A DNA stretch of 64,000 bases from Zygnema cylindricum (lineage: Eukaryota > Streptophyta > Zygnematophyceae > Zygnematales > Zygnemataceae): the NCBI GenBank assembly GCA_037447655.1, contig JBBHKE010001179.1, forward strand, positions 5,001 to 69,000. The letters are read 5' to 3'. A program made the translations under genes and the position numbers. Positions 1 to 64,000 of the stretch are shown in pieces. The notes beneath the pieces were generated by a model that was not told the origin of the DNA, did not search any database, and was given only the letters and a program-made list of their open reading frames with translations. Every line of letters starts with the position of its first letter. The stretch's first letter is position 1.

Positions 1-545
<545 letters not shown>

Positions 546-559
546 ATTTTCCTTCAGAA

Positions 560-905
560 GACAACTTTATCTGATTAGAAAATTAAAATATAAAAATATA
601 AAACGATAAAACAAGATTACACAATCATAAAACCGCAAGAAATAAAAGGAATATAAAAAGGAAAAGAAAAAGATAAAAGATAAAAGAAAAAGAAAAAGAT
701 GAAAGAAAAAGAAAAGGAAGAACAAAAAGAAAATGAGGGAAAAAAAATAAAAAAAATGAAGGGGCAGCAGAAAAAGAAACGGAAAAAAAAAAAAAAAGAA
801 AAAGGAAAGCAAAAAAAAGAAAAGAAAATTAAGAGGAAGAAGAAAAAGAAAAAAATAGAAACGAAAAGGGAAAGGGAAAAAGAAAAAAGAGGAAGTAAAA
901 TAGTT
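560..905. repeat. A-rich polypurine tract
   Basis: Nearly continuous AAAGA/GAAAA polypurine sequence. The apparent Lys/Glu-rich or Phe/Leu-rich frames have no domain pattern. Confidence 0.9.
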
Positions 906-2160
906 TCGGAAACTTACTGAAAAAATATTGATTCTACGGACAGTCGAAAAATTATGAAAATCGGATAAAAACATTTTATCTCCTCCACTGTGGCTAAAAT
1001 CTTTTCCAAAAATTTGATTTTTTACATAATTTGTTTTTTGAAAATCGCAAAATTTATTATCAAAAAGTTCTTTCGTACTCAGACGATCGAATTTCGAAAA
1101 ATTTTGGAAAATTTGCAAATTTTGAAAATCTTTGAAATTTTGAAAATTTTGAAATATTTGGAAATTTTGAAAATTTTGGAAATTTTGGAAATTTTGGAAA
1201 TTTCGAAATTGATTTCGAAGGTGAATCAAGGGCTGCCGGTCCACAAAAATAAAAAAAAAGGGGGCGTTTTACGGTTCAGGGTTTAAGGTTTCAGAATTTC
1301 AGAGGGTGGTTAAAACTGTTTTTTAGGGTTTTAAGGATTTTTATTTTAGGGTTTCTGAAAATACAAGAAATTAGGTTTAAAGAGATTTGAAAGTACGTTT
1401 ATAATTTAAGAAAAAAAAAACATTCACATACTTTTTAAAATTATCTAAATAAAAAAAAAAAAAAAAAATTAAACAGATTAAGCATGAAATAAGTAAATCG
1501 AAATAAATGAAAAAAAAAAAAAAAACAAAGAAAAAGAAAACAGAAACAAAAACTAAAAAAAGAAAAACACAAAAAAAACAGAAAACAGAAATAAAAACAG
1601 AAAAATAAATTCTCACCTTCATCATCTTGCAAGTCGATTTCCACAAAAAATAAATAAAATAAAATATAAAAATACGTATGCATTTATATATGAAGGCTCT
1701 TCCTTTTTCCTCCACCTCTTGAAAATTCAAATTTTTGAGGCCAACGTCGTCAGCATCTTCGAATAATCCAAAAAAACCGTACACTTATCAATTTCAAATA
1801 TCGAAATTTGGTTTCGTATAATTTTGGTTTTCGCACTTTTTCCTCAAAATCTGGTTTCATATATAGTTTAGTTTTCGCACTTTATCCCCTGTGGGCATCA
1901 AAGTATCAAACTATGGCACAGTATCATACGAAAAAGTCTCATAATTCATCTCCCTCATTCTGCGGACGTTTTTCTGACCGTTCGATTTTTTAATAAAGTG
2001 CTCATAAATTCCGTGCCGTACAGGATATTGTTTTGTCACTTTGCGAGCCATGTATCTGTACATAAAAGTGTGGTAGAGTACTGACAAAAAGTACATTGTA
2101 CATATGACACATAGGTTTGTAAAGTACGGTGACCACAAAAGTACGTTAGTATGCCTCTAC
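906..2160. other. No gene recognised; A-rich tracts and a short tandem motif
   Basis: Positions about 1085-1215 hold a degenerate tandem of a roughly 9-base unit of the type GAAATTTTG. Positions 1380-1600 are A-rich. A few TTTAGGG-like heptamers near 1320-1355 are isolated and degenerate. I see no supported exon. Confidence 0.7.
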
Positions 2161-2167
2161 CATATAA

Positions 2168-2384
2168 ACCGCGAATCGTTATTAGCGTCAAGGTTTTTTT
2201 CGCCACTTAAAACATCATTTCTCCGTACACACCTGTCGGATTTTCAATTTGAGACCGCCAATCGGAAGCGGAGAACCTTAAATTTCAATCGCAACCGTCA
2301 GATCCACAATCCGACCAGTGTATACGGAGAAAAATGTTTTAAGTGGCGAAAAAAACCTTGACGCTAATAACGATTCGCGGTGTA
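2168..2384. mobile_element. ~220-bp TIR element (MITE), TACACCG family, short type
   Basis: The left end CCGCGAATCGTTATTAGCG is the exact reverse complement of the right end CGCTAATAACGATTCGCGG. Inverted pairing continues inward through TTTCGCCACTTAAAACAT, so the arms form a long hairpin. No coding capacity. Related copies lie at 13836, 24815, 60672 and 62797, with half copies at 14092, 51209 and 63891. It is a non-autonomous DNA element. Confidence 0.9.
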
Positions 2385-3884
2385 GTTGTTCAAATCGTGC
2401 GATTTTTTCCTTTTTTCCGATTTCTAACACATAAAAACAGATTTTTCCGATCCCTTCCTCTTCACCTTCCCTTCTCTCTAACAGTAATTACAGGAGAGGG
2501 AGGGGAAGGAGATAATGGAGAGAGATGGAAAGACTGCTCCCATCCCTTCCTCCTCACCTTCAAATCTTTCATCCCTCTCTCCTTCCTCTCCGTCCACCTA
2601 TATTAAGTCCGGTTTTAAACAAAATAATAAGATTGTTGTTTTGATTTAATTTCTTTTTGGTTTCTTGCTCTTTAAAAAAAAAAAAAATGCTGTTGATTTT
2701 TTGTTTTTTTTGTTTTTTGTTTCTTTTATACATTTTTTACATTTGTAAGTTTCCAATATCATTTTTTCCCGTTATCTTTCTGTCCGGTAAACTGAACGGC
2801 AAATTTACAGAAAATGTACGATTTTTTCCGGGAATTGTACGAACTTTGACGAAAAGATACGTTGCACTTCATAGTACTTCATAGTACCGGTAAACTGAAC
2901 AGATATTTTACGGGAAATGTACGGAATTGTATCGAAAATGTATGGACTATTACGACAAGAGACTTTGCACTGTTGCGCCAAGTGCGCGCGGTAATATGAT
3001 TCGTAGTGTTGGGTATCGAGGACCTTTTGCCGATATTCGATATATATCGAATTTCAGGTACCCGATTGTACTCAACGGTGCTTTATTTGTACCAATGTGT
3101 ACTTTAAACGTACAATTTTTGACAAAATGACGTAGGTGACAGTGCGCAACCAAAACAGTCACTGTCATGATCAATTCCCTTATTCAAATATAGATAGTTG
3201 TTTAGCTTTCATTTAATGGAAAATGTACAAACTGCGGTACATGTAAAATTCTTTTTTTTTACATGTACGCAATATTACGGATACGAAATCGTTAACGATT
3301 TTAAAGATTTTTTCAAATAGTTCTTCCGGATTTCTACGTATTATTGGCGCATTTGAATTGTGTGTAAAATGCGGTTTGAACAACTATGGCCTCTACATTA
3401 CGTCAAAATACGTTATTGTACTGTATTGTAATTTTTTGTACTGTAGTTTAAAACTTTTCGGATGCATGTTTGGAATTGGTCACATTCCAGCCATCATATA
3501 TCATCAAAAGCATACTAAAGTGGTCATTGTTGGTTTGTAGTGTCGCATGTCTGTGGAAAAAGTTTAATTTCTAAGTTCGAAAGTTCGAATCTTTTTGGCC
3601 TTTCCAGAAGGGGCAAACTTTGTTTTTCTTTTTTGTACATTATATAATCGTCGCTTTATCGTACGGATAGATTGATATAGAGTTCGACGTGGAATTCATT
3701 TGTTTCAATGCGCTTCAGTTACAGTTTGTTGTGTATGTTTGTTGTTTAGTTTCATAATACTTTTGTACTTCCATATAGCTTTGTTGGCGTTGTTTGACTT
3801 GGGAGCATTTTTGCTCTTTAGTGTACTTTGGAAGAACTGTTAACGTTAAGTTTTTAAGAAAGTGTTGAAGGTATAATTTGTGTT

Positions 3885-3887
<3 letters not shown>
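2385..3887. other. No gene recognised
   Basis: Positions 2455-2590 hold pyrimidine-rich sequence followed by its approximate purine-rich inverse. Positions 3008-3070 start with TGTTGGGTATCG and contain a palindromic GATATTCGATATATATCG core, resembling the segment at 26075-26215. Scattered short ORFs show no recognisable domain. Confidence 0.6.

Positions 3888-3938
<51 letters not shown>
3888..3938. repeat. (GA)n microsatellite
   Basis: About 50 bases of pure GA dinucleotide. Confidence 0.95.
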
Positions 3939-3943
<5 letters not shown>

Positions 3944-3949
3944 AAGGAA

Positions 3950-4631
3950 TGTCCCCTTGTGCCAAATTAAGGGTTTTTTTCTGTCGTTTTCCTTAGAAAC
4001 TTATCGTCGTACTGTTGAAGTTACAACTGTACGAAAAATGTGGAAAAATAAGAAGTATAATTTCTGTCAACGTTAAACTTAGAATGTACAATATGTTTTA
4101 CCACCCATGGCCACTTTAAGAAACGACATCTTCAGACTTTATCTTAAAACACATTGGTGATGTGTTTTAAAATAAAGTATCATCGCACCAAAAATAGAAA
4201 AACAACTTCACAACCCTCAAAAATTATCAAAATTTTAAACAATCTCAAACGACGAGAAAAAGAACACGACTCGGTATGTTTTGACCGTTTGCGTCTAGTA
4301 TGTCGTGGTTTAGTAGGGAGGTTTTTTTTTGCAGGAGTCTCAGAATTCTGATGCCATTTCACGTCGACCCGATATGAGATGCAAAGGCAAAGAGCGTTTT
4401 CTTCAACCATAAACAACATATGGCTGAAAGACTCAATGTCTACATTGTCAAGCAAAGATATGCAACGTAATAAGCAGCTACAAAAAATAACAAGGTTTTG
4501 TCGATGTATACAACCGTCATAGACGTAAATGATGATTTTGGTTTTACGCATTGGGACACATGAAAATAGTGTATGAGAATCTTCACTAGAATATAAAGTT
4601 AAGTTCGCTAAGTTACAATAACATGGGGATC
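3950..4631. mobile_element. Degenerate TIR element, GTCCCCATGT family
   Basis: The left edge reads GTCCCCTTGTGCC followed by AAGGGTTTTTTTCTGTCG. The right edge reads AAGTTCGCTAAGTTACAA then ACATGGGGAT. The same order of motifs occurs in the better copy at 59541-60327. No transposase frame is present, so this is an old non-autonomous copy. Confidence 0.65.
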
Positions 4632-5071
4632 CTACGAGTTGTTATTACTATAGGTTAATATTCACCAAAACATTATGGACCTTTGTTAAGTATGACTCTT
4701 GTTCCTCTGGTGAATATTTCTATAATTACGCTTGTGTGAATGTGTGTATTTGGTGTGTATTCGATCCATCATATACTAATAATGACACATTGCAAGAGTT
4801 ATTTTTTCTTTTAAAATTCAGAATGATGTCTACTACATCAAGCAAAGCAAACACCGAAGTGGGCATCAAGCAGACCGGATGATGCCTACATTCTTTTTCC
4901 GTTAGCAAGCATGTGGTGAAAGAATTCACATCACATCTTGCAACGTTTCCACACTGGACAAAACATCGTACAATTTGCAATAAGCATTAACGCATTTCAA
5001 GAAATCCACAACCACAATTATTTTCTTAAATCTGAATGTAACGTTACCAATCGCTGCAGTAGAGGAGGGAG

Positions 5072-5298
5072 AATGACCACGAGAGGAGGGTGATGAGGAA
5101 GAAGTTCCAAATGGGGGGGCACAAGGGGAAGTGAACAGCGTAGAACAAGATGAAAGAGACGGCAACGACTCGGATGACGAAGGTAGCGAGGACGAGAAAG
5201 TGATGAACGAGCGTCCGATGGGAAACCCGTCTAAGAGAAAGGCCAAAACCCCGAGAAAACGAGGAAATCGTAAAAAGGGGAGGAGACAGAGAGCTTAG
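5072..5298 (+). CDS. Possible C-terminal exon remnant, acidic then Lys/Arg-rich
   Basis: I do not recognise this gene. An open frame follows a TGA and lacks an ATG. It encodes about 75 residues ending in TAG at 5296-5298. The first half is acidic (runs such as EEGDEEEVPNG, then DSDDEGSEDEK). The last third is strongly basic (SKRKAKTPRKRGNRKKGRRQ). The acid-to-base switch, the lack of simple repeats and a stop right after the basic tail look like the C-terminus of a nuclear or nucleic-acid-binding protein. It could be a terminal exon, a pseudogene fragment, or a piece of a transposable-element ORF. No upstream exon is visible, and a tandem repeat begins about 90 bases downstream. Confidence 0.3.
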
Positions 5299-5385
5299 GG
5301 AGGCGGGGGTGGCCAATAGAATGCTCTACACAAGTGATATGGTGGAAGCTCACTTTTTGGGGAAAAGTGAGCTTAGGGTGTATTA

Positions 5386-5905
5386 GGGTACCGAGCCGTA
5401 AATCGGGCATATCTTCGTAACGACACACCGGAATCACGCGCCGCTAATAACCCCTTGAAGAGGACTTCAAAAGCTTTTGAATGAATTATCGACCGACAAC
5501 ATCGGCCGAGAAACAGCGGGAACCGAGAATTACCAAGGATGACAATCGATTGAGACTCTAACATGGGTACTGGGACTTATTTCGGCCGTATCTTTGCAAC
5601 GAGACACCGGAAACACGCGCCGTAAATTCTGCTGAGAAGAGGACTTATAAAGCTACACAACGATCTATGAAAATTCAAAATCCGGTGAGCGACAGCGAAA
5701 ACCGTTTGTTACCAAGTATGACAATCTACCGCGGTCTCTTACTCGGGTACCGGTCCGTATTTCGGGCATATCTTCCGAACAACGAATCGGCATCATGCGC
5801 CGTTAATTTTGTCGTAAAGACGACTTCTAAGGCTACGTAAAGAGTTTTCACACGTCAAAATCCGGCAATCGAAGGCAGAGAATCAATTTCTCAAAGTTAG
5901 TGCCC
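5386..5905. repeat. Tandem repeat, ~180-bp period, about three diverged units
   Basis: Units begin at about 5386 (GGGTACCGAGCCGTA), 5565 (GGGTACTGGGACTTAT) and 5745 (GGGTACCGGTCCGTAT). Each continues with a related CGGGCATATCTTCG-like segment, then a CACGCGCCGTAAT-like segment, then GAGGACTTCTAAGGCT-like sequence. The spacing is 179-180 bases, a nucleosome-scale period common in plant satellites. It is locally GC-richer than its surroundings. Confidence 0.8.
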
Positions 5906-8179
5906 GAATAATTCACTTTAGTGGACTTTTTCTACACCGGTTGGATGCCCAATAGCCTAAGTGGTCAAAGTGTTCCGATTCGGGTTTCTCAATTTTTTTT
6001 GGTGTAGAAGACCTTAAATAATGGAACTTTTACTAAGTCGAGTTTTTGCTAAAACGAACGAATCGGTAGGAACAATAGGCTTTTCGAAAAGTCCACTCGA
6101 AGTGGACTTTTTCAGAAATAGTCCACTTAAGCGGATCTTGGCAACTTAACGGGTCAAGATCCGTCCATTCTATCTCTCGATTCTACGAATCATAACACCT
6201 AGAGGAAGATAGAGTGAATAAGAAGATAGGGATTAATGGGGAGAGATAGAGGACGAAAGGAGGGAGGGAGGGAAGGAGGGAGGGAAGGAAGGAGGGAAGG
6301 AAGGAATACGGGAGAGAGAGAGAGGGAGGGAGAACGGGAGGTAGGGTGCGTACAAAAATAGGCAGGTAGGTAGCGGTGAAAAGGGAAAATGGGGTAGGGG
6401 AAAGAGAGATGAAAAGGAATCAAGAATGAGGGGAAGGGATTGTGGAAGAGAAGAAACGGGACTAAGAGAGAGGGGAGAGGGACTATGAGAATGTGAGGGA
6501 GGAAGAGAGTGGGGGATGGGTGGGAGGGCGAGATAAATCGATCTTAGTCCAGGCCATTGTAAATGCTTGAACATATGTTTTTTATGATTTGTGCGGGATA
6601 TTTTTCATTTCCTCTTATATTATCAATCAAGAAGCAAAATATTCCTTTGGGCTTTTTTTTCAAACTTTTTTGTTACCTGAATGGAAATAGCCAGAAGGTG
6701 TTGCAACCTCGTGTTCTTTTTTTCTACGTTACCGAGTTTTTGAGCAAATTAGTTGAGTTTGACCTTTTCCAAAGGAGTATTGGTGCCAATCTAATGACGG
6801 TGTGGATATAATGAATTAAAAATAATTCAAAGATGACACGCCAAAAGACCCATTCCTTTGATCAAGTTAGAGAAGCTTCGATTTTCGAAAAAACTGAACC
6901 ATAAGAAATAAGAAATATAGTATGATTTTGAAATATCAACAGTTTTTATCTCTCACACACACAATATCTTAAGCTAAGAACTTTGGCTGGGAGAGTTTAA
7001 AGAGAAGGGTAGAGGTCAAGATTCGGGTTGGGAGTATTGTTTGATTTGTGCAATTGGCTGGCATCCTCTTCTACACCTCTCATTATTTGAACAGAATTAA
7101 GCATCCTAACGGGACCAAACTTAACAACGTAAAAAGATGTTATCACTAGTTTACATGGATGGAGTGCAAAATGTGTCCGTGTGAGACTTAATCTGCTCAC
7201 TATTTACGAGGCACTGAATTATAGCCGAAAGTTTTAATTGAAGACAAAATTGAATGGTGTTTTATTAGATCAAAGAGTCCTAAAATTTCTTAACGCTCAG
7301 AAAGCTTTTAAACCAATTTTGGGTTTCTTATAACCAGACATTGACAAACAACTCACCAGATATTATCACCACTCTAAGTGTTGTATGGTCAATTTTAATA
7401 GCTTAGCTATGATACTTCTGCCGCTCACCAGGTTAGTTTATACTTATGCCTTAATCAATGTCAAAATTCAAGCATTAAAAATAAAAATTGCCATAATCAA
7501 GACTCGAAAAAGATACCTGCTTTCCCCAAAAATATCATAACTTATTATCAATAAAAACATACTTTATATAGAATTCACACTGCGTATCAAGCGTAGAGGA
7601 CCTACTTATACAAATCACCCATTCATTAACTTGCGCCAGGTGAGCTTTAAGATTTAGCCAACGTACTTCAATTGTAGGAGGCAATCAAAACCTGTCACAC
7701 TAAACACCAAATCAATTGATTCCCTCTACGCAAAAACCCACTTACCATTTAACATGGTTTCTCTAAATATAGGTAACTGCAGAATTTTGGACTATTCAAA
7801 AGGCTAGTTCAAATAGAAAAATCTGACCTGGTCAACACCAAGAAAAATCTTGAATCTCTTCAATCTTTATGTGATACTTTTTTAGGGGTCTCTGTAAAAG
7901 TTTATGCAGCAATTTCCCACACGAATTGTAGCCAGTGAACTGGAGAAAGTCCAATCAGTGATTTGTCTTAAATTTCTGATAGCGGCCAATCAGTCAGTAC
8001 GTTCTGTGCGCCAATCAAATTGACATCAAACTGATAAACGTGTCGATCTTCATTTGCCTAGACACAACAATGTGTTGAAATTTCTGACTACCTCATTCCT
8101 TCAGTATGAAAACTCCTTTGAAAGACTGAGACAATCATGTGAAACGTTGCATAAAAAAGAAACATGAAGCCTCACGATA
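5906..8179. other. No gene recognised; palindromic and purine-rich segments
   Basis: Positions 5930-6140 repeat AGTGGACTTTTTC and include the palindrome AGTCCACTCGAAGTGGACT near 6099-6117. Positions 6255-6320 are a GGGAGGAA-type microsatellite within purine-rich DNA to about 6530. Positions 6540-8179 are AT-rich with short ORFs lacking recognisable domains. Part of the stretch next to 8180 is presumably the 3' UTR of the lectin-like gene. Confidence 0.6.
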
Positions 8180-9203
8180 TTATGTCCCACGTTTAATAAC
8201 GCGTACTTCACTCAAGTGTAGAAATTGTTGTCCTCCCATTCTCAACCACACGTACCGACCACTAAGAACGCAAGTTTTCACAAAAGGGAAACCAAATATT
8301 CCATCGCTATATCGATCAAAGTAAAATTCATTGTCGGGATCGCACTCGATATTTCCTTCCGCATTCCAAAAAGTCATATTGTTTCCCACCCATACTTCAA
8401 TCCCACTTAGACGCTCCCAACAAATCTCACATGCTACACCATCGGAGCAACAAATACGGTTATAAAGCTGCACGCTGCTGATATCATATTCCTGTCCCAA
8501 ATCGACTTGCCACCACGCATCGTTTTCATATAACGTGTGAAACCATGTTCCCCAAGGAATTCCATCGACTCCAAAGTTAGAATAATAAGTGTTCCCGTTA
8601 TCAGGAGGATATATGCTACTCATGGTTGTGAGCTTCTTCAGGGCAACATTATCTGTTGAAGCTCAAGGAAAACAGTCAGCAATGTTTGTGTTAGAAAAAC
8701 ATGTTGAAAATGGTGTTGTTTAAAAGAAAAAATGGATGGTAAATGAGGTTTTTCTCCACCGTCTGAGAAGGCGTAAAACATGTAAAAAGTACACGGCACA
8801 AAACCAGTGAAAATTGCTGACTAATCGATGTAAAAAATACTAAGAATAATCGATGTGAAAAGTACTTACCTCCTGAGAGTCCGACGATTCCTGTGCTGTT
8901 AACCACATCAGTGCCGACTGCATACTTCAGCCTACATAATTGTGTTTCCGGGAAGTAGTTGAATGCGAGACAGCTTGTCACATTATTACAAGTGTCACAA
9001 CATCCTCCCAGTGACGTGACAATGGGACTGTAGCTCGGAATATCGTACCCATTAATTTCCCATCCATCCAAAACCTCACATTCACTAGCAAATGTTGTGG
9101 GAGGAAAGGGAGGTGCAGGAGACGGTGGAGGTGGAGGAGGAGATGGAGGTAGGGGTGGTGGAGATGGTGGACGTGGAGGTGAAGGAGGAGCAGGCGGCTT
9201 CAT
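8180..9203 (-). CDS. PAN/Apple - proline-rich - F5/8C (F-type lectin-like) secreted protein, copy 3 of 3
   Basis: Predicted wall or extracellular-matrix glycan-binding protein. The upstream visible exon (8870-9203) encodes a (SPPPPP)-type linker and a cysteine-rich PAN/Apple-like domain (CEVLDGWEINGYDIP, GGCCDTCNNVTSCLAFNYF, CRLKYAVG). It ends at a GTAAGT donor. The next exon starts at an AG acceptor and covers 8180-8652. It encodes an F5/8 type C domain of the F-type lectin kind (DNVALKK, SNFGVDGIPWGTWFHTLY, WWQVDLGQEYDISSVQLYNR, YVWLR, FLHLSEVRV) and stops at TAA. The junction keeps frame (G|AT giving Asp). The PAN/linker exon is itself preceded by a TTTTTCAG acceptor, so an unseen upstream exon probably supplies the signal peptide and the true start. 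Close paralogues lie at 10290 and 12106. Ligand specificity is not inferable. Confidence 0.8.
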
Positions 9204-9329
9204 TACTGAAAAATAAACAGACAGGACGTATAAAAAAGGAAGAGCTCTTATTTAGTTCTTAAACTTTGTGAGTTAAAATAAAGGCAAAAACGCTCAACAC
9301 TAGACCGTGAATTACTGTATCAGTTAATG

Positions 9330-9489
9330 GCAGTTATTTGGATCCTGGAGAGTTTGTCTCTTGACCATTTTTGAGATTCCGACGAATTTAGGGTTTGACA
9401 TTTCCCACAATTGAGCGGCCAGGGCTCGAGTCTAAGACCTCTAACTAACGCTGTCAATGCGCTAACCACCGCGCCACCGGCCCTCATGG
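9330..9489 (-). mobile_element. tRNA-derived SINE-like element
   Basis: On the minus strand a perfect Pol III A box (TGGCGCGGTGG, 9466-9476) follows GGGCCGG. It is followed by TTAGCGCATTG and, about 35 bases on, by the B-box-like ACTCGAGCCC (9422-9431) and TGGCCGC. The outer segments GGGCCGG and CTGGCCG are largely complementary, like a relic acceptor stem. A non-tRNA tail runs towards 9330. The exact 3' end and target duplication were not resolved. It is not a functional tRNA gene because the anticodon arm is not well formed. Confidence 0.65.
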
Positions 9490-10289
9490 TGGGTATTTCT
9501 GTTTTATTTCTTGTGCGAGCGTAACCATATCCCCGGTTCTATCGACTTCTCTTGCCCAATTGAATAACCATAAATTAACATTAACAACACTAATTATATG
9601 TTTCCTAATTCTAATTCTGTAAGCGGTTGAGAATCGTCTTGGAACTCACACCGTGGAAACCCACTGTACACTTCTTAACGCTGATGAAAAATCATTGTGT
9701 TCTATTGCGGTCTACACTGGTTGCCAACCATTTCCTTAAGTACATGTACTAGTAAAATCTGATTGTTATCGGCATCAAATTGGTGAAGGCTATCCAGAAA
9801 ATAATTTGGGATTGTACAGTCATAAAAGCTATCCACCAAAATATTTCTCTTTCGCGTATTCAGCATATAAATTAAACATCTATGCCTATAGTACATTATT
9901 CCTTAAAAACAGGTAGTTTTTCTCCGTGAATATTTTAAGTTCACGAACATCTATAATCTGTGTCGGTTTACATTGTTTTTTTTTTGAATTATGTAATACA
10001 CACTACATTGTAGTCTTAAACAACGAAGTTAGATTACCATTTATTTCTCCTATTATTTTATTTTGCTATCTCAACCAAACAAACCTCAAACCAAAATATA
10101 CCACAGAGGTGAAACCTACAAAAATGTTCAATTCGAGTGACTTACAAATAAAGATTTCCTAGCTTTCCGATCTCCCTTTGTAACGTGAACTCCACGTGGG
10201 AGAATAATCATTAGTTTCTTTATTCCAAATCAATTGATCTTAAGGGATTACGCAGAATTGAGTGGAAAGGAGAGCTTCAACCCACAATA
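9490..10289. other. Intergenic, no gene recognised
   Basis: AT-rich spacer between two tandem lectin-like genes. Short ORFs on both strands have no domain signature. Confidence 0.6.
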
Positions 10290-11346
10290 TTACTCACCAC
10301 GTTTCATCACTCGAACTTCACTCAAGTGTAAAAATTGTGGTCCTTCCAGTCTCAGCCAAACATATCGACCACTAAGAGCGCAAGTTTTTACAAAAGGAAA
10401 AGAAAATGTTTCTTGAAAATACTGGTAGAAATAAAATTCATCGTCAGGGTCACACTCGATATTTCCTTCCGCGTTCCAAGAATTCATGTTGTTTCCCACC
10501 CATACTTCAATCCCATTTAGACGCTCCCAACAGATTTCGCACGCTACACCTCTGGAACAACAAATTCGGTTGTAAAGCTGCACACTACTGATTTTGTATT
10601 CCTTCCCCAAGTCTACTTGCCACCACGCATCGCTTTCATATAATGTGTGAAACCATGTTCCCCACGGAATTCCGTCGACTCCAAAGTTAGAGTAAAAAGT
10701 GTTCCCGTCGTAAACAGGATATATACTACTCATGGTCGTCCGCTTCTTCAAGGCAACATTATCTGTTAAAGCACAAGGAAAACAAAAAGAAAAACTTGAA
10801 AATAGTGACGTTGTTTAAACAAACATGGAAGGTTAATGAAGATTTTACTTCACCATCTAATTGGATATACGATTGTGATATATATACGATTGTGATATAT
10901 ATATAAGTGGTCAACACAAGTTTTGCCAAAAAAATTTAGCGTAGTTAATGTGGAAAGTGGTTACCTCCCGAGAGACCGACAACTCCAGTGCTATTAACCA
11001 CATCAGTACCCACTGCATATTTCAGCCAACATCTTCGTGTTTCGGGGAAATAATTGAAGGCGAGACAGTCTGTCACAATGTTACACGTGTCGCAACATTT
11101 GTTCAGGGACGTCACAATGGAACTGTAGCCAGGAATATCATACCCAATAATTTCCCATCCATTCAAAATTTCACATTTCCTTGCAAATATTGAAGGAGGA
11201 AAAGGTGGTGCAGGACTAGGTGGTGGAGATGGTGGAGGTGGAGGAGGAGATGGGGGTGGTGGTGGAGATGGTGGAGGTGGAGGAGGAGATGGAGGAAGAG
11301 GTGGAGGAGATGGTTGAGGTGGAGGTGGAGGAGCCAGCGGCTTCAT
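10290..11346 (-). CDS. PAN/Apple - proline-rich - F5/8C (F-type lectin-like) secreted protein, copy 2 of 3
   Basis: Same two-exon design as its neighbours. The exon 10965-11346 opens with a long (SPPPPP)-type linker, about 45 residues and the longest of the three. A PAN/Apple-like domain follows (CEILNGWEIIGYDIPGY, KCCDTCNIVTDCLAFNYF, CWLKYAVGTDVVNSTGVV). It ends at a GTAACC donor. The second exon (10290-10762) encodes the F5/8C domain (DNVALKK, SNFGVDGIPWGTWFHTLY, WWQVDLGKEYKISSVQLYNR, WERLNGIEVWVGNNM, FLHLSEVRVMKRGE) and ends at TAA. A TTTTTTCAG acceptor abuts the first ATG, so an upstream signal-peptide exon is probable. The linker DNA is a GGTGGAGGA-type minisatellite, which explains its length. 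The final codons GGTGAGTAA also look like a splice donor, but all three paralogues terminate at this position, so I read it as the true end. Confidence 0.8.
11200..11340. repeat. In-frame minisatellite encoding the proline-rich linker
   Basis: Imperfect tandem GGTGGAGATGGTGGAGGTGG-type units. On the minus strand they encode Ser-Pro-Pro-Pro-Pro-Pro blocks, sites typically hydroxylated and arabinosylated in green-lineage wall glycoproteins. The same tract is shorter in the copy at 9120-9200 and nearly absent in the gene ending at 13362. Confidence 0.85.
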
Positions 11347-12105
11347 AACTGAAAAAATAAACAGATGAAGAACCGAAAAGAAAAGTTTTTTTTTTGGTTA
11401 TTTACTTGAATAGTGAAAATGGTGGCAGAATGCTTATCGCTACTATTACCTTCCACACTATTTAGCAAGTAATGTTTCTATTTATAGAAATCGTAAATCT
11501 TTTCTGTCAACTTTATATCAGTGAGAGCTATACAAAAACCAGAAATGAAGTACATTTAGAATAACTATGCACCATAGTCTTGGGATACAGTCTACTCTAT
11601 TTATAAATCAAAAACTGTTAGGAGCAAAAAATGAATAGTCGTTATCAACATTTTATCGGTGAGTGTTGTCCAAAACATAGTGTGAAATAGTGTATTACAA
11701 GTAGAAAAATATGCAGCATACTCTTGGCTAATTATCTACGCTGTAAAAAAATAAACCTTCTAGTCAGTTAGTAAATGCAATTTTCAAGTTTTTGAGCATC
11801 TTATCTGCGAGTTTACATTACTGGTTTTCTGAATTATGTGGTGCGCACATTACTGCAGTTTACAAAAAATATTTAAATAGCATAGATTTTCCCTCCCAAC
11901 CAAAGAGAAGAAGTACAAAGTCATTTGAGACATTTAAGTAATGTTCATCATTCAAATGCCTTCCAAATGAATAGATTCAGCCTCAGAAAGAAAAACTACC
12001 CCAAGAAATGCTTGTCTTTATAAATACTAATTTTAGCATTTTCAGATGGAATACGCTAATACACATTAAAATCAACCAATGATTTTACGAACCTCTATCC
12101 GTTCT
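11347..12105. other. Intergenic, no gene recognised
   Basis: AT-rich spacer. It should contain the promoter and, by analogy with the upstream paralogue, a signal-peptide exon for the 10290-11346 gene, but no exon could be identified. Confidence 0.5.
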
Positions 12106-13362
12106 TCACTTACCATTACGCATTACTCGAACTTCATTTAAATGCAAATATTGTGCTCCTGGGATAACCAGCCACACATATTGACCTGTAAGTTCACACG
12201 ATTTTACAAATGGGAAACCGAATGTCTTCCCATTTACATCCCACTGAAAAAATGTAAAAGGATCACACTCGAAATTTCCATCGTCATCCCACATATATGA
12301 ACTGCTCCCCACCCATACTTGAACGTTTTGAAGACGTTCCCAACATATTTCACATGGAAACCCATCTAGACAACAGACGCGATTGTATAATTGCACGCCA
12401 CTGATTTCGTATGTGTCGCCCAAATCTACTCGCCACCATGGATAGTATTCATACTGCGTATGAAACCATCTCCCCCAAGGAATACCATCGACCCCGAAAC
12501 TCGAATAATCGTAAAGTTCGGGACCGTCCATGAAAATGGAAGACATTTCCGTCGATTTTTGGAGGGCAACATTTTCTGAAACACACATAGGAAAAGTTAA
12601 ATTAAATTAAGCTTTATGTCATTCGGAACCCCAAAAATTATTGATTTCTTAGGGAGAATCTGTGAGCGAAGTAAGCTTTATTCCTTTCGAGATTGCTTGC
12701 ATCAAGAAATTGCAATGGTACCAAACTCTTTTACGACTATTTCAACACTATTTTCAGAGTTTGCTACGTCGTTAGTGAATGAATTTTGACAAAATACTAA
12801 ATTTTTAGTGTACCAAGTTGAGTGCTAAATATTGAATGCACCATGTTAAATGCTGAACCCTGAATGCTGAAAGGTTGTCTGTTTAATTTTGACACCTGCC
12901 ATGTATATAAATATTTTTCTGACTATGTAATTGTGCTATTTAAATTTACTCCCTTTATTTGCGTACGCCGATTCTACCACCCGATTTTAGGATTTTTGTA
13001 CCTCCGCCGAAACCGACCAATCCGGTGCTGTTGACCACATCCGTACCGACCGCCGATTTCAGCCAGCACGTCTGATTGGTCGAAAAGTAATTGAAGGCGA
13101 GACAGGTTGTCACGTTGTTGCAGAGGTCACAGCATGCACCGGATGACGTCACTTCTACGCCAGAGAATCCTGAAATGTCATACCCGACAATTTCGTACCC
13201 GTTTTGAATCTCGCATTTCCCGGCGGAAAATGCGGGAGGGAAAGGCGGCGCAGGGGGAATCTCCTGAGTGAATGCCACGTGGCAAAAAAGGAAGAAGGCA
13301 GTGAAAAATAGCGCCATTAGGGTTAGGGTTTTGAGAGTGGAGAGAGGGAACATTAGCGCCAT
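12106..13362 (-). CDS. Secreted PAN/Apple - F5/8C (F-type lectin-like) protein, copy 1 of 3
   Basis: The most complete member of the array. Exon 1 (13002-13362) begins MALMFPLSTLKTLTLMALFF, a clear N-terminal signal peptide with a hydrophobic core. It then has only a short PPAPPFPP linker, then a PAN/Apple-like domain (KCEIQNGYEIVGYDISGF, GACCDLCNNVTTCLAFNYF, CWLKSAVGTDVVNSTGLV). It ends at a GTAC donor at 13001. Exon 2 (12106-12575, acceptor TTTCAG) encodes the F5/8C domain (ENVALQKSTEMSS, SSFGVDGIPWGRWFHTQY, WWRVDLGDTYEISGVQLYNR, WERLQNVQVWVGSS, YVWLVIPGAQYLHLNEVRV) and ends NGK-stop. The reading frame joins correctly across the intron. The product should be exported, and F-type lectin folds commonly bind fucosylated glycans. 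Carbohydrate specificity is not established here. Confidence 0.85.
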
Positions 13363-13835
13363 TGTGAATAGCGATTGCTTGAGAGAGCTAAAACTAAAGT
13401 ACTTAAATGGAAAGGATGTACGGAATTTATGTACGGAATTAAGTTGAGTAGGAGAAACGTTACATGTGTCACGTGTGAGTCTTGGTCAAAGTGCATTATT
13501 TCCCGAGTCTTTTTAAGCTAACTGCTTGGTTTGTCGCTTCTATTTTGTCGCTTCTGTTTTGTCGCTTCCTTTTTTGACATATCAGCCGTACGGTATGGAT
13601 ATGCTTAGTACATTTTTTACATTGCGGCGGATACAAACGGGTGTAGATTTTCAAGCGCTGAGGCTCCGTCGCATGCCGTACAATTGTACTTTACAGATCG
13701 GACTTATCGAGGGCAGAAAACGACAACACATTTCCTGCTTTGCCAGCTTTTAGTTGACCACGTGCAGGACTGGAGGCGAAATTCAATGTTTCGCACGTGT
13801 GGCGTGCAGGCGCTGCTCGGCAAAACGACTCAGCA

Positions 13836-14054
13836 CACCGCGTATTTCTATTAGGGTTCATGTTTTTTTCTCCACTTAAAACGTTTTTTTTCTGCGCACA
13901 CATGTCGGAATTCTGGTGGAAGACCGCCAAGCGGAAGGTGAGAATCTCAACTTTCAATAGCATCCGTCGGATAAAAATCCGACGACTGTGCGAGGAGAAA
14001 AGGTGTTTTTAGTCGTAAAAAAAAAGTCGACACTAATAGCGGTACATGGTGTAG
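13836..14054. mobile_element. ~220-bp TIR element, TACACCG family, short type
   Basis: Left CACCGCG, TTAGGGTTCATGTTTTTT and CTCCACTTAAAACG face right AAAGGTGTTTTTAGTCG and GACACTAATAGCGGTACATG, ending GGTGTAG. Interior motifs (GACCGCCAAGCGGAAGG, CATCCGTCGGAT) match the copies at 2168 and 24815. Confidence 0.85.
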
Positions 14055-14089
14055 CTTTTCACCTGCGACCGAAGAGTGTGCACGGTACA

Positions 14090-14210
14090 GTACACCGTGA
14101 ATCGCTATTAGGGTTAATGTTTTTTCCGTCGCTTAAAACATCTTTTCTCCGTACACACTTGTCAGATTATTGATCTGATGGTTGCGATTGAAAGGTAAGA
14201 TTCTTAGAAA
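14090..14210. mobile_element. Half copy of the short TACACCG-family element
   Basis: It starts TACACCGTGAATCGCTATT and continues through the interior GATCTGATGGTTGCGATTG, then stops without the complementary right arm. Confidence 0.8.
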
Positions 14211-14321
14211 CTGTCACAATTCCGTACGATCCAGCCACAATTACGTACGGTCCAGCCACAATTCCATACGGTCCAGCCAGTTGTTGACCGTTTGACGGTA
14301 AGGCCACTGTAGGTTGACTAT

Positions 14322-15901
14322 TGTTTTGGAAAACTATGGACTCTCACCGATGAAGATAATCTCGTCACTGGAGTAGCGATGACCAGCGACGAAACAATTT
14401 TACCGACGTAACAAGAATTCCACGCGAACAAGAATTTCATGCGCACTAAATGAAACACTGAGTTACGGTTGAAAGTCAACGCGAATTATACGGACTGGTC
14501 GGCGAACAAATACCTTATTGGTGTAGAAAAAGTCGGTGGTAAACTTACCACCAAGTATACTCTGTCGTAGTGCGTAGTAGTGCTTAAAATAGTTCTGTAC
14601 AGTTTTTAGCGTAAGGGTAACATTCCATTAGGCGGTCCCAGTAAATGTACGGACAAGTCTACTGACAGCGTTTACTGGAAGTCCGCTCCATATTGTCGGG
14701 CCAGTAACGAACCTTCCCCAATTATGATTGGCGCCACATATGTTAGAATCCAGATTCTGAAAATCTAAAAAGAATCTACAAACGGAAAGTCAGAACGAAA
14801 TATCTGTACGACCGGAGGTAGTTAATGATTCGTACGTCAAGTTTGCGGCTAGATTTTGATTTTCAAAATGAAAATCAAAATTTCGAAACGGAATACTGCC
14901 TAAGTTGCAACCGTACGAAGGAATCGCAAATTTGTAGAGTACAATTTGCATCATTCTCGAACTTAGGATGTAGGAAAATTTGTCGTTTTGTGTTTTTCGA
15001 CCCACTTCGACGACAAAAAACATCAACTTCAACCTTATCTTTAAAACACAGGCGCGATATGTTTTAAAACTAGAGATTTTTTATAAACAAATAGGAAAAA
15101 AGATTCGAACGTGCCGTAATTTTCAAAAAATTTCACACAATTTCCAAAGACAAAGAAAAGTATAAAATTCGCTATGCATTGTCCGTTTGCATTTAATACG
15201 ACAAAGAAACTTACACAATTTGTTTGGTTTTGTCCGTTTTCGTTCAGTACGGATTTTTTTTTTGCAGGGGTCTCGAAATTTCGATGCCATTTCACGTCGA
15301 AGGGACAGGCGACGCAAAGGCAAAGCGCTTCTTCTTTAACCGTGAAGCTGCATAGGCGATTAGGCGGTACGTCTAAAGTGTCACGGTAAGACATGCGACG
15401 TCACAAGCAGTTCCAAAAAATAACGTGCGACAACGCAGATTGTAGACGTTAACAACCGTCACAGGTATTGTCGACGTATACAATCGTCACAAACGTAAGT
15501 TACGATTACGTTCTTACACATATGGACACTTGAAAACCGGTCCGGCGGATCCGCGCTAAAATACAAAGTAGGTTCGCTAGGTTACAAGTACATGGGGACA
15601 TACCCTTAGACTTTTGGAAAATTAACTTGTACAAGTTCACTAAGTAAAGTGACATTTAAGTCTGTCTTTGTGTGCATGTCACTTTGTGACTGATCAGAGT
15701 TTGTGTTTGAAACTCTGTGAGTATACTGTGTTAAGTGTGAGCTCTAAGTGAGTTGTGTTGTAAGCCTAAGTGGCTTTTGTAGTGCTAAGTATAAGCTGGT
15801 CAAAGTTGGCCATTTGTGTGGTACTTTTTGGGTTGCCTTTTGCTGAATTAAATAGGTGACTCTGCACTTTTTGGTAGTGTCCCTGTTGCTGCAGAGCAAT
15901 A
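14322..15901 (+). repeat. 5' LTR of copia copy I, interrupted
   Basis: 14322-14615 and 15604-15901 match the two ends of the 3' LTR. About 150 bases of the LTR middle are missing and replaced by about 990 bases of other repeat. The 3' edge carries GAGCAATA where the other LTR ends read GAGCAACA. Confidence 0.9.
14616..15606. mobile_element. GTCCCCATGT-family element inserted in the LTR
   Basis: From about 14860 the sequence parallels 59590-60327 in opposite copies of the family: CCGTACGAAGGAATCGCAAA, TTGTAGAGTACAATTTGC, a CGACCCACTTCGACGAC motif, and a right end CAAGTACATGGGGACATACCCTTA. The left part (14616-14860) is not matched and may be another fragment. Confidence 0.7.
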
Positions 15902-15915
15902 GGTTATTGGCCCAC
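15902..15915 (+). promoter_or_regulatory. Primer binding site, complementary to the initiator-Met tRNA anticodon arm (one mismatch)
   Basis: GGTTATTGGCCCAC directly follows the LTR end. The copy II version GGTTATGGGCCCAC is the reverse complement of GTGGGCCCATAACC in the anticodon arm of plant initiator tRNA-Met, as I recall that sequence. This would be half-tRNA priming as in Drosophila copia. Confidence 0.65.
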
Positions 15916-15968
15916 AGCCCAGGGTACCTAAGTTTGATGGAAACAACTACTTATACTGGAGAGGAATC

Positions 15969-16775
15969 ATGAAGCTCTACTTTGTCGAAAGAGAACTCAT
16001 GAATGTGGTGGATGGTTCCCTTGCCGAAATAGATCCTACGTGGAGCAAGAAGAATACACAGTGTGTCAATGCGCTCATGCAAGCATTATCTTTGGAAATC
16101 CGAATGACACAGATTCTGATGGACAAGGCGAAAGAAATTTGGGCATCCCTGGAAGATATGTATCAACAAACAAATGTTCAACGACTAATGATAAGTGGTA
16201 AAAGTATTTTTCAGTATAAGTACAATGGTGGTCGCATCTCAAATTATTGTTATGTTCTTAGGAAGTTGTTTGTAGAAAATGCATGCTCAGGAGGTGTTTT
16301 TCCAACTAGACTGCAAGCCATGTTGCTTATGAGAGGTTTGCCTGAGGAATATAAAGGGCCATCCGATGCACTAAAGAAAATAGATCAGTCATCTTAGAAC
16401 CTAAAAGTGGCAATTCAGCTAGTGTTAGAAGAAGAATCTACAAATCTAACAATGAAAGGAAACAAAACAGGTCAAGTATTAAACACTCAGTTTCAGAATA
16501 GAAATCAGTATCAGACAGGTCGATTAACTAACAACCCATGGGCTTGTTTTTACTGTTTTAACAATGATCATTTGGTACGAGAATGTTCAGTTTTGAAAAA
16601 GGACAATTTGACCGGAAACTTTCGCGAAGGATGGAATAACGACCGACGTCTTTTCAACAAAGGAAAACCTTATAAGCAACCAAAAAAGGCATGCGTTTTT
16701 TTTGCTGAAAACGAGAATATCTTAGAGGAAGGAGGAGAAAAAGGTGACAAACATATCAGCAATTTCCAATTGTGA
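15969..16775 (+). pseudogene. copia copy I gag with zinc knuckle
   Basis: Copia-type gag (MKLYFVERELMNVVDGSLAE; WASLEDMYQQTNVQRLM), followed by a CCHC knuckle CFYCFNNDHLVREC. A TAG at 16395-16397 splits the frame; copy II has TGG there, so it is a point mutation. The frame runs from further upstream, through the primer site and into the LTR, as seen in copy II. Gag forms the virus-like particle and the knuckle binds element RNA. Confidence 0.85.
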
Positions 16776-17535
16776 CAGGAAAAGAAATGTTTGCAATGAC
16801 AAATGCAAGATTTGGACAAAAAAAAACACCTGGATTATGGACACTGGTACGTATGCTCACATGTGCGACGATAGGGAGCTATTCAAAACTCTCGAGCCAA
16901 TCTCACCACAAATCATCTACTATGCTGATGACAGTTATGTAGTTGCAAGCTCGAAAGAAAAGGTGAATCTTAAACTCAAAATAAAGGGTCAAACAGTAGA
17001 CAGGACCTTGAATGATGTGTTATATTTTCCAGAATTCAGTAAAATCTTGTTTAGCAAATCTTTGGTAAAGAGCAAAGGATTTGAAGTAAGTCTCAAGCAT
17101 AAAAAACAAGAAGTCAGTATGAATGGATTTGTTGCAGCTGTTGGAACTAGAGGAGAAAATATGATGTATAGGCTTGATCTTGCTGAAGAATTTAATGGAA
17201 AGAAGGTTCTGTACTCAGTTGTAGCAAATGATAATTATCTATGGCATAAAAGACTGGGGCATGGTCATCGAGAAAGGTTAGGGAAAATGGTGAAAAATGG
17301 CATAGTCAAAGGAGTTAAATTATCTCAAGATAAGTCAAATGAACTATGTGATGGATGTGCTTTAGGAAATATTCACAAATTACCATTTCCTGCTGAAAGC
17401 GGTCACAGAGCTAAAAGAGTTTTAGATGTAATACATTCAGATGTTTGGTCTTCCAAAATACTGTCTATGGGGGGAGTCCGATATATGCTTACATTAAAGG
17501 ATATTTTTCAAGATATACCAAGGTGTACTTTTTGA
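16744..17535 (+). pseudogene. copia copy I protease and integrase zinc-binding region
   Basis: The aspartic protease signature WIMDTGTYAHMC sits near the start. It is followed by a GAG-pre-integrase HHCC zinc finger (LWHKRLGHGHRERLGKMV, then CDGCALGNIHKLPF). The first integrase-core Asp lies in VIHSDVWSS. A frameshift relative to gag at about 16770 is absent in copy II, so it is a mutation and not programmed recoding. Confidence 0.85.
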
Positions 17536-18239
17536 AAAGAAAAAGTGAAGTTTTTGATTGTTTTCGAGAATACAAAGTCTGGAGCGAAAAGATACATGGA
17601 GTTCCCATTTTAAATCTCAGATCCGATAACGGAGGAGAATACGTCTCTCAGGTGTTTTCAGACTTTCTCAAAGAACATGGAATTTCACGCCAACTAACAG
17701 TTCCATATTCACCTAAACAAAATGGAGTTGCGGAAAGATTAAATAGAACACTAGTAGAGTGTGCTCGGACTATGTTGGCATATAAAAGAGTAAGTGTGAA
17801 ATATTGGGCTGAGGCTTTAAATTGTGTTGTAAATATTAAAAATAGACTATAAAGTAAAGCAACACCAAGAAAGACACCTTATGAACTTTAGACAAAAGAG
17901 AAACCGGATTATAGTCATTTTAGAGTATTTGGCAGTAAAGTTTTTATACTTAACAACGATCCAAATAGATGGAAAATGGAGCCAAAAGGAATGTCTGGCA
18001 TCCTACTAGGATATGATAATAATGTTGAAGGATATAGAGTCAACATATCAGGCACCAACCAAACTAGAGTTGCTAGAAACATCCTTGTGAAAGATGAGTC
18101 AGATCCAGTGGATGTATTTGCACTAACACCTGAACAAAGAAGCAAAATGGAGATGGTATACGTGGTCCTTGACGAAGTAAGACAAGTGAACAACGAGCAG
18201 ACTATTACTCCTAACAAGGAAACAACGACAACCCCTTAG
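17445..18239 (+). pseudogene. copia copy I integrase core and C-terminal region
   Basis: The frame continues the integrase after a frameshift near 17490. It contains the second Asp (LRSDNGGEYVSQ) and the catalytic Glu region (PYSPKQNGVAERLNRTLVEC). The C-terminal stretch includes LGYDNNVEGYRVN. Stops at 17850-17852 and near 17889 (TAG in place of the expected Trp or Gln codon) interrupt it. Confidence 0.85.
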
Positions 18240-18529
18240 ACAAAAATGAATGAATTGCCTCAGACGTAAACGAATGTATCCACAGAACACGAGTTTGATA
18301 GCTTTGTCCCATTGACAAGAATTTCAAGGAGAGATCCCTCGATTCCAGCGTCAAATTTTCCGAGGAGGAAAAGGACTAGCACAAGAGAGAAAATGATAAG
18401 TTCGAGCCTAAAGGATTCAACGACAATGTATGCACACTCGGCCGCATCTGGAGAACCCTTAACCATTCAAGAAGCATTTCTGTACCAGAAAAAGAACATT
18501 GGATTGAAGCTGCGAATGATGAAATGAAG

Positions 18530-19340
18530 TCAATTATGGCGGCTTAAACTTGGGAGTTGGTCGAACTACCACCAGATCGAAAAGCCATTAGAATTAAGTG
18601 GGTATTTAAGGTAAAATTAAACCCAGATAATGCGATTGAAAGATAGAAAGCTGGGCTAGTTGCTAAAGGTTCTAATCAAAGAGAAAGAATTGACTTTGAA
18701 GAAACGTTTTCACCGGTAATCAGATTTCCCACCGTCAGAATTTTGCTTACCTTCGCAGCTATAGAAGATATGGAAATTCATCAGATGAATGTTAAAACAA
18801 CATTCCTACACGGGGAATTAGAGGAGGTTATCTATATGAAGCAACAAGAAATGTACGAAGAAAAAGGAAAAGAAAACCTTGTCTGTAAATTACTAAAATC
18901 ATTATATGGATTGAAACAGCCCCACGTCAGTGGAACCTTAAATTAGATGAATTCCTTACTAAGTTAGGATTTGTCAGAATTAGCTCAGACCATAATGTCT
19001 ATTATATAGAAAGAGATCAAGGGGTGATTACGTTGTAGTATATGTAGATGATCAGATCAAAATTAGCAAATCACTAACAGAAATACACAAAGTAAAGGAG
19101 TCTTTGAATACTAAGTGTGAAATGAAAGATTTAGGAGAAGCAAAATACATCTTAGGAATTTAGGTTGATAGGGATAGACAAAACAAAATAATCAGGTTGA
19201 CACAAAAGGAAGTTATGGGGAACATGTTAGAAAGATTTGAAATGTCAGATGCAAAAGGTTGTTCAACGCCGATGGAAAACATGCAAAAACTTAGAGGACT
19301 AGAAATTTCCTCCAAAGTATTGATAAGAGATAAGTGAAAG
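18530..19340 (+). pseudogene. copia copy I reverse transcriptase
   Basis: RVT_2-type reverse transcriptase. FEETFSPV and MEIHQMNVKTTFLHGELEE precede LLKSLYGLKQ. The active-site tetrad YVDD is encoded at 19041-19052. Several stops and indels (for example TAG near 18647 and frame changes near 18920 and 19030) disable it. Confidence 0.85.
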
Positions 19341-19539
19341 AAAGAAAATTTGAGTAATATTCCTTATAAGCAAATAGTTGGTAGCCTAATTTATTTTATG
19401 AATTGTACTCGTCCTGAACTTGCTGTTGCTTTAGGAGTACCTAGCAGAAGTCTACAGAATCCAAAAAAGGCAGACTAGGATGCTGCAAAAAGAGTCCTAA
19501 AATATCTATCAGGGACAAGAAATTTATATCTAAACTTAG

Positions 19540-19911
19540 GAGGAACAGAAGTCAAGATCAACACCTAGAGCTACGCCAGCTATGGCGAGATATCAAGCAG
19601 AAGATCGAGAACCGGATATGTGTTGCAGATTGGGACAATAACGTGTTGTTCGAGTAGGAAAGTCTAAAAGGTCACAACTCAATCAACGATGGAAGCTGAG
19701 TATATGGCAGCAAGCGCTGCGGTAAAGGAGTTATTGTGGATTATATCAATTTTGCAAAAGTTAGAATTCATGCGGAACGGGGCACAAGTTGTCTGGTGTG
19801 ACAACCAGGCAACCATATCTATCGCATCCAACCCAAGTCACCATTTCAAGAGCAAACATAGGGATATACTGGTGCATTTTGTTAGGGAAAAGTTTTTGCT
19901 AAAATTATAAA
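19540..19911 (+). pseudogene. copia copy I RNase H
   Basis: RNase H domain with MEAEYMAASAAVKELLWI (catalytic Glu region), VVWCDNQATISIASNPSHHF (Asp) and SKHRDI. The upstream SYASYGD loop retains recognisable but mutated sequence, with a TAG for Trp near 19567. The frame is broken after FVREK. Confidence 0.85.
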
Positions 19912-20026
19912 ACTCCAATACCTGCCAGATTCGAAGATGGTTGTTGACTTGCTAACAAAGGCATTGCCTGCTCCAAAAAAAAAAAAAATGCATGAAAGCT
20001 TGTGGTCTAAGTGACTAAGAGTCCAA

Positions 20027-20042
20027 AGTTTAGGGGGAGTAT
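20027..20042 (+). promoter_or_regulatory. Polypurine tract of copia copy I
   Basis: AGTTTAGGGGGAGTAT immediately precedes the 3' LTR TG and is the expected plus-strand primer. It is identical in position in copy II (30861-30876). Confidence 0.85.
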
Positions 20043-20791
20043 TGTTTTGGAAAACTATGGACTCTCAACGATGAAGATAATCTCGTCGCTGGAGTAGCGA
20101 TGACCAGCGACGAAACAATTTTACCGACGTAACAAGAATTCCACGCGAACAAGAATTTCATGCGCACTAAGTGAAACACTAAGTTACTATTGAAAGTCAA
20201 TGCGAATTTTACGGACTGGTCGGCGAACAAATACCTTATTGGTGAAAAAACAGTTGGTGGTAAACTTACCACCAAGTATGCTCTGTCGTTGTGCGTAGTA
20301 GTGCGTAGTAGTGCTTAAAATACTACTGTATAGTTTTTAGCGTAAGTGACAAACTAAGGTTATCTGTAGCAGGAGATTGTACTCTAGATTAATTGTACCA
20401 GATAGTGGAACCGACAGTGCGATACTGCGTCCACATTGATCTTATTGGTAGTTAGATAATTAGATATGCGTAGTGGTATAAATTAGGACTTAGACATTTG
20501 GAAAATTAACTTGTACAAGTTCACTAAGTAAAGTCACATTTAAGTCTGTCTCTGGTTGCATGTCACTTTTTATGACTGATCTGAGTTTGTGCTTGAAACT
20601 CTGTCAGTATACTGTGTTAAGTGTGAGCTCTAAGTGAGCTATGTTGTAAGCCTAAGTGGCTTTTGTAGTACTAAGTATAAGCTGGTCAAAGTTGGCCATT
20701 TGTGTGGTACTTTTTGGGTTGCCTTTTGTTGAATTAAATGGGTGACTCTGCAGCTTCTGGAAGTGTGTGTCCCTGTTGCTGCAGAGCAACA
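20043..20791 (+). repeat. 3' LTR of copia copy I
   Basis: It runs from TGTTTTGGAAAACTATGG to GAGCAACA, 749 bp. It still carries the gag start region AAATGGGTGACTCTGCAGC at its 3' end, which shows that the gag ATG is LTR-encoded. Confidence 0.9.
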
Positions 20792-20817
20792 TTAACAATT
20801 TGCAAAAAACGGTCGGC

Positions 20818-21620
20818 TAAGGGGTGTGCCCATGTAGCCTAAATTTTGAAGCGTTACTTTTTATTTTCTTGACTATTCTCCGTACTATTGTACTTTGTAC
20901 TTTGCAAAGGGTTCAATGTGCCAAAATGATATCATTACTTTGAAATGTGACGATTCTAGAGGTGGGTAAAAATTGTGACTGTTGTAGATTACTACATATC
21001 TTGCTACAATTTGTGATGTTTGCATAAATAGCGTCGATTAGCAACGTTTGGGTTTTTGTGACAATATAGATATTTAGAGTTTTATGACATTGTGGCGTCA
21101 TGCTCACATCTTTGACGTCACTAGTACCAAAATTTTTAGCCGTGGCTTCTCTATTTTTTTTTGTTTTTCTATCAAGCTACGCCCAAAGGTCGTCAATCTT
21201 TTTTTTTTTTTCTTTCATTTGACACCAATTGTCGTGTTTCTTTTGAGGAAGAGGGGGAGAGGAGCGGGAGTGTGAGAGGAAGGTAGAGAGGAAACATCGG
21301 AGTAGACTTTTGCGAAACGACCCATAAATAAAAACAAGGTTCTAAGACCCTTGCTATGTTTTTTTCTTTACATGTCCGTGACGAGTAGGACTAAATTAGC
21401 GTATACCCTACCTTGTGCAAATAATGTTTATATTCGTGTGAAAAGTGCTTCGAACGGTGGAATCTTTTCTAGTTGCAAGTTCAATTTTGGAGGGAAAAGA
21501 CTGAGAAAAAACCATAGAGATGCCAAAAAATATAACGCATTTTCGTAAAAAGTTCAAAATCCGTACGATTGGTACCTCGATGGAAAAACCCTTACTCTAA
21601 CACATGGGTACACAACCTTA
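20818..21620. mobile_element. GTCCCCATGT-family-like TIR element, variant
   Basis: Left TAAGGGGTGTGCCCATGTAG and right CACATGGGTACACAACCTTA are inverted and imperfectly complementary. The interior includes CAAACTACGCCCAAAGGTCG-like sequence (split across 21170-21195) also seen at 58960-58980. No transposase. Its duplicate is at 31676-32494. Confidence 0.75.
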
Positions 21621-21639
21621 GTGGACCCGTGAGCACGTT

Positions 21640-22360
21640 TGCCCCGAAATCCATTTGGTAGGTGAGAAACGACAAAAATATTATTGCCGACGTAACTTAA
21701 AAACGTCGAAGGCCTCTTCTGAAGATGTCGGTTGTGGTCCGATCATATGTGACCTTGTCACACCACACGATCAATCAATGGAAAAAAACCAAAAACGGAA
21801 AATAAAGGTACGATTCCATGCGGCCAACTACGGGTTCTTTTTTGCCATTTTGCTTTTAAAATAAGCGCCATACTGCTAAAGTTTGCAACCGTACGAAGAA
21901 ATCCCAAAATTGTAGAGTACAATTTGCGTCATCGTTGAACTTAGGATCTACGGTAAATTGTCGTTTTGTGTTTTGCGGCCTATTGTCAAGTCATCTTCAA
22001 ACTTATCTTAAAGCACATAGGTGATATGTTTTAAATAAAATGAAACCACTTTGACAAAAATGAAAACTTATTCCCACGTGTGAAAAGTTTTCACAAGTTT
22101 TTGACGTCAAAAAAATGTACATGGCTGTTTGTTTTTGTCCGCTTGCATCTTGTACGTCTTTTATTTGCAGGGGTCTCGATGCTGCAGTGTTATTTCACGG
22201 AAAGGTGAAAAGCCTGCGAAGTCATGGCGGCCGGGCAGGAGAGGTTTACGCCAAGGCATGTTGTCGGTTGCAAGGCTGTACGTCTACGATGTCACGCAAA
22301 GACATGCGACATACCAAATCGTTTCAAAAATTACACACTGGGCCATTCACTATGGAATGC
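21640..22360. mobile_element. GTCCCCATGT-family interior remnant
   Basis: It contains GCAACCGTACGAAGAAATCC, TTGTAGAGTACAATTTGCGT and TTGCAGGGGTCTCGATGC, all collinear with 59620-60140. Terminal repeats are not preserved. Small ORFs here (for example 22115-22363) are not conserved genes. Confidence 0.7.
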
Positions 22361-22429
22361 TGATTAGGAAGCCTTTAAGGTATTCTTGTAGTTTTTGGGG
22401 TGTTATTGTGAGTGGTGAGGGGTAAAGAA

Positions 22430-22540
22430 GGAGAGAGGGGAAGGAGGGGAGGGAGGGAAGGGAGTGGCGAGAGGGGAGAGAGGGGAGGGAGGGGAGGGAG
22501 GGGAAAGAGGGGAAGGGGAGAGGAAAGAGAAAAGAAGGGA
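22430..22540. repeat. (GGGA)n-type purine-rich microsatellite
   Basis: GGGAGGGAGGGGA-like repeats, duplicated at 33302-33412. Confidence 0.9.
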
Positions 22541-23587
22541 CGCTCGGAATCAAATATGTTAAATTATTGAAAATAAATCGACAAGAGAAAAGGACAAAAA
22601 TCACGTATTGAAAAAAATAGAAAAACTTGCACCAGACTCGCACCAAGAGGGGTGGATTCGCACCAAGGGGCGGACTCGCATCCAGGAGGACTTGGACCAA
22701 AAAATCGTTGTTTATTTATAAAAATTGAACATTGATAACTTCCATTTATTCCCAATTTTTTTCAAAAATATCAGTATATTGACATAACTTTTTTATAACA
22801 CTTGTTTTGAAGGTTTTTCGAAGGTTTTTCAGGGTTTTTGAAGGTTTTTTTAGTGTTTTTAGGGTTTTTTAGTAATTGACATATTAAACACAAAAATTGC
22901 AAATACCTATCGCCTAAATTTAAAAAATTGACGAATAATTTTTAGTTGTAAAGTTTTATTTTACAAATCTCTACAAATTTACAAACAAGGAAAATCCATC
23001 CACATTTGAGATTATGGTAAATCCCAAAATATTCTGTATTTGAAAAAAGCAAAATTGTTACAAAAAAAGATTCTAATCCACCAAGAAAATGTCAAAAAAA
23101 AATAACTATACATCAAACTAAGACATGCATTAAAAATCAAGTGAAACTTGCAATCAAAAATTCAATGTCTTCTCTCTAACAAACATTTACAAATGTTTTT
23201 CTATCTATCTTTACTTCATTAGACATCACTGTATCTGTAGTTTTGTACGTTTTTTTTAGTCGGTGACAAATAGGAAAGTGCATCCCAAATCTACTTAAAT
23301 ATGGACATGATTTCTTCGAACATTTATTTCATTTTCATTTTCTTTAACTTGGTTCCGTTTTTTCAAGAAATTATATAAAAAAATTGGATTGCACAAGTCA
23401 TAAAACAAATGTATTCGTGTAAAACTAACAAATGGAAATTGCAACCAATCCCAAAATTCCTCATCTATCTTAAGCAAAATCTATAGTACTTTTGTATAAT
23501 TTTATTCAACATTGTATGTCATTTTTCCTTGACTATGTACGCTATTTCTTGTCGATCCCATTAGGAAAGCTCGACTATAAATTTTCT

Positions 23588-25880
23588 TCAACTGGACATT
23601 ACACTTCTATTTTTTTTAATTTTTTTTTTAAGATTTCTTTGACCGGTTTCCATTGTTTTGCAAATTTATCATCACCTCCGGATCAAACACTCCCTTCCGA
23701 ACCACAAACCAAAGCTCTCACCGGGCCAGAATGTGCTTCCAAAACTGTCACACCTATGGGATTTCCCCATGTTTCTTTCCATCCTCGAATACTTCCCTCC
23801 TCTCTTCCCGACCACAAATTCCTTTCCTCATCTAAAAGTAAAGAAGAAATACTCGTCAGATGTCCTTCCCATTCGTTAACAAACTCGCCATCCAAATCCC
23901 AACAAAACATTTTTCCATCGTGTCGTCCTCCCCAGAGAAAATCATTTGCCATAAGCGAAGAAACAAATATTGTTGACTCACCTGGAAATGTTTTTGATTC
24001 TCTCCTTCTTTTTTCTTTATTTTTTTGTCTTAAATTTTCCCTCGATCTCCAACGTATAATTGTTCCATCCTCACAAGACCACAGTTGATTTCTCACATCT
24101 TTGCAAAAAGAAGTAAGAGGAGTCTTTTGAATAGGAGATCTCCATTCATTTTGAATTTTAAATTCCTCATAACTTCCACTGTGAAATATTTGAAAGACAA
24201 GCCAAACAGCATTGGTTCCTTTCTAATGCTATAATTGGACCTTGGATACAACTCCTTGTTTCAACTTGAGATTTTAGAACCACTTATTTAACAACAATAA
24301 CAACTCTTGCCTTCAAATAACAATAATTTTTCACTATTATAACCAACCCAAAGTTGTCCCAAATGGTAAGCGAGAGCGGCCACAACACTATTTTGTCTTT
24401 TTGCAAAAATTCCTTCGTATCTCTTTTCCAATGAGAAAGATAATCTCCACATATCAAAATATTGCCGTTGCCGGTCAGGATTAAATCATGAATACCAGGC
24501 AATCATCTTCGTGAATAGGCAATCATCTTCGTGAATAACCAACAACAGAAAAAGACAAAGAAAAAGTGGATTAGTAGTTGATGGTGAGTAAAAGTTCTAG
24601 GGGATACCCGATTTTCGCGGCAATGAACTATCCGAGGCGATATGTGACATCATTCAATATTGATCTTAGATGATAAGCGACTTCAATATGCGGATTCGAT
24701 TTCAGTGACGATTGGTGACATGTTGTCACACAGGCTGATCCACCGCGGGAAAACCGGTGAACAGACGAATATGTCACGGCACTTAAAAATGACATATAAT
24801 TTAGTTTTAGCCTGGTACACCGTGAATCGCTATTAATGTTAATGTTTTTTTTGTCACTTAAAGCATCTATTTCCGTACATATCGGATTTTGAATCTGATG
24901 GTTGTAATTTAAAGGTAACATTCTCAGGTTCCGATTGGCGGTTTCAAATTAAAAAAAACCGGACAATTGTGTACGGAGAAAAGATGTTTTAGGTGGCGAA
25001 AAAATAATTTACACCAATAGCGATTCACGGTGTAGTGACCTCACATGTACACGTGTCATTGCTTTAATTATTGAACGAACATTAGAGCAGAGTAAAAATC
25101 AATAATTCTATTGAAGGCTTAGAGCATCAAAAATAATTTTAATAATTTTCTTTCATAGGCAATTCTTCCAAATACAAAAGGAAATATGGCAAATCACCTT
25201 TGAGCTGGCCACTTTCACTTCCTTATAAGTCGAGATTCCGAGACTCTTTCCTTTTAACTCTTTTAGTAGCAAATCCATCGCCTCACATATTTTTGTAATT
25301 TGAATTTTATTTTATTTATCTCTGTTTCCATGTCCATACCATTCTCCGAAGCTATTTGCAACTGATTCTTTTCCATATTTTTTTGCAAGCTGAAAATTTT
25401 CTTCTTTTGAACAAAATATAATGTGGTAAAGTATTTTGGTTGTAAAGGAATCCGATTGTTCTGTATCGCAGATTCTATCATTTTTTCGGACATTTTAAGA
25501 GGATCCAAGAATGTACATAAACTCATCAAGTCATTTTTACTCGCGGTTGGATATGGCTCGAACAAAGAATCTACCACACTATATATTGTGTCACAGTTTT
25601 TCCTCGCTTTAGAAGGAATGGATTCAATTAGTGTTATACAGTCTTCAAATTCATAATCTTCTTTGTGTAAAACTGCCCACAAGAGGTAATTGTCGAGAAG
25701 AGTTACCAACTGTTTTTGATTCTGGGAAGGTTCTTCATCGTCATTTTGATCCGAAAAAATTTGAAAATGGAGCGAGACGAGATTTAAAATGGATTTATTT
25801 GTCAAACCTTGTATTTCTGTTAGTGTCCGTTCGTCGATATTTTTACTAGAAAGTTGAGAGAAAGAAAAGGGTGCCATCAT
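23588..25880 (-). pseudogene. NPH3-WD40 gene, copy 1 (disabled)
   Basis: The first exon (25880 to about 25200) begins MMAPFSFSQLSS and reads as the C-terminal half of an NPH3 domain. It has QGLTNKSILNLVSRHFQSF-like sequence, then LVTLLDNYLLWAV, TLIESIPSKARKNCDTIYS, LDPLKMSEKMIESAIQNNR and IPLQPKYFTTLYFVQ. These correspond to NPH3 blocks LVD-YL, F-LAE-P--AR--D-LYRAID, C-KLS-EA--HAAQN and LPL--V-QVLFFEQ. The propeller (to 23588) holds WD-like blades such as LWGGRHDGKMFCWDLDGE and LWSGREEGSIRGWKE. Lesions: loss of the propeller exon start (replaced by a tandem AGGCAATCATCTTCGTGAAT), a 1-bp deletion near 24410, and TGA for TGG at about 23690. A short TIR element (24815-25035) sits in the intron. 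The NPH3 exon itself is open. Confidence 0.75.
24815..25035. mobile_element. ~220-bp TIR element, TACACCG family, in the copy 1 intron
   Basis: TACACCGTGAATCGCTATT at the left is inverted as AATAGCGATTCACGGTGTA at the right, giving 19-bp perfect ends including flanking TA. Interior arms TTTTGTCACTTAAAGCATC and GATGTTTTAGGTGGCGAAAA pair imperfectly. It is absent from copies 2 and 4 at the matching intron. Confidence 0.9.
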
Positions 25881-26076
25881 AATTTTTTTTCGAATTTTAA
25901 AGCGACACTAAAAAAGAAATGGAAAAAAAAACTAAAGAACTAAAAACTGTTGTGAGAGTGATTGCTACGCCATGTTATAAACCTTTCTGAAAAGGTTTTT
26001 AACGACAGAAATCTTAAAGAATACTTTTTTCAACCTAAAAGATATGCCACAACAGGTCCAGAAGGTTACAATTAGT

Positions 26077-26216
26077 GTTGGGTATCGGGTAGATTCATAT
26101 CGCGATAATTTCGATATTCGATATATCGAATATCGATCGAGGAGGATCCTCGATATATCGTACCGAGACCAACACAAATCATCGCGATATATATCGCGAT
26201 ATATAGTATTTTTTAA
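26077..26216. repeat. TGTTGGGTATCG palindromic AT-rich segment
   Basis: It starts TAGTGTTGGGTATCGGG and contains nested palindromes of GATATTCGATATATCG and ATCGCGATATATATCGCGAT. It lies exactly where homology with the duplicate unit breaks, so it is probably an inserted element. Confidence 0.6.
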
Positions 26217-26397
26217 TTTTTTAATTTTTATTTTTTTTATATAATATGTTATTTTAGCGAGAAAGTCAAATTGTCTAATACGCCACGTACGCCGTGATTT
26301 TCGTTCCGTGACTTAAAGGTAGACGCCGCAAAATTTAACCGACAAAAAAGTACTAATTCTGAAATTCTAATAATTAATTATTTGGGGTATGGTTACA

Positions 26398-26407
26398 NNN
26401 NNNNNNN
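26398..26407. other. Assembly gap (10 N)
   Basis: Run of N of unknown true size. It truncates the 5' side of copia copy II. Confidence 1.
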
Positions 26408-26615
26408 CTGTGATGGTCTTCGACGTCTCAGTGGGTAAATTAAATCGTTTTCCGTTGGGTTTTTCATGGTGTGTTTACCGGTCAGTATACTGTGTTAAGA
26501 GTGAGCTCTAAGTGAGCTGTGTTGTAAGCCTAAGTGGCTTTTGTAGTACTGAGTATAAGCTGGTCAAAGTTGGCCATTTGTGTGGTACTTTTTGGGTTGC
26601 CTTTTGCTAAATTAA

Positions 26616-27374
26616 ATGGGTGACTCTGCAGCTTCTGGTAGTGTCCCTGTTGCTGCAGAGCAACAGGTTATTGTTGCTGTAAAGCAAAAGGTTATGGGCC
26701 CACAGCCAAGAGTACCTAGGTTTGATGGAGACAACTACTTATACAGGAGAGGAATCATGAAGCTCTACTTTGTCGAAAGGGAACTCATGAATGTGGTGGA
26801 TGGTTCTTTTGCCGAAACAGATCCTATGTGGAGCAAGAAGAATACACAGTTTGTCAGTGCACTCATACAAGCACTATCTTTGGAAATCGGAACGGCACAC
26901 ATTCAGATGGACAATGGGAAAGAAATTTGGAGATCCTTGGAAGATATGTATCAACTGAGGAATGTTCAGCGACAAATGATAACTGCTACAAGTATTTTTG
27001 AGTGTAAGTACAATGGTGGTTGCATCTCAGATTATTGTTATGGTCTTAGGAAGTTGTTTTAAGAAAATGCATGCTCAAGAGGTGTTTTTCTAGCTGCACA
27101 GCAAGCCATGTTGTTTATGAGAGGTTTACTTGAGGAATACAAAGGGGCCTCAAATGCACTAAAGAAAATAGATCAGTCATCTTGGAACCTAACAATGGCA
27201 ATCCAGCTAGTGTTAGAAAACAAATCTACTAATCTAGCAATAAAAAGAAGCAAAACAGGTCAATTATTAAACACTCAGTTTCACAATAGAAATCAGTATC
27301 AGACATGTCGATCAACTAACAACCCATGGGCCTATTTTTACTGTTTTAACAAGGATTATTTGGTACGAGAATGA
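26616..27374 (+). pseudogene. copia copy II gag with LTR-encoded start
   Basis: The frame starts MGDSAASGSVPVAAEQQVIV at 26616, 50 bases inside the 5' LTR. It runs without a stop through the LTR end (26665) and primer site (26690-26703) into gag (RVPRFDGDNYLYRRGIMKLY, ELMNVVDGSFAETDP). A TAA at 27060-27062 interrupts it, and the frame resumes at 27108. The zinc knuckle CFNKDYLVRE follows a Cys-to-Tyr change, so its first Cys is lost. A TGA at 27372-27374 splits it again. Confidence 0.85.
26690..26703 (+). promoter_or_regulatory. Primer binding site, initiator-Met tRNA anticodon-arm type
   Basis: GGTTATGGGCCCAC, all 14 bases complementary to the anticodon arm of plant initiator tRNA-Met as I know it. 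It is separated from the LTR end by a short imperfect duplication of GTTGCTGCAGAGCAACAGG; in copy I the equivalent motif abuts the LTR. Confidence 0.7.
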
Positions 27375-27380
27375 TCATTT

Positions 27381-27749
27381 TTGAAAAAGGACACTTTGAC
27401 AAGAAACTTTCGCGAAGGATGGAACAACAACCGGCGTCCTCCCGACAAAGGAAAACCCTATAAACAACCAGAAAAGGCATCCGCTTTTTCTGCCGAAATG
27501 GAGAATGTCTTAGAGGAACGAGGAGACAAAGGTGACAAACATATCAGCAATTTTCCACTTGTGACAGGAAAGGAAATGTTTGCAATGACAAGTGCAAGAT
27601 TTGGACCAAAAGAGAACACATGGATTATGGACACTGAAGCATCTGCTCACATGTGCGGCGACAGGAAGCTTTTCGAAACTCTCGAGCCAATCTCAACACA
27701 AAATATCTACTATGCTGATGACTGTTATGTAGTTGAAAGCTCGAAATGA
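27381..27749 (+). pseudogene. copia copy II protease region
   Basis: In frame with gag. The protease signature reads WIMDTEASAHMC, so the catalytic DTG is DTE here and the copy is likely inactive. The frame ends at a TGA just after VVESSK. Confidence 0.8.
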
Positions 27750-28690
27750 AAGGTGAATCTTAAACTCAAAATAGAGGGTCAGACAGTAGACAGGACCTTG
27801 AATGATGTGTTATATATTCCAGAATTCAGTAAAAACTTGTTTAGCACATCTTTGGTGGAGACCAAAGGATTTGAAGTAAGTCTTAAGCATGGAAAATAAG
27901 TAGTTAGTATGGATTTGTTGCAACTGTTGGAACTAGAGGAGAAAATATGATATATAGGCTTGATCTTGCTGAAGAATTTAATAGAAAGAAGGTTCTCTAC
28001 TCGGTTGTAACAAATGATAATGATCTATGGCATAAAAGACTGGGCATGTTCATCGAGAAAGGTTAGGGAAAATAGTGAAAAATGATATAGTCAAAGGAGT
28101 AAATTTATCTCAAGATAAGTCAAACGAACTATATGATGGATGTGCTCTAGGAAAGATTCACAAATTACCATTTCTTGTTAAAAGTGGTCACAGAGCTAAA
28201 AGAGAATTAGAAGTAATACATTCAGATGTTTAGTCTTCCAAAATATCCTCTATGGGGGGAGTCCGATATATGCTTACATTAACGGATATTTTTCAAGATA
28301 TACCAAGGTGTACTTTCTGTAAAGAAAAAGTGAAGTTTTTGAATGCTTTCGAGAATATAAAGTCTGGAGCGAAAAGATACATAGAGTTCCCATTTTAAAT
28401 ATCAGATCCAATACGGGGGAGAATACGTCTCACATGTGTTTTCGTACTTTTTCAAAAAACATGGAATTTCCCACCAACTAACAGTTCCATACTCAACTGA
28501 ACAAAATGGAGTTGCGGAAAGATTAAATAGAACACTAGTAGAGTGTGCTCGGACTATATTGGCAGATAAAGGAGTAAGTGTGAAATATTGGGCAGAGGCC
28601 TTAAATTGTGCTGTATATATTAAAAATAGACTAGAAAGTAAAGCAACACCAAGAAAGACACCTTATGAACTTTAGACAAAAGAGAAACCG
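27750..28690 (+). pseudogene. copia copy II integrase
   Basis: The zinc-finger part (WHKRLG, CALGKIHKLPF) and the D-D-E core are recognisable but frameshifted. The last block is open at 28436-28675 (TVPYSTEQNGVAERLNRTLV; KYWAEALNCAVYIKNRLESK). The second-Asp block lost a base (ATCAGATCCAATACGGGGG against RSDNGGE). The first-Asp block is followed by TAG for TGG. Confidence 0.8.
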
Positions 28691-29279
28691 GATGTTAGTC
28701 ATTTTAGAGTATTTTGCAGTAAAGTTTTTATACTTAACAACGATCCAAGTAGATGGAAAATGGAGCCAAAGGAATGCCTCGCATCCTACTAGGATATGAT
28801 AATAATGCTAAAGGATATAGAGTCAACATATCAAGCACCAACCAAATTAGAGTTGCTAGAAACATCCTTGTGAAAGATGAGTGAGATCCACTGGATGTAT
28901 TTGCACTAACACCTGAACAAAGAAACAAAAGGGAGATGGAATACGTGGTCCTTGACGAAGTAATACAAGTGAACAACCAGCAAACTATTACTCCTAACAC
29001 GGAAACAACGGCAACCCCTCAGACAAAAACGAATGAATTGCCTCAGACGTAAACGAATGGATCCACGGAACACAAGTTTGATAACTTTGTCCCATTGACA
29101 AGACTTCCAATGAGAGATCCCTCGATTCCAACGTCAAATTTTCCAAGGGGAAAAGGACTAGCACAAGAGAGAAAAGGATAAGTTTGAGACTAAAGGATTC
29201 AACGAAAATGTATGCACACTCGGCCGCATCCGACTGACCCTTAACCATTCAAGAAGCATTTTCTGTACCAGAAAAAGAA

Positions 29280-29990
29280 CATTGGATTGAAGCTGCGAAT
29301 GACGAAATGAAATCAATTATGGCGGCTCAAACTTCGGAATTGGTTGAACTACCACCACATCGAAAAGCCATTGGAAGTAAGACGGTATTTAAGGTAAAAT
29401 TAAATCCATATAATACGATTGAAAGATATAAAGCTAGGCTAGTTGCTAAAGGTTATAATCAAAAAGAAGGAATTGACTTTGAAGAAACGTTTTCACCGGT
29501 AGTCTGATTTCCCACTATCAAAATTCAGCTTACCTTCGCAGCTATAGAAGATATGGAAATTCATCAGATGAATGTTAAAATAACCTTCCTACACGGGGAA
29601 TTAGAGGAGGTTATCTATATGAAGCAACCAGAAATGTACGAAGAAATAGGAAAAGAAAACCTTGTCTATAAATTACTAAATTCATTATATGGATTGAAAC
29701 AGGCCCCACGTCAGTGGAACCTTAAATTAGATGAATTCCTTACTAAGTTAGGATTTGTCAGAATTAGCTCAGAGCATTTGTCTACATTATGGAAGGAGAT
29801 GAAGGGGTGATTTACATTATGGTATATGTAGATGATCTGCTCATAATGAGCAAATCATTAACAGAAATAAACAAAGTAAAGAAGGGCTTGAATACTAGGT
29901 ATGAAATGAAAGAATTAGGAGAAGCAAAATACATCTTAGGAATTCAGGTGTATAGAGATAGACAAAACAAAATAATCAGGTTGACATAAA
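29280..29990 (+). pseudogene. copia copy II reverse transcriptase
   Basis: RVT_2 domain: [32 protein letters not shown] (then TGA), MEIHQMNVKITFLHGELEEV, LLNSLYGLKQAPRQWNLKLD. The YVDD active site is at 29824-29835, in the frame VIYIMVYVDDLLIMSKSLTE. It is better preserved than copy I but has a stop at 29505-29507 and a frameshift near 29785. Confidence 0.85.
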
Positions 29991-30339
29991 AGGAAGCCAT
30001 AGGGAACATGTTAGAAAGATTTGAAAAGTTAGATGCAAAAAATTGTTCAACGCCGATGGAAAACAGACAAGAATTTGAAGGACTAGAAATTTCCTTCACA
30101 GTATTAATAAGAGATGAGTAAAAAGAAAAAAATTTGAGTAATATTCTTTATTGGCAAATAGTTGGTAGCCTAATTTATTTTATGAATTGTACTCGTCCTG
30201 ACATTGCTGCTTTAGGACTACCAAGCCTGCTGCTTTAGGACTATCTAGCAGAAGTCTACAGAATCCAAAAAAGGCAGATTAGGATGCTGCAAAAAGAGTT
30301 CTAAAATATCTATTAGGGACAAGAAATTTATATCTAAAC

Positions 30340-30867
30340 TTAGGAGGAACAGAAGTCAAGATCAACACCTGGAGCGACGCCAGCTATGGCGACGCCAGCT
30401 ATGGCGACGCCAGCTATGGCGACATATCAAGCAGAAGATCGAGAACCATATATGTGTTGCAGATTGGGACAGGAACGTGTTGTTGGAGTAGCAAACTCTA
30501 AAAGGTCACAACTCAATCAACGATAGAAGCTGAATATATGGCAGCAAGCGCCGCGGTAAAAGAGTTATTGTGGGTTATATCAATTTTGCAAGAGTAAGGA
30601 TTCATGCGGAACGAGGCACAAGTTGTCTGGTGTGACAAAATGGCAACCATATCTATCGCATCCAAACCAAGTCACCATTTCAAGAGCAAACATATGGATA
30701 TACGGCTGCATTTTGTTAGGGAAAAAGCTTTTGCTAAAATCATAAAACTCCAATACCTGCCAGATTCCAAGATGGTTGCTGACTTGCTAACAAAGGCATT
30801 GCCCGCTCCAAAATTAATATATTGCAGGAAAGCTTGTGGTCTAAGTGACCAAGAGTCCAAAGTTTAG
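30340..30867 (+). pseudogene. copia copy II RNase H with DASYG triplication
   Basis: The RNase H first-Asp loop contains three exact copies of a 15-bp unit (30376-30420). It reads as DASYG three times in frame, then GDISSRRSR. Downstream, AQVVWCDKMATISIASKPSHH, KSKHMDIRLHFVREKAFAKI and LPDSKMVADLLTKALPAPKL form an open C-terminus from 30604 to 30867. A TAA at about 30597 and TAG for TGG near 30526 break it. Confidence 0.85.
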
Positions 30868-30876
30868 GGGGAGTAT

Positions 30877-31649
30877 TGTTTTAGAAAACTATGGACTCTC
30901 AGCGATAAATAATCTCGTCGTTGGAGTAGCGATGACCAGCGACGAAACAATTTTACCGACGTAACAAGAATTCCACGCGAAGAAGAATTTCATGCGCATG
31001 AAATAAAACACTAAGTTACGGTTGAGAGTCAATGCAAATTTTACAGACTGATCGGCGAACAAATACCTTATTGGTGTAGAAAAAGTCGGTGGTAAACTTA
31101 CCACCAAGTATGCTCTTTTGTTGTGCGTAGTAGTGCTTAGTAGTGCTTAAAATAGTATTGTACAATTTTTGCGTAAGTGACAAACCAGGGTTATCTGTAG
31201 CAGGAGATTGTACTCTAGATTAATTGTACCAGATAGTGGAACCGACTCTAGATTAATTTTACCTGATAGTGGAACCGACAGTACGATAGTGCGCCCACAG
31301 TGATCTTATTGGTAGTTAGATAATTAGATAGGCGTAGTGGTATAAATTAGGACTTAGACATTTGGAAAATTAACTTGTAAAAGTTCACTAAGTAAAGTGA
31401 CATTTAAGTCTGTCTTTGGTTACATGTCACTTTGTGACTGATCAGAGTTTGTGCTTCAAACTCTGTCAGTATATTGTGTTAAGTGTGAGCTCTAAGTGAG
31501 CTGTGTTGTAAGCCTAAGTGGCTTTTGTAGTACTAAGTATATGCTGGTCAAAGTTGGCCATTTGTGTGGTACTATTTGGGTTGCCTTTTGCTAAATTAAA
31601 TGGGTGACTCTGCAGCTTCTGGTAGTGTCCTTGTTGCTACAGAGCAACA
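30877..31649 (+). repeat. 3' LTR of copia copy II
   Basis: TGTTTTAGAAAACTATGG to GAGCAACA, 773 bp. It is longer than copy I through a short internal tandem duplication of the TCTAGATTAATT...GTGGAACCGAC segment (31214-31280). It is followed by TTGAC. Confidence 0.9.
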
Positions 31650-34493
31650 TTGACAGTTTGCAAAAAACGGTCGGCTAAGGGCTGTGCCCATGTAGCCTAA
31701 ATTTTGAAGCGTTACTTTTTATTTCCGTGATTATTCTCCGTACTATTGTACTTTGTACTTTGCAAAGGGTTCAATGTGCCAAAATGATATCATTACTTTG
31801 AAATGTGACTGTTCTAGGCGTGGGTAAAAATTGTGACGGTTGTAGATGACTACAAATCTTGCTACAATTTGTGACGTTTGCATAAATAGCGTCGATTCGA
31901 AACGTTTAGGTTTTTGTGGCAATATAGATATTTAGGGTTTTATGACATTGTGGCGTCATGCTCATAACGTTGACGTCACTAGTACCAAAAATTTCAGCCG
32001 TGGCTTCTCTATTTTTTTTTGTTTTTCTCATTCGATTTGCCATCAAACTACGCCCAAAGGTCGTCAATCTTTAATTTTTTTTTTTTTTTTCATTTGACAT
32101 CAATTGTCGTGTTTCTTTTGAGGAAGAGGGGGAGAGGAGCGGGAGTGTGAGAGGAAGGTAGAGAGGCAACATCGGAGTAGACTTTTGCGAAAGGACCCAT
32201 AAATAAAAACAAGGTTCTAAGACCCTTGCTATGTTTTTTTCCTTACATGTCCATGACGAGTAGGACTAAATTAGCGTATACCCTACCTTGTGCAATAATG
32301 TTTATATTCGTGTGAAAAGTGCTTCGAACGGTGGAATCTTTTCTAGTTGCAAGTTCAATTTTGGAGGGAAAAGACTGAGAAAAAACCATAAAGATGCCAA
32401 AAAATATAACGCATTTTCGTAAAAAGTTCAAAATCCGTACGATTGGTACCTCGATGGAAAAACCCTTACTCTAACACATGGGTACACAACCTTAGTGGAC
32501 CCGTAAGCACGTTTGCCCCGAAATCCATTTGGTAGGTGAGAAACGACAAAAATGTTATTGCCGACGTAACTTAAAAACGTCGAAGTCCTCTTCAGAAGAT
32601 GTCGGTTGTGGTCCGATCATATGTGACCTTGTCACACCACACGATCAATCAATGGAAAAAAACCAAAAACGGAAAATAAAGGTACGATTCCATGCAGCCA
32701 ACTACGGGTTCTTTTTTGCCATTTTGCTTTTAAAATAAGCGCCATACTGCTAAAGTTTGCAACCGTACGAAGAAATCCCAAAATTGTAGAGTACAATTTG
32801 CGTCATCGTTGAACTTAGGATCTACGGTAAATTGTCGTTTTGTGTTTTGCGGCCTATTGTCAAGTCATCTTCAAACTTATCTTAAAGCACATAGGTGATA
32901 TGTTTTAAATAAAATGAAACCACTTTGACAAAAATGAAAACTTATTCCCACGTGTGAAAAGTTTTCACAAGTTTTTGACGTCAAAAAAATGTACATGGCT
33001 GTTTGTTTTTGTCCGCTTGCATCTTGTACGTCTTTTATTTGCAGGGGTCTCGATGCTGCAGTGTTATTTCACGGAAAGGTGAAAAGCCTGCGAAGTCATG
33101 GCGGCATGGCGGCCGGGCAGGAGAGGTTTACGCCAAGGCATGTTGTCGGTTGTAAGGCTGTACGTCTACGATGTCACGCAAAGACATGCGACATACCAAA
33201 TCGTTTCAAAAATTACACACTGAGCCATTCACTATGGAATGCTGATTAGGAAGCCTTTAAGGCATTCTTGTAGTTTTTGGGGTGTTATTGTGAGTGGTGA
33301 GGGGTAAAGAAGGAGAGAGGGGAAGGAGGGGAGGGAGGGAAGGGAGTGGCGAGAGGGGAGAGAGGGGAGGGAGGGGAGGGAGGGGAAAGAGGGGAAGGGG
33401 AGAGGAAAGAGAAAGGAAGGGACGCTCGGAATCAAATATGTTAAATTATTGAAAATAAATCGACAAGAGAAAAGGACAAAAATCACGTATTGAAAAAAAT
33501 AGAAAAACTTGCACCAGACTCGCACCAAGAGGGGTGGATTCGCACCAAGGGGCGGACTCACATCCAGGAGGACTTGGACCAAAAAATCGTTGTTTATTTA
33601 TAAAAATTGAACATTGATAACTTCCATTTATTCCCAATTTTTTTCAAAAATATCAGTATATTGACATAACTTTTTTATAACACTTGTTTTGAAGGTTTTT
33701 CGAAGGTTTTTCAGGGTTTTTGAAGGTTTTTTTAGTGTTTTTAGGGTTTTTTAGTAATTGACATATTAAACACAAAAATTGCAAATACCTATCGCCTAAA
33801 TTTAAAAAATTGACGAATAATTTTTAGTTGTAAAGTTTTATTTTACAAATCTCTACAAATTTACAAACAAGGAAAATCCATCCACATTTGAGATTATGGT
33901 AAATCCCAAAATATTCTGTATTTGAAAAAGGCAAAATTGTTACAAAAAAAGATTCTAATCCACCAAGAAAATGTCAAAAAAAAATAACTATACATCAAAC
34001 TAAGACATGCATTAAAAATCAAGTGAAACTTGCAATCGAAAATTCAATGCCTTCTCTCTAACAAACATTTCCAAATGTTTTTCTATCTATCTTTACTTCA
34101 TTAGACATCACTGTATCTGTAGTTTTGTACGTTTTTTTTAGTCGGTGACAAATAGGAAAGTGCATCCCAAATCTACTTAAATATGGACATGATTTCTTCG
34201 AACATTTATTTCATTTTCATTTTCTTTAACTTGGTTCCGTTTTTTCAAGAAATTATATATAATTCTTGGTTTCCACAAGGAGTCACAGGCACAGATGTAT
34301 TTAACTATTTATATATAACTAAACAACTGGAAATTGCAACCAAATCCTAAAATCCTCATCTATCTGACTATCATCTATCCGAAATGTGTAGTATCAATAT
34401 AAAGGTTTAATTCAACATTATACATCATTTTTCTGTGACTATTTACACTGTTTCTTGTCGATCCCACTAGGAAAGCTCGATTGTAAATTTTCT

Positions 34494-36764
34494 TCAACTG
34501 GACATTACACTTTCAATTTTTTCACTTTTCTCTTTTAAGACTTCTTTGACCGGTTCCCATTGCTTTACAAATTTATCATCACCTCCGGACCAAATACTTC
34601 CATCCGAACCACAAACCAAAGCTCTCACTGGACCACAATGTGCTTCCAAAACTGTCACACATATGGGTTTTCCCCATGTTTCTTTCCATCCTCGAATACT
34701 TCCCTCCTCTCCTCCCGACCACAAAGTCCTTTCCTCATCCAAAAGTAAAGAAGAAATACTCGTCGGATGTCCTTCCCATTCGTTAACAAACTCGCCATCC
34801 AAATCCCAACAAAATATTTTTCCATCGTTTCGTCCTCCCCAGAGAAAATCATTTGCCACAAGCGAAGAAACAATTCTTGTTGACTCACCTGGAAATGTTT
34901 TTAATTTTCTCCTCTTTCTTTTTTCTATATTTTTTTGTTTTAAAATTTCCCTCAATCTCCAACGCATAATGATTCCATCCTCACAAGATGACCAAAGTTG
35001 ATTTCTCACATCTTTGCAGAAAGAAGTAAGAGAAATCTTTTGAATAGGAGATCTCCATTCACATTTAATTTTGGATTCCTCATAACTCCACTCCGAAATA
35101 TTTGAAATACCAGCCAAACAGCATCGGTTCTTTTCTATTGCTATAAGTGGACCTTGGATACAACTCCCTGTCTCAACTTGAGATTTTAGAACCATTTCTT
35201 TTGTGTCTTCATTCTCCACTATTATAACCAACCCAATGTTGTCCCAAATGGTAAGCGAGAGCAGCCACAATACGATCTTGTCTTTTTGCACAACATTCTT
35301 TCGTATCTATTTGCCAATGAGAAAGATAATCTCCACCTATCAAAATATTTCCGTCGCCCGTCAGGATCAGATCATGAATACCAGAATCAACACTAATTTC
35401 CGTGGTTGCAATCATCTTCGGCTGTTTTCCCATTTGTGAATAACCAACAACAGAAAAAGACAAAGAAAATGTGGATCAGTAATTGATGGTGAGTAAAAAT
35501 TCTAGGGGATACCCGATATTCGCCGCAATGTACTTTCCGAGGCGATTTGCGACATCACCCATAATGACATATATAAATGACATATAATTTAGTTGTAGCT
35601 GGGTAGTGACCGCACATGCACACATGTCATTATGGTATTGGTTGGCGACTAGCCTTACAATTATTGAATGAACATTGGAGCAGAGTAAAAATCAATAAGT
35701 ATGTAGAGAAAAGACAAGGAATGACAAGAAAGGACAAGAAAGGATAAGAAAGGACAAGAAAGCAAAATCAAAAATTAGAAGCATTGTGAAATAGATGGTG
35801 GACATGGTACGGGGACAGAGAGACCATGGATATGGAGGGAGAAAGGATGCAAAAGAGAGAAAGTAGAGACATGGAAGAACATTTGTCTCTTTTTTTGAAG
35901 TGTCGTTTGTCGTGAACGGTTGGTGATGTGTGAACGGGCTGTTGAATGGAAGTATAGCAAAAGATATAATAGGTTTGGGCGAAGGCCTAGAGTATCAAAC
36001 AATAATTTTAATAATTGTCTTACATAGGCAATTGTTCCACATAGGAAAGGAAATGTGAAAAATCACCTTTGAGCTGGCCATTTTCACTTCCTTGCAAGTC
36101 GAGATTTCAAGACTCTTTCCTTTTTAACTCTTTTAGTAGCAAATCCATCGCCTCCGTGATTTTTTAATTTGAGCTTTATTTTTTTTCATCTCTGTTTCCA
36201 TTTCCATACCATTCTCCGAAACTGTTTGCAGTTGATTCTTTTCCATATTTTCTTGCAAGCTGAAAATTTTCTTCTTTTGAACAAAATATAATGTGGTATA
36301 GTATTCTGGTTGTAAAGGAATCCGATTTTTCTGTATCGCAGATTCTATCATTTTTTCGGACATTTTAAGAGGATCCAAGAATTTACACAAACTTATCAAG
36401 TCATTTATACTCGCGGTTGGATATCGCTCTAACAAAGAATCTACCCAAACTTTTCTATTGTGTCACAATTTTCCCTCGCTTTAGAAGGAATGGATTCAAT
36501 TAGTGTTGTACAGTCTTCATATTTATAATCTTCTTTGTGTAAAACTGCCCACAGGAGGCAATTGTCGAGCAGAGTTACCAATTGTTTCTGATTTTCAGAA
36601 GGTTCTTCATCGCCATTTTGATCCAAAAAACTTTGAAAATGGCGCGAGACGAGATTTAAAATGGATTTATTTGTCAAACCTTGTATTTCTGTTAGTGTCC
36701 ATTCGTCGATATTTTTACTAGAAAGTTGAGAGAAAGAAAAGGGTGCCTTCATAGTTTTCTTCAA
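34494..36764 (-). pseudogene. NPH3-WD40 gene, copy 2 (disabled, propeller best preserved)
   Basis: The NPH3 exon starts at 36764 or 36752 (MKAPFSFSQLSSKNIDEWTL). It is collinear with copy 1 until about 36440, where an altered CACAATAGAAAAGTTTGGG shifts the frame; copy 4 shares the 2-base excess here. The NPH3 frame resumes at about 36435 (LERYPTASINDLISLCKFLD, MSEKMIESAIQKNRIPLQPE). The propeller (35460 to 34494) has blades with LSHWQIDTKEC, WVGYNSGE, LWSSCEDGIIMRWRLRE, LWGGRNDGKIFCWDLDGE, LWSGGEEGSIRGWKETWG and IWSGGDDKFVKQWEPVKEV. An 11-base deletion at about 35212 (relative to copy 4) shifts frame after YNSGE. The C-terminus ESVMSS-stop is intact. WD-type propellers are protein-interaction platforms; no catalytic role is implied. 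Confidence 0.75.
35712..35765. repeat. AAAGGACAAG tandem repeat in the copy 2 intron
   Basis: About five 10-base units. The inverse (CTTGTCCTTT) occurs at 49105-49160 in the copy 4 intron, which confirms the inverted duplication. Confidence 0.85.
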
Positions 36765-36945
36765 ATTTTAAAGCGACACTAAAAAAGAAATGAAAAAAAA
36801 AAAACTGAAGAACTGAAAACTGTTGTGAGAATGATTGCTACACCATGTTATAAACCTTTCTGAAAAGGTTTTTAACGACAGAAATCTTAAAGAATACTTT
36901 TTTCAACCTAAAAGATATGCCACAACAGGTCCAGAAGGTTACAAT

Positions 36946-38457
36946 CCTTTGAAGAAACAATTTATGATTTCTTGACTTAATTTCATTCTTGTTCCATTCA
37001 TTTATTTACAGAAAACCAGGATCGGCTATTTTGGTAAAGTGTCTGTCTGAGTGTCAGTAGCACATGCGATCTTAAAATAACATCTGGCAATAACTTTACT
37101 AGTGTTATACCAGTGTGTTTGTGACGTGACATTCTGCTTCACCAATGTGGGGACTCGGCATGCTAATCTAGTGAATTTGGACGGCGCAGATCTGCCGTCA
37201 TGTGGCAAGCTGCTTTGGCACGCGACATCTGGCCACGCGATCTTGTTGTTCAATCCGACGATCAAGATCTTGCATTGGGCTACACTGGGACGATATCAGG
37301 GTTCGCTTTTTTTTTTAAACGCGTTGGGACGCAAAGATTCGCCTGCAAAAGGTCAAAGATTGGGATAGCCTCGGGAAATCAGTCGGACCTGATTTTTTAT
37401 TACGCGTATATTTTACGGGAAGACAAAAAAAAAACGGGATGCAGAAAATTTCTTGTAAAAAAATTTTGAACGTCTTTGGCAGTCGCAAAGGTACAGTACC
37501 CGATTCGCCATAATTATGAATTTAATGCCAAAAAAACATTGAACGGCGTAAAACAGACGGAAAATAACATTTTGTCGCATAATTTATACGGCGAATTTGG
37601 CGAAATTATGGTACGGTCCATGCAATGGAACCGGCGTGGTTTCATTTTCAAAAATAAAGAAACCTGAGACGCAAATCTTCCAATAGACCCAATCCTTTTG
37701 CTACTACAAGTCTACAAGTACGGCAGGCGTACTTTTTCCCACGCCCACTCAGTAGACAAGTGTACGGAATGTTTTAATGCATGCCAACCATAGTGAACCA
37801 TACATCATACTTTATCGAATCCACAAAGCTCGTACGGAAAATTGTAACCCTCTGCGATACTTAATGCTTAGCCAATGAGCGTCCTGCTTTCCTTTGTGAC
37901 AAGTTTACAAAATCTTCCGCGGCGTCGTGCATCGCTTTGCAATTGCGTGACGTCACGTGATCGCTTTACGATAAATGTGCATGAAAGGACGTGGGAATAT
38001 TTTTCTTTCTGTCACGTCACACTACATTGTCCGTACTCTGACATCTAAAATGCCATTTGTAATTTAAGGATGAGTTTCTAGTAGTAAATTTATTGCCAAA
38101 TATTATTTTGAGATCGCATGTATCGTTAAATCAGACAAACCAAAAAAACAAAACAATGGAGCACTATATTGTAAACTGGTCTACTGTAAATAAAACAATG
38201 GAGTAAAAAAATGATAAATAAAATCAAGGAAAGACGTTCTACATTGTTGTCTTCAAACGATTGAAACCTTCTAAACTTGCTTGTGGCACATCGCTATTCT
38301 CATTTATTTTTTTCGCTATTCTTTGTCTTCTTCTAGTTGTACCTTTTCAGAAAAGATTATAGATGGTGCGGCGATCATCTTGACGACATTTTTCAGTTTT
38401 TCAGTATTTCTTGTTTTCTCTTTTATTTCGTGCTTTAATTGAAATTCGACGAAATCT
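36946..38457. other. Divergent upstream region between copies 2 and 3
   Basis: 36780-37105 and 38078-38440 are inverted-similar (for example CTTTACTAG and CTAGTAGTAAATTTATTGCC, and ATTTATTTACAG and CTGTAAATAAA). Copies 2 and 3 therefore stand head to head with homologous 5' flanks. The ~970 bp between them is unique apart from its right-arm partner at 45018-46900. No gene recognised. Confidence 0.65.
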
Positions 38458-39913
38458 ATGATGGCATCCTTTTCTCTCTCTCAAATTTTGAATACAAAGG
38501 TAGACCAATTGACACTCCCAGAAATTCAAGGTTTGACAAATAAATCAATTTTGGATCTCGTCTCGCGCCATTTTCAAAGTTTTTTGGATCAAAATGACGA
38601 TGTAGAACCTTCGGAGGATCAAAAACTTCTCGTTGTTCTTCTCGACAACTACCTCTTGTGGGCAATTTCACATAAAGAAGACTTTGGTTTTGAAGACTTT
38701 ACAACACTATTGAAATCCATTCCTTTTAAAGCGAGGGAAAATTGCGACACACTATATAGTGTGGCAAATTCTTTGTTCGAGCGATATCCAACTAATGTGA
38801 TCGAATTCGTTTATGCGAATTTTTGGATCCTCTCAAAATGTCCGAAAATACGATAGAATCCGCGATACGGAACAATCGGATTCCTTTACAACCAGCATAT
38901 TTTACCACATTATATTTCGTTCAGAAGAAGAAAATCTACAACTTGCAAGAAAGTATGAAAAAGATTCACTCACAAATAGGTTTGAAAAATGGTGTCGACT
39001 ATGAGGCCGAAATGGAAAAAAAGAATACCGAAAATGCAAAACTTAGAGAGGAGGTAGACTTTCTACCAGGTAGTGAAAAAAATAGTCTCGAGATTCCAAC
39101 TCACGAGAAAGTAAAAATGCTGAGCTGGCAGGTGAGATTTTTTTCATCTCTCCTTTATAAGACTTGCTTAAAAATTATAGTATGTGCTAAAAAATTGTAA
39201 TTTCTCGTCTTTGGATTTTTGAAGGAATTTATGTGAACATATAGTGTTGCTTTATGACATATGATAATGGGATTTGTTACTGACCCACCTTTTTTTTTCT
39301 TTTTCTTTTCGGTTTTTCACAGATGGAAAAACTGCTGAAGATGAATGTAGTTTTTTACAAAAAGAAAAAGTGGTGATGACGAATACAACCACAAAAATTA
39401 GTGTTGATTTTGATATAAGGAATCTGGTTTTGATCGACAGTTGACAAATTGTGGCCAGTGGAAATCTATTTTCTTATTGGCATATAAGTACGAAGGAATG
39501 TTTTACCATAAATTAAAAATCTTGTTGTGGCCTCCCTCCCTTATGATTCCCAACAACTTTGGGTGGGTTATAATTGCGGTTTAATGTCGGTATTCCAAAG
39601 TAAAGATTAGGTGTTTGTAAAATTCAAATCGTGAGTTGTATAAGAGTACTGCCGGTAATAAGCGGTAAATGCTATATAGGTGGCAATAATTGCATTTCGG
39701 AGGGGAGACTTCGGGAATCTAAAATCACATGTGAATGGAGATCTTCAATTTCATTGGCTAGTGTGGCATCATTCTGCCAAGATTTGAGAGGCCAAATTTT
39801 CAAAAACTTAATTAAAATTTAGGTCAAAACCCTGAATTGCTAAAACATTTGAAAACTGGTCAGAGGAGTTTGAAAAATAAATAGAAAACATTGAAATCGT
39901 AATGTCCAGTTGA
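38458..39913 (+). pseudogene. NPH3-WD40 gene, copy 3 (diverged, disabled)
   Basis: The NPH3 exon (38458-39131) starts MMASFSLSQILNTKVDQLTL and contains SILDLVSRHFQSFLDQNDDV, VVLLDNYLLWAIS, LLKSIPFKARENCDTLYSV and, after a frameshift near 38800, MSENTIESAIRNNRIPLQP. A coiled-coil-like tail follows (KKIYNLQESMKKIHSQ; AEMEKKNTENAKLREEVDFL) and it ends SWQ at a GTGAGA donor (39132). A short 191-bp intron ends at TTTTTCACAG (39322), followed by MEKLLKMN, which aligns with MGKQPKMI of the propeller exon in copies 2 and 4. This compact intron is the best evidence that NPH3 and propeller parts are one gene. The propeller part is badly decayed and missing blades, but ends with the family 3' motif AATGTCCAGTTGA. 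Confidence 0.7.
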
Positions 39914-41212
39914 AGTAAATTTGCAATCTAGTTTTCTTCGAGGGATCGACAAAATAGTGTTAAGTAGTCATAGAAAAATGATGTTTGATGTGGAATAAAA
40001 ACGATTAAAAGATGCAATAGATTTTGGTTAGAGACAAAAGAGGATTTTTAGGTTGTTGCAATTTCCACTTGTTTAGTTTTATACGAATACATTTGTTTCT
40101 ATTTCTTGTTGTGGAATCCAAGAATTTTATATAAATTCTTGAAGGAATGGAAACAACTTCGAAGAAACTGAACAGAGAAAAAATATTATTAGAATTCATG
40201 TCCAGATTTAGGTAAATTTGTGATTGCGCTTTCCTATTTTTCACCGATTAAAAAAAAATACAAAACTAAGGATGAAACTACTGATGGCTAGTGAAGTGCA
40301 ATTTGATAAAAAAAACACTTGTAAATGTTTGTTAGAGAGAGGACACATTAAAGTTTTGATTGCAATTTTCATTTGTATGAATGCCTTAGTTTTATGAATA
40401 TTTGTAAAATCCTAAGTGTTTTTTGATTGGATTGGGATCTTTTTTTTGGAGCACTAGCTTTTTTCAAAATATGGAAGTTTTTGGGATTCACCATTATCTC
40501 AAATGTGCATATATTTGCTTTGTTTTTTAATTTGTAGAGATATATAAAATCAAACTTTTCGTCTAAAAAAAAAATAAACGTCATTTTTTTTATTTAGGAA
40601 ACGGGACCTTTTTGTTTTTTTGTGCTTATTTTTTTAATAGCCCTAACAAACAATAAAAAAGGCTTAAAAAAAAAAAAAATCGGCAATATGCTGTGACAGA
40701 GATATGTCAAAAATTGACATTTTTGTCGAGATTAAAATATTTATGTTTTAAACAAATTTTGGAAATCAATGGGAGTTGTGGGTGTAATATTTTCATAAAT
40801 GAACTGTTTTTTTCTGATTTTTGCAATATTGCTCCCCTTTTGTCATTTTGTCCTTTTATTTCACTTAGCCTACAATTTTAACTCGTAGCATTCTTTCCCC
40901 TCACTCTCTCCCTCATAAGGTTTTTATTGGGGGGGGAGGGGGGGAGAGAGAGGAGGAGAGAGAGAGTTGACCGAGATTGACCCCCCTCCCCTTCTCTCCC
41001 TCTCTCCCTCACCCTCTATCCCTTTGTTGGTTTTATGGAATCTCGGGCGATATCTCACGTACAGACGAGCTTACCCGATATTTTTTTGGTTTGGTATTGG
41101 CTAGAAAATGATTTGAAGAAGAATCAAATAATATAAAGAAACGTGTCAGAGTATAATTCACTCTCAGAGTAAATATTCATAGAACCGCGGGAAAAAAAAA
41201 TAGCACTAAGAG
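39914..41212. other. Copy 3 3' flank and purine/pyrimidine tracts
   Basis: 39914-40330 resembles the 3' flanks of copies 2 and 4, and 40690-40900 resembles the inverse of 22560-22790, so it belongs to the duplicated unit. 40925-41025 has a G-rich purine tract followed by a C-rich pyrimidine tract able to form a hairpin. No gene recognised. Confidence 0.65.
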
Positions 41213-41215
41213 TTA

Positions 41216-41922
41216 GGGCGTGTCCCCATGTAACCGATATTTTTGAAACGTTATTTTGGAATTTAGCGCTGAGTTTACGGTGTACTTTTCAAAGTGTGCC
41301 TATGTCAATCGTTACTTGCGCGTTCATTATTTTGAATATGTGGCGGTTGTACACATGGCCAATACTTGCGACACCTGTAGACGCCAACAACAAACTGCTG
41401 ACATTTGTAGACGCCAACGATCTCAGAACAAACTGCGGACATTTGTACGCCGCAAAGAGCTCCTGACATACTTGGACAATTGTCGACGCCAACTGTCATT
41501 TGTTGACGCCCACACTTGAGCGACAAGCAATCGCCTACGTCTACAAAATGACATTTGTAGACGCTCACAAGTGGACAACATTAGCAAACAGACAAACAAT
41601 TTCTTTTTCGTGTATTCTCCCAACTGCAAAAAAGCAAATGAAAACTTACGCGTGCAACCCAGGCTTTCTATTCGTCAATAGGGTAGTATTTTGATTAAAA
41701 GCAGGTCGCGATTTGATTCCAATGCAAGTGTGAAGATGAGCTGGAAGTGAGTCGCGATGATGATACTGCCAAATCACCGTACCTTTCAAGTTCCACAATG
41801 ACGCAAAATGTATTTGAGTTTTTGCCCATTTTTCGTACGGCGTAATATTTTCAAGTATGAAGTCTCATTTTTTGTGTAAAAGACGCGAAAAAACCCTTAC
41901 TTGAACACATGGGGACACGCCG
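41216..41922. mobile_element. GTCCCCATGT-family TIR element with TTA flanks
   Basis: Left GGGCGTGTCCCCATGT and right ACATGGGGACACGCC are inverted; TTA lies directly before (41213-41215) and after (41923-41925) the ends. A 3-bp TTA duplication is the PIF/Harbinger target. The interior has repeats of CATTTGTAGACGCCAAC (41370-41560). No transposase. Confidence 0.75.
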
Positions 41923-41970
41923 TTACAATCCCTCTCCAAATGAGCTAAAGATAAAACACAATAAATCAGC

Positions 41971-42138
41971 CGTCCGATTATCATCAATTTGGATCGTACG
42001 GCCACACATTGCCGTCCGATTATCATCAATTTGGATCGTACGGCCACACATTGTCGTCCGATTATCATCAATTTAGATCGTACGGCCACAAATTGTCGTC
42101 CGATTATCATCAATTTGGATCGTACGGCCACACATTGA
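41971..42138. repeat. 42-bp minisatellite, four units
   Basis: Units start at 41971, 42013, 42055 and 42097, each CGTCCGATTATCATCAAT followed by TTGGATCGTACGGCCACAC, with only a few substitutions. The repetitive minus-strand ORF across it is a by-product. Confidence 0.95.
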
Positions 42139-42352
42139 CGGGATTCTCGTCTCAGAACACGTTAAGCAAGGTACGTCGGATGTAAACTTGCACTATACAA
42201 AGATGCCACGGTGAGGTTCCATGGCAGCAAAAAGCGTCGCGTTAAGTTGTCACGACTTTAAAACTGGGCGTCCAGCAAGAACGTTGGCTCGCGGACAAAG
42301 TTTTCGGAAAATCCCTGAATCTTCTACTCTACACTGTGACTCACTATTACTA

Positions 42353-42858
42353 TACACCGCGAATCGTAATTAGCGTTATGTACGCTAATTCCGTCGCCCC
42401 AAATTTTGACTCTATCACTCTAAATAGAGTACATAATTCTAGATTATTCTTTACACTATTTAAGGTACTTTTTGAAATCAACGTTATTAACTTTGGGAAA
42501 GTGTCATTTTAAATATTGTGGCGTACGGTCGGTGTCTGACCGAAAATTGTACTTTATTAACTAGAAAAGTACAAATAATGATTTAATACAGGTCGTTATC
42601 ATGAAACTGCGCTTTCACAAACCGCGTAGAGCAAGAGTCATAATGATGTGAAACTGTACGTTTTGTCAACTTGTGTACGTATACCTAATTTACAGGAAAA
42701 AATTCAGCGCGGATAATTAGTACGGAAAGAAACCCAAATTAGAGTTATTGATAAATTATAGTAAAATTTGTTTTTGGAAAAAATTGATTACACAAATTAG
42801 AGTTAATAACTCTATATATGTTTTTTTTTTCTTTACTCTAATTACGATTCATGGTGTA
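42353..42858. mobile_element. TACACCG-family TIR element A (506 bp)
   Basis: Ends TACACCGCGAATCGTAATT and AATTACGATTCATGGTGTA are inverted with one mismatch and start with TA. The interior has GACTCTATCACTCTAAATAG and ATTGTGGCGTACGGTCGG. The first ~380 bases are the inverse of 43790-44142. Confidence 0.8.
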
Positions 42859-42890
42859 GTGTCACCCCGAATCATATTCGTGGTGTAGTG

Positions 42891-44142
42891 TACACCGCGA
42901 ATCGTAATTAGAGTAAAGAAAAATTAGAGTAAAAAAAGTAGAAAAAATAATTAGAGTTATGAACTCTAATTTGTGTGATAGAACTTTTTCAAAAAGGAAA
43001 TTTACACTAACGGTGACGTTCCATCAGGCGAAAAGTGGCATAGTTAACAGAAATCCGCGACTCTCCGTACCAAATCGTACCGCCTATTTTGTTTTTATAC
43101 GAAAAACAACATTAAAGAGAATCTTGCCGATACTTTCCGAAGGTCTTAGAGGTAATACTGGCCGTCGGATGTTCATCCGCGAGGAGTTCGCTTCATTTTT
43201 TTCTACAACAGTCAACCCACCTCGAGGAGGTGGGTTGGCATATACAGAAAAAATAAATTCGTGACACGCTGGACGATTAAGCTACGTGTCATGATGGAAA
43301 ACCAACGAAAAAATCTTAAGATTTGCACATGACACGCGCATTCCAAAATACAACCAAAAATAAAAATGAAAATTCGTAACATTCCTTTGTCACGCTATTT
43401 TCGGTAGCTTATGTTCGTCACACTATTTCTCTCAAAGGACTTTCATTACGTTCGAAAACAGAAACCCTAAAAAATGAGCTGGCATACAGACTGGCGTTTG
43501 CAAAAAGTAAAAAGACTTGTCGTATGATTACTTCGTCCGCAGGTTCATGGTACGCAAGTGAAGATTTGAAGCTAAGTTTGTAGGTGCTAAAAATCTGAAA
43601 TATATTCATTATCGGATCGTAGCTTGCGTGGCGCTAGTCAATTGAGAACACGTGGTTTACAGATTCTAAATGATGGAACATCGACTCAATCGACCCGGTC
43701 TGTAGAGTTGGCCGTACGATTACAGAAACGTCTGATGGAACCTCACCCTAATTTATCAATAACTCTAATTTGGGCGTAAATTTGGGCACTGAATATATCC
43801 ACTGTAGATTAAGTACAAATACATAATTTGACAAAACGTACAGTTTCACGTCATTATGACGTTTGCATTACGCGGTTTGTTAAAACGCAGTTACATGATA
43901 ACGGCCTGTACTAATCATTATTTGTACCTTTTTACTTAATAATGTACAGTTTTGCATAGTCTGACACCGACTGTACGCCACACTATTTAAAACGACACTG
44001 TATTAGAGTTATTAACGCTCATTCAAAAAGTACCTTAAATAACGTAAATAATAATTTTGAATAATGTACTCTATGTTGATAGAGTCAAAATTTGGGGTGA
44101 CGGAATTAGCGTAAATAACTTTGATTACAATTTGCGGTTTAG
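42891..44142. mobile_element. TACACCG-family TIR element B (~1.25 kb, composite)
   Basis: It starts TACACCGCGAATCGTAATT and ends TTTGCGGTTTAG. The right ~350 bases (CAGTTTCACGTCATTATGAC, TGACACCGACTGTACGCC, GATAGAGTCAAAATTTGGGG) invert the left part of element A. The middle carries unrelated sequence with no recognisable transposase; the ORF at 42959-43264 has no domain. Confidence 0.65.
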
Positions 44143-44293
44143 TGTTTCCTTTTTTTTTTGCTATTTAAACGAATCCAATTTTCTATTGAAGACCGCTAGT
44201 CGAGAGGCGAGAATCTTATCTTTTAATCGCATCCGTCGGATTAACAATAGTACAAGCGTGCACGGGGAAAGCGAATTTTAAAGTGGTCTAAAC

Positions 44294-44851
44294 CATAGTT
44301 CAAAAGTAGGTGAAACGCCCATACAATATGCCAATTGTACGCAAAACATACAATATGGCCTTAAGACCCATATTGTATTGGCCACAAAATGAAATAAAAT
44401 AGGAACAGGGTTGAGTTCCACATCGATCGATAGAGAATTAAACGTCATGTCTAAATTTTGAAAAACATTCGGACAAAAAAATATTTTTCCGTGAGTTTTG
44501 AGGTATTTTTTATTTAAACCGCCATATTTGGACGATCGGACAGTCGCTGATCAAAGTAGCGATCTAAGAAGATCACATGAAAAGCCCATAACACAACTAA
44601 CGATAGGACTTACACCCGCGTTTTTTTTTTCCGGGATTTTTTTCCCGTGGAATGTCATCCTACGTGTTAGTTCGCTAACAAATTTCGTCCGGCGGCGTGC
44701 GCTGGACTATGATGATACGTCATATTCGTGCGTCTGTACAAGGGTGTGCACAACGCACACACATACAGTATGCCTCATCTGCGCGAGTTTTGTGCCAAGT
44801 TTTGTGCGCCTACCAAACGCCTACCATAAAAACGCCTACTTTTGAACTATG
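44294..44851. mobile_element. hAT-like MITE (558 bp)
   Basis: Ends CATAGTTCAAAAGTAGG and CCTACTTTTGAACTATG are perfect 17-base inverted repeats. The flanking 8-mers GTCTAAAC (44286-44293) and GTCTAAAG (44852-44859) match 7 of 8. An 8-bp duplication and a CANAG-type end fit hAT. No transposase. A second copy lies at 63161-63451. Confidence 0.85.
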
Positions 44852-45599
44852 GTCTAAAGTCTAAACAACATCGGCACACAGTATAGTGTGGATTAGAAGT
44901 ACAGGGATGGTCCGAAAACTTTGTCCGCGACCCAAAGCACTCGAGGGAAGCTTGTCTTTTGTCTTTTACCTCGTGACAATGTGACGAAACGCTCTTTGTT
45001 ACCATGGAAACCCACCCTTCAATTACAAATGGCATTTCAGATGTGAGAGTACGGACGATGCAGTGTGACTTGACAGAAACAAAAATAATGCCGTTCTTTC
45101 AATTTTATCGTAAAGCGATCACGTGACGTGACGTCACGCAATCCCAAAGCGCTGCATGACGCCGCGGGAAGATTTTGTAAAATTTTCACGAAGGAAAGCA
45201 GGACGCTCATTGGATAGGCATTAAGTATCGTAGAGGATTATTGTGGATTCGATAAAGTATGATGTATTGTTCACTATGGTTGGCATGCATTAAAACAATC
45301 CGTACACTTGTCACAGTGGGAGTGTGAAAAAGTACGCCTGCCGTACTTGTAGTAGCAAAAGGATTGGGTCCATTGAATTTTGAAAGATTTGCGTTTCAGG
45401 TTTCGCTATTTTTGAAAAATGAAACCGCGCCGATTCCAGTGCATGAAGCGTCTCATAATTTCGTCAAATTTGCCACATAGCACAACAAAAAATAAAATTA
45501 AGGCCGACGAGTGTAATCACGTGACAATTTTTTTTTCCCCGGCTGTTTTACGCTGTTCAATGTTTTTCGGCATTAAATTCATAATTACGACGAATCAGG

Positions 45600-46146
45600 T
45601 ACACCGTCAATCGCTATTAGAGTAAAGGAATAAATAGCAAAAAAAAAAAAAATAGTGTTATTAACACTAATCGGGATTTTTTTTTTTTTAATATATATAC
45701 TAATTAATCCCTAACTGTAATTTGGGTTGCATTGAAAAATAAATACCCGCCCTTTCGATGTCTACATTAATATGTGTACCTGTACAAAATCTGACAATTC
45801 GTACTCCGTCGCGCTGTTCACACGGTCGACGGACGAACATATGAAAACGTGATTTTTGTCGACGAGTTTGTGTCTCTTTCTTCCAGTGCACATTCACATG
45901 TGTGCGCAATAATGTTAAGTGTCTTTTTATGCCTTTGTAATTCAAAAAGTACCATTTCGTACGGAAAAATCCTGTCCGTACGCCACACTATGTCCATCAC
46001 AGTGTACTTCCATTATTAACGCTAATTGAAAAAAAAACCTAATTAGAAAAATGGAAAAAATAAAATTATGGATTGTATTTCGGGTTTTTTTTTGAAAAAA
46101 GGGCACCGAATTGGCGTTATATACTCTAATAGCGATTGACGGTGTA
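45600..46146. mobile_element. TACACCG-family TIR element C (547 bp), TA target proven by empty site
   Basis: 25-bp perfect inverted ends including flanking TA (TACACCGTCAATCGCTATT at the left). The left arm of the duplication keeps the unoccupied site GGGTACTGTACC (reverse complement of 37489-37500), while this arm reads GGTA-[element]-TACTGG. This defines a TA duplication and the true terminus CACCG, consistent with Tc1/mariner-type integration. No transposase. Confidence 0.9.
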
Positions 46147-46150
46147 CTGG

Positions 46151-46352
46151 ACACCGTGAATCGTTATTAGCCTTATGTACGCTATATCGGCACCCCAAAA
46201 TTTTGACATTGATACCTTAAATATAATAAATTACACTATTTAAGGTCGTGGACCATAATCTGCCACGTCTCGTGGCACTAAATTAGAATGAATGACGCTA
46301 ATTTTTTCTTTACACTAATAATTTATATACGCTAATAACGATTCAAGGTGTA
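46151..46352. mobile_element. TACACCG-family TIR element D (202 bp)
   Basis: Ends ACACCGTGAATCGTTATTAG and CTAATAACGATTCAAGGTGT are inverted with one mismatch. It lies three bases beyond element C, in the next TA of the same empty site; the left TA is mutated to GA. Interior GCACCCCAAAATTTTGACAT resembles elements A and G. Confidence 0.85.
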
Positions 46353-47132
46353 CCTTTGCAACTGCCAAAGACGTTCAAAAACATTTTACAAGAAAAATTT
46401 ATGTATCGCAATTTTTTTTTACTTCCCGTAAAACATAAGCGTAATAAAAACATCAGGTCCGTACTGATTTCCCGAGGCTATCCCAATCTTTGACCTTTTG
46501 CAGGCGAATCTTTGCAACCCAACGCGTTATAAAGAAAAAAGCGAACCCTGAAATCGTCCCGATGTAGCCCACACCGTTCGATCGAGACCATCGGATTGAA
46601 CAACAAGATCACGTCGCCGAATGTCGCGTGTCAACGAAGCTTGCCACGTGACAACAAATCTGCGCCGTCCAAATTCACTAGATTACCATGCCGAGTCCCC
46701 ACATCGTTGAAGCAGAATGTCACGTCACAAGCACACTGGTATAAAACTAGTAAAACTATTGCCACATATTATTTTAAGGTCGCATGTGCCACTGAAACTC
46801 AGACAGACACTTCACCATAATAGCCAATCCTGGTTTACTGTAAATAAATGAATGGAACAAGAATGAAATTAAGTAAAGAAATCACAAATTGCTTCTTCAA
46901 AGGATTGTAACCTTCTGGACCTGTTGTGGAATGTGGAATGTAGCAATTCCGCTTTTTTTTTGTCTGCCATTCTTTGTTTTCTTTTAGGTTGAAATAAGTC
47001 TTCTATAATATTTATGTCGTTAAAAACCTTTTCAGAAAGGTTTATAACATGTTGTAGCAATCATTCTCACAACAATTTTCAGTTTTTCAGTTTTTTTTTT
47101 TTTTCATTTCTATTTTAGTGTCGTTTTAAAAT
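46353..47132. other. Upstream region of copy 4
   Basis: Inverse counterpart of 36780-37490. No gene recognised. It presumably contained the copy 4 promoter. Confidence 0.6.
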
Positions 47133-47392
47133 TTGAAGAAAACTATGAAGGCACCATTTTCTTTCTCTCAACTTTCTAGTAAAAATATCGACGAATGGAC
47201 ACAAACAGAAATACAAGGTTTGACAAATAAATCCATTTTAAATCTCGTCTCGCGCCATTTTCAAAGTTTTTTAGATCAAAATGGCGATGAAGAACCTTCT
47301 GAAAATCAAAAACAATTGGTAACTCTTCTCGACAATTGTTAAGATTCCTAGGATCGGGGGATAGAATGGGCGATCCCAATAAAGGGATTGAT

Positions 47393-47458
47393 GAGCCGGC
47401 CAGGATTTGAACCTGAGGTCAGTAGCTGTGAATGTACTAACCACTGTACCACCAGCTC
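47393..47458 (-). ncRNA. tRNA-like segment in TRIM repeat 1
   Basis: Degenerate cloverleaf bounded by GAGCTGG and CCGGCTC with A box TGGTACAGTGG and B box GTTCAAATCC. Same layout as 48125-48192. Confidence 0.6.
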
Positions 47459-48124
47459 AGGCAACTCAGGTGTTATGCTGGTGGGTCCAATTTTATATAG
47501 GTTTTTGTTGTGGATTTTACCACAATTCCGGATATCTAAGCTGGTGGGTCCAATTTTATATAGGTTTTTGTTGTGGATTTTACCACAATTCCGGATATCT
47601 AGCGCACGTTTCACCTACGTCAACACCCCCCCTCGAGAGGTTGCCGGTCATAATTGTCCTTGTAAACCTAGTCCCCCTGGCTTTGATACCATGTTATAAT
47701 CCCTAGAATCGGGAAATAGAATGGACGGTCAGGATTTGAACCTGGGACCACTGTAGCTGTGAATGTACTAACCACTAGTTGTGAATGTACTAACCACTGT
47801 ACCACCTGTGAATGTACCACCTGTGAATGTACTAACCACTGTACCACCACTGTACCACCAGCTCAGAAGCTCAAATCCACCAACTCAGTCCACCAGCTCA
47901 GAAGCTCAGATGTTATACTGGTGTGTTCAATTTTATATAGATTTTTGTTGTGGATTTTACCACAATTCCGGATATCGAGTGCACGTTTCACCTACGTCAA
48001 CACCCCCTCTCGAAAGGGAGCCGGTCATAATTGTCCATGTAAACCTAGTCCCCCTGGCTTTGATACCATGTTAAGATTCCTAGAATCGGGGGATAGAATG
48101 GACGATCCCAATAAAAGGATTGAT

Positions 48125-48192
48125 GAGCCGGTCAGGATTTGAACCTGGGACCACTGTAGCTGTGAATATACTAACCACTGTACCACCAGCTC
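48125..48192 (-). ncRNA. tRNA-like segment in TRIM repeat 3 (Pol III A and B boxes)
   Basis: 68 bases on the minus strand. A 7-bp acceptor stem (GAGCTGG with CCGGCTC, one G-U), D-stem GTAC with GTAT, A box TGGTACAGTGG (perfect TRGYNNANNNG) and B box GGTTCAAATCC (perfect GGTTCRANNCC) are 29 bases apart. The anticodon stem is imperfect and the variable loop is short, so it is tRNA-derived rather than a tRNA. TTTT follows about 10 bases downstream, a possible Pol III stop. Confidence 0.7.
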
Positions 48193-50865
48193 AGAAGGTG
48201 GGTCCAATTTTATATAGGTTTTTGTTGTGGATTTTACCACAATTCCGGATATGGAGCGCACGTTTCACCTACGTCAACAACAATTACCTCCTGTGGGCAG
48301 TTTTACACAAAGAAGATTATGAATTTGAAGACTGTACAACACTAATCGAATCCATTCCTTCTAAAGCGAGGGAAAATTGTGACACAATAGAATAGTGTGC
48401 GTAGATTCTTTGTTAGAGCGATATCCAACCGCGAGTATAAATGACTTGATAAGTTTATGTACATTCTTGGATCCTCTTAAAATGTCCGAAAAAATGATAG
48501 AATCTGCGATACAGAACAATCGGATTCCTTTACAACCAGAATACTTTACCACATTATATTTTGTTCAAAAGAAAAAAAAATCAGCTTGCAAGAAAATATG
48601 GAAAATAATCAACTGCAAATAGCTTCGGAGAATGGTATGGAAAATAGCTTCGGAGAATGGTATGGAAATGGAATTAGAGATGAAGAAAAATAAAACTCAA
48701 ATTGCAAAAATCACAGAAGCGATGGATTTGCTACTAAAAGAGTTAAAAGGAAAGATTCTTGAAATCTCGACTTGCAAGTAAGTGAAAATGGCCAGCTCAA
48801 AGGTGATTTTTCACATTTCCTTTCCTATGTGGAACAATTGCCTATGTAAGACAATTATTAAATTATTGTTTGATACTCTAGGCCTTCGCCCAAACCTATT
48901 ATACCTTTTGCTATACTTCCATTCAACAGCCCGTTCACGCATCACCAACCGTTCACGACAAACGACACTTCAAAAAAAGAGACAAATGTTCTTCCATATC
49001 TCTACTTTCTCTCTTTTGCATCCTTTCTCCCACCCTATCCATGGTCTCTCTGTCCCCTTACCATGTCCACCATCTATTTCACAATGCTTCTAATTTTTGA
49101 TTTTGCTTTCTTGTCCTTTCTTATCCTTTCTTGTCCTTTCTTGTCATTCTTTGTCTTTTCTCTACATACTTATTGATTTTTACTCCGCTCCAATGTGCAT
49201 TCAATAATTGTAAGGCTAGTCGCCAACCAATACCATAATGACATGTGTGCATGTGCGGTCACTACCCAGCTACAACTAAATTATATGTCATTTATATATG
49301 TCATTATGGGTGATGTCGCAAATCGCCTCGGAAAGTACATTGCGGCGAATATCGGGTATCCCCTAGAATTTTTACTCACCATCAATTACTGATCCACATT
49401 TTCTTTGTCTTTTTCTGTTGTTGGTTATTCACAAATGGGAAAACAGCCGAAGATGATTGCAACCACGGAAATTAGTGTTGATTGTGGTATTCATGATCTG
49501 ATCCTGACCGGCAACGGAAATGTTTTGATAGGTGGAGATTATCTTTCTCATTGGCAAATAGATACGAAAGAATGTTTTGCAAAAAGACAAGATCGTATTG
49601 TGGCTGCTCTCGCTTACCATTTGGGACAACTTTGGGTTGGTTATAATAGTGGAGAATTAGTGTTATTTGAAGACACAAAAGAAATGGTTCTACAATCTCA
49701 AGTTGAAACAGGGAGTTGTATCAAAGGTCCAATTATAGCATTTGAAAGGAATCGATGCTGTTTGGCTGGTCTTTCAAATATTTCGGAGTGGAGTTATGAG
49801 GAATCTAAAATTAAAAGTGAATGGAGATCTCCTATTCAAAAGATTTCTCTTACTTCTTTCTGCAAAGATGTGAGAAATCAACTTTGGTCAACTTGTGAGG
49901 ATGGAACCATTATGCGTTGGAGACTGAGGGAAAATTTAAAACAAAAAAATATAGAAAAAAGAAAAAGGAGAAAATCAAAAACATTTCCAGGTGAGTCAAC
50001 GAGATTTGTTTCTTCGCTTATGGCAAATGATTTTCTGTAGGGAGGACGAAACGATGGAAAATTATTTTGTTGGGATTTAGATGGCGAGTTTGTTAAGGAA
50101 TGGGAAGGACATCCTACAAGTATTTCTTCTTTACTTTTGGATGAGGAAAGGAGTTTGTGGTCGGGAGGAGAGGAGGGAAGTATTCGAGGATGGAAAGAAA
50201 CATGGGGAAAACCCATATGTGTGACAGTTTTGGAAGCACATTCTGGTCCAGTGCGAGCTTTGGTTTGTGGTTCAGAAGTTAGTGTTTGGTCCAGAGGTGA
50301 TGATAAATTTGTAAAGCAATGGGAACCGGTCAAAGAAGTTTTAAAAGAGAAAAATGAAAAAATTGAAAGTGTAATGTCCAGTTGAAGAAAACTTACGATC
50401 GAGCTTTCCTAGTGGGGTCGACAAGAAACAGTGTAAATAGTCACAGAAAAATGATGTATAATGTTGAATTAAACCTTTATAAAGATAGTACAGATTTCGG
50501 ATAGATGATAGTCAGATAGATGAGGATTTTAGGATTTGGTTGCAATTTCCAGTTGTTTAGTTATATATAAATAGTTAAATACATCTGTCCCTCTGACTCC
50601 TTGTGGAAACCAAGAATTATATACAAATTCCTGAAAAAATGGAAACAAGTTCAAGAAACTGGAAATAAAATAAATTTTCGAAGAAATTTTGTCCATATTT
50701 AAGTATTTGAGATGCACTTTCCTATTTGTCACCGACTAAAAAAAACGTACAAAACTACAGATACAGTGATGTCTAATGAAGTAGAGATTGATAGAAAAAC
50801 ATTTGTAAATGTTTGTTAGAGAGAGGACATTGAATTTTTGATTGCAAGTTTCACTTGATTTTTAA

Positions 50866-51045
50866 GAGTACTGCCGGTAATAAGCGGTAAATGCTATATA
50901 GGTGGCAATAATTGCATTTCGGAGGGGAGACTTCGGGAATCTAAAATTACATGTGAATAGAGATCTTCAATTTCATTGGCTAGTTTGGCATCATTCTGCC
51001 AATATTTGAGAGATCAAATTTTCAAAAATTAAATTAAAATTTAGG
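50866..51045 (+). pseudogene. Orphan WD40 fragment of the copy 3 lineage
   Basis: TAAGAGTACTGCCGGTAATAAG to AATTAAAATTTAGG matches 39641-39825 almost base for base, inside the decayed propeller of copy 3 rather than the copy 2/4 type. It sits exactly at the outer end of the right inverted arm, so it marks a duplication or recombination junction. Confidence 0.8.
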
Positions 51046-51049
51046 AGAG

Positions 51050-51105
51050 GGGGAGAGAGAGGAAGAGGGAGAGAGAAAGCGAGAGAGAGAGAGGGAGAGA
51101 GAGGT
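51050..51105. repeat. GA-rich microsatellite
   Basis: GAGAGAGGAAGAGGGAGAG-like sequence. Confidence 0.9.
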
Positions 51106-51208
51106 ACATGACAACGTTTGTGACACTACTCGCAACTTTTACTTGTGAGCGGGGATATTTTTTTTTTATCTATAGGTTCCAAAAAATGCTCCTGTGCAGT
51201 GGATGGAA

Positions 51209-51325
51209 TTACACCGCAAATCTTTATTAGTGTTCAAGTTTTTTTCGCCACTTAAAACATGTTTTTTTCGCGCACACTTGTCGGATTGTTAATCTGATGG
51301 GTGGAAGGCAAGATTCATATTGAGC
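51209..51325. mobile_element. Half copy of the short TACACCG-family element
   Basis: ACACCGCAAATCTTTATTAG, TTTTCGCCACTTAAAACATG and TTAATCTGATGGGTGGAAGG match the left half of other copies. The right arm is missing. Confidence 0.8.
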
Positions 51326-51329
51326 CGAT

Positions 51330-53297
51330 GTATCAGCAAACAGTTGCAATAATTTCCTTATTGATATAATGAAGTGAATGTACCGATTTCACCCAAAAAA
51401 GGTGCAAAAAATGCCCAAAAAAAGTACATATTGATCATCAATAGGACGGTACGGATACACAACACTAAGAACGACGACAATGCACTTAAATGGTTTTTTT
51501 GTGATTTAATTTTATATGTTAACCTAAATTCACGTAACTTCCAAGTTTGCCAAGATTCAATCTTCACATTATCCATCAATTGATCGCACGGAGAGATACT
51601 ATTGTGTATCTGTTCCTCCCCCTCTCCCTATCCCCTCTCTCGCCCTCTTCCTCTGCCCTGCCCCTCCATCTCCCTCTCCCTCTCCCTCTTCCCCTCCATC
51701 TCATGGAGAGATACAATTGTAGACCACAAAGTTATTTTGAGCAAAAAAAAAAAAAAAAAAAAATTGTCCATTAGTGTTATAAATTCGGCGCTTCTCCAAA
51801 TTCTCCAAAAAAACGAGCATTTGAAAAAAAAAAAAACGTTAGTAGCATTTGATTTGAAAACACAAAAAAAGACAACTGTCATAAAAAAAAAACAAATTAA
51901 AAAAACGACAAAATGACGAAAAAAAAGAACGTCATATTGAAGAATGGAATACTGTGAACTCTACAAAAATGGTAATTTGACTCCAATTCTTTTCCAATCC
52001 TAGATTAGTTTACTACCCGTAAAACTAAAAACTGTCACTTTTATTTTTTGAAACGACTCACCGATACTCTCCGAAACAAATTTCCCCTAAAAGACAAAAA
52101 AAAATTGGAATGAAGTGAAAAGTGAAAAGAAAGGAAAAACAAAAAGGACGAGGAAAGAAAAAAAAAGAGAAAAGAGAGAATAAAAGAAAAGCGACAAGGG
52201 AAAAAAGAAAAGAAAGGAGAAAATAGAAAGAAAAAAGGAGAAAAAGAAGAAAGGAGAAAAGATGGGAAGGGAAAAGTAAAGTAAAAGGGAAAAAGAAAAA
52301 GGTAAAGGAAAAGAAAAGGAAAGGAAAAAGGAAAAGAAAACATAAGAGAACGAATCTGTTTTCGTTTTTTTCTCTCTTTTTATTTTTTTTAAGATCGGTG
52401 TAAAGGGGCGGGATAAATTTCGAGATCTTCATATCTTCCCGACCGACTCACGTCCCGAATTGCCGGTCCCACCTATTTACCAAAAAGACAAAAAGAAAAA
52501 AAAAAAAATAATAATAATAATAATTAGTACATGTATACAACATAAATGTATAGAAAGGGGAAAGAAGAAAGCAGAAACACAAAGGAAAAAGAAAGAAGGA
52601 AGAAAAACCATGAATAAAAAAAGAGGAAGGAAGTGGAAAGAAAGAGAGGAGAGGAAAGAAGAAAGAAAAAAAGAAGAATAGAGAAGGAAAAAGGAGGACG
52701 ACGGACGAAGACAGAAGAAAAAAGGAAAAAAGAAAAAAAAGGAACAAGAAAAAAGAAAAAAGTAAAAAAGTAAAAAAGAAAAAGGAATGAGAAAAGTGAA
52801 GAATAAAAGGTACAGATCCACACATTTACCCAAGTTTAGATATAAACAAAAACTTGAAAAAAAGGAAGTTACGATAGTTTAAACTCGATGTGGTTTGTTT
52901 AAAAGTTGTTTGAAATGATATAACATTTTTTTTAAACAGTTTTTGAACTGTTTTGATATTGTTTTAAAATTGGTTTTAAAATGGTTTTATATTGTTTTTG
53001 AATTTGCTTCTGAATTGTTTCTGAATTGTTTTTTTTTTATATTTTTAAAATGTCCTCAAATTACTTTTTGCATTATTTAACAATTGTTTTATTATTGCAT
53101 TTGAAACCTGACCGTAACTTTTTCTTCTGGAATTAAAAACAATACATTCAAGTTTTCCAAATTTTATCTTAAACTCAAAATGTAAACCAAATCGTGAATA
53201 AAACCTACCCAAAAGGTAAGAAAAAAACCAAAACCAAATACGAAAACCTAAGCAAAATAATAATAAACAAACAAAATTGGAAAAATAATTGAAATAC
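51330..53297. other. Low-complexity region downstream of the FtsH-like gene; no gene recognised
   Basis: 51605-51705 is a CTCCCTCC-type pyrimidine tract. 52100-52345 and 52490-52800 are A-rich polypurine, with (AAT)n at 52505-52525. The C-terminal end exon of the FtsH12-like gene should lie in this direction but I could not identify it. A minus-strand GGGAAATTTGTTTCGGAGAG followed by GTGAGTC at 52060-52090 has splice-like edges but no recognisable match. Confidence 0.6.
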
Positions 53298-53835
53298 CTT
53301 TCTTAGTTCCTCGGGATCAATTTTCACTCTCTCCATAAAATCCGGAAGCATAATGGGATTCATCGATTTTATCAATTTTTCCGCATCCTGGGAAAAAAAA
53401 AAAAAAAAAAACAAAAAAAATAAACAATAATTAAAGACAGAAAACTTTGGAAAGGAAATGGAAAAAAAGCCAAATAGAAAACATGAGGACAATTTTTGAA
53501 AGTCATTAACTTTTATGAAATAGTTACCAAAAAGAAAAGAAAAGAAAAACCTTATATAGTGACCAATCATGAAAGACTGCGAAAAAAAAAAGAAACAGAA
53601 ACCCCGGAAACAACCACCAAAAAATGGAAAAACAAAAAAAAAAACATCAAAAAAATGCCCAAAAAACTATTTCTTCATGTGAAACGTTTTATGATAATTT
53701 CACATAATCCACAGTAATAATGGTGAACCAAAACGCTGAGAAAAATAGGGGCAAAGAAGGGGAGAGTGAGAGGGTGCGAGAGAGAGGGGGAGAGAGAGAG
53801 AGAGACAGAAAGACAGAGAGAGAGGGAGAGAGAGA

Positions 53836-53866
<31 letters not shown>

Positions 53867-54167
53867 GCTCTCACCAGTCCACTCATTCGGAAATTTTCAA
53901 ACAAAGTTTCGGTCAAGTAGTCAAGAATTTTCCGATTTTTTTTCAATCCCTCCATCGCCATTTCTTGGGACTCCGTTGTATACTGCAAAACCCCAAATTT
54001 GTAAAAACCAAATTTTAAGAGTACTCAGGAAGAGATTTGTGTTTTTTACAAGTATAGGATTTAAATTTGAACTTAACGCCTAATCCAAAAGAAAAGAAGA
54101 AAGAAAAAAAAATGCCTAAAAATATTTACATCTTCAAAAGGAAGAAAAAAAAAAAAAAAAAAACATA

Positions 54168-54242
<75 letters not shown>

Positions 54243-56357
54243 CACATACACACACACGCATATATACATATGCATAGAGAGAGAGGGAGAAAGAGAAATA
54301 GATAGATATGTACATATGCATATATATATTGAGAGAGAGAGAGTCAGAGAGATGTATGTATATCTGTGTATATATATGTATATATACATATATATGTATG
54401 TATATATATGTATGTATGTATGTATATGTATGTATGCATGTATGTATGTATGTATGTATATATGCATATATATATGGAAAAGGAGAAAAAATAACAGAGA
54501 GGGGGAGAGGGAGGGGTTTTACCCGTGTGACTTCTCGCATAAACATTTCGGAAAGGGGAATCGACATATTGGCAATCATTGTTCCCGGTCTGTCCCACTA
54601 CAAAACCCCAATTTTTTTTGGGGAGGGAGGGAAATAAATCAGTTATCAATCATCCAAATTATTATTGTCGGTTTTTCAAAAAATAACAAATCACATTTCG
54701 CGTTTTTCTGAAACCAAAATATAAAAAAGATAAACGAGAGAGAAAATGAAAATTAATAGCCCTAAAAGAGCCTAAAAACACCCTTAGTAAAACATAAAAA
54801 GACGTACATTATTGGGAATAAGACGAATTTCGTCGGGTTTTGCGGGAGGCTCCACCACCGGATTATAGGAGAGAGGCATCATTCCGAGCCTCGGATTCGA
54901 AAAACTAATCGCCAATTCCCGGGCAATCTGTACAAAAATTATACAAAATAAAGTACAAAAAAGAAAGAAGAAAAAAATCAGAAAAAAAGCAATGAAAAAG
55001 AAAGAAAAAGCACCAAAAACGATGTTTTCTAAGCAACAAATTGCGTAAAGAAACTGCTGTTTGCTTTGTACTGTTTCGTTTTGATTTGTTTTGCTTTGTT
55101 TAATTCTTATCTTAAATTTCCAAAACTGATATCCCAGACAATGTGCACATGGAAACAGTAATGTCTGCTAAACATAATCCGTAAAGAATCCGTAGAGAAA
55201 ACTCGATAAGTCCCAATTAAACTCGTTTAAACTCACTTTCGAAATCTTGAGATTGGCCGACTCTCCATCTCTTACCTCCTCCCAAAACTATCCAACATCT
55301 TTGTACCGAAACTCAACAAATTCTGACAACAAACGTTTAATAGACAAAAAAACGTTTTAACTAGACAAAACTTGATAAAAAACCCTGTAAACCCACCTTC
55401 GAAATCTTAACGAGGTCGTCCAATCCTCCGTCTGTTACCTCCTCTTCCCCAAAAACTATTCTTTCGGCACATCTCCCTCCCTGGGCCACTACCATCTGCA
55501 TCATCAGATATCCTGCGGTTGTCTCTTGTCGGTCCAACATACTCTGTCGAGGGTAAAAGACGGATAGTGCCGTTTCCTGTAACAGAAAACAAACCACAAT
55601 TGTGTTCCATGTAAGCCGACAATTCTGACATTTCGACATTCACCTCCCTCTCCCTCTCTCTTCGTCGCGGTAAAAGTTTCACGGTACCTCCAAACTATAA
55701 GCTATTGACTGCTACATGCTTTAAGACTATAAAGTAGCTGTTAATTGTTAACTTCGAATGTTATATGTACATATGAATATTAACTGTTAGCTGTGACTGT
55801 AAACTGTTGACTTCGAATGTTATATGTACATGTATACCCGTATATGTGTAACTGTTAAATGTAACTATTTGTAACTGTAAATGTGTAACTATAACAGCAA
55901 ATGTGACTGTGACTCTGACGGTAGCGGTAAGAGTAACTGTAACCCTGACTTTTTCATTTCGCCGTTTATTTGACTGTAACTGTACTTTGTAAATTTATCT
56001 TTAACTAAAAAAATGTGGATTTCTTGAAGAAGACAGTAATTCACATACTAGAAGACAGTAAATATTATAGGAAATGGAAAAATCCTGTAGTTTTCTGACC
56101 TAAAAACCTACAGTGTTCTGACCAAATTAGAGAGAAATACATATGAAAAGCCAAAAAACCCATATAACAACATTCCGACCAAATTTCAGAAAAAACGGAA
56201 AAAAATTTGGTAAAGAAATAGAAAATTGTGTGTTTCTTACCTGCCCTCCGGGCAAAATATGACTGAAGGCGTGGTAGTCAAACTGAGGAAACAGATGCGA
56301 CAAAAGAATGTGACCGGCCTCGTGGACCGCCAATAGCCTCCTTATATCTTCCGGAAC
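53298..56357 (-). CDS. FtsH12-like chloroplast AAA+/M41 zinc metalloprotease, C-terminal exons
   Basis: Six exons, all phase 0: 56241-56357, 55397-55576, 54808-54927, 54523-54597, 53875-53982 and 53298-53387. All have GT-AG edges and lengths divisible by three. Exon 1 carries the zinc motif HEAGH in [19 protein letters not shown] and ends [11 protein letters not shown]. Exon 2: [54 protein letters not shown], where the DDL Asp is the expected third zinc ligand. Exon 3: [34 protein letters not shown]. Exon 4: [20 protein letters not shown]. Exon 5: [20 protein letters not shown]. Exon 6: [20 protein letters not shown]. The order and sequence best fit plant FtsH12, a partner of the inner-envelope FtsHi protein-import motor. 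The protease site looks intact. The AAA domain and N-terminus lie above 56357, beyond or within the gap, and are not visible. Introns are full of microsatellites. Confidence 0.85.
53770..53866. repeat. (GA)n microsatellite in an FtsH12-like intron, 8 bp from a splice donor
   Basis: GA-rich tract ending just below the donor of the 53875-53982 exon. Confidence 0.9.
54172..54475. repeat. (TA)n / (TATG)n compound microsatellite in an FtsH12-like intron
   Basis: About 30 TA units (54172-54235) followed by CACA, GAGA and TATG/TACATA repeats. Apparent Tyr/Ile ORFs are artefacts. Confidence 0.95.
55238..55303 (-). pseudogene. Duplicated exon relic of the FtsH12-like gene
   Basis: The minus strand reads ATAGTTTTGGGAGGAGGTAA, then GGCCAATCTCAAGATTTCGA and AAGTGAG. 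This matches the 3' part of the 55397-55576 exon (ATAGTTTTTGGGGAAGAGGA to ATTTCGAAGGTGGG) with a 6-base deletion and several substitutions. The following intron sequence is similar too, so exon end plus intron were duplicated in tandem. The acidic VTDGGLDDL core is degraded. Confidence 0.75.
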
Positions 56358-57981
56358 CTAAAAAGAAAAAAAATATATATATGTTTGAAGATATGTTTGA
56401 AAACAAGTTTGAAAATATGATTGAAAATATGTTTGAATGTTTCAAAAACACCAGTTTAATTTAAAAAAACAAGAATGTATTGAGAAAAACAGAGAGGTTA
56501 TTCTCTTTCGATTTTGTGTTTACAAAAAGAAGTTTTACGTATCCATCTCCATCTACCCTGGCCCCTCCCCCTCTCCATCTCTCCCTCTCTCCCTCCCTCC
56601 CTCTCTCCCTCCCTCCCTCCCTCCCCTCCATCTCNNNNNNNNNNACATTTGGCAGGAAATTTTAGGTGTTCCTCTAAAACCAAATACGACTCTGTTGTGA
56701 CCTAAACTTCTCCGAGAACGCTTGGACGTTCTTCTTTTTGTCGGTTATTCTCCCTTCTGTTATGAAAACTGTTTTTGGTAAGTTTGTGTTTAATGTTTTA
56801 TTGATGACTACATTTTATTGATCACTTGCATGTATCTTCTTCGAAACAACTGTTAGGATCTACATGATTAAAGGTCTCCTGATCTACAACCTAAATAACT
56901 AACTATGTTAGGGTAACTTTTAAAACTTGGTAGGTGTTTATAATGTACAGAATTTAGGGAATACACGGAATGTATGGAATGCACTTCTATATCGTTTATA
57001 TCGCGATGTCCATATAATGTATAGCGGTTATCGGTGATACGATGTATCAATCAATAAATCCAACATCTAGTCCTCTGGAAATTAGTACATCTAGGATTGT
57101 CAACAAAGCTTCTTCTATGTACGTTCACTAGTTATTTTACATCAGTAGTTATTTTGTAATTTGTGTTTGAATGGTTTTTGTCAAAAGTATTGTCTTCCCT
57201 CTTATTGGCTGTTTTTCTTCTTGCAGGTTCGCAAGAGCCTCTTCAAATCCAGTGTTGTCTCAGCATAAACCAAAATCTCCTTGTGGATTTTAAAGGACGG
57301 TTTACAGAGCTGCCATTGGCTGGGAGGAGAGAGAGAGACAGAGAGAGAGAGGGAGAGAGGGCAGAGATTTCCCACCACAAGGCAGATAACAGCATTTGAT
57401 TTGATGACGGGTGATTGAACTATGTGAGCTTTGTCTTGATGAACCATAAATAGAGAGGATGCATATTGTATACATGTTGGTTGATTAGAAAAGTCAAGAA
57501 AAGTTTACATGATACTGGCTTACATGACCAAACTCAGACGATTTTAAGTTAGTGTGCTTGTTTAAGAATGGAATTTTTAAAATGGATTGTTTAAGATGGA
57601 TACAGTAATTGTAGCTTTCTCGTTGTTTTCTCCTTTTCCTTTTTATTGGAGGATTTCCGGGCTTGCCGGAGCTTCGGAAAGTGGCTCGGTTGTGAACTTT
57701 CCCGGGATTGGTAAGAATGGAAGGAAGGAAGTTGTGAATTCCTGAATCTCCGAGTTGTAGGTTTCGGTTTAATAATTTGCTTTTGTCTTGTACTCCATTT
57801 TCTCGTTCATCTATTTTGTACTAATTAATGTAGAACTGTTAAGAATTTGGTTTTTCCCTTTTTTTGTGAGTTTGTGTTGGGAGTTTGGGAAATAATTTTG
57901 TGATGTACAAATTGGCTTCTCATGGCTTTGCATTTGACTTACATAAAAATGAGAATATACAATTGAATGAAATAAATTTTG
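56358..57981. other. No gene recognised; pyrimidine repeat and assembly gap
   Basis: 56560-56634 is a CCCTCCCT microsatellite that runs into the gap. 57325-57362 is GA-rich. Earlier exons of the FtsH12-like gene are expected on the minus strand but none could be identified. The minus-strand stretch around 57202-57330 (KPSFKIHKEILVYAETTLDL) has a CCCAG acceptor-like edge but no family match. Confidence 0.5.
56635..56644. other. Assembly gap (10 N)
   Basis: Run of N directly after a CCCT microsatellite. The true length is unknown and the gap may hide FtsH12-like exons. Confidence 1.
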
Positions 57982-58620
57982 AAGTGCCCCTATGTGTAAG
58001 AACGAAATTGTGACTTACGTTTGTGATGATTGTATACGTCAACAATAGCTGTGACGGTTGTCAACATCTACTATCTGTGTTGTCACACGTTACTATTTTG
58101 AACCGCTTGTGACGTCGCATGTTTTACTGTGACATTGGAGACGTATTGCCTTCCAGCCTGCGCCGTTTCACGGTCCAAGGAGATGTGCTTTGCCTTTGTG
58201 TCTTCTCTCCGGTGGATGTGAAATGCCATCGGAATTTCGAGACCCCTGCTAAAAAAAAATGTAGCGGACGAAACCTGACAAAACAAAACAAACTGTGTAC
58301 TTTTCTTCGTTGTACTGAACGCAAACGGATAAAACATATCAAAGTGTATATTTCCTCATCGTTTGAAATCGTTTGAATTTTTTGAAAATTTTGACACCTG
58401 CGCATGTGTTCCTATTTGTTTAGCGAAATCATTGAATTAACACACATCGCCGATGTGTTTTAAAGAAAAGTTTGGAGATGACGTTTATTGACGTGGCCGT
58501 GGGTCGAAAAACACAAAACGACAACATGTAGTACATTCTAAGTTCAACGATGACGCAAAATGTACCTCCAATTTTTCCGATTTCCTTGTACAGTTGTAAC
58601 TACGGTGTTACGGCTTTAAG
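57982..58620. mobile_element. GTCCCCATGT-family element, reverse orientation
   Basis: GAAGTGCCCCTATGTGTAAG, GTGACGGTTGTCAACATC, GAATTTCGAGACCCCTGC and the CGACAACATGTAGTACATTC end are the inverse order of 59541-60327. Confidence 0.75.
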
Positions 58621-59527
58621 GGCAAATTCTCATGTTACCGAGACTTAGGCTTGTTACTTTCTTTTTTAGCGAAGATTTTCCGTACTACTTTTAGAGCGTT
58701 CCGCTTTAACGCAATTGAATAAGTACTTCAAATTGTGATAGATGTAGACGCAGGTGTAATTTGTGACGGTTGTAAACGACTACAAACTCGACGGTTGTAG
58801 GCGTGTACTGTAGTTTCATGTGACATTGTAATTGTTTAAGGTTTGTGACATTTTGACGTCACGCTCACTATGACAGGGTAGACGTCACTGAATTCAAATC
58901 TATTTGCCATGGTTTCTCGATCGTGTTTTTTCGTCCTTTCTCACTCTACTTGCCATCAAACTACGCCCAAAAACAGTTAAAAGTAATCTTTTTCAGAGAT
59001 CTTTCATTTGATACCATTATTGCCTTTTTCCATTGCAAGGATTGCGAGATAGACGCGGTAGTGGTAGAGGGAGAGAGAAAGAAGCGCCTTCATGGACTTC
59101 GCTTTTGTGGAATGGCATCCGTTGCTCGAGACCCCCTCCACGCCCCCTACACGGAAAAAAGTACGTACAGGCTGGAAATAAAATGTGGTTTTTTTTTTGG
59201 TACTTCGCGTACTGCAAAAAAGAATTCCAAGCCTTGGACACTTGCGACAACGTCTGCCTATTCGTTCACATCACAGAACTTTAGTTAAAATCACCTCACG
59301 AGTTGATTTGATTATAAGTTTGAATATGACCCCAGAGGGACGCGGAAGTGGGTCGAAACACGCTAAACGATAAACGGCAGTACATTTGAGGTTTCAAGTT
59401 GACTCAAATTTTACCGTGGTAACTTCATTTTTTTGAAACGGCTGCAGATTTTCTCATTGCGGGCTAAGTTTTGGAGAAAAACGACAGGAAAAAACCATTG
59501 TTTTATCACATGGGGACATACCCTTAG
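58616..59527. mobile_element. GTCCCCATGT-family variant element
   Basis: TTTAAGGGCAAATTCTCATG at the left and CACATGGGGACATACCCTTA at the right. The interior CATCAAACTACGCCCAAA is shared with 20818-21620 and 31676-32494. Confidence 0.7.
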
Positions 59528-59540
59528 CCGTATATCCATT

Positions 59541-60327
59541 CTTAGGGTGTGTCCCCATGTGCATAAGTAAGGGTTTTTTCCTGTCGTTTTGCCGTAAAAC
59601 TTAGCGCCGTACTGCCTAAATTGCAACCGTACGAAGGAATCACAAATTTGTAGAGTACAATTTGCGTCATCCCTGAACTTAGGATGTACGAAAAGTTGTC
59701 GTCTTGTGCTTTTCGACCCACTTCGACGACAAAAAACGTCATCTTCAACCTTATCTTTAAAACACATGCGCGATGTGATTTAAAATTAGGTTTTTTCGAT
59801 TGACAAATAGGAACATGTTTTCGCGCGTGCCGTAAATGTCGACAAAAATCCTACGATTTCCAAGGACAAAGAAAAGTACATAGTTCGCTATGTTTTGTCC
59901 GTTTGCGCTCTAATAAGACAAATACAAGGACACAATTTGTTTGGATTTGTCAGTTTTCGTCTAGTACGGATTTCTTTTTTTGCAGGGGTCTTCAAATTCC
60001 GATGCCATTTCACGTCGACTGGACAGGAGACGCGAAGGCAAATCGCATCTTCTTCAACTGTGAAGCTGTCAGGCTGGAATGCGGTACGTCTACAATGTCA
60101 CGGAAAGACATGCGACGTCACACGCAAGTACAAAAAATAACGTGCGAACACAGATTGTAGACGTTGACAACCGTCACAGGTACTGTCGACGTATACAATC
60201 GTCACAAGCGTAAGTTACGATTTCGTCCTTACACACATAGGGACACTTGAAATCCGGGTCCGCCGGATCTGCGCTAAAAAACAAAGTAAGTTCGCTAAGT
60301 TTCAAGTACATGGGGACAAACCCTAAG
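59541..60327. mobile_element. GTCCCCATGT-family TIR element (best copy, 787 bp)
   Basis: Ends CTTAGGGTGTGTCCCCATGT and ACATGGGGACAAACCCTAAG are 20-base inverted repeats with one mismatch. The interior shows CCGTACGAAGGAATCACAAA, TTTGCAGGGGTCTTCAAATT, and a CGTCACAGGTACTGTCGACG motif. Short ORFs are not conserved between copies. Confidence 0.85.
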
Positions 60328-60671
60328 AAATATTAAGGGAGTGGGATTGATATTCGAATTCTATTGGATGTCACATATCTACGGACGCCTAACTGTAATT
60401 TGTGGATTCGGGCTTTAGGCCCGACGAGGGACGGTGACGATAGCAAGAGGACAAATTTGCTATTTCGCTGCGCCTGCGGGTCGCCGCAGGTGTTATGTGT
60501 TGAAAAGCTCCACGTGTTAAGTTCTGAGTAGATACTTTGGGCTGATGCTGGCAGCTGAGGTTTGGAAAATCAAGCGCCGGTTGCCGACAGGTGTGCAGCT
60601 TAACGTCAATTTGTCGTATATGGCCTGTGGAATGAAAGTAAACGTCTACTGACGTGATTGGTTAGGTGTAG
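60328..60671. other. No gene recognised
   Basis: Spacer between TIR elements with locally higher GC (60420-60500). No domain or RNA signal seen. Confidence 0.5.
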
Positions 60672-60872
60672 TACACCGTGAATTCGCTATTAGTGTTAAT
60701 GTTTTTTTAGTCGCGTAAATCCTTTTTTCTCAGAACACACGTGTCAGATTATGGATCTGACGATTGCGATCGAAATTTAAGATTCTCAGCTTTCGATTGG
60801 CTGTCCGAAACTAAAAATCGGACAGGTGTGTACGGAGAAAAATGTTTTGAGTGGCGAAAATTTTCGTAACAC
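60672..60872. mobile_element. Short TACACCG-family element, abutting element F
   Basis: It starts TACACCGTGAATTCGCTATT. The interior GGATCTGACGATTGCGATC and GACAGGTGTGTACGGAGAAA match other copies. The right terminus is lost at the edge of element F. Confidence 0.8.
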
Positions 60873-61495
60873 TACACCGCGAATCGTAATTAGAGTAAAT
60901 TACTCTAATTCGGTCGCTCGAAATTTCGACTCTATCACATCAAATAGAGTAATCGATTCTAATTTTTTCATTATTCTAATTTAGGTGAGGTTTAATTACC
61001 GTAAAAAATTATAATATAGGTTTTTTTTTAAATATTGTGGAGCACGTACGACGTCTGACCGTGCAAAATTGTACCTTTATAAGTAAAAAGGTACAAATAA
61101 TGATTTATTATAATCGCGCTCGCACGTGAAATCGAACTAAACAAAAAAATCAATCACATCGAAAAAAAGCCGTTCGCATAACTCTCGTCCGTCGACAGCA
61201 TCGTCGTCAGTGTGAACATTAACTGACATTCAATGCGACAAATATTATTAGCGTCATAATGACGTCAATACTATACCGGATTGACACATTTTGTACGTCT
61301 ACGTAATTTAGTGTTCATAATTATCGCACACATAATTATCGCCGACATAACCCAATATAGAATAACTAAATAAATTAGAGTAAACTTCATAGTTGAAAAA
61401 ACTCTATCACATAAATTAGCGTTAATTACTCTAATTGTTTTTTTTTGTTTGTTTACTCTAATTTTTTCATTACTCTAATTACGATTCGCGGTGTA
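60873..61495. mobile_element. TACACCG-family TIR element F (623 bp)
   Basis: 26-bp perfect inverted ends including flanking TA (TACACCGCGAATCGTAATTA). The interior shares ATTGTGGAGCACGTACGACG and TAAAAAGGTACAAATAATGA with elements A and B. No transposase. Confidence 0.9.
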
Positions 61496-61496
61496 C

Positions 61497-62035
61497 TACA
61501 CCGCGCATCGTTATTAGTGTTATTATCTCTAATTTGGGTTCTTAAAATCTTGACTTTTTCCGCAATTAGTATACATGATTTTAATTTTTCCTTGACGTTA
61601 ATTGAGGTACCCTACAAAATAGCGTAAAGAACTAAAGTTCAAACAGATCTAAATAGCGCAGTGTACGGTCGATGTCAGACCGTACATAAATGTACCTTTT
61701 CAAGTGAAAATTTTACAAAAAATGAAGTAAATCGGACGCATATGCATAGGAACGTGCGCTAAAAAAACGGGAGTGATCTGACACGTAAAATAGTCTGAAA
61801 TGTACGGATATATAAATTTCACTATGGTGTACGAATTTTTTTATTTTGTACGGATACATATAATGATGTATATAATCGTACAGAAAATTTTCCATTTTTG
61901 CGGTTCCAAATTAGCGTTAACACTGAAATTATATTAAACCTTTTTTTTTTTTTTTCAAATTCTTAATTAGCGTCAATGAAGTATATTTACTTACACACTA
62001 TTTAAACTTTGACACTAATAACGATGCGCGGTGTA
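61497..62035. mobile_element. TACACCG-family TIR element E (539 bp)
   Basis: 24-bp perfect inverted ends including TA (TACACCGCGCATCGTTATTA). It is separated from element F by one base. No coding capacity. Confidence 0.9.
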
Positions 62036-62058
62036 GCGATACACGGTGTACTGTACAG

Positions 62059-62643
62059 TACACCGTGAATCGTTATTAGCCAAATGTAATCTATATCGAC
62101 ACCCCCAAATTTTGACCTCGAAACCTGAAGTAGAATTGTCAAATCTAATTTTTCCTTAACGTTAATTACGGTTCTTGTAAATTAGCGTTAACGATTATGG
62201 CGTACGTATTTCTTGAATAGTGTGGTGTAATGAAGGTGTCCGCTTGTACAGCAATGTACTTCAATAGGAAAACAGTTCGGAAATTTTAGTTAACTTATGT
62301 CGGTTGCATACAGAACTGCTCTTAAAATATATGGTTTTGTACTCGTACTTATTTTAGTGTGTAATTATGAACGGCCTATTAATTATTAACCCGGAAACCC
62401 AAATTATAATCATGGATTAATTATAGTAAAAGGACGCGACGTTGTACGGATTGTCAAGATTTGTACATTTACCTATGTTACTGTGTATACAATTACGACA
62501 GATCCGGTGTACCTAACTCAGCGTTATGGATCAATTACAATTAAAATTTTTTTTATAAATTTTGCAAAACCCAAATTAGCATTATTAACACTAATTAATT
62601 GTTAACACTAATAATTTCTAAACGTTAATAACGATTCACGGTG
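62059..62643. mobile_element. TACACCG-family TIR element G (~585 bp)
   Basis: Left TACACCGTGAATCGTTATTA and right GTTAATAACGATTCACGGTG. The interior CGACACCCCCAAATTTTGAC matches elements A and D. Confidence 0.85.
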
Positions 62644-62796
62644 GTCTAAAGTAATTGTAAAAAAAAGTACGGTCAATACGAAATTTTGTATGATTGTTGT
62701 GGTTCTTGGAATTAACGCATTCGTCTTTCGTAATCACTTATAGTTAATTATCGATCGAAAGGACCATACCGGGAAAAATAATGGCAGAGATGATTG

Positions 62797-63015
62797 TACA
62801 ACGTATATCGCTATTAGGGTTAATTTTTTTTTTTGCCGCTTAAAACATCTTTTTTCTGTACGCACATGTCGATTATGGATCTGCTGATTGCGATTGAAAG
62901 GTAAGATTATCAACTTCTGATTGGCAGTCTCAAATTGAAAATCGGAGAGGTGTGTATGGAAAAGAGATGTTTTGAGTGGCGGAAAATTTATTAACACATA
63001 GCGATTCACGGTCTA
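62797..63015. mobile_element. Short TACACCG-family element (219 bp)
   Basis: Left ATCGCTATTAGGGTTAATTT and right ATAGCGATTCACGGTCTAG. The interior GATCTGCTGATTGCGATTG matches the family; terminal bases have decayed. Confidence 0.85.
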
Positions 63016-63160
63016 GTGGTTATAAGTAGTAAAATACGTGTTAAGCGGTCAATGATTGAAAGTACAGTAATTGTACAAAACATGTATAATCAATACCAAA
63101 TTATGTACAATGACAATGTTTACTCGCAAGTGGAAATAGTGTGATTATTCGTGTATTATG

Positions 63161-63451
63161 CATAGTTCAAAAGTGACGTTTTTATGGTAGGCCTTTGGTC
63201 GGCGCCTTTATCATAAGTTGTGTTATGGGCTCTTCATATGATCTTCTTAGATCGCTACTTTGATCAGCGACCGTCCGATTGTCCGAATTTGACGATGTAA
63301 ATAAATTTGGTCCAAATGTTTGAATTGGTCCAATTTTTTGTCCGAATGTTTTAATTGGTCAGAATACAATATGGGTCTCAACGTCATATTATATGTTTTG
63401 CATACAATAGGCATATTGTGTGGGCCTACTTTCACCTACGTTTGAACTATG
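63161..63451. mobile_element. hAT-like MITE (291 bp) with perfect 8-bp duplication
   Basis: Ends CATAGTTCAAAAGTGACG and CACCTACGTTTGAACTATG; GTATTATG occurs immediately on both sides (63153-63160, 63452-63459). It is an internally deleted relative of 44294-44851 (shared AAGATCACATGA-type and CGGACAGTCGCTGATCAAAG-type interior, inverted). Confidence 0.9.
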
Positions 63452-63459
63452 GTATTATG

Positions 63460-63890
63460 TAAATTACTAATTTACGCTCTAAAGGACAAGAATCGCAAGC
63501 CGTAATAGACAAAATAATCAGAAGTTGTAACCAAACAGGAAGGAACAGTTAATTTTTTGTATCAAATTAGTGTTGTGTGTGTTAATTATCGTTAATGTTT
63601 CGTTGGCTTTGGGTCATCGAACTGATAATACTAGAATAGCGTTGATAAAGTATGTTTCTCTACACTAATAATGTTTATACACTAACAGCGATTCACGGGC
63701 TACTATACTATATACTGCAAGCTAAACGACAATTTTCATGACGATCCTTCCCGCGCGCCATGCACACTAACAATATACCTCCACAAAGAAGTACAAAGTA
63801 TGAATCAGATTAAAAACAAAACAAATTTTTTTTTTTGTTCGTGTACGGTGATAAGCTGAAAATGATCAAACCGGGTAAAAAAGTCTAGAC
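63460..63890. other. No gene; right end of one more TACACCG-family element
   Basis: ACACTAACAGCGATTCACGG at about 63677-63696 is a family right end without an obvious left partner. No gene recognised. Confidence 0.6.
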
Positions 63891-64000
63891 TAGTACACTG
63901 TATATCGCTATTAGTGTTAATGTTTTTTTTGTCGCTTAAAACATTTTTTATCCGTACACACATGTCGAATTGTGGATCTGACGGTTGCGATTGAAATGTA
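63891..64000. mobile_element. Short TACACCG-family element, cut by the window edge
   Basis: GTACACTGTATATCGCTATT then TTGTCGCTTAAAACATTTTT and GGATCTGACGGTTGCGATTG. The right arm lies outside the window. Confidence 0.8.

Follow-up and report, generated by a model that had tools for sequence, protein, structure and literature searches.

A Probable Helenus-Type TRIM Array with tRNA-Like Sequence in Its LTRs, Inserted into an NPH3-Like Gene Copy of Zygnema cylindricum

Results

Organization of the Array and Its Insertion Site

In the stretch of 64,000 nucleotides of Zygnema cylindricum DNA that was analyzed (hereafter, the window), an NPH3-like gene copy or pseudogene is interrupted by a TRIM array on the minus strand (table 1). 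The array spans 943 bp and consists of three LTRs and two internal regions; read along the minus strand, these follow one another as LTR-C, internal, LTR-B, internal, and LTR-A, with ACAAT at either side. The LTRs begin with TGTTGACG and end with TTAACA in LTR-A and LTR-C or with ATAACA in LTR-B, and about 63 bp are tandemly duplicated in the upstream part of LTR-A. The two internal regions share 61 of their 66 positions. In the orientation of the element, TGGTATCAAAGCC forms the first bases of both and abuts the LTR end, and a purine tract, GAGGGGGGG or GAGAGGGGG, closes each and abuts the next LTR. Exact copies of TGGTATCAAAGCC were found at two places in the window, both of them in the array internals, and the 17 other matches each have three mismatches; the total of 19 matches with up to three mismatches compares with a mean of 15.8 in shuffled sequences, of which 23 in 100 reached 19, so that the total is unremarkable. 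By sequence and position, the array thus has a primer site beside its 5' LTR and a purine tract beside its 3' LTR, and it is short and non-coding with TG...CA LTR ends, as a TRIM is. A frame of 140 aa, called mechanically from stop to stop (47720-48142), runs across the repeats on the strand opposite to the element.

Table 1. Positions of the array components, the insertion site, and the signals within the LTRs.
Feature	Position in window	Strand	Length or sequence	Remarks
LTR-C	48069-48279	-	211 bp	5' LTR in element orientation
LTR-B	47692-48002	-	311 bp	middle LTR
LTR-A	47337-47625	-	289 bp	3' LTR in element orientation
Internal region 1	47626-47691	-	66 bp	primer-site-like TGGTATCAAAGCC at 47679-47691; purine tract at opposite end
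Internal region 2	48003-48068	-	66 bp	primer-site-like TGGTATCAAAGCC at 48056-48068; purine tract at opposite end
Target-site duplication, left copy	47332-47336		ACAAT	
Target-site duplication, right copy	48280-48284		ACAAT	
Interrupted NPH3-like gene copy or pseudogene	47101-48800	+		extent is that of the blastn flank queries, not of the gene ends
tRNA-like segment of LTR-A	47392-47458	-		Rfam tRNA 42.2 bits; A box 47441-47451, B box 47403-47413
tRNA-like segment of LTR-C	48124-48192	-		Rfam tRNA 38.9 bits; A box 48175-48185, B box 48135-48145
TTTT run	48113-48116	-	TTTT	only one on the sense strand of the element; just downstream of the LTR-C tRNA-like segment
TATA-like sequence	LTR-C 48209-48217; LTR-B 47932-47940; LTR-A 47555-47563 and 47492-47500	-	CTATATAAA	upstream of the tRNA-like segment

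The insertion site was characterized with the flanks of the array (47101-47336 and 48280-48800) as blastn queries, which identified three uninterrupted paralogs in the window, at 36796-36069, 25925-25200, and 38415-38993. The empty site is a single ACAAT in two of the three (36561-36565 and 25689-25693) and ACAAC, near 38645, in the third; the context of the insertion point is CTCGACAAT, present once in two paralogs, and CTCGACAAC in the third. A Pfam scan that covered two of the uninterrupted paralogs gave an NPH3 match of 42.4 bits at 25263-25907, above the cut-off of 27, and one of 25.4 bits, just below it, at 38443-38853. NPH3 is a green-plant family, in keeping with a streptophyte host. 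The element thus sits in one member of a local set of NPH3-like gene duplicates. The three-repeat array with TG...CA ends and two 66-bp internals (47337-48279), the primer site and polypurine tracts, and the perfect ACAAT duplication had all been described in a first-pass annotation of this DNA, and each was confirmed, the last also by the single ACAAT of the two empty sites.

Frames of similar look lie near the NPH3-like copies, at 23683-24222, 34494-35303, and 49393-50040. The second has a WD40 match above the cut-off, the first has weak matches to beta-propeller models, and the third gave no domain-model match. Compared by eye, these frames together with the NPH3-like copies suggest the duplication of a two-gene block.

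tRNA-Like Segments in the LTRs

When a 1.1-kb stretch was searched alone in permissive mode, two of the three LTRs (LTR-A and LTR-C) yielded matches above the gathering score of the Rfam tRNA model (29), so that the tRNA-like character claimed in the first-pass annotation was borne out by a tRNA model. Both segments are oriented as the element and its primer site are. The details of the claim were retained in part. The proposed length of 68 bp is correct for LTR-C, and the segment of LTR-A measures 66 bp; in LTR-B, the tRNA-like part is rearranged, with short tandem duplications, three A boxes, and a single B box (47732-47742), and neither the 3' acceptor strand nor the bases that follow it remain. 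The boxes had been called perfect, which fits the B box, GGTTCAAATCC, but not the A box, TGGTACAGTGG, in which T stands for C at position 4 of the consensus TRGCNNARNGG; A and B boxes are present, unchanged, in all three LTRs. As judged by eye, the acceptor stem indeed comprises 7 bp, one of them a G-U pair, and the anticodon position in LTR-C would read CTA.

An A box and a B box 25-110 bases apart occurred five times in the window, always within the LTRs of the array: LTR-A and LTR-C have one such pair each, with gaps of 27 and 29, and LTR-B has three, with gaps of 51, 93, and 104. None of 200 dinucleotide shuffles contained a pair; the box patterns had been composed after the element was seen. 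B boxes alone are not rare by the same kind of comparison: the window has three, all in the array LTRs, and 6 of 100 shuffles reached this number. Folded at minimum energy, the two segments in table 1 were two-armed rather than a clean cloverleaf, but they surpassed most shuffles in stability (z -4.1 and -2.5; 1 and 2 of 200 shuffles, respectively, folded equally well). No tRNA was reported by ARAGORN in its bacterial setting or by an Rfam scan of the whole window, run with fast filters at gathering thresholds. These two null results, and the frequency of B boxes, are what could be cited for a chance or artefactual origin of the locus, for instance as a tandem repeat unrelated to LTRs or as a product of misassembly. 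We regard such an origin as scarcely credible. The TG/CA ends, the target duplication and empty sites, the primer site, and the purine tract agree at base resolution, and the A and B box pairs were absent from every shuffle. Moreover, the repeats differ from one another, which makes a copied assembly error an unlikely source, and the empty sites in the paralogs argue against a non-LTR origin.

Within the tRNA-like part, LTR-A and LTR-C share 61 identities, with 5 mismatches and 2 gap positions. Outside it, they agree at 81 of the 83 outer upstream bases and at 60 of the 63 that run from the acceptor strand up to the end of the LTR, a stretch that begins with the 7-base acceptor strand itself. 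The three LTRs thus gave no sign of selection on the boxes, and when LTR-A is compared with LTR-C, the tRNA-like segment proves no more conserved than the sequence outside it.

Signals for Pol III and Pol II Transcription

From the A and B boxes in the LTRs, we infer that the element would be transcribed by Pol III. Other signals complicate this picture. The TTTT run of the 5' LTR comes after the tRNA-like segment and before the primer site, about 80 bases past the segment start, and could stop Pol III ahead of the primer site; the 3' LTR, LTR-A, has only TTT at the corresponding place. This arrangement argues against productive Pol III read-through of the examined copy. In addition, the TATA-like CTATATAAA stands at LTR position 63 in all three LTRs, and a second copy in LTR-A came with the duplication in that LTR. 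It occurs five times in the window against 0.85 expected, a count in which the four occurrences in the element are repeat copies and hence not independent. CTATATAAA could be a promoter for Pol II or an upstream element for Pol III. A hairpin-like sequence, TTGTGGTAAAATCCACAA, was also observed just upstream of the TATA-like box (47508-47525, 47571-47588, 47948-47965, and 48225-48242); all three LTRs have it in identical form, LTR-A in two copies, and nothing else in the window matches it with up to three mismatches.

The fixed position of the TATA-like box could mean that the element is an ordinary Pol II-driven TRIM with this box as its promoter, in which a tRNA or a tRNA-type SINE, once inserted in the LTR, was copied to all LTRs as a passenger. 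We consider this unlikely, yet serious enough to be kept in view. It would accord with the rearrangement of the tRNA-like part in LTR-B and with the conservation of that part, which is no better than that of the remainder. Against it, the A and B boxes are retained in all three LTRs, and the segment is oriented as the element is; in plant tRNA genes, upstream TATA-like boxes can also serve Pol III. Precedent for the passenger reading comes from the Asteraceae, in which, as far as the cited account goes, TATA-bearing canonical TRIMs are related to Cassandra and are without the 5S part (PMC10853983). A further possibility, which we put forward as speculative, is that both promoters belong to the element, which would then represent a two-promoter Helenus family of an unlisted streptophyte lineage, with a Pol II-type TATA at a fixed position and a tRNA-type Pol III promoter, placed between the canonical and the Pol III TRIM types.

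Related and Other Sequences in the Window

A 36-bp match of 88.9% to the LTR 3' end was found at 6162-6197, where the neighboring sequence is unlike the rest of the LTR. It possibly derives from a related LTR that lacked the tRNA part. A search from 4001 on for the LTR start and duplication that would belong to it gave no CCTAG followed by TG, and the one TGTTA from 4801 on, at 5707, follows CCGTT and not the CCTAG that comes after the fragment. This match bears on the possibility that the tRNA-like segment is a one-off, that is, a lone SINE or tRNA pseudogene insertion spread by recombination within the array, with the rest of the family free of it. In its favor, all of our conclusions on the element family are drawn from a single locus, and the match at 6162-6197 adjoins sequence unlike the LTR; the match is short, however, and no fitting LTR start or duplication accompanies it. 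The three LTRs differ from one another and yet all have the segment or its remains; thus, the segment is probably older than the array, with gene conversion as another possible cause of its presence in all three. A one-off insertion therefore appears very unlikely to us.

Exact words of the LTRs or internals were absent from viral contigs and from bacterial and archaeal contigs, and a blastn search of a plasmid collection gave no match to the element. Copia-type retrotransposon sequence, broken over several frames, was observed at 15903-17852, with matches to Pol_BBD, GAG-pre-integrase, and rve (integrase core), and at 26616-27749, which resembles the former by eye. This Copia-type sequence was considered as a helper of the array, but a link between them is unsupported, as nothing else in the window matches TGGTATCAAAGCC with up to two mismatches. 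Elsewhere, apparent tandem gene copies with proline-rich stretches between them occupy 8180-13485 of the minus strand. F5/8 type C-like matches were obtained at 8180-8662 and 12106-12606 and a PAN match at 12955-13485, and 10290-10814 is by eye like these copies (all on the minus strand).

Discussion

Comparison with Helenus, Cassandra, and Other Elements

The first-pass annotation was aware of no family with the layout described here, and its claim of novelty fails, because Helenus was published in 2024. In that work, Repbase LTRs were searched with tRNA and SINE2 sequences, and the TRIMs with tRNA-derived sequence in their LTRs were named Helenus, the twin brother of Cassandra in the words of its author; the name TRIMp3 was proposed for Helenus, Ajax, and Cassandra together (Kojima 2024; PMC10886601). 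According to its main text, Helenus occurs in fungi and animals and in a single plant, Selaginella moellendorffii; that Pol III is active on it was not proven there. The matches listed in a literature search for Helenus or TRIMp3 included the founding paper and a meeting report in which Helenus is named.

The Zygnema element agrees with Helenus, as set out in the main text of that paper, in several respects. Both have tRNA-derived LTR sequence with A and B boxes and a short internal region with a primer site and a purine tract; the length range of Helenus, 311 to 1263 bp, covers that of the Zygnema element; 5-bp duplications occur in the fungal and plant Helenus elements, and ACAAT is likewise of 5 bp; and one zebrafish Helenus family forms tandem arrays, comparable to the three-LTR array (PMC10886601). 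There are also differences from the same account. The element is distinct from the plant family of that paper: Helenus-1_SMo of Selaginella has an LTR of 120 bp and an internal region of 85 bp, against 211-311 and 66 bp here, the A box of the Zygnema element deviates from the common motif TRGCY of that paper, and a TATA box is not mentioned in its main text, whereas CTATATAAA is present in all three LTRs (PMC10886601). We propose that the array may be a new example of a known TRIM type, and that the family itself, in a streptophyte, may be new as far as comparison with the main text on Helenus goes.

The first-pass reading of the element as a tRNA counterpart of Cassandra survives in its structural sense, that of a TRIM whose LTRs contain a tRNA-like segment oriented as the primer site is; its further reading, in which Pol III would start in the LTR and run on over the primer site, is a putative one. 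The LTRs of both elements have an internal promoter sequence of the Pol III type; in Cassandra, it is 5S rRNA, and in Zygnema, it is tRNA-like sequence instead. We rejected membership in Cassandra itself, because the Rfam scans of the whole window and the 1.1-kb stretch gave no 5S match. We take TGGTATCAAAGCC to be a putative initiator-Met-like primer site, in part from the Cassandra search motif. It is one position off TGGTATCAGAGC, which was used in that motif, and Cassandra, as reported in the same source, also has arrays of about three LTRs (PMC7215508). Tandem TRIMs with three LTRs are common in plants. For these arrays, the account of PMC4717578 gives three LTRs with two internals as the commonest form in maize (63 of 93) and one 5-bp duplication around the whole array, as here; its main text is without any word starting with tRNA, unlike the tRNA-like LTRs of Zygnema. 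Finally, tRNA-derived SINEs share with the Zygnema segment a tRNA-like head with A and B boxes, as is also said of them in PMC10886601, but the Zygnema segment sits inside LTRs, in the company of a primer site, a purine tract, and a 5-bp duplication.

A Proposed Helenus-Type TRIM in Zygnema

Taken together, the empty sites in the paralogs, the anatomy of the LTRs, the Rfam tRNA matches, the A and B box pairs that no shuffle reproduced, and the precedent of Helenus led us to propose, with a probability of roughly 0.65, that the array is a Helenus-type TRIM, that is, a non-autonomous LTR retrotransposon on the minus strand, present as a three-LTR and two-internal array in an NPH3-like gene and likely transcribed by Pol III. 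According to this proposal, the 5' LTR would give rise to an RNA that starts at or close to its tRNA-like segment, most likely through Pol III and the internal A and B boxes, and that would then, by analogy with Cassandra, cross the primer site, where an initiator-Met-like tRNA would prime at TGGTATCAAAGCC. An autonomous element, probably of the Copia type, would supply the enzymes for copying and integration, and the third LTR would probably have arisen by unequal exchange or concatenated reverse transcription.

The interest of the element is moderate, as its kind has already been described. Its clean empty sites and three-LTR array make it a locus at which to ask which polymerase, Pol II or Pol III, drives elements of this kind, and a two-promoter TRIM, if true, would be a test of how TRIMp3 elements arise. 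If the proposal is borne out, the tRNA-type TRIMs, with one plant in the founding paper, would be extended to another plant-type host.
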